Shown: piece by piece, positions 1 through 42,072 of the stretch
Layout: every line of letters starts with the position of its first letter
How positions within the stretch are numbered: the first letter of the stretch is position 1
Assembly (NCBI GenBank): GCA_029219345.1
Contig: JAQXTF010000013.1
Coordinates: 1 to 42,072, forward strand
Length of the DNA: 42,072 nt
Direction of reading: 5' to 3'
From: Eggerthellales bacterium
Lineage (GTDB): Bacteria; Actinomycetota; Coriobacteriia; Coriobacteriales; Eggerthellaceae
Notes under the pieces: generated by a model
The model's input: the letters and a program-made list of their open reading frames with translations, nothing else
Database searches by the model: none
What the model was told of the DNA's origin: nothing
Made by a program: the position numbers and the translations under genes

Positions 1-28
1 GAAACATAAAAACGCAAAGGAGTAATTC

Positions 29-553
29 ATGACCGTTTCATTTGTTCCCGTGACCACCGATGAGCAAACCCATCAGCTAGCCGACATGGCTGGCGCCATC
101 TGGCGCGAGTACTGGCCGGCTCACATTGGCGCAGCTCAGACCGAATATATGATTGAACATTTCCAAAGCTACGAAGCCATCAGTCGCGACATGGCTCTGC
201 CTACCAACCCCTACGAGTATTGGTTTGTAGTAGTCAATCAGGGCGAAGAAACCGAGCGCATCGTGGGCTTCACCGGCGGCCATGATGAGCCTGAAACCAA
301 CCGCTTCTTCATTTCCAAGATTTACTTGCTGGCCGAAGAGCGCGGCAAGCATTTTGCCAGCCGCATCATCGAGTTCTACACCCAGCTGTGCCAAGAGCGC
401 GGTTTTCGCGCCATGTACCTTACGGTGAATAAGCACAACGACCTGGGTGTTCGCGCATACCTCGGCAAGGGTTTTGAGACCATTGAGTCCGTGGAAACCG
501 ACATTGGCGAGGGATTTATCATGGACGACTACATTATGGAAAAGAAAGCATAG
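29..553 (+). CDS. GNAT-family N-acetyltransferase
   Basis: 174 aa. It probably transfers an acetyl group from acetyl-CoA to an amine of an unidentified substrate in the cytoplasm. The acetyl-CoA-binding region is visible at about residues 96-125, where an EERGKHFA segment matches the family's R/Q-x-x-G-x-G/A loop. It is preceded by the beta-strand ISKIYLL and followed by the typical YLTVNKHNDLGVRAYLGKGF end of the fold. An AAAGGAG ribosome site lies about 8 nt before the ATG. The gene is convergent with dxs and alone on its strand here. Family assignment is secure; the substrate is unknown. Confidence 0.85.
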   Translation: MTVSFVPVTTDEQTHQLADMAGAIWREYWPAHIGAAQTEYMIEHFQSYEAISRDMALPTNPYEYWFVVVNQGEETERIVGFTGGHDEPETNRFFISKIYLLAEERGKHFASRIIEFYTQLCQERGFRAMYLTVNKHNDLGVRAYLGKGFETIESVETDIGEGFIMDDYIMEKKA

Positions 554-567
554 GGGAAACAGGGGGC

Positions 568-592
568 GGTCCAAGGCCAGAGGCTTTGGGCC
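568..592. other. stem-loop between convergent GNAT gene and dxs
   Basis: Two 11-nt arms (568-578 and 582-592) pair with G-U allowance around a 3-nt AGA loop, midway between the convergent stops at 553 and 638. There is no clear T-run on either side. It may be a weak bidirectional terminator or simply a stable RNA end. Confidence 0.35.
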
Positions 593-637
593 GAATGCGA
601 TTTCGCACGCTAAGAGCGGTGTATTCTTGCAGGGACT

Positions 638-2515
638 TTACGCCAAACGCTGCATGACAGAGGCAGCGATGCCTTCGGGGTCAAGGCCCAACTGGTGGAA
701 GAGTTGGTCAACCTTGCCGTGGGTTACGAAGTTGTCGGGAATGCCCAGCTGCAGCACAGGAGCAAGCAAACCTTGGGCGGCCATGCTTTCCAGCACCGCA
801 GAGCCAGCGCCGCCAGCAATAACGCCTTCCTCAAGGGTGACCACCAGGCGAGTCTGAGCCGCGCGGGCAATTTCAACCTCATCCACCGGCTTCACCCAGC
901 GCATGTCAACCACGCGAGCAGAAACACCCTGCTCAGCAAGAAGATCGGCGGCCTTTTCCGCCTGACCAACCATGCGGCCAAAAGCCAGCAGAGCCACATC
1001 GGCACCCTCGCGTACCACGCGGGCTTTGCCTAAAGGCAGCACCTGAGGCTGCGCAGGCACTTCCACGCCCTCCGCCGAACCGCGAGGATAGCGCAGGCTG
1101 AAAGGTCCGCCCAGCTCAAGAGCGGTATGCAGGCCATTTACCAGCTCGGCCTCGTTGGAGGGAGCCAGCACCCGCATGTTGGGAATCATGCGCATGTACA
1201 CCATGTCGAAAACGCCGTGATGAGTGGGGCCGTCTTCGCCCACCAGGCCGGCACGGTCAAGGCAAAACACCACGTCAAGGCTGGAAAGCGCCACGTTGAT
1301 GATGCTTTGATCAACGGCGCGCTGCATGAAGGTGGAATAAATGGCCACCACGGGCTTCTTGCCGCCGAAGGCAACACCTGAAGCCATGCCAACAGCGTGG
1401 CCTTCGGTGATACCCGTATCAACGAAACGATCGGGGAAACGGGCGGCGAATTCTGCCAGGCCAGTACCCGTCTTCATAGCAGCCGTAAAGGCCACGATGT
1501 CTTGGTTCTTTTCGGCCTCGGCCACCAAGGCGCGGCCAAACACGTCCATGTACGAGGGAGCGCCGCCCGCCTTCTTCACCGCCTTGCCCGTCTGGGGGTC
1601 ATAGGCGCCCGTGCCGTGGAACTCCACAGGGTTCTCAACGGCGGGGTCAAAGCCCTTGCCCTTTTTGGTGACCACATGCACCAGCACGGGGCCGTTGGCA
1701 GAAAGGGCGGTTTGCAGAATCTCGCGCAAAAGGGCAATGTTGTGACCGTCAATAGGAGTGGTGCACTGAATGCCCAGCTGTTCGTAAAGCATGGAATTGC
1801 CCAGGAAGAACTGCTTCATGGAGTCTTTCCAGTTGCGGCCGAAATTCACCAGAGCGCGGCCGCCGTTGCCGGAATTCTCCAGCATGCCCTGCACTTCATC
1901 GCGGGTGTGCTGGTAGCTGGCAGAGGCGCGCATGGCGCCGAAGTGCTTCATAAGGGCGCCCACGTTTTTGGAGATGGACATCTCGTTGTCGTTCAGGATG
2001 ATGACCATGGGAGTCTGAGCCTGGCCAATGTGATTCAGGGCCTCAAAAGCCATGCCGCCGCCAATGGATGCGTCGCCAATGATGGCCACGATCTTCTCAT
2101 CGGTGCCCGCCAAATCGCGAGCCTTGGCATAGCCCAGCGCCACCGAAAGGGAGTCGGAAGCGTGGCCCGAGGGATGTGCGTCGTAGGGACTTTCCGCCGG
2201 CTTAGGGAAGCCGGAAAGGCCACCGAAGGTGCGCTGGCTGGGGAAGCTGTCGCGGCGCCCCGTTAGCAGCTTGTGGGCGTAGGCCTGATGGCCCACATCG
2301 AAGATCAGCTTGTCTTTGGGGCAGTCCAAAACGCTGTGACAGGCAACCACAATATCCACCGCGCCCAGGGAAGAGGCCACATGACCACCGGTCTTGGAGG
2401 TGGTGGCAACAATCTCTTGGCGCAGTTCGGACGCAAGAATTTCCAGCTCTTCGTTGGTGAGGAGCTTTAACGCGGAAGGATTATCAATCACATCGAGCAG
2501 TCTATCTTGCGGCAT
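638..2515 (-). CDS. dxs: 1-deoxy-D-xylulose-5-phosphate synthase
   Basis: 625 aa, normal length. It condenses pyruvate and glyceraldehyde 3-phosphate to DXP, the first step of the MEP isoprenoid pathway, using thiamine diphosphate. The N-terminal thiamine domain shows the GHQAYAHKLLTGR segment, the GHASDSLSVALGYA segment and the GDxSIGGGMAFEALN thiamine motif. The central transketolase-like domain has GITEGHAVGMASG and the DRAGLVGEDGPTHHG signature, followed by the C-terminal transketolase domain. The ATG at 2515 is preceded by AAAGGA. It is the last gene of the asp23-nusB-xseB-dxs group, 18 nt behind xseB. Confidence 0.97.
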   Translation of the reverse strand: MPQDRLLDVIDNPSALKLLTNEELEILASELRQEIVATTSKTGGHVASSLGAVDIVVACHSVLDCPKDKLIFDVGHQAYAHKLLTGRRDSFPSQRTFGGLSGFPKPAESPYDAHPSGHASDSLSVALGYAKARDLAGTDEKIVAIIGDASIGGGMAFEALNHIGQAQTPMVIILNDNEMSISKNVGALMKHFGAMRASASYQHTRDEVQGMLENSGNGGRALVNFGRNWKDSMKQFFLGNSMLYEQLGIQCTTPIDGHNIALLREILQTALSANGPVLVHVVTKKGKGFDPAVENPVEFHGTGAYDPQTGKAVKKAGGAPSYMDVFGRALVAEAEKNQDIVAFTAAMKTGTGLAEFAARFPDRFVDTGITEGHAVGMASGVAFGGKKPVVAIYSTFMQRAVDQSIINVALSSLDVVFCLDRAGLVGEDGPTHHGVFDMVYMRMIPNMRVLAPSNEAELVNGLHTALELGGPFSLRYPRGSAEGVEVPAQPQVLPLGKARVVREGADVALLAFGRMVGQAEKAADLLAEQGVSARVVDMRWVKPVDEVEIARAAQTRLVVTLEEGVIAGGAGSAVLESMAAQGLLAPVLQLGIPDNFVTHGKVDQLFHQLGLDPEGIAASVMQRLA

Positions 2516-2533
2516 GGGGTCAATCCTTTGCGG

Positions 2534-2767
2534 TTACTGGACCAGGGGTTCCTCAGAAGCTTCCTGGGCCTGTTCGGCCGACTGCTCCTGGTCTTCGCCC
2601 TGGGCGCTTTCGATGAGCGCGCTCACCCGCGTGCCCAGCTTAACCGCCTCTTCGTACAGGGCAAGTGCCTGCTCAAGGGGCAAATCATCAACGGAGACCT
2701 GGTCCACAATCTGGTCCAGGCGCTCCTTGATGTCGGGGAAATTATCGTATGATTCGGCAGGCTTCAT
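2534..2767 (-). CDS. xseB: exodeoxyribonuclease VII small subunit
   Basis: 77 aa. It is the small subunit of the nuclease that degrades single-stranded DNA to oligonucleotides. The family core is clear: residues 7-50 contain the FPDIKERLDQIVDQV start, the PLEQALALYEEAVKLG helix, and then an acidic Gln/Glu-rich tail. Its ATG lies 3 nt after the nusB stop, so translation is probably coupled. The partner xseA, next to xseB in many genomes, is not in this window. xseB and dxs are also near neighbours downstream of nusB in Bacillus. Confidence 0.9.
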   Translation of the reverse strand: MKPAESYDNFPDIKERLDQIVDQVSVDDLPLEQALALYEEAVKLGTRVSALIESAQGEDQEQSAEQAQEASEEPLVQ

Positions 2768-2770
2768 GCA

Positions 2771-3202
2771 TTACGCCTCAAGACGCTTGGCCACCTGGCC
2801 CAAAACGCCGTTAACGAAGCGATGGGATTCATCTTCGCCGCCAAATTCCTTGGCCAGCTCAACGGCTTCGTCAATAGAAACAGACAAAGAGAGTTCCTGC
2901 TGGAACATCATCTCGTACACAGCGATGCGCAAGATGTAGCGGTCCATGATGGGCATGCGGCCAATGGCCCAGTTGTCAGAGCAGGAGTCAACCATATCGT
3001 CAATTTCGTCCTTGTGCTCTTCCACGCCCTTCAGCAGGGTGATGGCGTATGCGTCAGGCTCAGCGCCGTCTTGTTCTTCGTTGTCGAACACTACAGCCTT
3101 CTGCTCCAGCAAATCGGCAACTTTCTGATCGGTGAGTTCGGCCGAGTACAGCAGCTGCAGAGCAGCGCGGCGCGACCAGGTTTTAGGATGCGGCTTAGCC
3201 AT
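2771..3202 (-). CDS. nusB: transcription antitermination factor NusB
   Basis: 143 aa all-helical RNA-binding protein that joins NusE (S10) on boxA RNA in antitermination, chiefly of rRNA operons. The recognisable pieces are the N-terminal SRRAALQLLYSAEL helix, the central IGRMPIMDRYILRIAVYEM segment and the C-terminal SIDEAVELAKEFGGEDESHRFVNGVLG signature. The ATG at 3202 is chosen because it opens the conserved domain and follows an AAAGAGA-type site. The longer frame begins with TTG at 3226 and lacks support. It sits between asp23 and xseB. Confidence 0.95.
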   Translation of the reverse strand: MAKPHPKTWSRRAALQLLYSAELTDQKVADLLEQKAVVFDNEEQDGAEPDAYAITLLKGVEEHKDEIDDMVDSCSDNWAIGRMPIMDRYILRIAVYEMMFQQELSLSVSIDEAVELAKEFGGEDESHRFVNGVLGQVAKRLEA

Positions 3203-3237
3203 GGAAATCTCTTTATTCCTTTTCAAATTGCAAGTGA

Positions 3238-3582
3238 TTATTTCTTGAACTGGATACCATCAATGTAAACGTCAACGGAACCAACGGGCACGCCCACCTG
3301 GGTGGTTACGGCGTCATACACAGTCTGGCGAATGCGAGCGGCAATTTCAGGCAGCGGAGAGCCGTATGCCACGTCTACATGGATATCCACGACCAGCTTG
3401 CCATCGGCAACGTCAACGTCAATGCCCTGCGCGCTGCCCTTGCCGGAAATTGCGGCGACCAAGCCATTTACAGAGTTGATGCCAACAGCGGTAACGCCCT
3501 CAACCTCGCTCATTGCGACGGAAATAATGGTTTCAACGACACCAGGGGCAATGCTCATGCCTTCGATGCTCAGTTCTTTCAT
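3238..3582 (-). CDS. Asp23/Gls24 family protein (YqhY-like)
   Basis: 114 aa. It shows the Asp23 pattern: GVVETIISVAMSEVEGV near residue 15, then alternating strands with VDVADGKLVVDIHVDVAYG and a C-terminal VGSVDVYIDGIQF. Members include YqhY, which lies beside nusB in Bacillus and affects lipid metabolism, and envelope-stress proteins. The exact role here is unknown. GGGAG precedes the ATG. It is the first gene of the asp23-nusB-xseB-dxs unit, 35 nt ahead of nusB, with a good -10 box upstream. Confidence 0.88.
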   Translation of the reverse strand: MKELSIEGMSIAPGVVETIISVAMSEVEGVTAVGINSVNGLVAAISGKGSAQGIDVDVADGKLVVDIHVDVAYGSPLPEIAARIRQTVYDAVTTQVGVPVGSVDVYIDGIQFKK

Positions 3583-3641
3583 AGCACGTCTCCCATCTGA
3601 ATCCAGTGAAATCAGTCTATTGGTTCGATATTAATCTCATA

Positions 3642-3647
3642 ATTATA
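3642..3647 (-). promoter_or_regulatory. -10 box for the asp23-nusB-xseB-dxs unit
   Basis: A perfect TATAAT on the minus strand lies about 60 nt before the asp23 start, in an A+T-rich stretch. No convincing -35 hexamer is visible at 16-18 nt. It is the best candidate start signal for the group. Confidence 0.5.
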
Positions 3648-3714
3648 CGCTAGTTGGGGCCTATTATTTTTCGCAGCGGCGGAATAATCGAAAATGGTAC
3701 ACACGCGGCAGAAC

Positions 3715-3833
3715 GTGACAGAATTGCCCCGGGCGCTTTTGTCATATTGCTGTACGGTTTTTGGCTATCGCAGGGCATCGTCTTCCCCCTTGCACCCGAA
3801 ACGTGACAAAAGCGCCCGGGGCAATTCTGTCAC
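3715..3833. repeat. 119-bp element bounded by a perfect 30-bp inverted repeat
   Basis: Arms 3715-3744 and 3804-3833 are exact reverse complements (30/30), separated by about 59 bp. Each arm is itself partly palindromic, beginning GTGACA and ending with its complement TGTCA around a CCCGGG core. The element ends 1 bp before the amidohydrolase stop codon. As RNA on either strand it would form a very stable hairpin. It could be a non-autonomous dispersed repeat, or a terminator-like end for the amidohydrolase transcript. Confidence 0.85.
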
Positions 3834-3834
3834 A

Positions 3835-4659
3835 TTACAGGAAGAAGCGACTCACCAACGCCTGTGCGCCCGTCTCAAGCACCTGGGAAGAAAGACCCAG
3901 CAGCTGCTCTTCGGTCTGAGAACCCGTTACATGGGGCACACCGCCCGATCCTGCATCGGAGCCTACCGCTATCAGGCCGCCAGCTACAGCAACCGCCGCA
4001 ACATTGGCCGCATGTTCGCGAAAAATGCGCGCATCAGCACCTGCCGCCGCATGCACCGGAGCCAAGGTGGGCACCCACACCGTGTGACTGGCCGCAAGGC
4101 ATTTACAGGTTGCAGCGTCCATAAGCAGGCCATGCTCCACACTATCCACGCCCGCATTGAGAGCATCCCTCACCAACGAAGCGGTGTTCACATGAGCCAT
4201 GACAGGAAGCTCCTGGCCATGGGCGTATTCCACCAGCTGAGCCACCACTTCTGCAGGGAGGCCCGGGCTGGAGATTTCCCCATACGCATCAAAATTGGCA
4301 ATGCCCGAAAGCATAAGCTTCACAAAGGTAGCACCCTGCTGTTGCGCCTGGTCAACCAGGAATTTGTACTCCTCCAAGCCTTCAAAGGGCTTGCCCAAAA
4401 AGGCGCCATACTGGCCGCGAGGATACAGCGGAAAAGCCGGCGATGCGAAAGCGATGCCATATGCGGGCGCCAGTTGGGCCGCGCGGCTCGCCACACCCCA
4501 CTTGTCACCGCCGTCGCGCAAATGGGTGTATCCCGTCGCAGCGTAAGCCTGCAGCGTGGCGTGAATCCAGGCCTCATCAGGGCCTTCCCCATGACGTACC
4601 TTCGCCTGGCGCCAATCGGCACCATCTAGGGCAATATGAATGTGGGCATCAATCTTCAT
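3835..4659 (-). CDS. metal-dependent amidohydrolase
   Basis: 274 aa TIM-barrel hydrolase of the amidohydrolase superfamily. The N-terminal D-A-H-I-H metal motif is at residues 4-8. VKLML follows at about residue 118, where the family's bridging lysine sits, then PVMAHVN and SVEHGLLMD histidines, and VGSDAGSGG with the late metal-binding Asp. This pattern suits a cyclic amide, imidazolone or dipeptide-type hydrolase; the substrate is not identifiable. The start at 4659 was chosen because it opens directly with MKIDAHIH. Upstream codons would run into the terminator and repeat at 4676-4740. It lies between efp and asp23 and is likely a separate transcript. Confidence 0.82.
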   Translation of the reverse strand: MKIDAHIHIALDGADWRQAKVRHGEGPDEAWIHATLQAYAATGYTHLRDGGDKWGVASRAAQLAPAYGIAFASPAFPLYPRGQYGAFLGKPFEGLEEYKFLVDQAQQQGATFVKLMLSGIANFDAYGEISSPGLPAEVVAQLVEYAHGQELPVMAHVNTASLVRDALNAGVDSVEHGLLMDAATCKCLAASHTVWVPTLAPVHAAAGADARIFREHAANVAAVAVAGGLIAVGSDAGSGGVPHVTGSQTEEQLLGLSSQVLETGAQALVSRFFL

Positions 4660-4675
4660 GAGTCCATTGTACGAA

Positions 4676-4707
4676 AAACCTGCCAAATGATGGGGTAATT
4701 TGGCAGG
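4676..4707. repeat. 32-bp stem-loop repeat, copy 1
   Basis: This 32-bp sequence is identical at 15207-15238. Its core is a perfect 10-bp stem (CCTGCCAAAT and its complement) around a 9-nt loop, GATGGGGTA. On the minus strand it is followed by GTTTTTC, so it may terminate transcription just before the amidohydrolase start. It lies immediately downstream of the efp terminator. Confidence 0.8.
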
Positions 4708-4710
4708 TTT

Positions 4711-4740
4711 AAAAAAACCCGCCCCCATTGGGACGGGTTT
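4711..4740 (-). terminator. rho-independent terminator after efp
   Basis: On the minus strand an 11-bp G+C-rich stem with one mismatch (arms 4730-4740 and 4715-4725) closes a 4-nt loop and runs into seven T residues. It sits about 20 nt downstream of the efp stop and ends the long operon. Confidence 0.85.
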
Positions 4741-4761
4741 CAAACGCATATCAGCGCAACT

Positions 4762-5322
4762 TTAGACGCGCTTTACGAAGCGGCCGTCGCGAGTGTCAAT
4801 CTGCACGGTTTCGCCCTCGGAGATGTACATGGGGATCTGAACAACAGCGCCAGTCTCCAGGGTAGCAGGCTTGGTAGCACCGGTAACGGTGTCGCCCTTG
4901 AAGCCAGGCTCAGTCTCGGTAACAACCAGCTCAACGAACATCTGAGGCTCAACGGAAACCAGCTCGCCATCAGCATACAGGATGGAAGCTTCGTCGTTTT
5001 CCTTCAGCCACTTAGCGCAATCGCCTACCTGAGCTTCGTTCACTTCAAACTGCTCGAAGGTCTCCATGTCCATGAAGTTGTAGGTTTCGCCGTCGTTGTA
5101 CAGGTACTGCAGTTTCTTGGTTTCCAGACGGATAGCGTCAAACTTGGTGCCAGCGTTGAAGGTGTATTCAACCACGCGGCCGGTGCGGATGTCGCGAAGC
5201 TTGGTGCGAACGAAAGCGCCGCCCTTGCCAGGCTTTACGTGCTGGAACTCAACAATGACACAAGCCTTGTTGTTGTACTCGATGCACATACCGTTCTTGA
5301 AATCAGCGGTAGAGATTGCCAT
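4762..5322 (-). CDS. efp: translation elongation factor P
   Basis: 186 aa, the standard length. It binds between the P and E sites of the ribosome and relieves stalling at polyproline stretches. All three beta-barrel domains are present: the KOW-like N-terminal domain with VKPGKGGAFVRTKLRDIRTG at about residues 29-48, the middle domain, and the C-terminal domain with TKPATLETGAVVQIPMYI and DTRDGRFVKRV. The modification-site loop reads KPGKGGAF, with Lys at the usual position. A strong AAGGAGG precedes the ATG. It follows pepP by about 54 nt, a neighbourhood found in both Bacillus and Mycobacterium. Confidence 0.97.
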   Translation of the reverse strand: MAISTADFKNGMCIEYNNKACVIVEFQHVKPGKGGAFVRTKLRDIRTGRVVEYTFNAGTKFDAIRLETKKLQYLYNDGETYNFMDMETFEQFEVNEAQVGDCAKWLKENDEASILYADGELVSVEPQMFVELVVTETEPGFKGDTVTGATKPATLETGAVVQIPMYISEGETVQIDTRDGRFVKRV

Positions 5323-5376
5323 ATTTTTCCTCCTTATAGCGAAGAGCCCAAGGGCGCTTCAAAACAAAATAAACCG

Positions 5377-6492
5377 CTATATTATAACCATTTCATGGGT
5401 AGATTGTGTGAAGACATGGAAACCCACAGAAGTAATTACGCCAAAATCTTCCAAACGCATGCCAAATTGGCCCTCCAAATAGATGCCGGGCTCCACCGTG
5501 ACCACGTTTCCTTCTTGCAAGGGAGCGTCGTTGCGCGGGGAAAGATTGGGCTGCTCGTGAATGTCCAGTCCCACGCCGTGGCCCAGGCTGTGGCCCATCT
5601 TGCCGTCGAAGCCTCCTGCCGCCAAGATCTCCTCAGCCTTGTTGTGGGCCTGGGCGCCGGTCACGCCAGGCTTCAGCATGCGCTCCACCGTCTCATTGGC
5701 TTCGCGCAGCACCTCATAGGCAGCGCGCATCTCGGGGCTAGGATCGCCCAGGAACACCACGCGGGTCATGTCGGAGCAGTAGCCGTGGGCGCGGGCGCCA
5801 AAGTCAAGCACCACGCACTGACCCGCCTCCAGCACCGTCTCGCCAGGAATGGCATGGGGGCTGGCACCGTTGGCACCAGTGGCAACAATAGAAGAAAAGG
5901 CCAGGCCAGAGGCACCATGACGCAGCATGAAGTCTTCCAACTCAACCTGCACTTGGCGCTCAGTCATGCCGGGACGCATGTATTGGATGATGTGGCTGAA
6001 GGCGGCATCGGTAATGGCCTGGGCGGCTCGCATGCGGGCAATCTCATTGGCGTCCTTCACGCCGCGCAGGTTTACGCCCACGCCCTGGGTATCCACGAAC
6101 ACCACCGTCATACCCTGGTTTTCCGCCGTAAGGGCATCGGCGCGCTCCAACAGCTTCCGATATTCGCCCAGCATCAGGGTTTCCTCCAGGCCAACTGCAA
6201 ATTTCCCCGCTGTGGGCAGGGCCGCCAGGGCGACAGCGCCATGGGTCTTGGGCTCCAGGCTCACCGTGAAAGGCGTGCCAACGGCGGCGCGGTTCACCGC
6301 CACGGCATAGCGGGAGTCGGTGTGAAGAACGGCCTGGTCAGCGGTGACCAAAAGCCCAAAAGCCCCTTCCCCATCAAACACCCCATCAAAGCCGGTGATC
6401 CATTGAATATCCGATTCGTTGCGCATGAAGAAGCCGTCAAGCTCCTGCTGGGCAAGGGCCTGACGAAACAGTTCAAGACGACGATTTTCCAT
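5377..6492 (-). CDS. M24-family Xaa-Pro aminopeptidase / prolidase
   Basis: 371 aa cytoplasmic dinuclear metallopeptidase that removes an N-terminal residue before proline or splits Xaa-Pro dipeptides. An N-terminal creatinase-like domain precedes the pita-bread domain. The metal-binding residues are visible in DFGARAHGYCSDMTRVV, HSLGHGVGLDIHE, VTVEPGIYLEG and MRLEDFG. The ATG at 6492 is chosen because AAGGAG lies 6 nt upstream and the product starts with MENRRLELF. It is downstream of the aroB-like gene and upstream of efp, the position of pepQ in Mycobacterium and yqhT in Bacillus. PepP cannot be separated from PepQ by reading alone. Confidence 0.93.
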   Translation of the reverse strand: MENRRLELFRQALAQQELDGFFMRNESDIQWITGFDGVFDGEGAFGLLVTADQAVLHTDSRYAVAVNRAAVGTPFTVSLEPKTHGAVALAALPTAGKFAVGLEETLMLGEYRKLLERADALTAENQGMTVVFVDTQGVGVNLRGVKDANEIARMRAAQAITDAAFSHIIQYMRPGMTERQVQVELEDFMLRHGASGLAFSSIVATGANGASPHAIPGETVLEAGQCVVLDFGARAHGYCSDMTRVVFLGDPSPEMRAAYEVLREANETVERMLKPGVTGAQAHNKAEEILAAGGFDGKMGHSLGHGVGLDIHEQPNLSPRNDAPLQEGNVVTVEPGIYLEGQFGMRLEDFGVITSVGFHVFTQSTHEMVII

Positions 6493-6530
6493 AGTCATCT
6501 CCTTAAAAACCGAAGCTGGAAGGCTTGAAG

Positions 6531-7577
6531 CTAGAAAGCCTCCAAGCATGAAAGCAGTTCATGGGCGGGCACCAGCACCTGGCGGCACGCACCAATATCC
6601 GTGGGCAGCATAAGGGTTATGACACCGCCGGGAAGGCTAAACGACCTCAGAGCAATCTGAGCATTAGAAACTTTGGTCTGCTGGATGAAGCCCAGCTGAG
6701 TGAGCAAAGCGTCTTGAGCGTCAATAATATCTGAGGAAATCAAGCCCTCGAAATGGGACAACAGTGCCGAGAAGCGCATGCCATCAGCCAGCGAGGCACC
6801 CATTGCGGAGGCAAACTCGCTGCCATAAGCCAGCACGTTCCAGGCCTCTTCCCCCTGCTGCTCGGCGGCTGCGGAAAGGCTGCTGCGGAAGCTCAAAGTG
6901 CGCACCAGAGCTTCACATACCGCCTCTTCATCGCGGTTGCGCAGGGCGCTGGCGTTGTCGGAAAGCCAGAAGAAGAAGTCGTCGGAATCAAGCAAGGCCG
7001 CCTGGGCCACCAGTTCAAAGCCGGCCATCCACTGATCGGCGGATAGACTTGCAAACAAATCAAGGTCAATGCAGGAATACAGCGGGCGAATATCGGCTTT
7101 CACCTGGCCATTTGCACCTTTTACCTCAAGGACTGCCTGATCGCTTACAGCGCAGCTTACCGCTGCCGCCAACGTGGTGGGCGCGTACACGCAGCGCAGG
7201 CCACCGCCAAAGGCCGTGCCCGCGAAACCCGCCAGGTTCAGCAGGGGCGCATCGCCCATGACCACCAGAACGCTTGCGGAATCAAGCCCCAGCTGCGCCA
7301 TAGCAGCCCACAGCTCGCCCACCGTTTCCAGGGCGTTATCAGGGGAAACGCTCACTTTCGCCGGGCGGAATCCCGCCTGGGAAAGAGCCGTTTTCACAGT
7401 GTCTACCGCTTCAGGAGCCGCGGTGTCGTCAGTAAGCAGCAACACGCGGTTTCCCGCAGGGGCATTTGCGCATGCTTGTTGGATGTTGGCACCCATCTGG
7501 GCAAGAACACCTGAGCCAATGCGCACATCATACGACGGCGCCAAAGCGAAGGTGACTACTAGCTTTGCCTTTCGCAT
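6531..7577 (-). CDS. 3-dehydroquinate synthase-like protein lacking catalytic residues
   Basis: 348 aa, the length of AroB, and in the place of aroB directly behind aroK. The fold is traceable: PSYDVRIGSGVL at the start, LLLTDD, VVMGDAPLLNLAGFAGTAFGGGLRCVYAPTTL in the nucleotide-binding half, and LPTDIG near the end. The active site is nearly erased. The GGG loop reads MGD. The Asp-Ser-Ser-x-Gly-Gly-Lys segment after PTTL reads VSCAVSDQAV. The GHT/GHA zinc region reads YGSEFASA, and the HGEAV motif reads DGMRF. Only two histidines remain in the protein, neither in a zinc-ligand position. It overlaps aroK by 19 nt. It is intact, so an inactive or repurposed AroB relative is likelier than a random pseudogene. 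Confidence 0.82.
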   Translation of the reverse strand: MRKAKLVVTFALAPSYDVRIGSGVLAQMGANIQQACANAPAGNRVLLLTDDTAAPEAVDTVKTALSQAGFRPAKVSVSPDNALETVGELWAAMAQLGLDSASVLVVMGDAPLLNLAGFAGTAFGGGLRCVYAPTTLAAAVSCAVSDQAVLEVKGANGQVKADIRPLYSCIDLDLFASLSADQWMAGFELVAQAALLDSDDFFFWLSDNASALRNRDEEAVCEALVRTLSFRSSLSAAAEQQGEEAWNVLAYGSEFASAMGASLADGMRFSALLSHFEGLISSDIIDAQDALLTQLGFIQQTKVSNAQIALRSFSLPGGVITLMLPTDIGACRQVLVPAHELLSCLEAF

Positions 7578-8113
7578 AGAACTCCCTTTTTAATCAGGGC
7601 GCGGCGCACTTCGCGGGCGATGTCAGCCACGCTACGGCCCGCAGTGTCTACCACAATATCGGCTACTTCTTCATACATGGGGGCACGCTCGGCATTCAGG
7701 CGGCGCGCGTTCTCGATATCGCCAAACAGGGGCCTGCTGGCGAAATTAGTGATACGAGCCTTGGCCTCATCTGCGGAAATGCGCAAATACACCACGCAGC
7801 CGTTCCTTAGCAAGCACTGGCGGCTTTCATCGGTGACCACAATACCGCCGCCACAGGAAATAAGCAGGGGGTCGCGACCTGAAAGCTCCATCAGAATTTC
7901 AGTTTCAATGCTGCGGAACAAATCCTCGCCGCCCTTGGCGAAAATATCCGCCACTGTGCACTGCTCGCGACGTTCAATGTAACGGTCCATGTCAATGCTG
8001 GCGGCACCGCAGGTGCGAGCCAAACGGCGGGCCGTGCTGGTTTTACCAGCACCCATGAAGCCCACGAAGAAAACGGACTGGGTCAATTCATATTTCGGCG
8101 GCATGTAAGGCAT
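7559..8113 (-). CDS. aroK: shikimate kinase
   Basis: 184 aa. It phosphorylates shikimate with ATP. The residues needed are present: Walker A GFMGAGKT at 18-25, the DMD of the shikimate-binding DxD at 41-43, the FRSIE arginine, the SCGGG loop, the lid arginine in SRPLFGD, and LNAERAPMYEEVADI. The start overlaps the aroC-like stop in TGATG, so translation is coupled. The contrast with its two degenerate neighbours is the odd feature: the kinase looks active while the enzymes beside it do not. A few N-terminal residues (MPYMPP) could be trimmed by using the ATG at 8104. Confidence 0.92.
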   Translation of the reverse strand: MPYMPPKYELTQSVFFVGFMGAGKTSTARRLARTCGAASIDMDRYIERREQCTVADIFAKGGEDLFRSIETEILMELSGRDPLLISCGGGIVVTDESRQCLLRNGCVVYLRISADEAKARITNFASRPLFGDIENARRLNAERAPMYEEVADIVVDTAGRSVADIAREVRRALIKKGVLCERQS

Positions 8114-9243
8114 CAGCGAGCCGTCCTGTTCAATCGAGCGATATAAGAATCAACCGCAGCGCGAATATCGGTCATATTGGCGCTGCCAAACTGCTCCAAA
8201 TAGGCGTTGGCCAGCACGAATGCAACCTCAGCCTCAGCCGCCACGGCAATACCGGGTACCGTGCACACCGGGCCGGCGGGGTTTGCGGCATAATCAAGCT
8301 GCAAGGTATCCAGATTCACCGTTTCCTTAGGCGCGCCTGCGCTAGCCGGAGGGGCAACGGCAACGGTAACAATAAGCTGCTCACCGGAAGTCAGGCCATC
8401 TTCCAGGCCGCCCGCGTAATTGGAGGCGCGGGTAAAACCTGCCACCGGGCTTACCAGCACGGCGTCATGGCAAGCGGGACCCTTCTCCTGGGCCAAGGCA
8501 AAACCGGCGCCAAATTCAACGCCCACCACACCCGGCAGCGCGAACAATGCCGCTCCAATCTGGGAATTCAGGCGCTTGCGGCGGTCGGCGAAGCTGCCCA
8601 CGCCGGGCAACAGGCCATCAACCACAATCTGGAACGTGCCGCCCAGGGTCTGGCCGGCCCCGCGAGCGGCTTCCAGCTGAGCGACCATGGCCTCCGTAGC
8701 CCGTTGACTGGGACAGCGAACGGCAGAAAATTCAATATCAAGGGCGCAATATTCCTCAAGCTGAGCAAGAATGTCCTGCTCAGAAAGGGTTTCTTCGCCA
8801 ATGCGAGTAACGAAAGAACCCACCTCAACGCCCAGCTCGGCCAGCAGCTCGCGCGCCACCGAAGCAGCCACCACGCAGGCGGCCTCATCGCAGGAGTCAA
8901 GGCGTGCTGCAACCGCGTCCACCGAATCGGCGGCGGTCTTCAGCACTGCGGCCAGATCACCGCGGCCAGGGCGCAGAAGGGCTCCCTGGGCAGGGGCGTT
9001 TTCTTCTGGCTGCGCTTCGCCAAATACCAGAAACGCCACGGGTGCACCCGTGGTGTTGCGGCCGTAAACGCCGCTTTCAATTTCTACGTAGCATACGGGA
9101 TTGGTGGGGTTGCCATAGCCGGAAAGGCAGCGACGCAAATCGCTTTCAGCCTGGTCTTTTGACAGGCGCAAGCCCGCAGGAACGCCCTGGACCAGCGCAA
9201 TGAGCGCCTGGCCTCCCGCATCTCCTGCCGATGTATAGTTCAT
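8113..9243 (-). CDS. chorismate synthase-like protein lacking catalytic residues
   Basis: 376 aa, the length of AroC. Family landmarks remain: a SAGDAGGQAL start, VPAGLRL, SGYG, GAPVAFLVFG, RPGRGDLAAVLK, VRCPSQRATEAMV, GVEFGAGF, NYAGGLEDGLTSGE, VCTVPGIAVAAEAEVAFVLA. Both catalytic histidines are gone: AGESHG has become AGDAGG and RPGHAD has become RPGRGD. The RxDxCAVPA segment now reads GPVCTVPG, losing its Arg and Asp. Only one His remains in the protein. The ATG at 9243 is chosen over an in-frame GTG at 9252 because an AAAGG lies 8 nt before it. It is first of the aroC-aroK-aroB trio. An inactive or neofunctionalised AroC is inferred. Confidence 0.82.
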   Translation of the reverse strand: MNYTSAGDAGGQALIALVQGVPAGLRLSKDQAESDLRRCLSGYGNPTNPVCYVEIESGVYGRNTTGAPVAFLVFGEAQPEENAPAQGALLRPGRGDLAAVLKTAADSVDAVAARLDSCDEAACVVAASVARELLAELGVEVGSFVTRIGEETLSEQDILAQLEEYCALDIEFSAVRCPSQRATEAMVAQLEAARGAGQTLGGTFQIVVDGLLPGVGSFADRRKRLNSQIGAALFALPGVVGVEFGAGFALAQEKGPACHDAVLVSPVAGFTRASNYAGGLEDGLTSGEQLIVTVAVAPPASAGAPKETVNLDTLQLDYAANPAGPVCTVPGIAVAAEAEVAFVLANAYLEQFGSANMTDIRAAVDSYIARLNRTAR

Positions 9244-9322
9244 AGCTTGCACCTTTCATTCGTTGTCCTGCTTATTGTAACCCAGCACGCGGCAGCGGCA
9301 ACAGGGCAAATGCAGGTCAAAG

Positions 9323-9817
9323 TTATTCAGGCTGCAAGGGGCCCATCAGCTTGCGCTCCAGGCGACGCAGCACCACCGTGTGGCGCAGGTCTTTTTGGGC
9401 CAAAGGCTCCACCAAATAGGCCGTGACGCCCAGCACATGCGCGCCGCAGATATCGGTCAGCAGCTGATCGCCAATAGCCAGCGTTGTGCCCAAAGGGCAT
9501 CCCACCTGGCGCTTTGCATGAAAGTAAGCATAGGGTAGCGGCTTCATGGCCTTAGCAACCACCGGAAGATCAAGCTGGCGCCCCAAATCAAAAACATTGT
9601 CATGCCAGTTGTTACTAAACAGGCACACCGTCACACCCGCTCGGGCAGCTTCCTCCAGCCATTCCTGCACGTCATCTGGCACCAGGCCGTCTTCGCGGGA
9701 GCGAATGGTGTTATCCACATCTACCAGCACGTGAGTGAACCCCAAAGCCGCAATATCGCTTTGAACGTCAATATCGGTTATTCGTTTGAAGTAGCGCTCA
9801 GGTTTGAAAAAAGCCAT
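9323..9817 (-). CDS. YqeG-family HAD phosphatase
   Basis: 164 aa. HAD superfamily, subclass IIIA. The nucleophile motif DVDNT is at residues 33-37, the second motif is LFSNN, the lysine lies in AMKPLPYA, and the acidic motif is IGDQLLTDICGA. Family members are phosphatases with phosphatidylglycerophosphate or nucleotide phosphate as proposed substrates; the substrate here is not determined. AAGGAG precedes the ATG. It is 18 nt behind mltG and ahead of the aroC-like gene. Confidence 0.88.
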   Translation of the reverse strand: MAFFKPERYFKRITDIDVQSDIAALGFTHVLVDVDNTIRSREDGLVPDDVQEWLEEAARAGVTVCLFSNNWHDNVFDLGRQLDLPVVAKAMKPLPYAYFHAKRQVGCPLGTTLAIGDQLLTDICGAHVLGVTAYLVEPLAQKDLRHTVVLRRLERKLMGPLQPE

Positions 9818-9835
9818 GGGGCTCCTTGGGGCTGA

Positions 9836-10972
9836 TTAGCCAAATACGTTGGCGTTGTGTTCGTCGTTGGTCTCGGCAAAGTAGTACTTCATTTCGCCGT
9901 TCTCCTCCTTGAAGAAGAAGTAGAAGTAATCGGTTTCCTCAGGAGAGCAAACCGCCTGCAGGGCTGCCAGGCCCGGGCTGCAGATGGGCGTGGGCGGCAG
10001 ACCGTTGTTGGTGTAGGTGCTGTAAGGAGTATCGGCGTGAACCTCTTCGTAGCTGGGGTCATGGCCCACTTCGTAGGCGGTGGTGGCGTCAGACTGCAGC
10101 GCCATGCCAATGCCCAGGCGGTTGTAGAAGACGGAAGCCACCATGGCGCGGGTGCTTGCGGTAGATTCCTTTTCCACAATGGAGGCCAAGTTCACAATGT
10201 CGTACACGCTCATGCCCTTCTCAGTGGGATAAGCGGTATTCAGCGTGGAAAACTCCTTCTTGAACTGGTCCAACAGCATGCGAATGATGCTGTCGGCGGT
10301 GGCGTTGCCATCAACCATGTAGGTCTTGGGGAACAAGAAGCCCTCCAGCGACTTGGTGCCGGCGTCGGCCAGGAAGGGATAATCGGCGGCATACACGCTG
10401 GCATCGGAAGCAGCAGCGGTAAAGGCATCGGCGGTCACCTTGCCTCCTGTTGCCTCTTCAACACGAGCGGCCACCTGGTTGAGCTTGTAGCCCTCGGGAA
10501 TGATGAGCTTGGTGCCCGACATTTGGGAGCCCGCCTGCAGCATCTTGATAATGTCGTCAGCGGAGGTGCCGCCCTGGATGGTGTAGGTACCCGGCTTCAA
10601 AGAGGTATCGGCGCCCAGCGCAGACACACGCTTCGTAAATTCCTTGGTGTCGGAGATCAGATGGGCGTCCTTCAAAGAGCTTGCAATGTGAGAAGCGCCG
10701 GCGCCTTCGGGAACCACGATGGAAGCGGTCTGATCGGCGGGCAGCAAGTCGGCGTCATCGCCGAAAAGGCCACCAAAAAGCTTGGTGGCGCCAAAAACGA
10801 GTGCAACAACAACCACCAGAGCAAGAATGGCGCCGAAAATCGCCGGGGCCTTGCTCTTCTTGGGTTGAATTGCACTGGTGTCATATGAGCGGAACATTTT
10901 GTCGCCTCTGGCATGGGCGACACGAGCGGCGTGGGTGGGACGAGTAGAGTACGTTGAACGCCTGTTGTTCAT
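9836..10972 (-). CDS. mltG: endolytic peptidoglycan transglycosylase MltG
   Basis: 378 aa membrane-anchored enzyme that cleaves nascent glycan strands and is thought to end their polymerisation. A basic cytoplasmic tail of about 42 residues is followed by one transmembrane helix (about 43-66) and an extracytoplasmic YceG domain. LysM-like strands carry ASIVVPEGAGASHIASSLK, followed by GFLFPKTY, the catalytic-glutamate segment VNLASIVEKE, VFYNRLGIGMALQSDATTAY, and NGLPPTPICSPGLAALQAV. It is located between ruvX and yqeG as in other Actinobacteria. Confidence 0.95.
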   Translation of the reverse strand: MNNRRSTYSTRPTHAARVAHARGDKMFRSYDTSAIQPKKSKAPAIFGAILALVVVVALVFGATKLFGGLFGDDADLLPADQTASIVVPEGAGASHIASSLKDAHLISDTKEFTKRVSALGADTSLKPGTYTIQGGTSADDIIKMLQAGSQMSGTKLIIPEGYKLNQVAARVEEATGGKVTADAFTAAASDASVYAADYPFLADAGTKSLEGFLFPKTYMVDGNATADSIIRMLLDQFKKEFSTLNTAYPTEKGMSVYDIVNLASIVEKESTASTRAMVASVFYNRLGIGMALQSDATTAYEVGHDPSYEEVHADTPYSTYTNNGLPPTPICSPGLAALQAVCSPEETDYFYFFFKEENGEMKYYFAETNDEHNANVFG

Positions 10973-10978
10973 GAATGC

Positions 10979-11404
10979 TTATCCTTCCCGGGATGTTTGG
11001 CGGGTGTCTAACCACGCTTGCAAAAAAAGACTGGCAGCTATCATATCTATTTTTCCGCGCATTTCCTTCTCTGACATGCCCTTTTCACGCAAACTCCGTT
11101 TTGCCTGAGAAGAACTGAGGCGCTCATCGGTGAATTTCACGGGCAATCCGCTGTGACGTGACACCTGCGCGGCAAAATCGCGAATGAACTGGGCTTGCGG
11201 GCCTTCCTCCCCCGCCATGGTGTAGGGCAAACCGCACAGCAGCAGCTCGGGCTCCCAGTCTTCCAAAAGGCGGCGGAACGATTTGGCGCCGGTGCGCACC
11301 TCTTCCGAGGGCAGCACGCACACAGGAGACGCCACGCGTTCGGCGGGGTCACACACCGCAACGCCCACGCGCACCGTTCCAATGTCAAGAGCGAGAATTC
11401 TCAT
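10979..11404 (-). CDS. ruvX: YqgF/RuvX-type RNase H-fold nuclease
   Basis: 141 aa. RNase H-fold protein implicated in 16S rRNA 5' maturation and proposed as a Holliday-junction resolvase. Motifs: ALDIGTVRVGVAV at residues 4-16 with the first catalytic Asp, CGLPYTMAGEEGPQA, FTDERLSS, and the final acidic position in GKIDMIAASLFLQAWLD. The ATG directly abuts the stop of the upstream permease gene, so coupling is likely. It is followed by mltG, the usual partner. Confidence 0.92.
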   Translation of the reverse strand: MRILALDIGTVRVGVAVCDPAERVASPVCVLPSEEVRTGAKSFRRLLEDWEPELLLCGLPYTMAGEEGPQAQFIRDFAAQVSRHSGLPVKFTDERLSSSQAKRSLREKGMSEKEMRGKIDMIAASLFLQAWLDTRQTSREG

Positions 11405-12826
11405 TTAGCGCTGGTCGCCCGTCTTGTCGGCTTCCGAAGCCGACTTCTTTTCTTCGGCCACCTCTTCTGGGGTAATGGCCGGAAGCTGGTCGGTGCGCAA
11501 GCGCTTCACGAAGGGCAAATCCAGTTTGGGGGTTGCCACAAGAGATTCCAGGCGGCCGGTGCGCTCGATGCGCTCCTGGGCCAGCAACTCCTGCTCCTTC
11601 TCGTAGTCGGCGGGAGAAAGGGCGTCAGCCAGGGGGTCAACGTCATCCTCGCTGGAGGGAGTGCCCTGGAAGAACACGCCGTCGTAAGCAACCAGCTGGC
11701 GGCCAGTGCTCTTTTCGAAGTAATACACGAACAGCGACTTGATAACGGCAGCCGCGGGAATGGCCAGGAGCATGCCCACAATGGCGCCGCCAACGCCGCC
11801 CATGGCGCTGCCAACTGCGCTGCCAATCACCAACACGATCAGGGTAAGCACCGGGTGAATATCAACGGAGCTCATCATGAGCTTAGGCTGCACAAAGGTG
11901 TACACGAACTGTTGGACGAGAATCATGCCAATGATGATAATCAGGGCCGTCATGGGGGACACGGTCAGGCCGACAATGCTGACAACCACAATGGCAATCC
12001 ACTGACCGACAACGGGTACCACGTTCACCACAGCGGCGATGCCTGCCAAAGCGAAGGCACTGGGCAGATCAAGGGCAATGTACAGAATGCCACAGCCAAC
12101 GCCGATAATCAGGCACTGCAGCACGGTTGCCCTGATGAAACCGCCCATAACGCGGGTGACGGTGATGGAGAACAAATCGTAGCTTTCGCGGTGCTTGGGG
12201 CCGGCCAGGCGACGGGCCTCGCGGTCGATAGCAGGCAGCTCCATGAGCAACCAGAAGGCAATGACCAGGGCAAACGCAATGGCGATGACGCCATTCACCA
12301 GGCTGGTGCCAACAGACACAATGCCCGAGGCGCCGCCTTCGAAGAGGCTGGTAACCGCCGAGGCAATGGCCTTGGCAATGTCGCCGAACCACGTTTTCAG
12401 GGCGTCATCTTGGATGATGAAGCTGAAGCGCTCGTACAGGGAGGAAACCCAGGCGGTGAAGTTGTTCAAATAAGAAGGCATGCTCTTCAGCAGCTCGGTG
12501 AACTGGCTGCTCATGCCCATGGCGGGCGAGAACATGACAAAGCCGATAACCATCAGAACCGCAACCATGAGCACGTAGGAGAGGGCCGTGCCCAGAAGGC
12601 GGGGGAAGCCGCACTTTTCAAGCCAGTCAACCACGCCCGAAAGGCAGAACACGAAAATGAGGGTCCAAATGGCAATGCTTACGGGCAGCGACATGATCTC
12701 CATCAGGAAGATGGTAGCCGCCAGCAGCAGCAAAACGCCCACCGTGGTCCACACGTTCATGAAGCGAACGCGAGCGCGCTGGTATACCTCTTCGGGAGTG
12801 TGGGTATGTCGTTGGGCAGGGGTCAT
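11405..12826 (-). CDS. AI-2E family membrane permease
   Basis: 473 aa. It belongs to the family of autoinducer-2 exporter TqsA and several Na+/H+ antiporter-like proteins; the cargo is unknown. About eight hydrophobic helices are visible, starting at residues 26-60, with family-typical GVGCGILYIALDLPSAFALAGIAAVVNVVPVVGQWIA and the late PKLMMSSVDIHPVLTLIVLVIGSAVGSAMGGVGGAIVGMLLAIP segment. The last 100 or so residues are a charged cytoplasmic tail. It is co-transcribed with the DUF948-like gene before it (18 nt gap) and with ruvX after it. Confidence 0.87.
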   Translation of the reverse strand: MTPAQRHTHTPEEVYQRARVRFMNVWTTVGVLLLLAATIFLMEIMSLPVSIAIWTLIFVFCLSGVVDWLEKCGFPRLLGTALSYVLMVAVLMVIGFVMFSPAMGMSSQFTELLKSMPSYLNNFTAWVSSLYERFSFIIQDDALKTWFGDIAKAIASAVTSLFEGGASGIVSVGTSLVNGVIAIAFALVIAFWLLMELPAIDREARRLAGPKHRESYDLFSITVTRVMGGFIRATVLQCLIIGVGCGILYIALDLPSAFALAGIAAVVNVVPVVGQWIAIVVVSIVGLTVSPMTALIIIIGMILVQQFVYTFVQPKLMMSSVDIHPVLTLIVLVIGSAVGSAMGGVGGAIVGMLLAIPAAAVIKSLFVYYFEKSTGRQLVAYDGVFFQGTPSSEDDVDPLADALSPADYEKEQELLAQERIERTGRLESLVATPKLDLPFVKRLRTDQLPAITPEEVAEEKKSASEADKTGDQR

Positions 12827-12844
12827 GCAGGCGATCCTCAGTGC

Positions 12845-13474
12845 TTATTTCTGGTCGGGGGTATAGGTGAAGTAGCCGTCCTTGGCAGAAGCTGCAGCCT
12901 CTCCAACTGCTTCAACCGCTTCGGCGATTTCTTCCACGGCTTCTGCGAGAGCTTCTTCGACAAGAGTCTCCTCAGCGTCGGAAGCGGCTTCTTCTTCGAC
13001 GACAGGCAGGGCTTCTTTCTTCTCTTCAGCCTTGCTGGCGCCCAAAGCGATGGACTCGTCGCTGGCCTTGCGGCCCTTGAATACGCCGCGAACCTTTTCG
13101 GAAGCGGTGTTCACCAGCTTCATGGGAGCGTTGGCAGCAGTGTCAAGAGCATCGGTTGCAGAAGACAGGCTGCCGGTGATGTCAGTCACGTTTTCCAGGA
13201 TCTGGTCAACGCGCATGATCTCAAGATTTGCCGCGTCAACCGTCAGGGAAACGCGCTCTACCAGCGGATCAACCCGTGCAACTACGGGCTCCAGAGCTGC
13301 GGTAATGGTTTGCACGTGGGCCAAAGTGGGGTCGATTTCTTCCTTGATGGCGTTTACCGTTTTGGTGGTGTTGCGCAGGAACTTGACAAGCTCAACCAAG
13401 AACCACACCAGAGCCAGACCTACCAGGATGTAAACCACGGGCAGGGCAATATCAAGAATTTGCGAGATATCCAT
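12845..13474 (-). CDS. DUF948-like membrane-anchored coiled-coil protein
   Basis: 209 aa. One N-terminal membrane helix (about residues 9-31) is followed by a long helical region with the heptad-like pattern of DUF948/YtxG proteins (VNAIKEEIDPTLAHVQTI, LVERVSLTVDAANLEIMRVDQI). It ends in an Ala/Glu-rich acidic tail. The start at 13474 is chosen because AGGAGG lies just upstream; longer frames lack a site. It sits immediately before the AI-2E permease gene. Its function is unknown, possibly envelope-associated. Confidence 0.75.
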   Translation of the reverse strand: MDISQILDIALPVVYILVGLALVWFLVELVKFLRNTTKTVNAIKEEIDPTLAHVQTITAALEPVVARVDPLVERVSLTVDAANLEIMRVDQILENVTDITGSLSSATDALDTAANAPMKLVNTASEKVRGVFKGRKASDESIALGASKAEEKKEALPVVEEEAASDAEETLVEEALAEAVEEIAEAVEAVGEAAASAKDGYFTYTPDQK

Positions 13475-13577
13475 TTTGACCTCCTGAAAATTATATAAAT
13501 TCATGATACCACGTGGCCTTTTTCCCATGCGGAAGGGCTAACGGGTTTTTACCGTTTTGTAAAACTTTCGGAGCGCC

Positions 13578-13610
13578 ATGAGACAAACAGCTCAGGGCAA
13601 AACGTCTCAT
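13578..13610. other. inverted repeat at the end of rarA
   Basis: ATGAGAC at 13578-13584 is mirrored by GTCTCAT at 13604-13610, overlapping the rarA stop codon. There is no T-run, so it is a weak terminator or processing hairpin at most. Confidence 0.3.
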
Positions 13611-14929
13611 TTGCGGTCGCGGGCTGTCGCGTCAGCGCGGTACGCTTCCCAACCCCTGTCGCTCGAGTGGTAGAAGCAGCCACGCTCCAGGCCATCGGGC
13701 AGATACTGCTGCTCCACCCAGCCCTTCTCGTAGTTGTGGGGATACTTGTAGGCGCCGTAGTCTTCTGAGCCAGGACGATGACGGTCGCGCAGATGGTCGG
13801 GCACCGCGCGCAGGGGGCCTTTGCGCACCTCGGCCAGGGCGGCATCGATGCCAGCCTCTGCCGCGTTGCTCTTGGGGGCCAGGGCCAGGTAGATGGCGGC
13901 CTGAGCAAGGTTAATGCGGCACTCGGGATAGCCAATGACCTCAGCAGACTTAAAAGCGGCCTCTGCCACCAGCAAAGCCTGAGGGTCAGCGTTGCCAATA
14001 TCTTCCGATGCAGCAATGAACATGCGACGCGCGATGAACTTGGGGTCTTCTCCCCCGTCAATCATGCGAGCCAGCCAGTACAGGGCAGCATCGGGGTCGC
14101 TTCCGCGCATGCTCTTGATGAAGGCGGAAATGATGTCGTAGTGCATGTCCTTGTTCTTGTCGTAGGGAAGCACGCGGTTGGGCACGGCGCGGGCCACCAC
14201 TTCGGCGGTGATCAGAGCCGGGGCATCAGAGGTGCCGGGCTCCACCAGGTTGGTGGCCAGCTCCAAAGTGGTCAAGGACGCGCGACCGTCGCCCCCTGCC
14301 AGCAAGATGATGGCGTCACGGGCTTCGTCGTCCAGGGCATAGCAGCCCTTCAGGCCGCGCTGGTCGGCCAAGGCATTGTGCAGCAGCTGGGCCACGTCTT
14401 CGTCGGAAAGGCTTTTCAGCTCCACGATGCGAGAGCGGGAATTCAAAGCGGTGTTAACCTCAAAGTAGGGGTTTTCCGTGGTGGCGCCAATAAGCACCAC
14501 TACCCTGTCTTCAACGGCGTGCAGCAAAGCGTCTTGCTGGCTGCGGTTGAAGCGATGGATTTCGTCCACGAAAAGAATGGTGCGCTGGTTGTAGGATGCC
14601 AGGCGCTTCTGGGCCGCCTGAATCTCACGGCGCAGATCAGACACAGTGCCACTAATGGCCGACACCTCTACGAACTGGGCCTTCGTAGTTTCCGCAATCA
14701 CATGAGCCAAGGAGGTTTTACCCGTGCCGGCTGGGCCGTACAAGATGATGGAGCTCAGGGTGTCTTTCTCGATGGCCGTGCGCAGCCAGCTGCCGGGGCC
14801 CACTGCCTCTTGCTGGCCCACCAGCTCGTCCAAGGTGCGCGGGCGCATGCGTACCGCCAGCGGAGAATCGGGGGTAAACGCCGGGCGGGCAGGCTCAATT
14901 TCTTCGAACAAAGTTTCCATGGCTTCCAT
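13607..14929 (-). CDS. rarA: replication-associated recombination protein RarA (MgsA)
   Basis: About 440 aa AAA+ ATPase related to the clamp loader, acting at stalled replication forks. Visible are [18 protein letters not shown], Walker [16 protein letters not shown], Walker [11 protein letters not shown], sensor 1 GATTENP, the [10 protein letters not shown] segment, and the MgsA C-terminal domain with [40 protein letters not shown]. The start is uncertain: ATG at 14929 or 14920 both fit, while frames further upstream would overlap the promoter. A TATACT box and a LexA-like site lie just before it. Confidence 0.93.
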
Positions 14930-14938
14930 CTTTTCATA

Positions 14939-14952
14939 CGAACGTTTGTTTG
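14939..14952. promoter_or_regulatory. candidate LexA/SOS box at the rarA promoter
   Basis: CGAACGTTTGTTTG differs at one position from the Gram-positive LexA pattern CGAAC-N4-GTTCG. It lies between the TATACT box and the rarA start, where a bound repressor would block transcription. It is a single-site match, so a chance occurrence is possible. Confidence 0.4.
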
Positions 14953-14955
14953 CAT

Positions 14956-14987
14956 AGTATAGCATGAAGCATTTTCTTAAATGTCAA
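14956..14987 (-). promoter_or_regulatory. candidate rarA promoter
   Basis: On the minus strand TTGACA (14982-14987) and TATACT (14956-14961) are both near-consensus, but the gap of 20 nt is longer than normal. The promoter lies back to back with that of the 6S RNA candidate. Confidence 0.45.
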
Positions 14988-15013
14988 GACTTTTATATGC
15001 GTTTTTTGACTTC

Positions 15014-15019
15014 TATACT
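15014..15019 (+). promoter_or_regulatory. -10 box for the 6S RNA candidate
   Basis: TATACT lies 5-6 nt before the predicted first paired base of the RNA at about 15021-15025, which is the expected spacing. No strong -35 hexamer is seen. Confidence 0.5.
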
Positions 15020-15020
15020 C

Positions 15021-15198
15021 AAAAAGAACCTTGTTCCTGGTTATTCGCGATGGACCGATGCCGTCTATTAGGGAGCTCAAGATCGCCTGCGGATTCAGGG
15101 ATTCGTGCCTGTTGGCACGAAAGCTATGAAACCGGCTGCGAGCACCCACCTTTCTCAAGGTGGGTTCATCCTTTCCCAGGGGCGAGGTTCTTTTTTTT
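15021..15198 (+). ncRNA. ssrS: 6S RNA candidate
   Basis: About 175 nt with the 6S layout. A closing helix pairs 15025-15040 with 15176-15191 over 16 consecutive pairs (three G-U), extended by A and T residues. Next come a largely unpaired central region, an apical arm with hairpin TTCGTGCC-TGTT-GGCACGAA (15102-15121), and on the 3' side of the bubble a hairpin CCCACCTT-TCTC-AAGGTGGG (15145-15164) followed by GTTCATCC. This resembles the 3' bubble hairpin of E. coli 6S. The 3' strand runs into eight T residues, an intrinsic terminator. The RNA mimics an open promoter and sequesters housekeeping RNA polymerase. Location next to rarA recalls 6S genes near yrvN in Bacillus. No covariance search was possible. 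Confidence 0.75.
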
Positions 15199-15206
15199 AC
15201 ACGCTG

Positions 15207-15238
15207 AAACCTGCCAAATGATGGGGTAATTTGGCAGG
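15207..15238. repeat. 32-bp stem-loop repeat, copy 2
   Basis: Identical over 32 bp to 4676-4707, with the same 10-bp stem and 9-nt loop. It lies between the 6S terminator and the mscS stop. On the minus strand it is 13 nt after the mscS stop and is followed by GTTTCAG, so it may act as a weak mscS terminator. Confidence 0.8.
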
Positions 15239-15251
15239 ATTTTGACAGGAT

Positions 15252-16028
15252 TTAGCGGGTGCGCATATAGGGACCCATGGCAGAAATTGCCTGGTCACGG
15301 GCCTGGAGATACTTCTGACCGTCTTCAATCTTCATAACCAGAACGCCCGCGAATGCAAATTCGGTAACCCCAGTAAACACAACGCGGGGGATATTTTCTT
15401 CAGGGCTCACCACAAAGCCGTCCACCTTCTGGCTCACTGCATTCAAAATGCCCGCGCGCAACTCTTCAATGTCATGACCTGCCGAATCAGCATGAAATTG
15501 CACACGCACATATTCCATGGGAGGCAGTTGTACCACCGTAGAAGAGTTGATGGAGGAGTTGGGGACAACCACCATCTCGCCTGCCAGGGTTTCCACGCGG
15601 GTATAACGCCAACTCACGTCGTGCACCACGCCCGTGTATCCGCTCACGGTCACGAAAGCGCCCGGTTTCACGGTGCCCGCCAGCGTAACCTGCAAGCCGC
15701 CGATGAGGTTGGAAATGGTATCCTGCATGCCCAGGGAAAGGGCCAGGCCGCCAACGCCCAAAGCCGCAATGACGGCGCTCAGATCAAAGCCGAAACAGGT
15801 GGAAAACAGGATGCTCAAGCCGCACACCCAAATTACAGCGCGGGCCAGATTCACGAGGATGGAGCTGGCAGGCAAGGGCGAATTTTCGTACATGAGCAGG
15901 CGCTTTAAGAAGCGCGTGACCAGATATGACACCACCATGGTGGCAACCACAATGCACGCGAACACCAAAATATTGCTCCAGATGCTGGTCTGGGCAACCT
16001 CTGCGATATCTTCTACAACATCTTCCAT
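15252..16028 (-). CDS. mscS: MscS-family small-conductance mechanosensitive channel
   Basis: 258 aa, close to E. coli MscS in size. Three membrane helices lie at about residues 15-110, the last being the pore helix in SAVIAALGVGGLALSLGMQDTISNLIGG. The beta domain follows with VKPGAFVTVSGYTGVVHDVSWRYTRVET and VVVPNSSINSSTV, then the C-terminal alpha/beta part. It opens on osmotic downshock to release solutes. It starts 10 nt after the nrdG stop with a poor ribosome site, so coupling is possible. Confidence 0.9.
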   Translation of the reverse strand: MEDVVEDIAEVAQTSIWSNILVFACIVVATMVVSYLVTRFLKRLLMYENSPLPASSILVNLARAVIWVCGLSILFSTCFGFDLSAVIAALGVGGLALSLGMQDTISNLIGGLQVTLAGTVKPGAFVTVSGYTGVVHDVSWRYTRVETLAGEMVVVPNSSINSSTVVQLPPMEYVRVQFHADSAGHDIEELRAGILNAVSQKVDGFVVSPEENIPRVVFTGVTEFAFAGVLVMKIEDGQKYLQARDQAISAMGPYMRTR

Positions 16029-16038
16029 GGCTCAAAGT

Positions 16039-16626
16039 TTACCACGAAGGGGGCTTTGTGGGGAAAACATCGTAGTCTTGCCACAACACCACCCGGCCCT
16101 GGGCGCGGGTTTGGGCCAAATCGATAAGGCGCTGATTGCTGGATCCGCAGTATTTCAGCTCAAGGGAGCGCTTTGACTGCACGAAGGGGCCGTCCACCAG
16201 CACGTCAGACAGTGCCAGCAGATCCCTCACGGCTTCCAGGCGGTCGCGCTCCTCTGGGGGCAGGTCGGAGTTGCCCAGCGCCTCCAGCTGGCGCAGCAGG
16301 TCTTCGTACAGGTAGCCCGTGTAAGTCCACACGTTGCGTCCAGCCGCCTTCACCCGGCGCGCCACCTCAGCGCTGGCTTGGGGCTGCTGGAAGGGGTCGC
16401 CACCCGAGAGGGTCACACCCGTGCAAAGCTTGTTTCCCAAAACGCGTTTCACCAGCTCATCAATGGATTCCTCCGTGCCACCCTCAAAGGGCCAGCTCTC
16501 AGGATTGTGGCACCCGGGGCACCCGTGAGTGCACCCCTGCACGAACACAGAGAAACGCAGGCCCGGGCCGTCCACAATGGAGTCGGTCACGGTGCCGTAC
16601 AAGCGGATGGTGGTGGGGACGGTCAT
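16039..16626 (-). CDS. nrdG: anaerobic ribonucleotide reductase-activating radical SAM protein
   Basis: 195 aa. It uses a [4Fe-4S] cluster and S-adenosylmethionine to make the glycyl radical on NrdD. The NrdG-type cluster motif is CTHGCPGC (C-x3-C-x2-C) at about residues 32-39, followed by GCHNPESWPFEGG, and by TLSGGDPFQQP and VWTYTGYLYEDLL. The ATG at 16626 has an AAAGGAAG upstream and starts with MTVPTTIRLYG, the usual beginning. The reductase nrdD is not adjacent but 19 kb away at 35846-38164. Confidence 0.94.
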   Translation of the reverse strand: MTVPTTIRLYGTVTDSIVDGPGLRFSVFVQGCTHGCPGCHNPESWPFEGGTEESIDELVKRVLGNKLCTGVTLSGGDPFQQPQASAEVARRVKAAGRNVWTYTGYLYEDLLRQLEALGNSDLPPEERDRLEAVRDLLALSDVLVDGPFVQSKRSLELKYCGSSNQRLIDLAQTRAQGRVVLWQDYDVFPTKPPSW

Positions 16627-16666
16627 AGGGCTTCCTTTTGTCAGGTTCGGAGCGCCAGGGGGATGC

Positions 16667-17521
16667 CTAGGCAAAGGTCATGCGATACGCAAGGGCGCAG
16701 GTCTTCCCCGGCTGTAAAGTGCGCACGCCGGGCTTTTCCGCCAGCTCGCGGGGAATGAAGGTACCATCGGGAAGGGCGCTCCAGGGCTCCACGCACAGGT
16801 AACGGGCCGCGCCCACGCCAGCCATGGTCCACACGCCCAAATAGGGGAAATCGCCCAGGTCAACGGTAACTTTCGCGCCACGGCCCTGCTGCAAGGTCAC
16901 GCTGCCGCCTGGCACGTTTTCCATGACGAAGGTGTCAATGCTCAGCTCTTCTGGAGTCTGGCGCAGGGTACCGCCCGGCAAGGGCAGCTGCCACTGGGGC
17001 AGGGTTAGGGCGCCATCGGGATTCATGCCGTAACAGGAAATGCCCTCAATGCCCGCAAAATCCAACTGCCAGTCTTCCCCCAGCAGCGCGTAGGCCTCAT
17101 GGCCGCCCACCTCAAAGGGCAGGGGGCGCGTGCCACAATTGGTCACCCGGTGGGTCTTCACCAAGGTTGCACCCTGCAGGGCAAACTCCACCTGTAGCTC
17201 AAAGGCAAAGGGATAGCCCGCCTGGGTGCCCTCATCATCTGCCGTGCGAAACACCACGCGCGCAGGCTCTTCAGCCACCACGTCAAAATGACGATCGCGG
17301 CAAAAGCCGTGCTTCTGGGCGGCCACCGGCTGGCCATCCAGCTCGTAGTAGCCATCGCGCATGCGCCCAATCAGGGGAAACAGCAGCGGAGCATGCTTGC
17401 CCCATACCGCAGGGTCGGCCTCCCACAGACGCTCAACGCCCCCAGCCACAATGCTGTGAGGCTCGGCACCCACCTCAGAGACAGACACCTTCAGATATTT
17501 GTTTTCAATAGTATGCAGCAC
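16667..17521 (-). CDS. aldose 1-epimerase family protein (LacX-like)
   Basis: 284 aa, galactose mutarotase fold. It begins LHTIENKYLKVSVSEVGAE, typical of the LacX branch, followed by WEADPAVWGKHAPLLFPLIGRM, QKHGFCRDRHFDV with a likely catalytic His, FEVGGHEAYAL with the second His (usually GxHPAF), and near the end YLCVEPWSALPDG. The start is a GTG at 17521: AAAGGAGG lies 5 nt upstream, and the longer frame enters the promoter region. It probably equilibrates sugar anomers; the sugar is unknown. It is 40 nt upstream of nrdG and transcribed with it. Confidence 0.85.
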   Translation of the reverse strand: MLHTIENKYLKVSVSEVGAEPHSIVAGGVERLWEADPAVWGKHAPLLFPLIGRMRDGYYELDGQPVAAQKHGFCRDRHFDVVAEEPARVVFRTADDEGTQAGYPFAFELQVEFALQGATLVKTHRVTNCGTRPLPFEVGGHEAYALLGEDWQLDFAGIEGISCYGMNPDGALTLPQWQLPLPGGTLRQTPEELSIDTFVMENVPGGSVTLQQGRGAKVTVDLGDFPYLGVWTMAGVGAARYLCVEPWSALPDGTFIPRELAEKPGVRTLQPGKTCALAYRMTFA

Positions 17522-17686
17522 GGGACCCTCCTTTAGAATTCCGCACCCATTATAACGAACCGCCCCCTTGCGTAGAACTCCTGGTGCCACCGCGGCCGGC
17601 CGGCTACCTTCTTTTGATAACCCCAATGCCAAAAAATACTCCTTTTATAGAAAGCGCAGACAACGCAAAACAAGGCTTTCACCAGG

Positions 17687-17692
17687 TATAAT
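17687..17692 (+). promoter_or_regulatory. -10 box for the FKBP gene
   Basis: A perfect TATAAT lies 28 nt before the ATG at 17721. No clear -35 hexamer is seen. An AGAAAGGAC ribosome site lies between. Confidence 0.5.
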
Positions 17693-17720
17693 GTAAACAA
17701 ATCAACAGAAAGGACTCCCT

Positions 17721-18143
17721 ATGAGCAACGAAGGGAAAAACGTCAAGGTTCACTACCGCGGAACCTTTGATGACGGAACTGAATTCGATTCCTCTTACAA
17801 GCGCAACCAGCCCCTGACCTTCAAATGCATGAGCGGCCAGATGATTGCCGGCTTCGACAACGCCGTGAAAGACATGGAGGTGGGCGAAACCGTCAACGTG
17901 CGACTGGCCCCCGCCGATGCCTATGGCGAACGCGACCCCGAGCTGATTGTCCACTTCCCCAAAAAGCGCGTTCCCCGCGCGGGCTCTTACCAGGTAGGCG
18001 ACAAAATTACCTTGCGCAGCGGCATGCGTCCCCTGCCCTCGGTCATCATTGAAATCACCGACGAGGAAATCATTTGCGACGCCAATTCCGAAATGGCTGG
18101 CAAGTATTTGAATTTCGAGATTACCCTGATAAGCGCTGAATAA
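17721..18143 (+). CDS. SlyD-like FKBP-type peptidyl-prolyl isomerase
   Basis: 140 aa cytoplasmic prolyl isomerase and chaperone. The FKBP core is split by the insert-in-flap arrangement of SlyD: KVHYRGTFDDGTEFDSS at residues 7-23, PLTFKCMSGQMIAGFDNAVKDMEVGE, then PADAYGERDPELIVHFPKKRVP. It lacks the His/Cys-rich nickel-binding tail of E. coli SlyD, ending soon after the fold. It is a single-gene transcript with its own promoter and terminator. Confidence 0.9.
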   Translation: MSNEGKNVKVHYRGTFDDGTEFDSSYKRNQPLTFKCMSGQMIAGFDNAVKDMEVGETVNVRLAPADAYGERDPELIVHFPKKRVPRAGSYQVGDKITLRSGMRPLPSVIIEITDEEIICDANSEMAGKYLNFEITLISAE

Positions 18144-18157
18144 GAGCATGCCCTCCA

Positions 18158-18187
18158 AAACGAGCCCGGCGAAAACCGGGCTCGTTT
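18158..18187 (+). terminator. terminator after the FKBP gene, probably bidirectional
   Basis: A perfect 12-bp stem (arms 18158-18169 and 18176-18187) with a CGAAAA loop ends in GTTT-CTT on the plus strand and GTTTT on the minus strand. It serves the FKBP gene and probably the convergent MFS operon, whose last stop is at 18217. Confidence 0.8.
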
Positions 18188-18216
18188 CTTATTGTAGAGT
18201 TTCTATTGCAAGTTTT

Positions 18217-19428
18217 TTATTGCAGGCTTTCGCGCTGGCCCCACCAATAGAGGGCAAGAACACATAGCAGCGTGCCAATGGTGATAACGGAAAGGCCAAA
18301 GATAAGCGAAGGCCAATCCATAGTGGCAACCACGGTAGCAACCGCCGTAATAAGCACATAAGAAAAGTTCACCAGCGAAGAGGCCGACCCCACTTTGTCT
18401 TCTGGCTGGTCCAGCAGATCAACATAAGCCAAAGGGCGAATGATTCCTTCCGATAACGCATAGGGCGCAAAAGCCAGGAAGAAAATCACCGGAGAGAGAT
18501 GTCCTGCCGCCAGCAGCGTCACGCCCGAAACGCCAATGAGCACGAAGCTCAAACGCAAAATGCGTTTGTTAGGCATGCGCTTTGACAAGGCCAAATACAC
18601 AAAGGGCGCTATGCAATCCAGCAGGCACGTTGCCGCATAAATAAGGCTATACCCCAGGTAATCCAGAGCGAAATCGTTCATCAAAATGTACGAAACCGTG
18701 GCAATGAGGGCAAAAAAGGGCACGCCGGCAAAGCCCATGATCAGAGCCAGCGAGGTAAAGGAACGCTGCGACACCAGGCTCTTGCAATCGCCCATAATTT
18801 TGTGCAGCATTTTACCCATGGAGCCTCTCTGGTCTCGCTGCACCTGATGGGTTTCAGTAATAGTGAGAGCCAGCACCACGGTAAGCACGCCCAAGGCGCC
18901 CAAAATGCCAAAAATGCCACGCCACGTGGTTATCATGAGGATGAACGAACCAAGGAAGGGCGCCAGCACCGGACCAACAATAACCAGCGACTGCAAGAAA
19001 GTCATGGCCGTCTGCACCGAATCCTCAGTGTAGGCGTCTTGAATCAAGGCCGTAGCCAGAGTTTGCACACCACCTACGCCAATACCCTGCAGCACGCGAA
19101 ACACCACCAGCAGCTCTACAGAAGGGCTCAGGGCGCAGCCAAACGATGACACCGCAAACAAACCCGTTGCCACAAGCAACGGAGGCTTTCGTCCGAAACA
19201 GTCGCTTAGGGGGCCAGCCAAAAACGTGGCAAATGCAGAAATAAAAAAGAAGGCGAACATGGTCAGGTTCAAATAACCAATGCTCACATCAAAGGTTTCC
19301 TGCATGCTCGGCAACGCCGGAGCATACATATCTATGGCCAGAATAACAATCAGGTCAATAGCTAAAACGCATATGAAGAAAGTGCGCGGACCAAGCTTTG
19401 CCTGTCCGCGCTGGAGAGAAAGAGCCAT
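18217..19428 (-). CDS. Bcr/CflA-type MFS drug-resistance transporter
   Basis: 403 aa with 12 hydrophobic helices. Family signs are DMYAPALPSMQETFDVS in helix 1, the inter-helix GPLSDCFGRKPPLL motif (usually GPLSDRFGRRP), and FRVLQGIGVGG. Such proteins export toxic compounds by proton exchange. It is the last gene of the operon that starts at 21617, 18 nt behind the unknown gene. The arginine of the usual DRFGRR motif is replaced by Cys. The substrate is unknown. Confidence 0.87.
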   Translation of the reverse strand: MALSLQRGQAKLGPRTFFICVLAIDLIVILAIDMYAPALPSMQETFDVSIGYLNLTMFAFFFISAFATFLAGPLSDCFGRKPPLLVATGLFAVSSFGCALSPSVELLVVFRVLQGIGVGGVQTLATALIQDAYTEDSVQTAMTFLQSLVIVGPVLAPFLGSFILMITTWRGIFGILGALGVLTVVLALTITETHQVQRDQRGSMGKMLHKIMGDCKSLVSQRSFTSLALIMGFAGVPFFALIATVSYILMNDFALDYLGYSLIYAATCLLDCIAPFVYLALSKRMPNKRILRLSFVLIGVSGVTLLAAGHLSPVIFFLAFAPYALSEGIIRPLAYVDLLDQPEDKVGSASSLVNFSYVLITAVATVVATMDWPSLIFGLSVITIGTLLCVLALYWWGQRESLQ

Positions 19429-19446
19429 GAGGGAAGTCTTTTCAAA

Positions 19447-20019
19447 TTAGCGGCAAGAGCAGCACATCTTTGTTTCGCCCTTACCATTCAGGCGGTTACC
19501 CAGTTTATCAAATTCCCAACGTTCGAAAATGATAAGACGAGGACCGACAAAAATGTCGTAGGTGCCGGCAAAATCCATGTCAAGGCAGGAAAACGTGCCG
19601 CTGACGGAGGTGAAGTAATCAACAGCTTCTTCGTTGAACTCGCCATCGCGGAAGACGTACACGTCGGCACGACGGTTGCGACCCAGCATGGGGATGAAGA
19701 ACTGGATGGTTTCGTTCTCTACGGCAATGCCCTTCAGCTGCAGACGAACGCCGTAACGGGCAACTTCGCACTCAAAGCGCTTGGGCCAGTCGCCGCCCTG
19801 CATCTTTGCGTAGTAGCCCCACACGTTCTCGAAGCGGCATGCGTCATCGGCATACACGGTGGCGTAGAACTGGTCGATGTTTTCAGCAGCCTCCAGATGA
19901 GCCTTCAGGCGATCTTTCACCTGGCCACCCACGCAAGCAAGAGAGAACAGCTTCTTGTAGTCATCCAGCTGAGCCTCAGGCTTCGCATACGTTTGATCTT
20001 TCAGATCCTGGTAGTTCAT
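19447..20019 (-). CDS. unknown protein with a C-terminal Cys-Cys-x-Cys tail
   Basis: 190 aa. I do not recognise the family. It looks soluble and mixed alpha/beta, with a helical N-terminal third (residues 1-60) and strand-rich middle (RYGVRLQLKGIAVENETIQFFIP, RADVYVFRDGEF). It ends in MCCSCR, a possible metal- or thiol-binding tail. AAGGGGG lies before the ATG. It is between the methyltransferase gene (10 nt) and the MFS exporter gene (18 nt), so its work is probably linked to them. Confidence 0.7.
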   Translation of the reverse strand: MNYQDLKDQTYAKPEAQLDDYKKLFSLACVGGQVKDRLKAHLEAAENIDQFYATVYADDACRFENVWGYYAKMQGGDWPKRFECEVARYGVRLQLKGIAVENETIQFFIPMLGRNRRADVYVFRDGEFNEEAVDYFTSVSGTFSCLDMDFAGTYDIFVGPRLIIFERWEFDKLGNRLNGKGETKMCCSCR

Positions 20020-20029
20020 AAGGTCCCCC

Positions 20030-20761
20030 TTATCTTCGCGGCTTGTAAATAAGCGCTGTGGTTCTTAAAAACGTAACCCGTTCGTCGGTTTCAACCACGG
20101 GCACGGTATATCTATCGTTAAACCCCGTATCGGGGTCTACCACCGAGATATTGTGGTACTCAGGTGCATCAAAGCCGCAGGCCTTCACCATGCGGGCCAG
20201 ATCATTGCGGGAAACCGCCGACTGCACCGCATTGCCAATCTTGCGAGCCGCCTCAACCACGCCCTCAAGGCGATCGTCTTCGGCCACCACGCCGTCATAG
20301 ACCAGCATGCCGCCGGGGCGCAGTGCCCTGAACATCTCGCGAAATGCCAGCTCAGGGCTGTAATCCAACATGATGCTGCTGTTGCAAAACACCACGTCAA
20401 ACCCACCTTCGAGCACACCGCAGTCAATGAGGCGCTCGGCATAAGCAACCCGATAGTCCATGTTGTTGCGCATGAGGCCGTTGCGGCGCCATGCCTCCTC
20501 CATGAACCCCAAGGACAGCTGGATAAAATCAGGGTTGGGGTCTACGCCCAGCACGAAGCCGCGCTGCCCTACCCAGTCGGAAAACTTGATGACGCCCTTT
20601 CCGCGGCGGCAATCAACGTCCAACATGCGCTTGCCGCGCACGTCGCCCAGTACATCCATTCGGCATTGGCTGGCATACCCGTATTCTTGAGGAAGTGAAG
20701 CGTAGTACGCCTGAAGTTCTTCGAGAGAGGGAGAGGAGAGAGCAGCGGGTTGCGCAGCCAT
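20030..20761 (-). CDS. class I SAM-dependent methyltransferase
   Basis: 243 aa. The Rossmann-like methyltransferase core runs from about residue 40 to 160: MLDVDCRRGKG is motif I, VLGVDPNPDFIQLS is motif II, GGFDVVFCNSSIMLDY is the motif IV region, and FRALRPGGMLVYDG is the post-III motif. Motif I normally reads D-x-G-C-G-x-G; here Gly to Asp and Gly to Arg changes alter the SAM loop, so activity is uncertain. The acceptor is unknown. It lies 16 nt after the trigger-factor-like gene. Confidence 0.8.
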   Translation of the reverse strand: MAAQPAALSSPSLEELQAYYASLPQEYGYASQCRMDVLGDVRGKRMLDVDCRRGKGVIKFSDWVGQRGFVLGVDPNPDFIQLSLGFMEEAWRRNGLMRNNMDYRVAYAERLIDCGVLEGGFDVVFCNSSIMLDYSPELAFREMFRALRPGGMLVYDGVVAEDDRLEGVVEAARKIGNAVQSAVSRNDLARMVKACGFDAPEYHNISVVDPDTGFNDRYTVPVVETDERVTFLRTTALIYKPRR

Positions 20762-20777
20762 TGCCGAATATCATCCC

Positions 20778-21617
20778 CTACTGTTGGTAAGAAACGGTAG
20801 AGTTGTTAACCAGCCAGCCCAAAGCGGCTTCACGGCGGGCAAAAACAATAGCCTGATCGCCCATGCCCTGGTCTTCCAGCTGCTTGCGAATCTTGATCTT
20901 CTGGTCAAGATCGTCGCCGGGCATCTGAGCGGTAATCTGCTCGTCGGTTAAATCAAGGTTCAGATGGCTTGCCAGAGCGTCAATCGCGCAGGTGATGCGC
21001 AAAGCGTCATCGGGCATACCGGGAAGGCGGTCTTCCTCAGCGGGGTCTTCAACCAGGCGCTTTGCGATTTCCTTCAGCACCAGGTCGGGGAACTTGGGGT
21101 CATCCTTCTTCATATCGGGCAGGTTGAACTGAGCGGCCACGCCAGTGCGGAACTCTTCCACGGTAGTGGCAGGGCCGAATTCCTTCTGAACCAGCTCATC
21201 GGTGAGCTCGGGCTTAACCATGTACAGCATCTTCTCGATGGTAACCGTCATGGTCAGCAGGCTCATGCCGTTCATCTTGCCCATGGGCATCTTGATCATG
21301 GCTTTAACGTCGCGGGTCTCACCCACGCGCATGCCAATAATGGAATCGTCGAAAGCCTTGGGCATTTCGCCGGCACCCAGATGGTACAGAGAATTCGTCA
21401 AAATGAAGTGCTTTGCCAGGTTGCCGTCCATGCGTGCGTCTTCGGTGGTAACAACAATGTAGTCACCGGCCATGCAGGGACGATCTTCCTCCACTTCGTG
21501 GTACTCAGACAGAGGCTCCATGAGTTTCTCAATCTGCTGCTCAACAAGCTCAGGAGGAACCGGAGGCTTGGGCATCTTCATGGAAACGGGCTCATAAGAA
21601 GAAAGCGTGTATTGCAT
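20778..21617 (-). CDS. trigger-factor-like chaperone lacking the ribosome-binding domain
   Basis: 279 aa against about 430-450 for trigger factor. The N-terminal ribosome-docking domain with its GFRxGK signature is absent. Residues 18-135 match the FKBP-like prolyl isomerase domain (EEDRPCMAGDYIVV, GAGEMPKAFDDSIIGMRVGE). Residues 140-279 match the helical C-terminal chaperone arms (PELTDELVQKEFG, TVEEFRTGV, ITAQMPGD). GAGGGG precedes the ATG. It heads a four-gene operon, which suggests a dedicated chaperone for a partner encoded nearby rather than general nascent-chain folding. Confidence 0.78.
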   Translation of the reverse strand: MQYTLSSYEPVSMKMPKPPVPPELVEQQIEKLMEPLSEYHEVEEDRPCMAGDYIVVTTEDARMDGNLAKHFILTNSLYHLGAGEMPKAFDDSIIGMRVGETRDVKAMIKMPMGKMNGMSLLTMTVTIEKMLYMVKPELTDELVQKEFGPATTVEEFRTGVAAQFNLPDMKKDDPKFPDLVLKEIAKRLVEDPAEEDRLPGMPDDALRITCAIDALASHLNLDLTDEQITAQMPGDDLDQKIKIRKQLEDQGMGDQAIVFARREAALGWLVNNSTVSYQQ

Positions 21618-21646
21618 TGTGAATCCCCTCTTTCACCGTCGTTTTC

Positions 21647-21686
21647 TTTACAAAAACAGAGTCGCGCCGTAGCGATTTTTTGTAAA
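21647..21686 (-). promoter_or_regulatory. leader stem-loop before the trigger-factor-like operon
   Basis: TTTACAAAAA at 21647-21656 pairs with TTTTTGTAAA at 21677-21686, and an inner TCGC/GCGA pair extends the stem. It lies 30 nt before the ATG at 21617, in the probable leader or promoter. It may be an operator, or a leader hairpin that affects translation. Confidence 0.45.
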
Positions 21687-21732
21687 TGAGACTTACTTTC
21701 ACCTTTTTACCTACGCCCTAGCAAAGAAGCGA

Positions 21733-21762
21733 AAGTGCCTACTCAAAAATGAGTAGGCACTT
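21733..21762 (-). terminator. 13-bp stem-loop after the MoxR gene
   Basis: Perfect 13-bp stem (21733-21745 and 21750-21762) with a 4-nt loop. On the minus strand it is followed by TCGCTTCTTTG, a poor T-run, 86 nt beyond the MoxR stop. The core TACTCA-AAAA-TGAGTA shares its half-site with the LuxR upstream region, so it may instead be a protein-binding site. Confidence 0.5.
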
Positions 21763-21847
21763 GTAAAACCCCTTGTCAGAGCTGGTTTTTTATGAGTATC
21801 TTTCCCAAACACCTCAAAATTGGGCAAGAGGAAAACCTTTCTGAACT

Positions 21848-23341
21848 CTACAGGTCAAGATCTTCAATGCGGCGGCGCAGGTCGCGCTGGCGGGTGGAAA
21901 GAATCATGTTCTCGTTGTGCTCGTAATACGAGGCGCTGCCGTACTGGGCAATGTACTTGGCGGAATCAACGCGACTTGTCAGCTCGGTGGTGAACACCAG
22001 CATTTCCTGCTTGTCGCCAAAGGCGCCCTGCAGGAAGGCGAAGGCGTTAACCAGCCTGCTTTCAATCTCCTGGGTCTTAGGAGCAATGGCACCAACCATC
22101 TGGCCATAGAGAGCCTCAACGGCGCCAAAGCCTTCGGCGGAGCACACACGGGCCAGCTCGCCAAGCTGAGAGATAACCTCTTCTTCCTGGGTGCGCTTTG
22201 CCTTGGTGATGGTGCCGGCAGCCACCTGCATCTCCAGCCTGGACTGGCGCTCAATCACGCACTTGGCCAATGCCTCGGCGCTATCAGTGCCCTCTTCGGC
22301 AGCCTGAGCCTTCACTTCTCGCAGAACGTCGCGCAGGCTCACCATAACCTGGGTGTCCTGGTTCACGGCGCGCATGCCACCGCACAGGGAGTCCAGCATC
22401 AGGCCCACCAGGGACAGGCGCTCGTCGAACTCTGCGTTCTTAGCGCGCTCGCTCACCTTGGCAACATCTTCCTGACCATTCAGAATTTCTTCAATGCGAT
22501 AGTCCTCGCGGTACTTGTTGAACAGGTCGTAGTAAGCGGCAAACTCGCGGGCAATCTTCTCATTCTGCACGTACTGAATAATCAGATCGTAGTCCACGGT
22601 CTTACCCAAGCGCTCAAAAATGGTCATGATTTCAGACAAGTCGTCCCAGCCACGGGCGGTAACGAAGCTCTTGCCATCAAGGGTTGCCTCAACAACGTAG
22701 AAGCGGTCCTTCTTGATGGAAAGGAAGGTGGTCACAGCAGGATGCGTGCCCTTTGCGGCGGCGTAGGCCTTCCAGGCGTCCAGGTTGGGTTCCACGGCAA
22801 TGCGCTTCAGACGGTCGAGGGTAACAATGTCAAAGTCATGGACGCTCTTGTTGTACTCAGGGGGATTACCTGCAGTAACAACAATCCAGCCTTCGGGAAT
22901 CTGGTGACGGCCGAAGGTCTTGAACTGCAGGAACTGCAGCATGGAGGGATACAGGGTCTCAGACACGCAGTTGATCTCGTCCAGGAACAGAATGCCGCGC
23001 TCAACCTTGTGCTTGCGCATGTAATCGTACACGCTGGCCACAATCTCGCTCATGGTGTACTCGCTGGCTTCGTATTCGAAGTCGCCGTAGCTTTCCTTCA
23101 CAATGTAAGGCAGGCCCAAAGCGCTCTGGCGCGTGTGATGGGTCATGGAGTAGCTCACCAGGCCCATTTCCAGCTCGACGGCAATCTGGCTCATGATAGC
23201 GGTCTTGCCAATGCCCGGCGCGCCCACCAGGAAGATAGGGCGTTGGCGGGAAACGTCCAGCAACGGACGACCCTGGTCATCGGTGGCCAAATAAGCCTCA
23301 ATAGTGTCTTTCACCTGCTGTTTTGCTTTATTAATATCCAT
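21848..23341 (-). CDS. MoxR-family AAA+ ATPase
   Basis: 497 aa. Walker A GAPGIGKT is at residues 40-47, Walker B ILFLDEIN at 117-124, and sensor 1 in IVVTAGNPPEYN, as in MoxR proteins such as CbbQ, NorQ and RavA. These act with VWA-domain partners to remodel or load metal into target enzymes. The C-terminal 200 residues are helical and not assigned. AGAAGGAG precedes the ATG. It follows the VWA gene by 45 nt, the expected partner arrangement. Confidence 0.9.
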   Translation of the reverse strand: MDINKAKQQVKDTIEAYLATDDQGRPLLDVSRQRPIFLVGAPGIGKTAIMSQIAVELEMGLVSYSMTHHTRQSALGLPYIVKESYGDFEYEASEYTMSEIVASVYDYMRKHKVERGILFLDEINCVSETLYPSMLQFLQFKTFGRHQIPEGWIVVTAGNPPEYNKSVHDFDIVTLDRLKRIAVEPNLDAWKAYAAAKGTHPAVTTFLSIKKDRFYVVEATLDGKSFVTARGWDDLSEIMTIFERLGKTVDYDLIIQYVQNEKIAREFAAYYDLFNKYREDYRIEEILNGQEDVAKVSERAKNAEFDERLSLVGLMLDSLCGGMRAVNQDTQVMVSLRDVLREVKAQAAEEGTDSAEALAKCVIERQSRLEMQVAAGTITKAKRTQEEEVISQLGELARVCSAEGFGAVEALYGQMVGAIAPKTQEIESRLVNAFAFLQGAFGDKQEMLVFTTELTSRVDSAKYIAQYGSASYYEHNENMILSTRQRDLRRRIEDLDL

Positions 23342-23386
23342 GATCTCTCCTTCTTGAGATGCGGCTTGATACCAAATTTCAGTGGG

Positions 23387-25267
23387 TTACTGCAGATACG
23401 ATACGAGCGAGCGCTCAACGGGTTTTCGCTTGATGTGCATATTGGCAGCCTTGGCCTCAGACACTTCCAGCTCGCGCTCGTCCAAGATGAGCTTCAGCGC
23501 CCAAGGCGGAACCTCCGGGTCGCTGTAGCCATCGTCCAAGAACACGAACACGGTGTCGTACTTGGGCTGCTTGCGGGGGAACAGGCCCTGGCCGTCGGTG
23601 AAATACACCATGCCGCGCAAGTCGGTGAACTCGCCCTTTTCGCACAGCAGGTTCACGTACTCAAACACAGGGCGGAAGTCGGTGCCGCCAAAACCGCGCA
23701 GCTCCATATCCTTCAGGTAAAGGTCAAGATCATCCAAGGATTCAATCTTCTTGTCGCTTTGAATCTTGGCGTCGCACTGAATAATGTGGATGTTCACCCT
23801 GCTATGGAAGCTCTCAGACTGGCACAAGATGTTGTAGGTCTTGCGCACGAAGGCCTGTACCATTTCGCCCGAGCACGATTCCGACGTGTCAATGGCAATG
23901 ACGAAATCGTGGATGCCGCGGGCGTCCTTGTACTCCAAGGGCTCAATAAGGGGCATGTTGCCGTAGCGTTCCATGCCGAAGGTGTAATAGATGTAGTCGA
24001 ACTCGTCGTCATTCACCATCATGCGCTCACGCAGCACGGCAAAGCGCTTCAGGAAGGCCTCATAGTTCTGCTTCTCGCGGTTCACCGCTTTCAGCTGCGC
24101 AATAAGATTGCCCGTCTCGTCACCGCGCTCGGCGATGGTGGCCTCAATCTCAATCTGCATCTGCTCAGCCAGCTCTTCCCAAGAGGCAGCCAGATCTTCT
24201 TCGGTCATCTCATCGCGTGAAGAGGCTTCAAGCTCCTCGTTCTTCTCAGGGTGATTGACCTCTTCTTCGTACTCGTTGTCGGAGAACCGTTGTTGCTGCT
24301 GGCTGTCATTATCGCCGGCGTTGTTCCCCTGCATGGAGTTGATCATGTCCTGCATTTGCTCGGGGGTCATGCCCTGAGTGGTGTTCAGCTCGCCGCCCTC
24401 GTGCTCTTCCGTTTGCTGGCGGGCCACCGATGCGGCGCCCTTGCCTTCGCTGATGCAATCATCGGCGTACCACAGGCCATGGGAGTCGTGGCGAAACATG
24501 GGAGCCAGAGAGCGCAAGTCGGCGCGGTTGCCCTCATTGGAGAAAAAATGATACAGGCGCTCTGCGGTAATAACGCCTCCCACCTGAGCGCGAATGATTT
24601 TCAGGGCGCGGGAGCAACGACCGTCGTAGTTGCTGGGGAACGTCTCGCCCACCAAATCAATAAGCATGCTTTCAATAGCAATGTCACACGCCACATCCCA
24701 TGGTTCGCGCATAACCGAGTACAGCATGAAGGGGTGGCGGAAAATGCAATGGAACAGGCAGTGAATCACATCGCGCACCACCTCGTTGGGGGAAAGCTTG
24801 AAGCGATCAACCACGTATTCAGGGTCGTAGTACATCTTGATGCCGTCGCTGCACATGCCGAAGATGTCAAAGCTGGGCACCAAGGGCATGCGCCACAAGG
24901 CGCGATCCAGGAAGCGGAAGCGCACCGCTAACGAGGCGCGGGCCTCTTCCAGAATCTCGTTGGCAATGGGACAGCACTTCTCATAACGCTGGCGCTTGCG
25001 CTCCATGCGATCTTCCGTGGTAAGCGACAGCCTCTCATTGACACCCCAGGAATGGCCCAGGCCCATAAGGTCGCGAAGGGCTGCCTGGTCCTGCACGCCC
25101 TCCCCTGCCGTAAAGGTATCCTGATAATCCTGCGCCAGTTGCTGTCGCAGGGCAAGTTGTTCCTGGTGTCTCTTGTATTCCGGCGTGGTGTCCAGGCCGG
25201 CCTTACGACGGGCTTCCTTTTGCTGGAGCAGCACGTCGTGTTCATCGATAGGAGTCAAGTCTTTCAT
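23387..25267 (-). CDS. DUF2201-type protein with metallopeptidase-like and VWA-like domains
   Basis: 626 aa. The N-terminal half carries an H-x3-H stretch (VIHCLFHCIFRHP, His169, His173, His178) like the putative metallopeptidase domain of DUF2201. A low-complexity acidic and Gln-rich linker spans about 285-380. The C-terminal VWA-like domain starts VIAIDTSESCSG with the MIDAS pattern D-T-S-x-S at 460-464. It has no signal peptide. VWA proteins of this kind pair with MoxR ATPases. It begins 11 nt after the LRR gene with an AGGAG site. Its target is unknown. Confidence 0.85.
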   Translation of the reverse strand: MKDLTPIDEHDVLLQQKEARRKAGLDTTPEYKRHQEQLALRQQLAQDYQDTFTAGEGVQDQAALRDLMGLGHSWGVNERLSLTTEDRMERKRQRYEKCCPIANEILEEARASLAVRFRFLDRALWRMPLVPSFDIFGMCSDGIKMYYDPEYVVDRFKLSPNEVVRDVIHCLFHCIFRHPFMLYSVMREPWDVACDIAIESMLIDLVGETFPSNYDGRCSRALKIIRAQVGGVITAERLYHFFSNEGNRADLRSLAPMFRHDSHGLWYADDCISEGKGAASVARQQTEEHEGGELNTTQGMTPEQMQDMINSMQGNNAGDNDSQQQQRFSDNEYEEEVNHPEKNEELEASSRDEMTEEDLAASWEELAEQMQIEIEATIAERGDETGNLIAQLKAVNREKQNYEAFLKRFAVLRERMMVNDDEFDYIYYTFGMERYGNMPLIEPLEYKDARGIHDFVIAIDTSESCSGEMVQAFVRKTYNILCQSESFHSRVNIHIIQCDAKIQSDKKIESLDDLDLYLKDMELRGFGGTDFRPVFEYVNLLCEKGEFTDLRGMVYFTDGQGLFPRKQPKYDTVFVFLDDGYSDPEVPPWALKLILDERELEVSEAKAANMHIKRKPVERSLVSYLQ

Positions 25268-25278
25268 AATGGCATCTC

Positions 25279-27666
25279 CTACAAACTGAAATCGATACCG
25301 CCAAGGGAACCACCCGAAAGACGTTTGCGCAGTTCAAGAAGGCATGCTGTCTTTTGGGCCTCTCCGGCGCCCAGGGAATTGTCAAGTTCGCGCTGCACGT
25401 GGCGCATGTCAATAAAGCCCCACTCGTGAAGCTGCAGCAGCGCTTCAAGGTTGCTTTTCTCGGCAAAGTAGCTCACCACCGCCTGGGCCTTGCGGGTGAA
25501 GGTTCCCTCATACAATTCGCGGCAGCGCTTGCACAGGCGCACCGGGTTTTTCAGGCGCGCGTAAGCGGACTGAGCGAATTCGGGAATGGTGGTGGCGCAA
25601 GAAACCCAGGTGTCGTAGTACTCAAAGTTGAACTTGGTTTTCTTATCGTTGGTTTCGAAAAGCGGCATCATAGAACGATAGCGGCTGGTGTACTCGGGCA
25701 TAATCAGATGTGCCTCACGGGTACCATCCACCTCTTCCGCGAAGGCCAGATGGAGCACATTTACCGTACGTTTGGTGGAAAGAGCGCCTATGCAGATGCT
25801 CTTGATATGGTCATGCAAATACAGCTCGTCCATGCCAATGGAGCCGCAGAAAGACTGGTTGTTCAGCTGGGTCACGGCTTCGGGTATGCGCACAATGTGA
25901 TCGGGACCCAAATACAGCAGCACCGCATCGCCGCCATCTTGCGCGCCACCGCGCTGGCACAGAAGGCCGTTTTCAATATAGAAGTGCTGGTTGGCGGGGT
26001 CCAAATCCAGCGACTCCAGGGGCTCGCCGGCGGCCAAAGAATTATCTCCCTGCACCAGCAAAGCATTTTCACCAATCTCGGTTACGCTGGCAGAGATGCG
26101 CAGGCGCCTCACGGCAGTATCCAAGAAGGCCTTGGCGCCAATGCGGCGAAGAGTGCTGGGCAGCTCGGCGGTATGCAGGCCCTTGCAGCCGCGGAATGCG
26201 TCGTCGCCAATTTCCTCTACGCCTTCTGGCACCGAAATGAATTGCAGAGCGCGATGACGCTTGCAAGCGTTCGGGGCCACCGCGCGGGTTCCCTCGGCAA
26301 TCTGATAGGTCATGATTTGGCCGATAAGCTCCACGAAAGTGCGACCCATATATACACCGCCCCAGCCATCAATGCGCAACTGATTTTGGTTCTCACCAGG
26401 CAAAACACTGGGGAATACCCTTATGGTGCCCTGGGAGATATTCTCCTGCACGGGCGTGCGGTCAAAGGCGCCCTGACCCAACCATTCCAGGCTGTTAGGC
26501 AGCACCGCTTTTTTCACGCCTGAAGAGGAAAACGCCTCTTCGCCCACGGAACGTGCCGAGGCGGGAAGCACGATTTCCGACAGGCTCGCGCAGAAAAAGA
26601 AGGCTTTTTCGCCAATGAATTCCAAGGTTTGGGGCAGCTGGACCAGCTTCAAAGACGTCTTGGCGAAAGCCAAGCGGCCAATGCCCTTCAAGCCTTCCGG
26701 CAAGGTGATGCTGCTCAGACTCTTCATGGAGTCAAAAGCGCGATCGGCAATGTAGCGGCAGCCCTCAGGCACATCGTAATGGCTCACGGGAACTACCAGA
26801 CGCACCAAAACGGTGCCATCCTTGGAAAATACCGCCAAACCATCGGTGGAAAGAGCCTCATTTGCTGGGTCAACAGAGATGCGCTCCAGCTCCTTAAGGC
26901 CAAACTCCGCAAGGTCGAACTCTCGCACCCGCGGGCCAAAGGCAAGCTCCTCAACAGAGGCGCCCATGAAAAGCTTGGCCTCGGCAGAAACCACCGGAGA
27001 ATTCACCGTTACCCGCCCAATGCGATTACAACGGGCAAACACGCCCGAGCCAATCTGCTTCAAATTGGAAGACAGGCGAACACTTTGCAAGCTGGTACAC
27101 TTTTCAAACAGGCGGTGGCCCAGCACCTCAACCGTATCGGGCATAACCACTGCCTCCAGCTCTTCATGTTCGAAAAACAGGCTGGAATCAAGAGCAGTTA
27201 CTTCATTTCCCCTGATGCGATTGGGAATTTCAACAAAATGGCTCGAACCGTCATAGGCCACAATGCGAACGGTTCCGCCCACACGAATAGTGTACGTGAA
27301 CGAATTGAATCGCAATTCAACTTGTTCACGGGCACGTTCTTCAATCATGCGTTGGCGCTCTTCATCAAGGCGCTGGCGCTGCTTGGCAACAGTACGCACC
27401 TCTTCAGGCACGCTCTCATCGTTCATGTTGAAGTTGGGGTCGCTCAGATACTGCTCCGTCATGGCTTCTACATGGTTTAGGCGAAGCGATGCCCGCGGCG
27501 CCTCCGCAGCGGCATCGGAAGGTCTCGAAAAATTACTGTTTTGCAACCATTCCAACATGGCCCATTCATCTTCTTCCTCAACGGAGGGGTTGGGCAGCGC
27601 GGAGTTTCCTTCCCACCGCGCTGCTAACCAAGGAGGAATGTTCTTTCCCCACTGCCCCTGAGTCAT
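25279..27666 (-). CDS. BspA-like leucine-rich-repeat protein, apparently cytoplasmic
   Basis: 795 aa. A short N-terminal region is followed by a charged helix (about residues 85-120, rich in Arg/Glu). Many LRR_5-type repeats follow, of the form I-x-x-x-A-F-x-x-C-x-x-L-x-x-V-x-L-P (examples IADRAFDSMKSLSSITLP, IGDDAFRGCKGLHTAELP). The C-terminal 100 residues contain LCKRC and an ankyrin-like helical stretch. No signal peptide or anchor is present, unlike secreted BspA proteins. The start at 27666 is the first ATG after the MFS stop, 7 nt away; the longer frame would overlap that gene. It is first of the LRR-VWA-MoxR trio. Confidence 0.85.
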   Translation of the reverse strand: MTQGQWGKNIPPWLAARWEGNSALPNPSVEEEDEWAMLEWLQNSNFSRPSDAAAEAPRASLRLNHVEAMTEQYLSDPNFNMNDESVPEEVRTVAKQRQRLDEERQRMIEERAREQVELRFNSFTYTIRVGGTVRIVAYDGSSHFVEIPNRIRGNEVTALDSSLFFEHEELEAVVMPDTVEVLGHRLFEKCTSLQSVRLSSNLKQIGSGVFARCNRIGRVTVNSPVVSAEAKLFMGASVEELAFGPRVREFDLAEFGLKELERISVDPANEALSTDGLAVFSKDGTVLVRLVVPVSHYDVPEGCRYIADRAFDSMKSLSSITLPEGLKGIGRLAFAKTSLKLVQLPQTLEFIGEKAFFFCASLSEIVLPASARSVGEEAFSSSGVKKAVLPNSLEWLGQGAFDRTPVQENISQGTIRVFPSVLPGENQNQLRIDGWGGVYMGRTFVELIGQIMTYQIAEGTRAVAPNACKRHRALQFISVPEGVEEIGDDAFRGCKGLHTAELPSTLRRIGAKAFLDTAVRRLRISASVTEIGENALLVQGDNSLAAGEPLESLDLDPANQHFYIENGLLCQRGGAQDGGDAVLLYLGPDHIVRIPEAVTQLNNQSFCGSIGMDELYLHDHIKSICIGALSTKRTVNVLHLAFAEEVDGTREAHLIMPEYTSRYRSMMPLFETNDKKTKFNFEYYDTWVSCATTIPEFAQSAYARLKNPVRLCKRCRELYEGTFTRKAQAVVSYFAEKSNLEALLQLHEWGFIDMRHVQRELDNSLGAGEAQKTACLLELRKRLSGGSLGGIDFSL

Positions 27667-27673
27667 TTTTGCC

Positions 27674-28882
27674 CTATTCGGCAGCCAGCTCTGCTGCGCG
27701 CTCTGCCTCAAAGTCATGAACCTTGACAAACATAAGCAGCACGGCGGCGGCAATGCAGCAGCCAGCAATCACGTAAGCAGCGACAGTCCAGCCAAAGGCA
27801 TCGGCAACACCACCAATGATGGGGGCGCCCAGCAAAATGCCGGTGTTGAAGCCGATGTTCACAACGCCCATGGCCACACCAGCCAGCTCAGGCTTCTTGC
27901 AGGTCTGAGCGGTCATGGTCCACAGAACGCAGGGGAAACCAGCGTCCACGAAGGGATACACAATGGTGAATGCCAGAATGAAGGTGGGCTGTTCCATGGT
28001 CATACCGAAAACGGAAGCAACGCCATAGCTCACCAGCATCGCAGCGCCGAAAACGCGGCGATTCTTGATCTTGTTCAGCGCGGCGCCAATGACAATAGCG
28101 GCAATAACGCCACCCAGGCTGAAGTAGCCAACCCACATGTTGGCTTCGTCCTCGGCCCAGTTGAAGTTAAAGGCCCAAGCGGTGGCAATCCAGTTCACAA
28201 AGCCAAAGCAGCCAATGCAGAACAGCATGGTGACCAGAGCCATCAGCCAGGTGGAAGCGGAGCTCATGCCTTCCTTCAAAGACACGTCTTCGCTCTCTAC
28301 GTCTGCATAGTTCTCTTCGGGGCGAGGAGTCTTGATGCAAACGATGTAGAACACCAGGGCGATAACGCAGGCAGCCAGACCAAAGATCCACATGCCCTGC
28401 CAGCCGAAGTTAACGGTAACAACGCCGGCAACGAAGAACATGACGGCCTGAGCGCACATCTGATAAGCAGCCCAGATGGACATGGGAAGGCCACGCTTGG
28501 CTTCGGGGAACCACATGGAGATAAGGGAAGGCCCAATAACGCCAATAAGGCCCACGCCAATGCCTTCAACAACGCGGCTTGCCATAAGAACGGGAACAGA
28601 CGCGGTCACAAGGCCCATGATGGAGCCCAAAATGGCGCAAATCAGAGCGATGATGCCGCCCTTCTTAGCACCCAGTTTGTTCAGCACGATAGATGCGGGG
28701 ATGGCCATAACAATGCCAACCAAAGAGAACAGGGAGCTCAGCCAACCAGCAGCGCTCATGTCAATGCTGAAGGCATCCATGAGAACAGTCATGCAAGGAG
28801 CAACCTTGTTCTGAACCAATGCCAGCGAAACGCCGGCGAAAATCGTTGCGATAGCAACAATCCATGCACGTTTAGTATTCAT
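27674..28882 (-). CDS. MFS transporter, paralogue 2
   Basis: 402 aa, 12 helices, CynX/NimT-like branch of the major facilitator superfamily. It is clearly related to the next MFS gene upstream: both share a QNKV segment in helix 1, IPAS followed by KLGAKK, RVxEGxGVGxI, and FPxxKRGLPM. It probably imports or exports an organic anion. The ATG at 28882 is chosen because the hydrophobic first helix follows directly; the ribosome site is weak. It lies 195 nt downstream of paralogue 1 and 7 nt before the LRR gene. The substrate is unknown. Confidence 0.87.
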   Translation of the reverse strand: MNTKRAWIVAIATIFAGVSLALVQNKVAPCMTVLMDAFSIDMSAAGWLSSLFSLVGIVMAIPASIVLNKLGAKKGGIIALICAILGSIMGLVTASVPVLMASRVVEGIGVGLIGVIGPSLISMWFPEAKRGLPMSIWAAYQMCAQAVMFFVAGVVTVNFGWQGMWIFGLAACVIALVFYIVCIKTPRPEENYADVESEDVSLKEGMSSASTWLMALVTMLFCIGCFGFVNWIATAWAFNFNWAEDEANMWVGYFSLGGVIAAIVIGAALNKIKNRRVFGAAMLVSYGVASVFGMTMEQPTFILAFTIVYPFVDAGFPCVLWTMTAQTCKKPELAGVAMGVVNIGFNTGILLGAPIIGGVADAFGWTVAAYVIAGCCIAAAVLLMFVKVHDFEAERAAELAAE

Positions 28883-28904
28883 TCTTCGAACTCTCATTCG
28901 ATCA

Positions 28905-28942
28905 ATTGGCTGCCGACCTCAAGTCACGCGCACGCAGCCAAT
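28905..28942. other. 9-bp inverted repeat in the leader of MFS paralogue 2
   Basis: ATTGGCTGC at 28905-28913 is mirrored at 28934-28942, 20 nt apart, just upstream of the start at 28882. It may be an operator or an mRNA leader hairpin. Confidence 0.4.
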
Positions 28943-28986
28943 CTTGGATAGCTTACGCATGAGCAAAACGCCCATACTCGTGAATT

Positions 28987-29016
28987 GGGCGCACAGGACG
29001 TGAGTCCCATGCGCCC
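28987..29016. other. symmetric stem-loop between the two MFS genes
   Basis: GGGCGCA (28987-28993) and GGAC (28996-28999) pair with GTCC (29004-29007) and TGCGCCC (29010-29016), leaving a 2x2 internal loop and a GTGA tetraloop. There is no T-run, so it is more likely an mRNA processing or stabilising structure than a terminator. Confidence 0.5.
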
Positions 29017-29077
29017 TCAGCACGCTTTTATCAAGCATCGCCTTTAAACGGGCGATATTTCAAAGCAACAATTTTGC

Positions 29078-30295
29078 TTATTCCTCACCAATGTTGTACT
29101 GCTTGACGAAGATAAAGATGATAGCGCCAACAGCAGCAGCGGCAGCCAGGGGAATAGTAGCGGTTGCCCAACCGTAGTTTTCAATGAAGAAACCGGTGAT
29201 CGGGGGGCCCAGCAGAGTACCGATGTTCAGACCAACGTTCAGAATACCGATAGCGGTAGGACCATCTTCCAGCTTCTTAGCAGTGGTAGGTGCCAAGGTC
29301 CAGTAAACCGTGGGGATAACACCTTCCAGGAAGGGGTAAATGATAACGAAGGGGATGAGCATGCCGGGGTCGTCCATGCGGAAGCAGAACCACAGAACAA
29401 TAATGTACAGAGCAAAGCCCAGGGTGCCAACCCAGTGACGCTGCTTGGGACGAATCTTGTTCAGCAGCCAGCCGATGAAGATAACCATGGGGATCTCGAT
29501 GGCGTACAGGATGGAAACGTACAGGTTGGAGGTTTCCATACCGTCGTTGAAGAAGACCTGATCCCAGTACAGGGAAATGTAGGTAGCAAAACCGAAGCAG
29601 CAGAAGGTGAAGATCAAGCCAGCCAGGGTGATCAGCCAAGTAGATGCAGAGCTGAAGCCAGCAGCCAGGTTGAAGTCGCCTTCTTCTTCGCCAATTGCAT
29701 AGTTAGGCTCGTCCTCAGTGCCCGCGGGGTCGCGAACCTTCCAGAGGTACAGAACCAGAACAACAACAGCGAAGATGGTGGTGAACCACCAAACGCCCTG
29801 CCAACCGCCCCAGGCAACCAGGCCAGCGGAGATAAAGAACAGCAGGGTCTGAGAGCACATCATCCAAGAACCCCACAAGCCCATGGGCAAGCCACGCTTC
29901 TCAACGGGGAACCATTCGGAGATGACAGCAGGACCAACAACAGCGATCATGCCTACGCCAACGCCTTCAAGAACGCGGGTGATCATCAGCATGGTCAGGT
30001 CGGTTGCAAATGCGCCGATGGCGGAGCCAGCAGCAGCACATGCCAGAGCAATAACGCCAATCTTCTTAGCGCCCAACTTGCGCATAAGAACAGAGGCAGG
30101 GATGGCGGTAACCATACCCATAATAGTGAAAACAGAGGTCAGCCAGCCAGCATCGGTTTCGCCGATGTTGAAGGCGGTCATGATCTCCAGCATAACCGGC
30201 GGAACCTTGTTCTGAACGTTAGCCAGAGCAAAACCACCGAAGAATGCAATGATGACGATAAGCCAAGCAACAGTTGACTTTTGTTGTTTAGTCAT
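29078..30295 (-). CDS. MFS transporter, paralogue 1
   Basis: 405 aa, 12 helices, same branch as paralogue 2. Helix 1 region reads FALANVQNKVPPVM, then GAKKIGVIALA, RVLEGVGVGMIAVVGPAVISEWFPVEKRGLPMG. The ATG at 30295 follows GGAGGAGGG at good distance, and the longer frame has no site. It is first of the MFS-MFS-LRR-VWA-MoxR series. Similar permeases accompany molybdenum-dependent reductases in gut Coriobacteriia, suggesting it moves the substrate or product of the enzyme at 31766-34108. Confidence 0.87.
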   Translation of the reverse strand: MTKQQKSTVAWLIVIIAFFGGFALANVQNKVPPVMLEIMTAFNIGETDAGWLTSVFTIMGMVTAIPASVLMRKLGAKKIGVIALACAAAGSAIGAFATDLTMLMITRVLEGVGVGMIAVVGPAVISEWFPVEKRGLPMGLWGSWMMCSQTLLFFISAGLVAWGGWQGVWWFTTIFAVVVLVLYLWKVRDPAGTEDEPNYAIGEEEGDFNLAAGFSSASTWLITLAGLIFTFCCFGFATYISLYWDQVFFNDGMETSNLYVSILYAIEIPMVIFIGWLLNKIRPKQRHWVGTLGFALYIIVLWFCFRMDDPGMLIPFVIIYPFLEGVIPTVYWTLAPTTAKKLEDGPTAIGILNVGLNIGTLLGPPITGFFIENYGWATATIPLAAAAAVGAIIFIFVKQYNIGEE

Positions 30296-30477
30296 TGAAC
30301 CCTCCTCCAAAACCATTCAGTTTGTAAAGGGCAACATGTGACTCGCATTAAAGACGCTTTGGCGTATCATGTCCAGGCGCCTCGCGCTGCGACCAATAGC
30401 ACAGCGACCATTCGAATCATGTGATGCCAGAATGAGAGGTGCAGAGGCTTTCCTTCCCCTTTTGAATGAAAACCTCA

Positions 30478-30520
30478 AGCGGCCGGCCTTCCTAGGAAAA
30501 AGGTCGGCCGCTCTTTTTTA
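30478..30520 (+). terminator. plus-strand intrinsic terminator without an upstream plus-strand gene
   Basis: A 13-bp stem with one mismatch (arms 30478-30490 and 30500-30512) is followed on the plus strand by CTTTTTTATTTG. On the minus strand the following bases are TGAGGTTTTC, a poorer tail. The genes on both sides are minus strand, so it may end an unrecognised plus-strand RNA or act weakly on minus-strand readthrough. Confidence 0.65.
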
Positions 30521-30533
30521 TTTGAGCGTTAGA

Positions 30534-30579
30534 CGATAGGCACCAAATCTATCGCCCACTGAGAGCGATAGCTGCTATC
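30534..30579. promoter_or_regulatory. cluster of CGATAG half-sites
   Basis: CGATAG at 30534-30539, CTATCG at 30549-30554, and GATAGC-T-GCTATC at 30567-30579 form two successive inverted pairs. They lie between the zinc-ribbon gene end and the MFS upstream region and could bind a dimeric regulator. The stretch 30296-30696 holds no other gene I can support. Confidence 0.35.
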
Positions 30580-30696
30580 TCCACGCAAAAAGTTGGTTTG
30601 GACGGAGGTCAATCAAACACTTTTCTCGAAAAAACACAGTATATCCCCTCTCAACCGCATGAATTACAACGCAGGAGAACTAGGGCTTACTTACCC

Positions 30697-31056
30697 TTAG
30701 GCTTCAGCGGATTCCTCTTCCGTGGGGAAAAGGTAACCGCACTTTTTGCAATCTGCGCGAGAGCCCAGCACATATTTGCCACAGGAGGGGCATATCTTAA
30801 TACGACCCTTCTTAAGACAGTCCTTGCACAAGGGCTTCTCCAAAGGCGTGCAGAGGAAGCACGCCTTTTTAGATTTTTCGTTTAGATAGGTTCTGTTTGC
30901 ATATTTCGCATGATCAATGGGGGTGCCGCATTTCTTACATACCTCCCATTCGAAGGGGTTATAGCGCCCGCAGACAGGGCACTCAACCGGGTAGTTGATC
31001 GGAGCCTTTTTATGGCAACGGTCACACCAGGGGCTGCATGTACGGCAATTTGGCAT
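30697..31056 (-). CDS. multi-zinc-ribbon protein
   Basis: 119 aa with many paired cysteines: Cys4/Cys7, Cys11/Cys14, then CPVCG, CKKCG, CFLC, CKDC, CPSCG and CKKCG. This fits several zinc ribbons in series. No enzymatic domain is visible. It could bind nucleic acid or protein, or serve as a metal-linked accessory factor. AAGGA lies 9 nt before the ATG. It is 41 nt behind the small zinc-ribbon gene and is the last member of the molybdoenzyme series. Confidence 0.8.
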   Translation of the reverse strand: MPNCRTCSPWCDRCHKKAPINYPVECPVCGRYNPFEWEVCKKCGTPIDHAKYANRTYLNEKSKKACFLCTPLEKPLCKDCLKKGRIKICPSCGKYVLGSRADCKKCGYLFPTEEESAEA

Positions 31057-31097
31057 AGATAATGATCCTTACAATCAAACAGAAGCGTACGAATAAT

Positions 31098-31352
31098 TTA
31101 CGCAGTAGGAGCCTTGGGAGCAGTAGGAGCAGCCGGCTTAGGTGCGCCAGGGCCAGCCATGGGACGAGGTGCGCCAGGTGCGCCAGGAGCGCCTACAGCG
31201 GGAGCGCCTGCAGCGGCACCGGAAGCAGCAGCTTCCCTGGATGCTTCCAGGTCAGCGCCGCACTTCTGGCATACTTCATTATCGGGCTTGTTGAAGCCGC
31301 CGCACTCGATGCACTTCAGTGCGGTAGCAGCATTAGCGGGTCTGTAACACAT
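31098..31352 (-). CDS. small zinc-ribbon protein with Ala/Pro/Gly-rich tail
   Basis: 84 aa. A single zinc ribbon (CIECG ... CQKCG, residues 14-33) is followed by an alanine-rich linker and a disordered tail with repeated GAPGAP and KPAAPTAPKAP. AAAGGAG gives a strong ribosome site. It sits just after the terminator at 31381-31411, so it is expressed by readthrough or from its own promoter. The role is unknown; its place beside the Fe-S subunit suggests an accessory to the molybdoenzyme. Confidence 0.78.
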   Translation of the reverse strand: MCYRPANAATALKCIECGGFNKPDNEVCQKCGADLEASREAAASGAAAGAPAVGAPGAPGAPRPMAGPGAPKPAAPTAPKAPTA

Positions 31353-31380
31353 AACATTCTCCTTTGTGTATTCGAAAAAA

Positions 31381-31411
31381 GATGGTGCCCCACCCCAAGC
31401 GGGGCACCATC
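31381..31411 (-). terminator. strong terminator after the ferredoxin-like subunit
   Basis: Perfect 11-bp stem (31381-31391 and 31401-31411), 9-nt loop, followed on the minus strand by TTTTTTCG. It separates the oxidoreductase genes from the two zinc-ribbon genes. Confidence 0.9.
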
Positions 31412-31421
31412 CGGTAGAAAC

Positions 31422-31763
31422 TTACTGCTCGGGAACGTAGATCCAGGAGCGGGGGGTTTCCTTGGCCATCTCAGCCAGTTCGTCAACGGTGCCGTACTTC
31501 ATGCAGGCAGCCTGGCAGTGATGAACGCAAGTGGGGAGCTTGCCCATTTCAACGCGGTCCTTGCACAGGTCGCAAAGGCTGGTGAAAACGGGGAGCATGG
31601 TGTACTCGAACTTGCCGTTGGGCATCAGACGAGGGCCATCGGTGAAGCAGATAACACCAGGGGTCTCGTGGTTCCAGCCGTGCTCTACCTTGCAAGCGGT
31701 TGCGCAGGAGTAGCAACCGGTGCACCACTGGTAATCAATAAAAAGTCCGTACTTATCAGCCAT
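31422..31763 (-). CDS. two-cluster [4Fe-4S] ferredoxin-like electron-transfer subunit
   Basis: 113 aa, shorter than DmsB/NrfC-type subunits (about 200 aa). The first cluster motif is C14-x2-C17-x2-C20-x3-C24. The second is C64-x2-C67-x11-C79-x3-C83, with an extra Cys87; Cys39 is also free. It appears to carry two clusters rather than four. No signal peptide is seen. It starts 2 nt after the molybdoenzyme stop, its AAAGG site overlapping that stop, so the two proteins should be made together. It likely hands electrons to the molybdenum subunit. Confidence 0.87.
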   Translation of the reverse strand: MADKYGLFIDYQWCTGCYSCATACKVEHGWNHETPGVICFTDGPRLMPNGKFEYTMLPVFTSLCDLCKDRVEMGKLPTCVHHCQAACMKYGTVDELAEMAKETPRSWIYVPEQ

Positions 31764-31765
31764 GA

Positions 31766-34108
31766 TTATTTAGCCTTTCCAGTCGTAACAACCAGCTCAG
31801 AAACGCTCATGTCGTTTTCCTTGGTCACGGGGTACAGCTTGCAAATCTGGTTTGCATAGGGAGCGCCGTACAGGGTAGGACCGGTTACGCCCTGAACAGT
31901 CAGGTTGTTGATGTTGCAGTCGAATACGCCGTACAGGTTGGGAGCTGCGCCCTCAGTCTCGGGGAACCACCAGCCGTGCTCTGCACGTACGGTGTCCTTC
32001 TTCAGAGAGTTGTTGATGCGAACACGCTGCTTGCACTTGCCGCGCATGTTCTCAATCCAGATCCAGTCGCCCTCATGAACGCCCAGCTCAGCAGCGAGCT
32101 CGGAGTGCAGGTCTACCAGCGGATCGGGATGGTTTGCACGCAGGCGAGGAACCTGACGCTCTTCGGAGTGGAAGTATTCCCAAGTACGAGCACCAGTGGT
32201 CAGGATGTAGGGATACTCTTCCATCAGTTCGGGAGTAGAAACGGGGGACTCAGGCGGCTCTTCGAAGTAGGGCAGCGGATCGAAGCCCCATGCCTCGAAC
32301 AGAGTGTTGTAGAGTTCGCAACGACCAGTGTTGGTGTTGAAGCCGGGGTAACCGTCGTCACGCAGCCAGCCCAGTTCGTACTTGCGATAAGCCCAGTCAT
32401 CAGGCCAGTCGATAACCTTCTCACGCAGTTCCTGGAAGGTTTCGTCGGTCTTGTGAGGCCAACCAGCATGGAAGCGGTTACCAGCCTGGATCCACCAGGT
32501 CATCATTTCCTCGTCGGTCTCCCAGGGGAAGCGCTCGGGGTGCAGGTACTTGCCCAGTTCAAGGATGATCTGCTCGTCGGACTTTGCCTCGTAGTAGTCA
32601 GCAACCTTGACGATGGAGCGCAGGGGCCACCACCATACACGAGCGGAGTTACGCTCTGCAGACATGCCGCAGGGAAGAACGATGTCAGCGCAAGCAATTG
32701 CGGTGGGGGTCATGAATACGTCAACAACAACGTTGTACCAAACAGACTTCATTGCACGGTAAACGCGAGGAGCGTCAGCAGCCATGTTGGCAATGGGGTT
32801 GGTGGACTGAATGAACTGCATACGAATGGGGTAAGGCTCGCCAGTTTCGATAGCGTTCAGAACGGTGTCGCCATTAGCGGTGGGGTCGAAGCCCAGAGCA
32901 TGCAGAGGAGAGGTCTCAACACCGAGCATCTTGCCCAGCATCTCGTCAGAGAGGAACCACATGCCGCAGCCGTAGGAGTCAGGAATGTCGTAAGCGCAAC
33001 GAGGGATCATCATGCCGCCGGGGACGTCGATGTCGCCGCAGATAGCGCCGATGGACAGCAGAGCCTGAGCGGTGGGGATACCGCAAACAGACTGGTCAAC
33101 CTTCAGACCCCACTGAACAGTGGAGGGCTTGCCGGAAGCGAAGGCGCGTGCAGCACCGCGGATGAGCTCGGGGTCAACGCCAGCGATCTTGCCAGCAACC
33201 TCGGGAGCGTACTCGCGAGCGCGCTCAGCCAGCTCGTCGAAGCCATAGCACCAGTACTCAACGAATTCGTGATCGTACAGATCCTCTTCGATGATAACGT
33301 TGATCATGGACAGAACAACAGCAGCGTCGGTACCAGGACGAACCTGCAGCCAGTACTCAGCCTTGGAGGCCAGCCAGGTGCAAGAGGGATCCAGAACGAT
33401 CAGCTTGGTGCCGCCCTGCTTCATAACGTCAACAATCCAGTGACCGAAGAAGCCGTCGCCGTTGGAGACCAGAGCGTTGTTACCAACGTTCAGGATGTAC
33501 TCGGGGTACACGTACTCGGGGTCAGCGTAGCGCTTCTCCAGGTGCTGGGACATGTCGGCTACGAAGAAGTCGCCCATGAAGCAGTGACCGATGGTGGTAC
33601 GGGGCAGGTAGCAAGAGTCGCCGGAGAGGAAGCCCAGAACGAAGTTGGGGGAGTCAAAAGCAGCGTAGCTCAGGTAAGGGGTCTGCCAGCAGATGTTACG
33701 GCCGGTACCCTGCATGGAAACGATGGACTCGGGGCCGTAGTCACGCCAGATCTCACGTACGTGAGCAGCGATGTCTTCGTAAGCCTCTTCCCAAGTGATG
33801 CGCTCCCACTTGTTCTCGCCGCGTTCGCCAACGCGCTTCAGGGGGTACTTCAGACGATCAGGATGATAGAAGGTCTCAACTACGTCCAGACAACGCATGC
33901 AGAGACGACCCTGATTGTAAGGAGACAGGGGGTCGCCTTCGACCTTTTCTACCTTGCCATCCTTGGTGTAGTAAAGAACAGAGCAACCGTTGTGGCAACC
34001 AGGAGCAGTCCACATGTTGGTACGAGTTACGGTGTACTCGCCTTCCTGCCATTGCCAATCGGTCTTGTAGACGTCTTTGTTAACGCCTTCGAGTTCGTTT
34101 GTAAGCAT
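31766..34108 (-). CDS. molybdopterin (bis-MGD) oxidoreductase of the DMSO reductase superfamily
   Basis: 780 aa catalytic subunit. The Fe-S region has Cys38-x3-Cys42-x27-Cys70-x2-Cys73; the canonical first cysteine is Ala35, so cluster ligation is unusual. Molybdopterin-binding segments include WERITWEEAYEDIA, GTGRNICWQTPYLSYAA, YILNVGNNALVSNGDG, KLIVLDPSCTWLASKAEYWLQVRPGTDAAV and ICGDIDVPGG, with a C-terminal dinucleotide domain. The molybdenum ligand may be Ser165 or Cys166 in SGDSCYLPR; this is inferred from position. No Tat signal is present, suggesting cytoplasmic action. The ATG at 34108 has AAAGG 9 nt before it. Acetylene-hydratase, transhydroxylase and catechol-dehydroxylase-like families are possible relatives; the substrate is unknown. 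Confidence 0.9.
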   Translation of the reverse strand: MLTNELEGVNKDVYKTDWQWQEGEYTVTRTNMWTAPGCHNGCSVLYYTKDGKVEKVEGDPLSPYNQGRLCMRCLDVVETFYHPDRLKYPLKRVGERGENKWERITWEEAYEDIAAHVREIWRDYGPESIVSMQGTGRNICWQTPYLSYAAFDSPNFVLGFLSGDSCYLPRTTIGHCFMGDFFVADMSQHLEKRYADPEYVYPEYILNVGNNALVSNGDGFFGHWIVDVMKQGGTKLIVLDPSCTWLASKAEYWLQVRPGTDAAVVLSMINVIIEEDLYDHEFVEYWCYGFDELAERAREYAPEVAGKIAGVDPELIRGAARAFASGKPSTVQWGLKVDQSVCGIPTAQALLSIGAICGDIDVPGGMMIPRCAYDIPDSYGCGMWFLSDEMLGKMLGVETSPLHALGFDPTANGDTVLNAIETGEPYPIRMQFIQSTNPIANMAADAPRVYRAMKSVWYNVVVDVFMTPTAIACADIVLPCGMSAERNSARVWWWPLRSIVKVADYYEAKSDEQIILELGKYLHPERFPWETDEEMMTWWIQAGNRFHAGWPHKTDETFQELREKVIDWPDDWAYRKYELGWLRDDGYPGFNTNTGRCELYNTLFEAWGFDPLPYFEEPPESPVSTPELMEEYPYILTTGARTWEYFHSEERQVPRLRANHPDPLVDLHSELAAELGVHEGDWIWIENMRGKCKQRVRINNSLKKDTVRAEHGWWFPETEGAAPNLYGVFDCNINNLTVQGVTGPTLYGAPYANQICKLYPVTKENDMSVSELVVTTGKAK

Positions 34109-34209
34109 ACTCGATAACCTTTCATTCCTTTGGTAAAATGAAAAATGCATGCGAGGCTCTACCTTTTGGGGTGGGGCCTCCCTTGGCTTTTACAAGCCTG
34201 TTTGGGGAC

Positions 34210-34380
34210 TTACACGCCCTGAGACGGATCCCAGCGACGGGGCTTGGTCCAGTCACGGCCAGCCTTGTCGGTAGCATTCTGCTGCCAAGCCTTCTTGTTC
34301 TTCTCAGCGTCAGCCATATGAGCGTCCTTGCGGCTCTGCTGGAAGTCCTTGTTGTAAGTCTGATCACGTTCGTCTGCCAT
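34210..34380 (-). CDS. 56-aa charged protein leading the molybdoenzyme operon
   Basis: Highly charged and without cysteine or membrane helix: MADERDQTYNKDF, then a Lys/Ala/Asp-rich helix, ending WTKPRRWDPSQGV. The ATG at 34380 has GGGAGG 7 nt upstream, one of the best ribosome sites here, which argues that it is real. About 100 nt separate it from the oxidoreductase gene. I do not recognise it; a regulator, chaperone-like adaptor or third subunit are all possible. Confidence 0.65.
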   Translation of the reverse strand: MADERDQTYNKDFQQSRKDAHMADAEKNKKAWQQNATDKAGRDWTKPRRWDPSQGV

Positions 34381-34409
34381 TGATTGCCTCCCTTCAATCC
34401 TATCCATTC

Positions 34410-34473
34410 ACTGCAGTTCCTCTTCCTGCAGTAAATCGGCCATATATGTCGAATGACGCGCACGCCATGTCGA
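34410..34473. promoter_or_regulatory. repeats in the upstream region of the molybdoenzyme operon
   Basis: ACTGCAG at 34410-34416 is mirrored by CTGCAGT at 34426-34432. Further out ATGTCGA occurs twice in the same direction (34446-34452 and 34467-34473), 21 bp apart, i.e. two helical turns. Candidate operators for the divergent LuxR protein or another regulator. Confidence 0.4.
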
Positions 34474-34739
34474 TCCGGGTTATGGGAGCTAGTATTCTCT
34501 CTGTCTTAAAAATAGGCTTAGAAAAATACACTCTAAAATTGCACTATTTTGACATTGAGAAAAGCTACACCCTTTGCGCTCCTTCTCATGAGCGCTCGTC
34601 CAAAACCCTTTTTTGGACAGTTTTGAATATACGCGCGACCGTTTACCCGCAAAATAGACACAAAAAGTGATTCTTATGAGCAAAGGGGAGCTTTTTTCCC
34701 AGTTGACCGAAACTCTTACCGCTGTTTTAGGATATTGCT

Positions 34740-34786
34740 TACTCAAAAATAGGAAGTTAGAATTTTCGAGTGAGTATAAATACTCA
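34740..34786. promoter_or_regulatory. TACTCA/TGAGTA half-sites upstream of the LuxR gene
   Basis: The perfect inverted pair TGAGTAT-AA-ATACTCA is at 34771-34786, and a further TACTCA half-site at 34740-34745, in an A+T-rich stretch 120-170 nt before the regulator. The rest of 34474-34908 has no gene I can support. Confidence 0.4.
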
Positions 34787-34908
34787 TTTTTGGGAATACG
34801 TAAAATAAGGTAGATTAATAGCGCCGTGTGATAACATTTCTTCCGCAAGCTGCTTTTATTTCCACCAAAACTGGCACCATATAGCTCAAACATCGGATTG
34901 GGGGATCC

Positions 34909-35751
34909 ATGACTCAGGGGAAGCTCTTCGAAAGAGACTGGCGTTCACTTCTTGAGGCCATCTTAAGAATCAACTCAGCCACCGACATCGCTCTTCTTCA
35001 GCGCATTTCCCTTGAGTGTTTACGCGCGTTGGTTCCTTCCGATCAGTACGCCTTCTTCATTTCCCGCACCGGCACCCGTGAAGCACTGGGTGAGCCCTAT
35101 ATCATGGGCGTTGAAGCGAAATACCTTGATAAGTTCATGGTCGGCGACTACAACACCGGCGAAGACGCCGAAACATTCTTTTCAGGCCGCCACATTCTGA
35201 GCCACAACACTGAAACTTCTCGCGATAGCGATCAAATCCCCGAGGATTATTTGGTAGAAACCCGCATTTACAAGGAAATCTACGCGCCCCAGGGCATTCA
35301 TTATGGCATGCGCTCGTCTTTGATGTTCCGCCGCAAGTTCGTGGGCTCGCTGGAGCTCTTCAACAGCAAGAAGCGCGGCGACTACACCGACAAGCAGCTG
35401 GAGATCATGACGCTTTTGGCTCCCCATATTGCAAACAGGCTGGGCCTTCTCATGGATGCCGAGTCGCGCAGCAACTCCTCCCCCACCCTTGTTCCCGAGG
35501 AAATCAAGGAACTGTTCCATCTGACGGACCGCGAGGCCGAGATTGTGTCCATGCTTTCCACCGGCGCCGAAGATCACACCATCATCAACGAGCTGTACAT
35601 TTCCGGCTCCACGTTTAAGAAGCACCTGTACAACGCCTACAAAAAGATGGGCGTAAGCAGCCGCACCCAGCTTTTCAACACGCTTTTGGCCGCCAAGAGT
35701 AACAGCGCGAAAAAGACAAAGCGCCCAAGGCCCAACGGTAATCTCTCATAA
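34909..35751 (+). CDS. LuxR-family transcriptional regulator with N-terminal sensor domain
   Basis: 280 aa, soluble. Residues 15-190 form a GAF-like sensor (ATDIALLQRISLECLRALVPSDQYAFFI, YGMRSSLMFRRKFVGSLELFN). A LuxR/GerE helix-turn-helix occupies about 203-262, with LTDREAEIVSMLSTGAEDHTIINELYIS and the recognition helix STFKKHLYNAYKKMGVSSRTQL. GGGGGA lies just before the ATG. It is divergent from the molybdoenzyme operon, the classic position for its regulator; ligand sensing by the GAF-like domain is inferred. Confidence 0.88.
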   Translation: MTQGKLFERDWRSLLEAILRINSATDIALLQRISLECLRALVPSDQYAFFISRTGTREALGEPYIMGVEAKYLDKFMVGDYNTGEDAETFFSGRHILSHNTETSRDSDQIPEDYLVETRIYKEIYAPQGIHYGMRSSLMFRRKFVGSLELFNSKKRGDYTDKQLEIMTLLAPHIANRLGLLMDAESRSNSSPTLVPEEIKELFHLTDREAEIVSMLSTGAEDHTIINELYISGSTFKKHLYNAYKKMGVSSRTQLFNTLLAAKSNSAKKTKRPRPNGNLS

Positions 35752-35794
35752 TGTAGCAAGCAGCAAACGCTGCGCTCTCACCCACCAACGAAAC

Positions 35795-35826
35795 GGGGCT
35801 GCCTCCTTGGGAGACAGCCTCTTTTG
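35795..35826 (+). terminator. terminator after the LuxR gene
   Basis: A 9-bp stem with one mismatch (35797-35805 and 35811-35819) ends in TCTTTTGTT on the plus strand, between the LuxR stop at 35751 and the convergent nrdD stop at 35846. Confidence 0.65.
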
Positions 35827-35845
35827 TTGCACTGTTGCGCGCAGG

Positions 35846-38164
35846 CTACATTTGGTGCTTCACGCGGTCGCGCTCCTCAGCACGCTTGGCGTCGTTGAAG
35901 CGGTCCAGGGTACCTACCAGGTAGCCAGTAATGCGGCGAATGCGCTCAAAGCCCACTTCGGCGTCTTCCTCATGGCGGCCGCACTTGGGGCAGGTGTCGT
36001 TGATGATGCCGTTAAAACCGCAGATGGGGTCACGGTCAACGGGATGGTTGATGGAGCCGTAGCCAATGCCGCTTTCCTTCATGTGGCGGATGATGGCCTC
36101 AAAAGCCTCCAGGTTCTTGGTGGGGTCGCCGTCCATTTCCACATAGCTGATGTGGCCCGCGTTGGTCAGACTATGGTAGGGCGCCTCCAGCTCAATCTTG
36201 CGGAAGGCCTCAATGTCGTAGTGTACGGGCACGTGGAAGCTGTTGGTGTAGTAGTCGCGGTCGGTGACGCCGGGAATGGAGCCGTAGCGGGCGCGGTCCA
36301 TGCGCACGAAGCGGCCGGACAAGCCCTCGGCAGGGGTGGCCAGCAGCGTGTAGTTCATGCCGGTCCTCTGGGACAGGCGGTTCAGGTAGGCGCGCATGTG
36401 ACCCACAATCTCCAAGCCCAACTTCTGGCTTTCGGGGCTTTCGCCGTGATGCTTGCCGGTCAGAGCCTTCAGGGTTTCGGCCAGGCCAATGAAGCCCACG
36501 GAAAGGGTGCCATGCTTCAGCACTTCGCGCACTTCATCGTCGTAGTGCAGATTCTCGGAGTCAATCCACACGCCCTGGCCCATAAGGAAGGGAGAATTGT
36601 ACACGTGCTTGCCGGCCTGGATTTCAAAGCGCTCGTTCAGCTGGGCCACGCACAGGGCCAGTTTGGAATCCAGCAGGTCAAAGAACAGGTCAATGTCGCC
36701 ATGGGAGCGAATGGCCAGGCGCGGCAGGTTGATGGAGGTGAAGCTCAAGTTGCCGCGGCCGGGCGTGATCTCGCGGTTGGGGTCGTGCACGTTGCCCATA
36801 ACGCGGGTGCGGCAACCCATGTAGCTGATTTCCGTTTCGGGCGTACCCTTGTAGTAGGGCAGGTTGAAGGGGGCGTCCTGGAAGCTGAAGTTGGGGAACA
36901 GGCGCTTGGCGGAGCAACGAAGGGCCAGCTTGAACAGGTCAGAGTTGGGGTCGCCGGGGTTGTAGGTCACGCCTTCCTTCACGCGGAAGATCTGCACGGG
37001 GAAGATGGCGGTTTCACCATCGCCCATGCCCTCTTCGGTGGCCAGCAGGGTGTTCTTAATGACCATGCGGCCCTCGGGACTGGTGTCCATGCCGTAGTTC
37101 ACGGAGCTGAAGGGGGTCTGGGCGCCGGCGCGGGAATGCATGGTGTTCAGATTGTGGATCAGGGCTTCCATGGCCTGATAGGTAGAGCGGTCGGTGTCGG
37201 CGTAGGCGTGCTTTTCCACGTAGGCGAACACACGGGCGGCGGTTTCGGCACCGGTGGCCTCGGTCAGGGCGGCCATGACGGCTTCGCGGAAAGCGGGGTC
37301 AATCTCCATGGAGGCAACAACGCCGGTCTGTTCCTCAATGGCGTCCAGGGTGTTCTGGGTCCAAGCACGAGGATCTTCCAGGTCAGACAGCAGTTCCAGG
37401 GCCTCTGCCAGATGCTTCTTGAACATCTTGCGATAGGTCTTGCGCACGCCATCGCCCAGGCAGTAATCAAAGTCGCAGACGGACTGGCCGCCGTGCTGGT
37501 CGTTTTGGTTGGACTGCACCGCAATGCAGGCCAGGGCCGCGTAGGAGGCAATGTCGTTGGGCTCGCGCAGGGCGCCATGGCCAGTGGAGAAGCCGCCCTT
37601 GAACAGTTTGCGCAGCTCAATCTGGCAGCAGGTGGTGGTCAGAGTGTAGAAGTCAAGGTCATGAATGTGGATGTCGCCTTCGCTATGGGCGCGGGCGAAG
37701 CGGGGATCAAGGACGCACATCTCATAGAACTGCTTGGCGCTTTCGGAGCCGTACTTCAGCATGGTGCCCATGGCGGTGTCGGCGTCGATGTTGGCGTTTT
37801 CACGCTTCATGTCAGACTCAGAGGCCTTGGAGAAGGTGATGTCTTTCAGGGTCTGAATCAGACGGCTGTTCACGTCGCGGATACGATTGCGCTCAGCGCG
37901 ATACAGAATGTAGGCCTTGGCGGTTTGAGTGAAGCCCTCTTCGATCAGGGTTTCTTCAACCAGGTCTTGCACGCCTTCAACAGTAGGGGTGCCCTCAATG
38001 GCGCCGGATTCCAGCTTTTCAACCACGCGCTCAGCGATGCCGTCCGCCACACCACGCGGCTGCATTGCCGCGCTGGCGCGAAAGGCCTTCTCTACCGCTT
38101 CTGCGATTTTTTCTTGATGGAAGTCAACCGCGCGACCGTCGCGCTTGACAATGCTCATCACCAT
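35846..38164 (-). CDS. nrdD: anaerobic (class III) ribonucleoside-triphosphate reductase
   Basis: 772 aa. It makes deoxyribonucleoside triphosphates without oxygen. Features: an N-terminal ATP-cone (SIVKRDGRAVDFHQEKIAEAVEKAF), the active-site cysteine region TTCCQIELRKL, many glycyl-radical-barrel segments, and a zinc-ribbon-like CGFNGIINDTCPKCGRHE. The glycyl radical motif RITGYLVG has its Gly near residue 747. The first position of the zinc motif is Asp where E. coli has Cys; this may be a lineage variant. The start at 38164 is favoured by GGGG 6 nt before; 38158 is possible. nrdG is 19 kb away. Confidence 0.96.
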   Translation of the reverse strand: MVMSIVKRDGRAVDFHQEKIAEAVEKAFRASAAMQPRGVADGIAERVVEKLESGAIEGTPTVEGVQDLVEETLIEEGFTQTAKAYILYRAERNRIRDVNSRLIQTLKDITFSKASESDMKRENANIDADTAMGTMLKYGSESAKQFYEMCVLDPRFARAHSEGDIHIHDLDFYTLTTTCCQIELRKLFKGGFSTGHGALREPNDIASYAALACIAVQSNQNDQHGGQSVCDFDYCLGDGVRKTYRKMFKKHLAEALELLSDLEDPRAWTQNTLDAIEEQTGVVASMEIDPAFREAVMAALTEATGAETAARVFAYVEKHAYADTDRSTYQAMEALIHNLNTMHSRAGAQTPFSSVNYGMDTSPEGRMVIKNTLLATEEGMGDGETAIFPVQIFRVKEGVTYNPGDPNSDLFKLALRCSAKRLFPNFSFQDAPFNLPYYKGTPETEISYMGCRTRVMGNVHDPNREITPGRGNLSFTSINLPRLAIRSHGDIDLFFDLLDSKLALCVAQLNERFEIQAGKHVYNSPFLMGQGVWIDSENLHYDDEVREVLKHGTLSVGFIGLAETLKALTGKHHGESPESQKLGLEIVGHMRAYLNRLSQRTGMNYTLLATPAEGLSGRFVRMDRARYGSIPGVTDRDYYTNSFHVPVHYDIEAFRKIELEAPYHSLTNAGHISYVEMDGDPTKNLEAFEAIIRHMKESGIGYGSINHPVDRDPICGFNGIINDTCPKCGRHEEDAEVGFERIRRITGYLVGTLDRFNDAKRAEERDRVKHQM

Positions 38165-38200
38165 AAGGGTCCCCAATCCTTGAGTTCAACTGCATTTTTG

Positions 38201-38216
38201 GTCCAACATATTGTGA
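38201..38216. promoter_or_regulatory. candidate NrdR box upstream of nrdD
   Basis: On the minus strand TCACAATATGTTGGAC matches 11 of 16 positions of the NrdR pattern ACACAATATATTGTGT, including CACAATAT and TTG. A weaker ATATATT-centred match lies at 38245-38260, 44 bp away, longer than the usual spacing of about three helical turns. Confidence 0.4.
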
Positions 38217-38358
38217 AAATAGCTAAACCAGTATTTTTCATTTTCTCTAATATATGTTTGATATGCAAGATTTTTTTCTAATAGATTCAGGGGATTTGAA
38301 CGTCAATATTTGCCACGCGCAAGCGCCCGAAAGAGCGGAATGTGGTATGGTGGCTTCC

Positions 38359-39027
38359 ATGAACGCCGTGATTCTGACATGCTCGTCTTTGACCCCCTTC
38401 GTGGAAGCCGCCCAGGCTTCTCAGGGCACCGCTTTGCCTGTGGTGGAAGTTGATCGCAACTACCACGCAGAGCCTGCGCGCATGAAGGAAAAACTGGCTG
38501 AAATCATTGACGGCCTGCCCCCAGAGGTGGACACCGTGCTGGTGGCCATGGGTTTTTGCGGCGGCGCCTGGGATCACGTGACGTGCAGCCGCCGAGTGGT
38601 CATCCCCCGCTTCGATGACTGCGTTTCAATTCTGCTAAACACCGATGATGATTACCACGCCAACCTGAAAGCGCCGGGGCATCTGTACCTGTACGAAAAC
38701 GATCCCGATCAGTTTTCGGCCATCGCGCTTATACGCAGCGATTGCAGCGACAGCCCCGAATTCGCAGGCCTATCCCAGGAGGACCTGTTCCACTACTTCT
38801 TCGATGCCTACCACACCATGGCCATCATCGACACGGGCCTCAACGATTGCTACAGCGAGGAGTACGTCATAGCCGCCCAGAACGAGGCCGACCAGATCAA
38901 CGCCGCGCTAGATTACGCTCCTGGCAGCAACCACACTATGGAAAAGCTGGTCAGCGGCCAATGGGATGAGCAATTCCTAGTGGCCGAGCCCGGCACCCTC
39001 ATCAAACACGGCCTCTTTTTCGAATAA
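38359..39027 (+). CDS. DUF1638 family protein
   Basis: 222 aa. It begins MNAVILTCSSLTPFV and contains the DUF1638 pattern: DTVLVAMGFCGGAWDHVTCSRRVVIPRFDDCVSILL, then YLYENDP. Conserved Cys residues in GFCGG and in DDC suggest metal or corrinoid interaction; family members often lie beside corrinoid-dependent methyltransferase genes, but none is seen here. The start at 38359 was preferred because upstream codons are in the promoter-rich gap; ATG at 38347 is an alternative. It is divergent from nrdD. Confidence 0.78.
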   Translation: MNAVILTCSSLTPFVEAAQASQGTALPVVEVDRNYHAEPARMKEKLAEIIDGLPPEVDTVLVAMGFCGGAWDHVTCSRRVVIPRFDDCVSILLNTDDDYHANLKAPGHLYLYENDPDQFSAIALIRSDCSDSPEFAGLSQEDLFHYFFDAYHTMAIIDTGLNDCYSEEYVIAAQNEADQINAALDYAPGSNHTMEKLVSGQWDEQFLVAEPGTLIKHGLFFE

Positions 39028-39211
39028 ATCCTGCCAAACGACCTGCGCGCTGGAGCAGGAGCCACTCGTTATCTGGTGACGACCCTTCTGAACCATTGCG
39101 GGGAATAAGTCGTTGCGAAGGCTCTCGCCAAGAGCCGCCCGAACGGTCCAGAACGAACGCTTCCCCCCAATCAATTGAAGGCCGCTGCTTAGGCGCGCTA
39201 CCTCAAATTGA

Positions 39212-39314
39212 CGTTTCTGTGGTAGATTTTCATTCTTTCTTTCGTTTCTGTGGTAATTTTTGAAATAATTACCACATAAACGTTCATTTTTTGACGAAAA
39301 CTACCACAGAAACG
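39212..39314. repeat. nested inverted repeats built from four CGTTTCTGTGGTA copies
   Basis: The 13-mer occurs at 39212-39224 and 39243-39255 on the plus strand, and inverted at 39270-39282 (one mismatch) and 39302-39314. The outer and inner pairs form two nested palindromes in the 393-bp convergent gap between the DUF1638 gene and guaB. The rest of that gap (39028-39211) shows no gene I can support. Confidence 0.8.
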
Positions 39315-39336
39315 AAAAACGCCACGCATAAAAAAG

Positions 39337-39359
39337 AAGGCCCCGCAATACGGGGCCTT
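39337..39359 (-). terminator. guaB terminator
   Basis: Perfect 9-bp stem AAGGCCCCG (39337-39345 with 39351-39359), 5-nt loop, followed on the minus strand by CTTTTTTATG. It lies 62 nt beyond the guaB stop. Confidence 0.88.
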
Positions 39360-39420
39360 CCGAGCAGATAAACGCATGAAGCAGCGAACGCAGCGTTAAG
39401 GGCGAAAAATCGTCCTAAAT

Positions 39421-40932
39421 TTAGCGACCGGCGTAAGGTGCTTTGTCCTTCTGCAGAACATCGTGAGCGCCACCTTCGGTGATGGATGCGCCAGACACGA
39501 TGGTGAGCTTTGCCTTCTCCTGGAACTCGGGGATAGTCAGGGCGCCGCAGTTGCACATGGTGGACTTCAGCTTCAGCAAAGTTACGGCCATGTTGTCCTT
39601 CAGGCTGCCGGCGTAAGGCACGTAAGAGTCAACGCCTTCCTCGAAGGACAGGCTCTTCTTGCCGCCCAAGTCGTAACGACCCCAGTTGCGGGCGCGAGCG
39701 GAACCCTCGCCCCAGTATTCCTTCATGTAGGTGCCGTTGACCAGGACCTTCTCGGAAGGAGACTCGTCGAAGCGGGCGAAGTAACGGCCCAGCATAACGA
39801 AGTCGGAGCCCATGGCCAAAGCCAGGGAGATGTGGTGGTCGTACACGATGCCGCCGTCGGAGCAGATGGGCACGTAGATGCCGGTCTCGGCGAAGTACTC
39901 GTCGCGAGCCTTGGCAACCTCGATAACAGCGGTTGCCTGGCCGCGGCCGATGCCCTTGGTCTCGCGGGTGATGCAGATGGAACCGCCGCCAATGCCCACC
40001 TTGATGAAGTCAGCGCCGCAGTCGGCCAGGAAGCGGAAGCCCTCGGCGTCAACAACATTGCCAGCGCCAATCTTCACGGAGTTGCCGTAATGCTCGCGCA
40101 CCCACTCGATAGTGAACTTCTGCCAATCGGAGTAGCCCTCAGAGGAGTCAATGCACAGCACGTCAGCACCAGCCTCCACCAAAGCGGGAACGCGCTCAGC
40201 GTAGTCGCGGGAGTTGATGCCAGCACCAACCATGTAGCGCTTGTCGGCGTCCAGCATCTCCAGAGGATTTTCCTTGTGAGAGTCGTAGTCCTTGCGGAAT
40301 ACGAAGGAGACCAGATGGTCGTTTTCGTCAACGATGGGCAGGCTGTTCAGCTTGTGCTCCCAAATGATGTCGTTTGCTTCCTTCAGCGTGGTGGAAACGG
40401 GAGCCACAATCATCTTCTCGCGCGGGGTCATTACCTCGGTGACCTTGGTTTCCAGATCCATGCGGCTGGGACGATAGTCGCGGCTGGTCACGATGCCCAG
40501 CAGCTTGCCGGTGGCGGTGCCGTCGTCGGTGACAGGCATGGTGGAGTGGCCCAGGCGCTCCTTCAGAGCAACAACGTCGGCCAGAGTCATATCAGGAGAC
40601 AGGTTTGCGTCAGAAACAACGAAGCCGGCCTTGTGATTCTTCACGCGAGCAACCATGGCAGCTTCCTGCTCAATGGTCTGGTTGCCGTAAATGAAGGACA
40701 GGCCGCCTTCGGTAGCCAGAGCAACAGCCATCTTGTCATCGGAAACGGCAGCCATAATAGCGGAAACCATGGGCACGTTCAGAGTCAGGGGGCACTCTTC
40801 TTCGCCCTTGCGATAGCGAACCAGGGGAGTCTTCAGATTCACCGCGGTGGGAACGCAGCTTGCCGGCGTGTGGCCGGGCACCAGCAGATACTCGTTAAAA
40901 GTGCGCGAGGGCTCTTCGTAGTAGAATGCCAT
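39421..40932 (-). CDS. guaB: inosine-5'-monophosphate dehydrogenase
   Basis: 503 aa. It oxidises IMP to XMP with NAD+, committing purines to guanine nucleotides. The TIM barrel is interrupted by a pair of CBS domains (about residues 100-220: [50 protein letters not shown]). The catalytic loop is [20 protein letters not shown] with Cys in SIC. IMP/phosphate segments [29 protein letters not shown] follow. AAGGAGAAC precedes the ATG. It is a single-gene transcript with promoter and terminator visible. Confidence 0.95.
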
Positions 40933-40968
40933 TTGTTCTCCTTAAAGCATTTCATTGGATGTTTTTCG

Positions 40969-40987
40969 TATAATTAGGTGAATTATA
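40969..40987. promoter_or_regulatory. divergent overlapping -10 boxes for guaB and the SGNH gene
   Basis: TATAATT-AGGTG-AATTATA is a perfect 7-bp inverted repeat. It supplies TATAAT on the plus strand (40969-40974) toward the SGNH gene and TATAAT on the minus strand (40982-40987) toward guaB. -35 boxes are not evident for either. Confidence 0.55.
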
Positions 40988-41038
40988 CTCGCGATTTCAC
41001 CGCAAAATGGGCAAATCAAACAAACGGAAGGAATTTAT

Positions 41039-41662
41039 ATGCAAGGCAATGACCAAAAGAGTCCGCGCATCCTTCCTCGTGCCCTCTTAATGCTCGGGAA
41101 CAGCCTAACCACCGCTAATTCGATGCCCGATTTGCTAGCGCAGATAGCCAACGCCAGAGTAGCGGTTCACGCTCGCGGCGGCGCGCAGCTGGCAGAGCAC
41201 TTGAACCCGGCAACGCGCTTAGGATCCGCTACGCAAGAAGCCTTGGCTTCGGGGCGCTTTGACTACGTGGTGCTGCAGGAAATGAGCCACAAGCCCGCCA
41301 CCAACCCAACAGCCTACCAGCAGGCGGTCACTGCCCTGTGCGCGCAGATTCGCGCAGCCGGCGCCACCCCTGTGGTGTACGCCACCTGGGCTTATGCTCC
41401 CGATTGCCCGCGCCTTGAGAAGCTAGGGCTCTCTTATGAGGAAATGGCCCAACGCATGCAGGAGAATTGCCAGCAAGCAGCAGTAAAAAACGGAGCCCTT
41501 CTGGCTGACCCTGGCCGCATTTTCCACCAACAAGCCAACCGCGCCCTCTGGGCAGCCGATGGCGTACATCCCAGTGAAAAGGGGTCGCTCCTAGCGGCAA
41601 AATGCATCGCGCATGCATGTGGCTTTTTGCAAGATGAGCACCTTTACGAAAGTGAGGAGTAA
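41039..41662 (+). CDS. SGNH/GDSL-hydrolase-like protein
   Basis: 207 aa. The start MLGNSLTTANSMP holds a G-N-S block I motif, FDYVVLQEMSH corresponds to the block III region, and DGVHPSEKG gives the D-x-x-H catalytic pair near residue 180. No signal peptide is seen, so it is likely cytoplasmic. It probably hydrolyses an ester; the substrate is unknown. GGAAGGA precedes the ATG. Its TAA stop directly abuts the next gene's ATG, so the two are coupled. Confidence 0.8.
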   Translation: MQGNDQKSPRILPRALLMLGNSLTTANSMPDLLAQIANARVAVHARGGAQLAEHLNPATRLGSATQEALASGRFDYVVLQEMSHKPATNPTAYQQAVTALCAQIRAAGATPVVYATWAYAPDCPRLEKLGLSYEEMAQRMQENCQQAAVKNGALLADPGRIFHQQANRALWAADGVHPSEKGSLLAAKCIAHACGFLQDEHLYESEE

Positions 41663-42072
41663 ATGAATATCACCGTTTATTGCGGCGCCAAGATTGGCAA
41701 CGATCCCGCCTTCGAACGCGAAGCCTACGCCTTCGGAGAATGGATGGCCCGCCAAGGTCATACCTTGGTTTGGGGCAGCGGTGACACCGGCCTCATGGGT
41801 GCCGTTGCGGAAGGCGTGCTGGACAACGGGGGCCATGCCATTGGTGTCATCCCTCGCTTCCTGGAAGACCTGGAGACGCCCTTCCCCACCGACTTCGATG
41901 GGCGCCTGGTAAAAGAATTCACCGATGACCTAGCTGTTCGTCGTACTCGCATGATTGATTTGGGCGATGCCTTTGTGGCGCTGCCTGGCGGCCCGGGCAC
42001 GCTGGATGAGATCAGCGAGGTTATTGGCTTTGCCAAGCTGGACATGATGAGCCGTCCCATTATCCTCATGAA
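41663..42072 (+). CDS. LOG-family nucleotide phosphoribohydrolase (3' end outside window)
   Basis: 136 complete codons, then cut by the window end. It begins MNITVYCGAKIGND, with WGSGDTGLMGAVAEGVLDNGGHAIGVIP and the family motif PGGPGTLDE, including the catalytic Arg/Glu region MIDLGDAFVALPGGPGTLDE. LOG proteins release a base from nucleoside 5'-monophosphates (cytokinin-type in plants). In bacteria the role may be nucleotide salvage. The ATG follows the previous stop directly with AGGAG upstream. Confidence 0.88.
   Translation, partial: MNITVYCGAKIGNDPAFEREAYAFGEWMARQGHTLVWGSGDTGLMGAVAEGVLDNGGHAIGVIPRFLEDLETPFPTDFDGRLVKEFTDDLAVRRTRMIDLGDAFVALPGGPGTLDEISEVIGFAKLDMMSRPIILM

Follow-up and report, generated by a model that had tools for sequence, protein, structure and literature searches.

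Some proteins related to enzymes of the shikimate pathway are not enzymes themselves. The fungal repressors QutR and TanX (GaaX is named alongside them) are AROM-derived, corresponding to its last three domains, and are proposed to be catalytically inactive while still binding the inducer (PMC10512348). In plants, SKL1 and SKL2 are duplicated shikimate kinase-like proteins that have lost their activity and gained other roles (PMC9424430). Here we describe a bacterial locus that encodes homologues of 3-dehydroquinate synthase (AroB) and chorismate synthase (AroC), designated AroB' and AroC', together with the shikimate kinase AroK'. QutR and TanX resemble AroB' and AroC' in being shikimate-pathway enzymes turned non-enzymes and thus provide a precedent for the mechanism. 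However, they are fungal transcriptional repressors with fused SK-DHQase-SDH domains, they correspond to neither AroB nor AroC, and they were not left in place within a biosynthetic operon. SKL1 and SKL2 are likewise a case of lost activity, but they are plant homologues of the kinase, whereas at our locus the kinase is intact and its neighbours appear dead.

The closest comparison is with the orthologous locus of the family Eggerthellaceae, to which our genome belongs. Its recurrent gene order is ruvX-mltG-yqeG-(aroE)-aroC-aroK-aroB-(aroQ)-pepP-efp, and the enzymes are usually catalytically complete. The corresponding region of Mycobacterium tuberculosis has the order aroC-aroK-aroB-aroQ-pepQ-efp-nusB, with functional enzymes; this is the same ancient actinobacterial order as in our locus. 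We found no report in the open-licence literature of a pseudo-AroB or pseudo-AroC kept in a bacterial aro operon.

The aro slot of the window

The analysed stretch of DNA (the window, 42,072 nucleotides) is contig C13 (JAQXTF010000013.1) of an Eggerthellaceae genome of 1.94 Mb that is 92% complete. We call the aro position between yqeG and pepP the slot. All genes described here are on the minus strand. Upstream of the slot are the conserved neighbours that we take to be ruvX (yqgF; 10979..11404) and mltG (9836..10972), followed by a yqeG-type HAD phosphatase gene (9323..9817) recognized by its profile. The slot itself includes aroC' (8113..9252, with a probable start at ATG 9243), aroK' (7559..8113), and aroB' (6531..7577, 348 aa). 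Downstream are the gene of a pepP/pepQ-type M24 peptidase (5377..6549, also identified by profile) and, presumably, efp, the gene of elongation factor P (4762..5322). Because this neighbourhood is shared with the family, aroC, aroK, and aroB of the window are positional orthologues of the working genes of its relatives. The canonical slot (e.g., that of genome G052) and the window slot are alike in gene order, orthologous position, and predicted fold of the proteins, but the window slot has neither aroE nor aroQ, AroB' is devoid of the catalytic and NAD/zinc residues, and AroC' has lost its catalytic His along with most of the other polar invariants.

The aroB' gene starts with an ATG at 7577, preceded by a Shine-Dalgarno-like AAGGGAG (7588-7582, minus strand) located within the 3' end of aroK'. 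Only AroB-type Pfam domains were detected in 6531-7577, with no SK-DHQase-SDH array. The N-terminal domain model PF01761 is matched with 34.2 bits, above its cut-off of 24.2, and the C-terminal domain model PF24621 with 19.5 bits, under its cut-off of 27.6. The match to TIGR01357 has an E-value of 4e-21, yet its 75.6 bits are under the equivalog cut-off of 305. Identity to the canonical slot AroB of the Eggerthellaceae, including that of G052, is 31-36%, and a search of GTDB contigs brought up no protein closely related to AroB'.

A preliminary description of the window, made from the sequence alone, had claimed that this AroB homologue is devoid of zinc and catalytic residues and that the GGG loop, the D-S-S-x-G-G-K motif, and the GHT/GHA and HG regions are replaced. 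Our alignments bear this out. In comparison with canonical copies of the same family, the NAD loop GGGVVGD is changed to GDAPLLN, DSSVGGKT to SCAVSDQA, and the KN pair to NG. The zinc-binding Glu is replaced by L and its Lys by Q, GHT is replaced by GSE and the His of GHA by S, and the zinc His of HG is a gap. Thus none of the three zinc ligands (Glu, His, and His, at positions assigned by reference to the A. nidulans enzyme) is kept: they correspond to Leu, Ser, and a gap. The catalytic lysines, the aspartate, and the arginine of the MRG motif are absent too. The PTTL motif is retained, as had been described, and so is the genomic position of aroB. Altogether, AroB' has 3 of the 29 active-site residues, whereas each of the 67 canonical copies used for comparison has 25-29. 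In an alignment of 65 canonical copies, 47 columns are at least 98% invariant; AroB' agrees with them at 3 of the 26 polar or charged columns and at 11 of the 21 non-polar ones. Judged by these alignments, AroB' is without what an ordinary AroB needs. It is nevertheless predicted to keep the DHQ-synthase fold: the AF2 model (pLDDT 94.2, pTM 0.92) has AroB/DHQS structures as its best PDB matches, with TM of 0.84-0.90 for the top rows. The input alignments for AroB' and AroC' contained canonical homologues, which favours the family fold.

AroC' is a closer relative of its working counterparts, with 210.8 bits against PF01264 and 43-47% identity to the canonical AroC of the family. Its GESHG motif is changed to GDAGG, RPGHAD to RPGRGD, and SARET to SCDEA, so that the catalytic His and the Arg and Ser residues of the FMN/EPSP site are lost. 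Only 5 of 17 polar invariants remain, against 26 of 29 non-polar ones, a retention with p of about 1e-6 given the overall identity of 46%. Thus AroC', as far as its residues tell, is also without what an ordinary AroC needs. Its AF2 model has a pLDDT of 90.5, and chorismate synthases are its best structural matches. The matches listed in the scan with the AroC alignment were mostly canonical AroC of other phyla, and they were used only to feed the structure-prediction alignments.

AroK' scores 138.2 bits against PF01202 and has all 17 family invariants, including Walker A, the Asp pair, the GGG loop, and the Arg residues. The picture of two degenerate enzymes on either side of an intact shikimate kinase therefore stands. 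The aroK' gene overlaps the start of aroB' by 19 nt and also overlaps the stop of aroC'. In most genera of relatives the AroB match starts 9-15 nt before the aroK stop. Long open frames had raised the suspicion of an AroK-AroB gene fusion in relatives, which was ruled out: in all 57 pairs the two genes are separate frames, mostly overlapping.

A second shikimate operon in the same genome

On another contig of the genome (C91), a run of genes that share one strand comprises pheA, aroB, aroC, an aroE::aroK fusion, aroQ, aroA, and tyrA. A short DAHP-synthase match is located at the contig end, and a DAHP synthase is encoded on contig C97. The C91 proteins are canonical: AroB keeps 46 of 47 invariants, AroC 44 of 46, and the shikimate kinase 15 of 17. 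The preliminary description had considered a pathway in decay and had proposed a search for functional aro genes elsewhere in the genome. The search found them (aroA, aroB, aroC, aroE::aroK, and aroQ), and the shikimate pathway is not decaying, since C91 carries a complete intact second operon. Catalysis has been re-housed there. Annotation by homology would call aroB and aroC in the slot and deduce the pathway from them; the call would be wrong, while the pathway is indeed present elsewhere in the genome.

The tetranucleotide profile of C91 agrees with that of the window at 0.94; the two halves of the window reach 0.915, and the other genomes examined at most 0.86. Contamination is therefore unlikely as the origin of C91. 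The slot copies did not arise by recent duplication of the C91 genes, as the two sets are just 24-29% identical. For the C91 genes, the closest relative that we found belongs to a genome of the same family, G084, with 63% identity for AroC and 61% for TyrA.

This genome (G084, genus g35; L071, L072) has a slot in which AroC, AroK, and AroB are all canonical and, in addition, a second cluster, tyrA-aroA-aroC-pheA. Among the clusters that we read, the latter is the most similar to C91 (63% for AroC). G084 possibly represents an intermediate state.

Dead slot genes across the Eggerthellaceae

We searched 138 genomes of the family and read 80 slot regions. Genera are designated by codes; g1 is the genus of the window genome, and g41 is taken to be Slackia (“Slackia group”). 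The number of active-site residues divides 79 AroB copies into two groups, 67 copies with 25-29 of the 29 residues and 12 copies with at most 13. Eleven of the low-count copies are slot copies from g1 (the window), g10, g12, g18, g27, and g45, i.e., from 11 genomes of six genera. Canonical genera or species interleave with these lineages. A tree built from five genes of the neighbourhood requires six changes, four of which are forced by strongly supported branches. Slot AroB has thus lost catalysis on at least four, and most simply six, separate branches; the marker tree gives no support to a single ancestral loss.

The dead copies differ in their surroundings. A second intact AroB is encoded in g1, g12, g27, one of the two g18 genomes, and one of the three g45 genomes; the search of G046, G127, G129, G034, and G035 yielded none. 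Dead AroB of g10 and g45 comprises only the N-terminal 237-243 residues, and the N-terminal part is shared by all lineages. There is no slot AroK in g12 and in the g10 genomes with dead AroB. In g41, 11 of 12 species have a degenerate slot AroC and a canonical AroC elsewhere in the genome; their slot has no AroB and keeps the kinase. In all 11 copies of this kinase (L055-L065) the middle Gly of the GGG shikimate loop is Glu, a substitution that suggests changed substrate or regulation.

Three types of evidence bear on whether selection keeps the dead copies. The first is dN/dS, estimated by the Nei-Gojobori method on close pairs of relatives (values are rough where dS exceeds 1). Relatives were used in place of the window genes because the window branch is deep and its synonymous sites would saturate. 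The ratio is 0.08-0.29 for dead AroC in close pairs of g41, and for dead AroB it is 0.07 in g10 (G034 against G035), 0.20 in g27, 0.24-0.27 in g45, and 0.43 in g18. For intact slot AroC it is 0.05-0.19. In most dead copies the ratio is about 2-4 times as high as in the intact slot genes of the pair concerned, and their constraint is therefore relaxed.

The second type of evidence is convergence. In the six lineages with dead AroB, 12 conserved positions are lost in all (0.85 expected under independence) and 12 are kept in all (1.0 expected); in both cases the maximum in 5000 shuffles was 5. Among the positions lost in common are those of the catalytic core (R125, D141, K147, T148, K156, K192, and K231 in window numbering). 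The commonly kept set is scaffold: Y16, R19, G21, G29, D50, E88, A92, A116, G126, P133, G186, and W204. For dead AroC, 18 positions are lost throughout and 38 are retained throughout, against expectations of 0.5 and 6.2, but five of the six rows are from g41 and so are not independent. Third, when a canonical gene was made to drift neutrally in simulation until it was as divergent as the observed copies, it acquired 5.6-7.5 stops on average, and in none of the 100 runs per case did the frame stay open.

It is well supported that selection keeps the dead copies of the relatives as folded proteins. Convergent loss and retention beyond chance, together with dN/dS of 0.07-0.43, make the dead slot copies most likely selectively retained pseudoenzymes. 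By extension from the relatives, AroB' and AroC' of the window are probably kept in the same way. The idea of the preliminary description that these proteins are repurposed thereby gains indirect support, from convergent retention and from purifying selection in relatives. The repeated, independent loss of active sites in proteins that stay in place in their operon amounts to a natural experiment and reveals a non-catalytic function of core metabolic enzymes, and comparison of dead and live copies across lineages makes such a function directly testable. As read from these sequences, the recurrence of independent dead-but-kept genes in the Eggerthellaceae points to a non-catalytic job.

Possible roles of the retained proteins

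The following account appears to fit the data best. The slot is the ancestral actinobacterial aro superoperon. In this lineage the second complete operon carries catalysis. Comparison with relatives shows the changes in the old slot, with aroE and aroQ lost, aroC and aroB deprived of their active sites, and aroK intact. Selection would keep AroB' and AroC', which retain their predicted folds and translation signals, as non-catalytic proteins. In the set AroC'-AroK'-AroB' the pseudoenzymes may act as a scaffold or a ligand-sensing partner that modulates the slot kinase. We hold the whole account, from re-housed catalysis to the kinase partnership, with moderate confidence. Taken separately, selective retention of AroB' and AroC' as pseudoenzymes is highly probable. 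Modulation of the slot kinase by them is plausible but tentative, and retention of fold residues alone is compatible with many functions. A universal partnership of AroB' with AroK' was ruled out by g12 and the dead-AroB g10 genomes, without slot AroK, and by g41, which has AroC' and AroK' without AroB.

It is also possible, although we would not assume it, that AroB and AroC of the superoperon have always had an additional, non-catalytic function, for example partnership with the slot kinase or the sensing of aromatic supply in connection with mltG, pepP, and efp. This function would have kept the genes when catalysis moved, and AroC'-AroK' of g41 would be its fully repurposed form. Dead-but-kept copies would then arise repeatedly, as the hidden function alone preserves the genes after a second operon takes over.

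Another reading is that AroB' and AroC' were repurposed separately and independently of AroK', for a new ligand or a new chemistry, as sensors, chaperones, or proteins that bind an aromatic intermediate or other metabolite. The partners are indeed separable in g41, g12, and g10, the N-terminal part of AroB is common to all lineages, and the GGG loop is changed in 11 of 11 g41 kinases. However, the replacements at the old active sites differ by lineage, with no new motif common to the independent ones, and we regard this reading as rather doubtful.

Slow decay, in which the genes are dying and their frames stay open through translational coupling to pepP and efp, seems unlikely. It agrees with the gene overlaps (19 nt between aroK' and aroB', 9-15 nt in most genera of relatives), with the shortened AroB of g10 and g45 and the complete disappearance of slot aroB in g41, and with the raised dN/dS of dead copies relative to intact neighbours. 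Nevertheless, coupling preserves frames and not amino acids; it would not lead one to expect that most pairs have a dN/dS of 0.07-0.29 or that AroC' of the window keeps 26 of the 29 non-polar invariants. Dead AroC also persists in 11 of 12 g41 species.

Misassembly or contamination, with C91 derived from another organism, is very improbable: the assembly consists of 142 contigs with 3.08% contamination, but no other genome examined comes as close to the window in composition as C91 does, the nearest relative of its genes is in the same family, and the same pattern is seen in genomes of few large contigs (G069 and G103). The idea that AroB' is still an enzyme, with metal ligands at new places, and forms dehydroquinate or the product of a related sugar-phosphate cyclase can be practically dismissed. 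The fold is predicted to be retained, but the NAD loop, catalytic lysines, aspartate, MRG arginine, and every zinc ligand have been lost, the scores fall far short of the cut-offs for AroB and for models of related cyclases, and an intact AroB is present elsewhere in the genome.

Several individual genomes deserve mention. G098 and G109 (nearly complete genomes of g41; L055, L056, L126) have a canonical AroC and no AroB-domain protein in the assembly; they would have to obtain dehydroquinate via another route, or they are auxotrophs. In G034 (g10; L051) the slot has a dead AroB of 237 aa and no AroK, and AroC was not found in the genome. In G066 (L101) the slot AroC is broken into three pieces and contains a stop, and AroB is broken into two, on the single contig of an assembly with 82% completeness; these are either true pseudogenes or long-read errors. 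The twelfth low-count AroB, G110b, lies outside the slot as a second homologue. This AroB-like protein, encoded on contig C5 of G110 (L067), has 13 of the 29 active-site residues and is possibly another sugar-phosphate cyclase.

Follow-up and report, generated by a model that had tools for sequence, protein, structure and literature searches.

The locus described here raises the question of why a bacterium would keep a full-length chorismate synthase gene (aroC) that has lost the residues required for its known chemistry. The gene lies in a window of 42,072 nucleotides, meaning the whole stretch of DNA that was analyzed, from an Eggerthellales bacterium of the family Eggerthellaceae.

The active site of the aroC homologue

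The gene and its neighbors are listed in Table 1; the original prediction had not given the strand of aroC. In a Pfam profile search, PF01264 matched the 376-residue product at 210.8 bits (residues 1 to 349 on profile positions 1 to 327), and TIGR00033 gave a score of 214.9, just above its cutoff of 212.2. The match from end to end bears out the intact, full-length frame that had been described. At the alignment columns of His10, His110, Arg337, and Asp339 (column numbers follow S. pneumoniae AroC), the protein carries Gly, Arg, Ala, and Pro, whereas all 76 canonical Eggerthellaceae AroC proteins carry His, His, Arg, and Asp. The original prediction had read both catalytic histidines as replaced (AGDAGG and RPGRGD), the Arg and Asp of the RxDxCAVPA segment as lost, and a single His as left in the whole protein; each of these readings proved correct, the remaining His being residue 259. 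Lys311, Ser132, Arg39, and Arg45 (same numbering) are missing as well.

Table 1. Features of the ancestral aroC-aroK-aroB locus, in window positions
Feature	Position	Strand	Description
ruvX	10979..11404	-	Conserved neighbor
mltG	9836..10972	-	Endolytic transglycosylase; conserved neighbor
yqeG	9323..9817	-	yqeG-type HAD phosphatase; conserved upstream neighbor
AAAGGTG	9250..9256	-	Shine-Dalgarno-like, 6 bases 5' of the aroC ATG (from sequence)
aroC (dead)	8113..9243	-	Full-length chorismate synthase homologue lacking the active site (AGDAGG, RPGRGD, AGPVC); ATG at 9243, stop at 8115-8113
Codon 10 (Gly)	9214..9216	-	Column of catalytic His10 (from alignment)
Codon 94 (Arg)	8962..8964	-	Column of catalytic His110 (from alignment)
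TGATG	8111..8115	-	aroC stop and aroK start, overlapping by one base (from sequence)
aroK	7559..8113	-	Shikimate kinase retaining the P-loop, the GGG motif, and the customary Arg residues; no acceleration
AAAAGGGAG	7582..7590	-	Shine-Dalgarno-like (strong), 5' of the aroB ATG (from sequence)
aroB (dead)	6531..7577	-	Dead 3-dehydroquinate synthase homologue
pepP	5377..6549	-	M24 Xaa-Pro peptidase; conserved downstream neighbor
efp	4762..5322	-	Elongation factor P, as we take it to be from its sequence; conserved downstream neighbor

The list of ligand- and FMN-binding residues used for AroC follows, in part, HAMAP-type annotation. Of the 15 invariant ligand or catalytic columns, dead AroC, as the protein is referred to here, retains 4, whereas it retains 76 of the 99 remaining invariant columns (Fisher p = 0.00024). 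A realigned set, which omits a locus on a contig shared with genome G013 (L093) and a near-copy of Slackia piriformis (G125), gave 4/17 versus 77/99, and 4/13 ligand columns (p = 0.0011) after removal of the four residues named in the original prediction. The contrast is weaker against polar invariant columns alone, where 19 of 31 are kept (p = 0.057). A divergent AroC with an intact site (G014) retains 73 of 99 nonligand columns and 12 of 15 ligand columns.

Structure prediction, which had been proposed as a check, returned the AroC fold: the AlphaFold model has a pLDDT of 84.3, with best TM-scores of 0.91 to 1QXO and 0.88 to 2O12, and confidence is lowest at residues 41 to 50, 77 to 100, and 301 to 310, near loops where active enzymes carry their ligand residues. 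Dead AroC resembles chorismate synthase (EC 4.2.3.5; PF01264; 1QXO, 2O12) in fold, in length, and in its orthologous Eggerthellaceae locus, but lacks both catalytic histidines, the base Asp, and most FMN and EPSP residues, and a canonical AroC is encoded elsewhere in the genome. With the fold kept and the catalytic residues lost, its status as a pseudoenzyme is well supported. Judged by its residues, the gene is almost certainly not a chorismate synthase able to convert EPSP to chorismate.

The ancestral locus and a second, canonical operon

An AroC match was found in 114 of 119 genomes sampled from the window's family, in which the locus order is ruvX-mltG-yqeG-aroC-aroK-aroB-pepP-efp. In the window, AroK stands between dead AroC and an AroB that has an open frame, a C-terminal deletion, and none of the NAD glycines, Zn ligands (E/H/H), or Lys. 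Neither the death of the neighboring AroB nor the placement of AroK between the two dead genes was part of the original prediction. AroK looks intact, with its P-loop, its GGG motif, and Asp and Arg present at what we take to be the shikimate-binding positions. In trees from which genes below set length limits were left out, the window AroC tip is accelerated (2.73; canonical median, 0.22, and maximum, 0.43), the AroB tip is very long (6.8), and the AroK tip is not accelerated (0.80; canonical median, 0.34, and maximum, 0.91).

The recommended search for a second, canonical aroC found one on another contig of the same genome (C91), where it scores 408 bits within a complete canonical operon, pheA-aroB-aroC-aroE::aroK-aroQ-aroA-tyrA, each gene of which matches its own family; the AroB encoded there scores 161.1 bits, versus 36.7 for dead AroB. 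A complete operon elsewhere in this genome leaves the ancestral aroC and aroB redundant. Contamination as the source of C91 was rejected because its composition matches the window genome: the tetranucleotide correlation is r = 0.972, within the 0.72 to 0.98 seen across 21 other stretches of the genome (the window contig among them), and the loci of five relatives gave 0.65 to 0.83. The C91 AroC differs in type from the one usual in the family, sharing 57% identity with an AroC from G130, which belongs to another family, and 63% with the second AroC copy of G013. An intact ancestral aroC accompanied by a second, foreign-type aroC was observed in both G013 (L043/L044) and G053 (L045/L046); since these assemblies list 5% contamination, the second aroC may belong to another organism.

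Altered AroB proteins were also observed at the ancestral locus of further Eggerthellaceae or Coriobacteriia (L049, L112, L084, L103, L113, and L126), where AroB lacks its catalytic residues and AroC is canonical. The genomes of L049 and L112 contain a second canonical AroB. Two further genomes (L112 and L087) have an AroK without the GGG motif.

Slackia and the wider order

Among 80 relatives from named genomes, 79 were long enough to score in a site survey that omits a partial sequence (L111): the catalytic His, His, Arg, and Asp are present in 73 and not in 6, all six of the latter coming from Slackia or from MAG SUG1432, which is assigned to Slackia. Low-scoring AroC proteins (133 to 252 bits) occur together with a canonical AroC in 11 of 12 Slackia genomes, and the twelfth (84% complete) has canonical AroC alone; a single 1.8-Mb contig carries the two in Slackia piriformis. 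The low-scoring genes are orthologous to the gene at the window locus, their frames are open in 11 genomes, and AroK adjoins them at 11 of 11 loci with gaps of -1 to 5 bases. From this Slackia locus aroB is gone, and the canonical operons of the genus have a gene order unlike that of C91. Placing the window and Slackia dead AroC together in a single clade improves on the unconstrained quick tree by 6.5 log units (p-AU, 0.716). Because of long branches, the AroC tree is unreliable for placing the window protein. A single shared origin may hold but was not adopted, as the canonical operons differ in order and their AroC proteins are only 42 to 46% identical.

Ten distinct Slackia dead AroC proteins were compared. 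His110 is lost in all 10 and His10 in 8; one row (L129) had seemed to keep His110, but realignment with more rows gives Cys. Only two columns are newly conserved, both Val, and no newly conserved polar residue was found in the alignment of these 10 proteins. Pairwise agreement is 0.37 in ligand columns versus 0.62 in other formerly invariant columns. The variable pocket, without a newly conserved polar residue, suggests that binding was lost and not that a new active site arose.

Selection was gauged by NG86 dN/dS values only, measured for dead AroC on Slackia orthologues, the window's genus being represented by one genome. Two close Slackia pairs gave 0.148 (bootstrap, 0.109 to 0.207) and 0.197 (0.128 to 0.287) for dead AroC and 0.040 and 0.103 for AroK; mltG, yqeG, and pepP gave 0.062 to 0.163 in close Slackia pairs, and six canonical AroC pairs gave 0.021 to 0.170. 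Slackia dead AroC is constrained, though less than its neighbors, every measured one of which has a lower value in both close pairs. Values of 0.15 to 0.20 with open frames argue that the protein is selected, though not for chorismate synthesis. The 11 open frames and the upper limits of 0.207 and 0.287 show, for Slackia, neither the frequent frameshifts nor the relaxed selection that had been named as grounds against the original prediction. Together with the canonical aroC elsewhere, the two Slackia values uphold the claim that the gene has been kept without its known chemistry.

For the window copy, which has no close relative, selection is shown only indirectly: nonligand columns are kept, Shine-Dalgarno-like sites precede both dead genes, and no stop has appeared, whereas, when point mutations were introduced at random into two canonical aroC genes, 389 of the 400 runs for either gene reached a stop before 100 amino acid changes had accumulated. 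In Slackia, dead AroC is likely to be a pseudoenzyme under selection and not a relic; the same status is fairly probable for the window copy.

Two AroC proteins were found only in the window's genome and S. piriformis among 90 genomes from the order; three others have two partial pieces. Families f4 and f10 have AroC of the other type alone, and in all six of their genomes examined the ancestral locus reads mltG-yqeG-aroK-aroB-pepP, with a GGG-containing AroK and an AroB that lacks the NAD, Zn, and Lys residues. In the f4 genomes, this aroB lies 125 to 170 bases from aroK, yet is kept. In one f10 genus, which probably belongs to the Coriobacteriaceae (we infer the name), dead AroB is present in 38 of 39 genomes and adjoins AroK at 30 of 30 loci read (L241, positions 3740-4843, and 29 others, L245-L274); at most one of the three Zn ligands is kept in any of the 30, and dN/dS is 0.04 to 0.20 in eight of nine independent pairs (0.85 in the ninth, which is far more diverged), a sign that this dead AroB is under purifying selection. 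PF01761 detects the ancestral-locus aroB plus a full-strength copy elsewhere in six genomes (the window's, G001, G229, G168, G178, and G186); in G161 and G187, it finds the full-strength aroB alone, the ancestral AroB being too diverged for that profile. A kept AroK with a dead AroC or dead AroB beside it is thus a repeated pattern in genomes that have another copy of the enzyme. In G130 (family f3), AroK is kept and neither a dead AroC nor a dead AroB was found; a dead partner is therefore not required by AroK in every genome.

Possible roles of the dead enzymes

The explanation that we prefer overall, with confidence evenly divided for and against, is that the ancestral aroC became a noncatalytic partner of AroK after operon replacement. 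The window gene would be a vertically inherited Eggerthellaceae aroC, located 5' of aroK in the ancestral locus and turned pseudoenzyme, and the aroC-aroK-aroB remnant would have outlasted the replacement. Chorismate would be supplied by the C91 operon. Dead AroC, which keeps the fold of AroC and presumably also the oligomeric state, may serve AroK, the next protein to be translated, as a noncatalytic scaffold, stabilizer, or regulator; AroK itself may keep, or have gained, a job distinct from that of the AroE::AroK fusion encoded in the new operon. AroK is the constant companion of dead AroC, and a structural or regulatory role with AroK is the likeliest reason for its keeping; this partnership is a tentative proposal that attracts slightly more doubt than belief.

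Alternatively, the locus could be a relic in which aroC and aroB have been decaying since the foreign operon arrived, their frames persisting as short-lived genes or through coupling to aroK and pepP. The long tips of both window genes, the one-base aroC-aroK overlap and the short gaps in Slackia, the deletion of aroB in that genus, and the lack of a close relative of the window's genome are all in keeping with decay. We nevertheless consider it rather unlikely, given the Slackia dN/dS values, the 55 to 77 of 99 other invariant columns kept while ligand columns go, and the rate at which point mutation alone introduces stops (389/400 runs by 100 changes). Coupling would guard the frame and not the amino acids, and as the whole cause it was rejected because the f4 aroB is kept at a distance from aroK where coupling is unlikely.

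A new enzyme with a different active site would also be expected to show the purifying selection seen in Slackia and to keep the fold of AroC, but this reading is improbable in view of the two newly conserved Val columns, the pocket columns, which are more variable than the other columns that were once invariant, and the low pLDDT at the active-site loops of the window model. The score just over the TIGR00033 cutoff could be taken to mean that dead AroC still makes chorismate via substitute residues. That reading is highly improbable with H10, H110, R337, D339, K311, S132, R39, and R45 all gone and a canonical copy in the genome; in N. crassa, replacement of Asp367 alone by Ala or Asn is described, in the available portion of PMC3509576, as lowering activity 300- to 600-fold. 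Least credible of all is an artifact, whether an assembly error or a contaminating C91 operon: the genome is a draft of 142 contigs with 3% contamination, but the composition of C91 matches and both S. piriformis copies share one contig.

In the open-licence papers searched, no reports were found of chorismate synthase pseudoenzymes or of dead AroC or AroB in Slackia or Coriobacteria, and no precedent for a chorismate synthase taking another job; precedents exist for shikimate kinases. According to the available portions of PMC12203367 and PMC2593004, plant shikimate kinase-like 1 (SKL1) has lost its activity and taken another role beside an active copy. Like dead AroC, it is an inactive shikimate pathway homologue kept beside an active one; it differs in being a gene duplicate with the shikimate kinase fold and a chloroplast role, whereas dead AroC stands in an ancestral bacterial locus. 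The C-terminal domain of BzdR, a shikimate kinase domain without kinase activity, serves as a benzoyl-CoA sensor (available portion of PMC3602430) and, unlike dead AroC, is fused into a transcription regulator. E. coli AroK is credited with a second activity, in mecillinam sensitivity (as cited in PMC2593004), and the available portion of that paper describes no dead AroC or AroB partner.

Dead enzymes kept after operon replacement offer a natural experiment on other roles of metabolic enzymes, and their presence in a gut-type bacterium and in relatives with the same pattern suggests that they are kept for a nonchemical job. If AroK needs its dead partners, such dependence would count as direct evidence that shikimate pathway enzymes have a second role, a structural one. 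The dead genes still receive the labels aroC and aroB from family profiles, so that dead copies may be taken for working steps in metabolic models of gut Coriobacteria.

A bolder extension, which we regard as unlikely, is that the Coriobacteriales aroC-aroK-aroB locus has given rise to a new system, in which an AroK-family kinase would form a complex with dead enzymes (AroC in Slackia, AroB in the two sister families, and AroC together with AroB in the window genome) and the Slackia kinase, with a remodeled pocket, would phosphorylate a substrate other than shikimate. In Slackia AroK, the GGG of the shikimate pocket reads GEG in 9 of 11 proteins and SEG in 2 of 11, which makes these proteins (L035, positions 4470-4994, and 10 other loci) candidate kinases for another substrate. 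Assignment of Slackia AroK to the homoserine-type kinases was rejected: for four Slackia AroK proteins, the model of that type scores 71.7 to 87.7 bits (cutoff, 197), below the shikimate kinase models. In one Slackia genome (L178, G121), AroK carries a basic C-terminal tail of ~110 residues.

Follow-up and report, generated by a model that had tools for sequence, protein, structure and literature searches.

An LRR, VWA and MoxR-like ATPase trio linked to molybdoenzyme genes in Eggerthellaceae

Three neighbouring genes of an Eggerthellales bacterium encode an LRR protein, a VWA protein and a MoxR-like AAA+ ATPase (the trio) next to a molybdoenzyme. The trio probably assembles or reactivates the molybdenum enzymes to which it is linked, because two unrelated enzyme lineages, referred to here as class A (that of the present cluster) and class B, acquired it independently. 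The arrangement is found in Eggerthella-family gut bacteria, and the trio is of an ATP-driven, chaperone-like kind. The window analysed is the whole 42,072-nt stretch of contig JAQXTF010000013.1 (assembly GCA_029219345.1, positions 1–42,072). A sequence-only reading of this DNA had suggested that the trio may mature or remodel the molybdoenzyme, or may simply happen to lie beside it. The trio proved to be more than a chance neighbour: the pairing is kept across genera, has survived relocation of the MFS genes and occurs in two independent lineages.

The molybdoenzyme and the organization of its gene cluster

Every gene named in the sequence-only reading was found on the minus strand within positions 21848–34380, with a LuxR regulator (34909–35751) on the plus strand. 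The cluster starts with p56 (34210–34380), a charged 56-aa protein upstream of the molybdoenzyme that matches no family in a Pfam scan and has homologues in the same position in other genera with a class A locus. The bis-MGD molybdo/tungsto-enzyme (31766–34105; PF00384 at 76.5 bits, PF01568 and PF04879) lies in an ORF of 794 aa (31766–34150), of which the ATG at 34105 is the likely start. It carries no TAT signal, and its best solved relative is acetylene hydratase (PDB 2e7z, 287 bits). The four [4Fe-4S] cysteines and the invariant Cys180 (794-aa ORF numbering) are intact; the column of the tungsten ligand is ambiguous, as Cys180 is invariant family-wide and Cys190 is present in all class A copies and in few others. 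These sequence features suggest a cytosolic enzyme that resembles acetylene hydratase and the catechol dehydroxylases. Its codon usage is close to that of EF-Tu, with an index of 0.73 against EF-Tu as the only reference and a background median of 0.35. A ferredoxin-like small subunit of 113 aa with 10 Cys (31422–31763, minus strand) is encoded 2 bp downstream. The features that define the soluble catechol dehydroxylases of the Gordonibacter type (PMC7028382) were all found, namely a bis-MGD enzyme that lacks a TAT signal, a small 4Fe-4S partner and an MFS neighbour. A TorD/NarJ chaperone gene is absent from the operon; the genome contains three PF02613 genes, none of them on this contig.

Downstream of the ferredoxin gene, a strong 15-bp hairpin (31380–31412, minus strand) precedes the genes for zinc-ribbon protein 1 (31098–31352; MCYRPA...CxxC) and the Cys-rich zinc-ribbon protein 2 (30697–31056). 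These are followed by MFS permease a (29078–30316; PF07690, 171.9 bits) and MFS permease b (27674–28897; PF07690, 153.9 bits), all on the minus strand. A hairpin of unrelated sequence occupies the equivalent site in the 7 other Eggerthellaceae class A loci that were read. Transcription as a single uniform unit is made less likely by this conserved hairpin 3´ of the ferredoxin gene and by the 398-bp gap upstream of the MFS pair. The LuxR regulator is missing from other class A loci, which rules out a single operon that includes it; the same-strand gene set stood and the membership of the regulator did not. Nor is the whole set supported as one system, since the regulator is not conserved, the MFS pair is confined to the class A lineage, the hairpin separates the molybdoenzyme and ferredoxin genes from the rest, and many trios are found elsewhere. 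Conversely, the cluster extends downstream beyond position 21848, where a PPIase, a methyltransferase and an orphan protein, d190, follow and are also present in related loci.

Sequence features of the trio and its downstream neighbours

The LRR protein (25279–27666, minus strand) contains BspA-type LRR_5 repeats (PF13306, 186.5 bits). Its full ORF (25279–27768) opens with a TTG that falls within the MFS gene, and the likely start is the ATG at 27666, which gives 795 aa. From this start the protein has neither a signal peptide nor an anchor, and a BspA surface protein is therefore ruled out. The LRR protein is thus placed in the cytosol. It is the least conserved member of the cluster, with 38–47% identity compared with 87–92% for the enzyme, which speaks against the adaptor role suggested in the sequence-only reading; its helical C-terminal tail is conserved.

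The VWA protein (23387–25267, minus strand) was assigned by Pfam and by motifs and comprises DUF2201_N and DUF2201 regions, with the VWA domain at residues 456–593 of 626 and no effector C-terminal to it. The MIDAS residues D, S and S are kept in 70/70 homologues and read DTSES in the window copy. Both His residues of the HxxxH motif of DUF2201_N are retained, and the position of the catalytic Glu is not Glu among the common residues seen, which rules out an active peptidase. A profile search against PDB sequences gave no match for this protein. The predicted model (pLDDT 64, pTM 0.44) matches the VWA fold and is unreliable in fine detail, including the AAA+-pore finger that was sought; the fold search retrieved generic VWA domains alone, one of which is the MIDAS domain of Midasin.

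The ATPase gene (21848–23341, minus strand) adjoins the VWA gene with a gap of 45 bp, and the pair is found again in relatives. The protein passes the AAA_5 model (31.9 bits; cut-off 22 bits) and contains Walker A (GAPGIGKT) and Walker B (LFLDE) motifs, of which the K, D and E residues are kept in 76/76 homologues. The canonical MoxR model AAA_3 does not match it and bpMoxR scores 19.5 bits, below the cut-off of 27 bits, so that it is classed as MoxR-like only; the former label of MoxR ATPase holds for a MoxR-like AAA+ protein and not for a canonical MoxR. Its comparison with MoxR-VWA chaperones of metalloenzymes is nonetheless apt, given intact Walker and MIDAS residues in every copy and the precedent of CoxD/CoxE (PMC4240915).

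Three further minus-strand genes follow the ATPase. The first encodes a trigger-factor-like PPIase (20778–21617), which matches TIGR00115 at model positions 106–284 only, with 77.5 bits against a cut-off of 180.2 bits. Because the ribosome-binding N-domain is absent and the score lies below the cut-off, a true trigger factor is ruled out; the genuine tig is located elsewhere in the genome (260 bits). Its position after the ATPase is conserved in class A, and PPIases are found again in class B. The SAM-dependent methyltransferase (20030–20761) is a separate neighbour in the window and in class A, and is fused to the C-terminus of the MoxR-like protein in classes B and D; the window protein is 37–43% identical to the fused domain. 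The 190-aa d190 (19447–20019) lies downstream of the methyltransferase, in the same place in several class A loci. Pfam, NCBIfam and PDB fold searches returned no match for it, the last with a mediocre predicted model, and a TorD-like chaperone is unsupported by them.

Conservation and independent recurrence of the linkage

The orthologous class A cluster is found with its order kept in at least five genera of Eggerthellaceae, including Adlercreutzia, Gordonibacter and Raoultibacter, which suggests more than a chance arrangement. Of the genomes sampled, eight carry enzyme and trio, three have the enzyme without the trio, 138 have neither, and the trio alone was seen in none. In Gordonibacter the MFS pair has been relocated upstream, and the trio still lies beside the enzyme. 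Among the termite-gut relatives the enzyme cluster is present and no trio was found, so the trio is dispensable there. The module occurs in 10/396 genomes sampled across Actinomycetota, all of them Eggerthellaceae, and was not seen in those Syntrophomonas and Dehalococcoidia genomes that encode related enzymes.

About 20 loci of the remote class B lineage show the order molybdoenzyme, small subunit, two small genes, LRR, VWA and MoxR(-methyltransferase fusion). Monophyly of classes A and B is rejected on the MoxR tree (p-AU 1e-4) and on the molybdoenzyme tree, built without Dadh, Hcdh, Cadh, Dodh, Cldh and acetylene hydratase sequences (p-AU 1e-10); the pairing of enzyme and trio thus arose more than once. 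In class B the Fe-S cysteines are lost in the enzyme and the small subunit alike.

The trio could instead be a general AAA+/VWA/LRR remodeller with varied clients, found near molybdoenzymes through shared regulation or redox conditions. Of 76 sampled trio loci, 48 lie outside the molybdoenzyme clusters of classes A and B, to which the module is thus not confined, and the genome of the window itself has at least five further trio copies. E. lenta-type (class C) trios adjoin an SMC-like ATPase in place of a molybdoenzyme, a class D trio in one genus lies among HypF/HypD hydrogenase-maturation genes, and other surroundings include PEPCK, asparagine synthase, UvrB and RuvB. These contexts and the termite-gut relatives fit a general remodeller. 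Against it, the two independent pairings involve the same kind of enzyme plus small subunit in identical order and strand, and none of the 62 other Mo-family genes in the control loci (498 kb) has a trio gene beside it. The sequence-only reading had held that trios mostly without the enzyme would speak against it; the raw count is of that kind (48/76), whereas the orthologous class A trio is found only together with the class A enzyme (10/10 distinct loci). We consider a general remodeller unlikely, though a serious alternative.

A second alternative retains the linked enzyme as client and assigns the trio to reactivation or quality control, by CbbQ/CbbO-like removal of an inhibitor or a damaged cofactor or by disassembly, rather than to cofactor insertion. 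The CbbQ/CbbO pair takes part in RuBisCO activation (PMC9976466), and the absence of the trio from termite-gut relatives is consistent with an auxiliary role. The class B client has no remaining Fe-S sites, and Fe-S insertion therefore cannot be the shared job. The observations do not distinguish insertion from reactivation; the HypD/HypF neighbours of class D lean toward maturation, and a role confined to reactivation appears improbable.

A third alternative, which is very improbable, is that the trio forms an immunity-like ternary conflict system of the MoxR-vWA type that has come to lie among metabolic genes, the LRR protein acting as its sensor. The published layout of MoxR and vWA plus a third component per locus (PMC7159879, PMC8195603), the fast evolution of the LRR protein, the several paralogues per genome and the class C loci, whose copies adjoin the SMC-like ATPase and, in one genome, a YhcG nuclease, agree with it, but no effector follows the VWA domain, Pfam scans gave no effector-associated domain, PADLOC models matched neither VWA nor LRR, and the MoxR-like protein and methyltransferase only weakly, and the class A trio is tied one-to-one to a slowly evolving enzyme with PPIase and methyltransferase neighbours. 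The texts of both papers also do not contain DUF2201.

Proposed function and comparison with known systems

We therefore favour, with a probability of about 0.5, a dedicated AAA+ chaperone module of LRR, VWA and MoxR-like proteins with the PPIase and methyltransferase, which would mature, remodel or reactivate the adjacent enzyme and its ferredoxin subunit. This builds on the gene linkage and its independent recurrence, on ATPase and MIDAS motifs that are intact, on a VWA protein lacking the peptidase Glu and a PPIase lacking the ribosome-binding domain, and on the fusion of methyltransferase and MoxR-like protein in relatives; from these observations we infer physical interaction, client identity, order of events and chemistry as follows. 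The trigger-factor-like protein, having lost its ribosome-binding domain, would hold the apo-enzyme. The MIDAS site of the VWA protein would then engage the apo-enzyme, with the LRR protein as a scaffold or recognition arm. ATP hydrolysis by the MoxR-like ring, relayed via the VWA protein, would open the enzyme so that the cofactor can be inserted, or an inhibitor or damaged cofactor expelled, and the methyltransferase may finally modify the client or cofactor.

More speculatively, and with considerable doubt, bis-MGD enzymes served by such a MoxR-like/DUF2201-VWA/LRR/methyltransferase/PPIase machine in place of TorD-type chaperones may form a new class of molybdoenzyme systems. The class B complex, which would have kept its Mo site and lost the Fe-S clusters of both enzyme and ex-ferredoxin, would work without the usual electron relay, through non-redox chemistry or another electron route; class B makes enzyme function without an iron-sulfur relay a testable question. 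Eggerthella-group molybdoenzymes act on dietary polyphenols and neurotransmitters, and obtaining their activity outside native hosts is a recognised obstacle. An AAA+ module found with two independent molybdoenzyme lineages provides concrete candidate factors for active enzyme. If the chaperone module is real, MoxR/VWA metalloenzyme chaperones would extend to the DMSO-reductase superfamily. LRR and methyltransferase parts were not found in the literature searched on these chaperones, and no paper was found that treats MoxR together with DUF2201 or with Eggerthella lenta. The client of CoxD/CoxE is the Mo-Cu CO dehydrogenase, which belongs to the xanthine-oxidase family.

CoxDE acts on this molybdenum enzyme, and mutants yield an apo-enzyme with an incomplete metal site (PMC4240915). 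CoxD/CoxE of Oligotropha share with the window AAA+ and VWA genes adjoining a molybdoenzyme, but are described as membrane proteins, and neither an LRR protein nor DUF2201, a PPIase or a methyltransferase is reported with them (PMC4240915). NorQ/NorD, CbbQ/CbbO and RavA/ViaA are MoxR/VWA pairs that activate metalloenzymes (PMC9976466), and metal insertion by NorQ/NorD needs the MIDAS site and ATP hydrolysis (PMC9976466, PMC13036017). A MoxR-class AAA+ protein with a VWA partner is common to these pairs and the window (PMC9976466, PMC13036017), whereas their clients are different, they have no LRR protein and the window ATPase is missed by AAA_3. In E. lenta, active dopamine dehydroxylase requires the linked accessory genes DadhD-I (PMC11887054), which are alike in accompanying a molybdoenzyme and differ in encoding a helicase-like protein, a TorD-like chaperone and membrane ferredoxins, with no AAA+/VWA/LRR set described. 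Acetylene hydratase 2e7z aligns along most of the length of the window enzyme, although the similarity is remote and the window enzyme has MFS and zinc-ribbon neighbours. The window differs from the soluble Gordonibacter-type catechol dehydroxylases of the gut by its extra zinc-ribbon proteins, and PMC7028382 does not mention MoxR; common to both are a cytosolic bis-MGD enzyme, a small 4Fe-4S partner, an MFS transporter and acetylene hydratase as the nearest characterised relative (PMC7028382, PMC11585353).

Gene layout and the molybdoenzyme

The cluster is encoded on the minus strand of the window. From 5´ to 3´, it comprises genes for p56, a 56-aa charged protein (34210–34380), a cytosolic bis-MGD molybdo/tungsto-enzyme (Mo; 31766–34105), a 113-aa ferredoxin, two zinc-ribbon proteins, two MFS permeases (MFSa and MFSb), an LRR_5 protein (25279–27666), a DUF2201/VWA protein (23387–25267) and a MoxR-like AAA+ ATPase (21848–23341). 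The last three are referred to as the trio. Each gene named in the sequence-only reading was found in place. Beyond that list, a trigger-factor-like PPIase (20778–21617), a SAM methyltransferase (20030–20761), a 190-aa orphan (19447–20019) and then a Bcr/CflA-type MFS gene are located downstream. The spacing is tight for Mo-ferredoxin (2 bp), MFSb-LRR-VWA-MoxR (7, 11 and 45 bp) and PPIase-methyltransferase-orphan (16 and 10 bp), whereas wider gaps of 398 and 230 bp separate zinc ribbon 2 from MFSa and MoxR from the PPIase, respectively. Upstream, the same strand encodes the anaerobic ribonucleotide reductase NrdD (35846–38176).

A strong hairpin (31380–31412) is located 3´ of the ferredoxin gene, in the ferredoxin-zinc ribbon gap. 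Hairpins of unrelated sequence occupy the same intergenic site in seven other Eggerthellaceae loci of class A, which comprises the window-type enzyme cluster and its orthologues; this gap holds a hairpin of differing sequence in L048, L050–L052, L054, L058, L080 and L081. Most of these hairpins lack a T-run, which suggests that the element may set mRNA ends or stability and keep Mo-ferredoxin in excess. Attenuation, or stabilisation of the mRNA at its 3´ end, is its candidate role.

The best solved relative of the enzyme is acetylene hydratase 2e7z (287 bits), followed by thiosulfate reductase (207 bits). Acetylene hydratase is also the nearest relative of the catechol dehydroxylases themselves, and the soluble Gordonibacter dehydroxylases are described with the same layout as the present cluster: a cytosolic enzyme, a small 4Fe-4S partner and MFS neighbours (PMC7028382). 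No TAT signal was found by reading of the enzyme sequence. All four N-terminal [4Fe-4S] cysteines are kept, and Cys180 (794-aa ORF numbering; motif SCYxPR) is invariant throughout the sampled family. By eye, this residue would align with the position that ligates Mo in formate dehydrogenase H. The codon index to EF-Tu is 0.73 compared with a background median of 0.35, which suggests that the enzyme is abundant in the cell. Its identity between genera (87–92%) exceeds that of every neighbouring gene.

Association of enzyme and trio in relatives

Orthologous class A clusters, based on our own ORF calls, were found in Adlercreutzia faecimuris, Gordonibacter sp. Marseille-P2775 and 28C, Candidatus Gordonibacter avicola, Raoultibacter timonensis and further Eggerthellaceae. 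Gordonibacter sp. Marseille-P2775, 28C and Raoultibacter carry both MFS genes upstream of p56, and LRR-VWA-MoxR-PPIase still follows zinc ribbon 2 in genomes in which the pair has moved. Among 149 related genomes, 8 contain both the class A enzyme and the class A trio, 3 the enzyme alone and 0 the trio alone (Fisher p 3e-11, uncorrected for relatedness). The three enzyme-only genomes, termite-type Coriobacteriales bins by our reading of habitat, contain the Mo-ferredoxin-zinc ribbons-MFS genes; no VWA match was found in these genomes, which are only ~80% complete. A locus of Syntrophomonas sp. UBA5288 (Bacillota; L059, 10004–13528) encodes Mo (61% identity), ferredoxin and both zinc ribbons in unchanged order and has no trio, which indicates that zinc ribbons and enzyme stay together across phyla.

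Class B, a remote second molybdoenzyme lineage with the trio, was found when the regions around other VWA homologues were retrieved. Approximately 20 loci, some cut at contig ends, share a common order and strand of Mo, small subunit, b91, b116, LRR, VWA and MoxR. Trigger-factor and FKBP-type PPIases are usually encoded nearby, and a methyltransferase is fused to the MoxR C-terminus. The stand-alone methyltransferase of the window is 37–43% identical to this fused domain and was therefore marked as part of the module. Groups were fixed from gene neighbourhood ahead of tree building. The Mo tree, a quick tree, places classes A and B apart with many trio-less Mo enzymes in between and rejects an A+B grouping (p-AU 1.1e-10); the MoxR test, on a careful tree, agrees (p-AU 1e-4). 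Several rows sit on long branches. As read from these sequences, class B is a second, independent enzyme-trio pairing. LRR, VWA and MoxR genes were absent from 40 control loci around other Mo-family members (62 Mo genes, 498 kb), whose windows extend only ~5 kb on each side, so that a trio farther off could escape.

In every aligned copy of the class B enzyme, all four [4Fe-4S] cysteines are replaced (by S, Y, N and N), and 92 of the 108 family-invariant residues are retained, including Cys180. Nearly all cluster cysteines are also gone from its ferredoxin-derived partner, in which mostly 2 Cys remain versus 8–10. This predicted Fe-S loss (L094, L101, L103, L110, L111, L114, L116–L120, L122, L125, L130, L149, L151) is coordinated across both subunits and conserved in about ten genera.

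Trio loci away from molybdoenzymes

The proposal that the trio acts on the molybdoenzyme is partly supported. Class A conservation, class B recurrence and the trio-less control Mo genes link the two, whereas no Mo gene was seen at 43 of 76 distinct MoxR loci. Neighbourhood co-occurrence likewise holds within class A, but class A or B accounts for only 28 of the 76; another 5 have some Mo gene nearby. The association is nevertheless better supported than the sequence-only reading could show. The window's own genome (1.9 Mb) carries at least five additional VWA/MoxR copies (contigs C12, C23, C41, C48, C113 and C121), often with LRR, some on short contigs and with no adjoining Mo enzyme seen. In class C, the E. 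lenta-type trio loci, the LRR gene is divergent from VWA-MoxR, and a 552–571-aa SMC/RecN-like ATPase is encoded nearby in 14 loci (L132, L134–L143, L146, L095, L096). These loci may put the module to another use. The presumed E. lenta locus further encodes a nuclease of the YhcG family and a regulator of the MerR-TipAS type. In one genus (L098, L099, L100), LRR-VWA-MoxR(-methyltransferase) lies in line between HypF/HypD hydrogenase-maturation and indolepyruvate-oxidoreductase-like genes. Matches among 396 sampled Actinomycetota genomes were confined to the window's own family, and the search of relatives placed the module in other families of the order as well.

Proposed function of the module

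All copies retain intact Walker and MIDAS residues. The structure model of the VWA protein has low confidence (pLDDT 64), and the VWA fold was nonetheless recovered. DUF2201_N keeps both His residues of HExxH; the Glu is missing, which makes a peptidase role unlikely. The PPIase aligns to the trigger-factor model only at positions 106–284, which leaves it without the ribosome-binding domain of the N-terminus; the genome encodes a full trigger factor at another site. No TorD-type chaperone was found in the operon, and the genome carries three.

Taken together, these features make the module look like a device that assembles or repairs the linked enzyme after translation. With no Fe-S sites in class B clients, Fe-S insertion cannot be the shared task; the likelier tasks would be to insert the Mo cofactor, to open the conformation or to take out a blocked cofactor. 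Within the cluster, conservation is lowest for the LRR protein, which fits poorly with the idea of an adaptor specific to a client as highly conserved as this enzyme.

In NorQ/NorD, CbbQ/CbbO and RavA/ViaA, a MoxR ATPase and a VWA partner drive metal insertion or enzyme activation (PMC9976466), and a twisting model has been described for MoxR/VWA action (PMC13036017). We rate the module as a candidate variant among the MoxR/VWA metalloenzyme chaperones, with CoxD/CoxE as the nearest precedent acting on a molybdoenzyme (PMC4240915).
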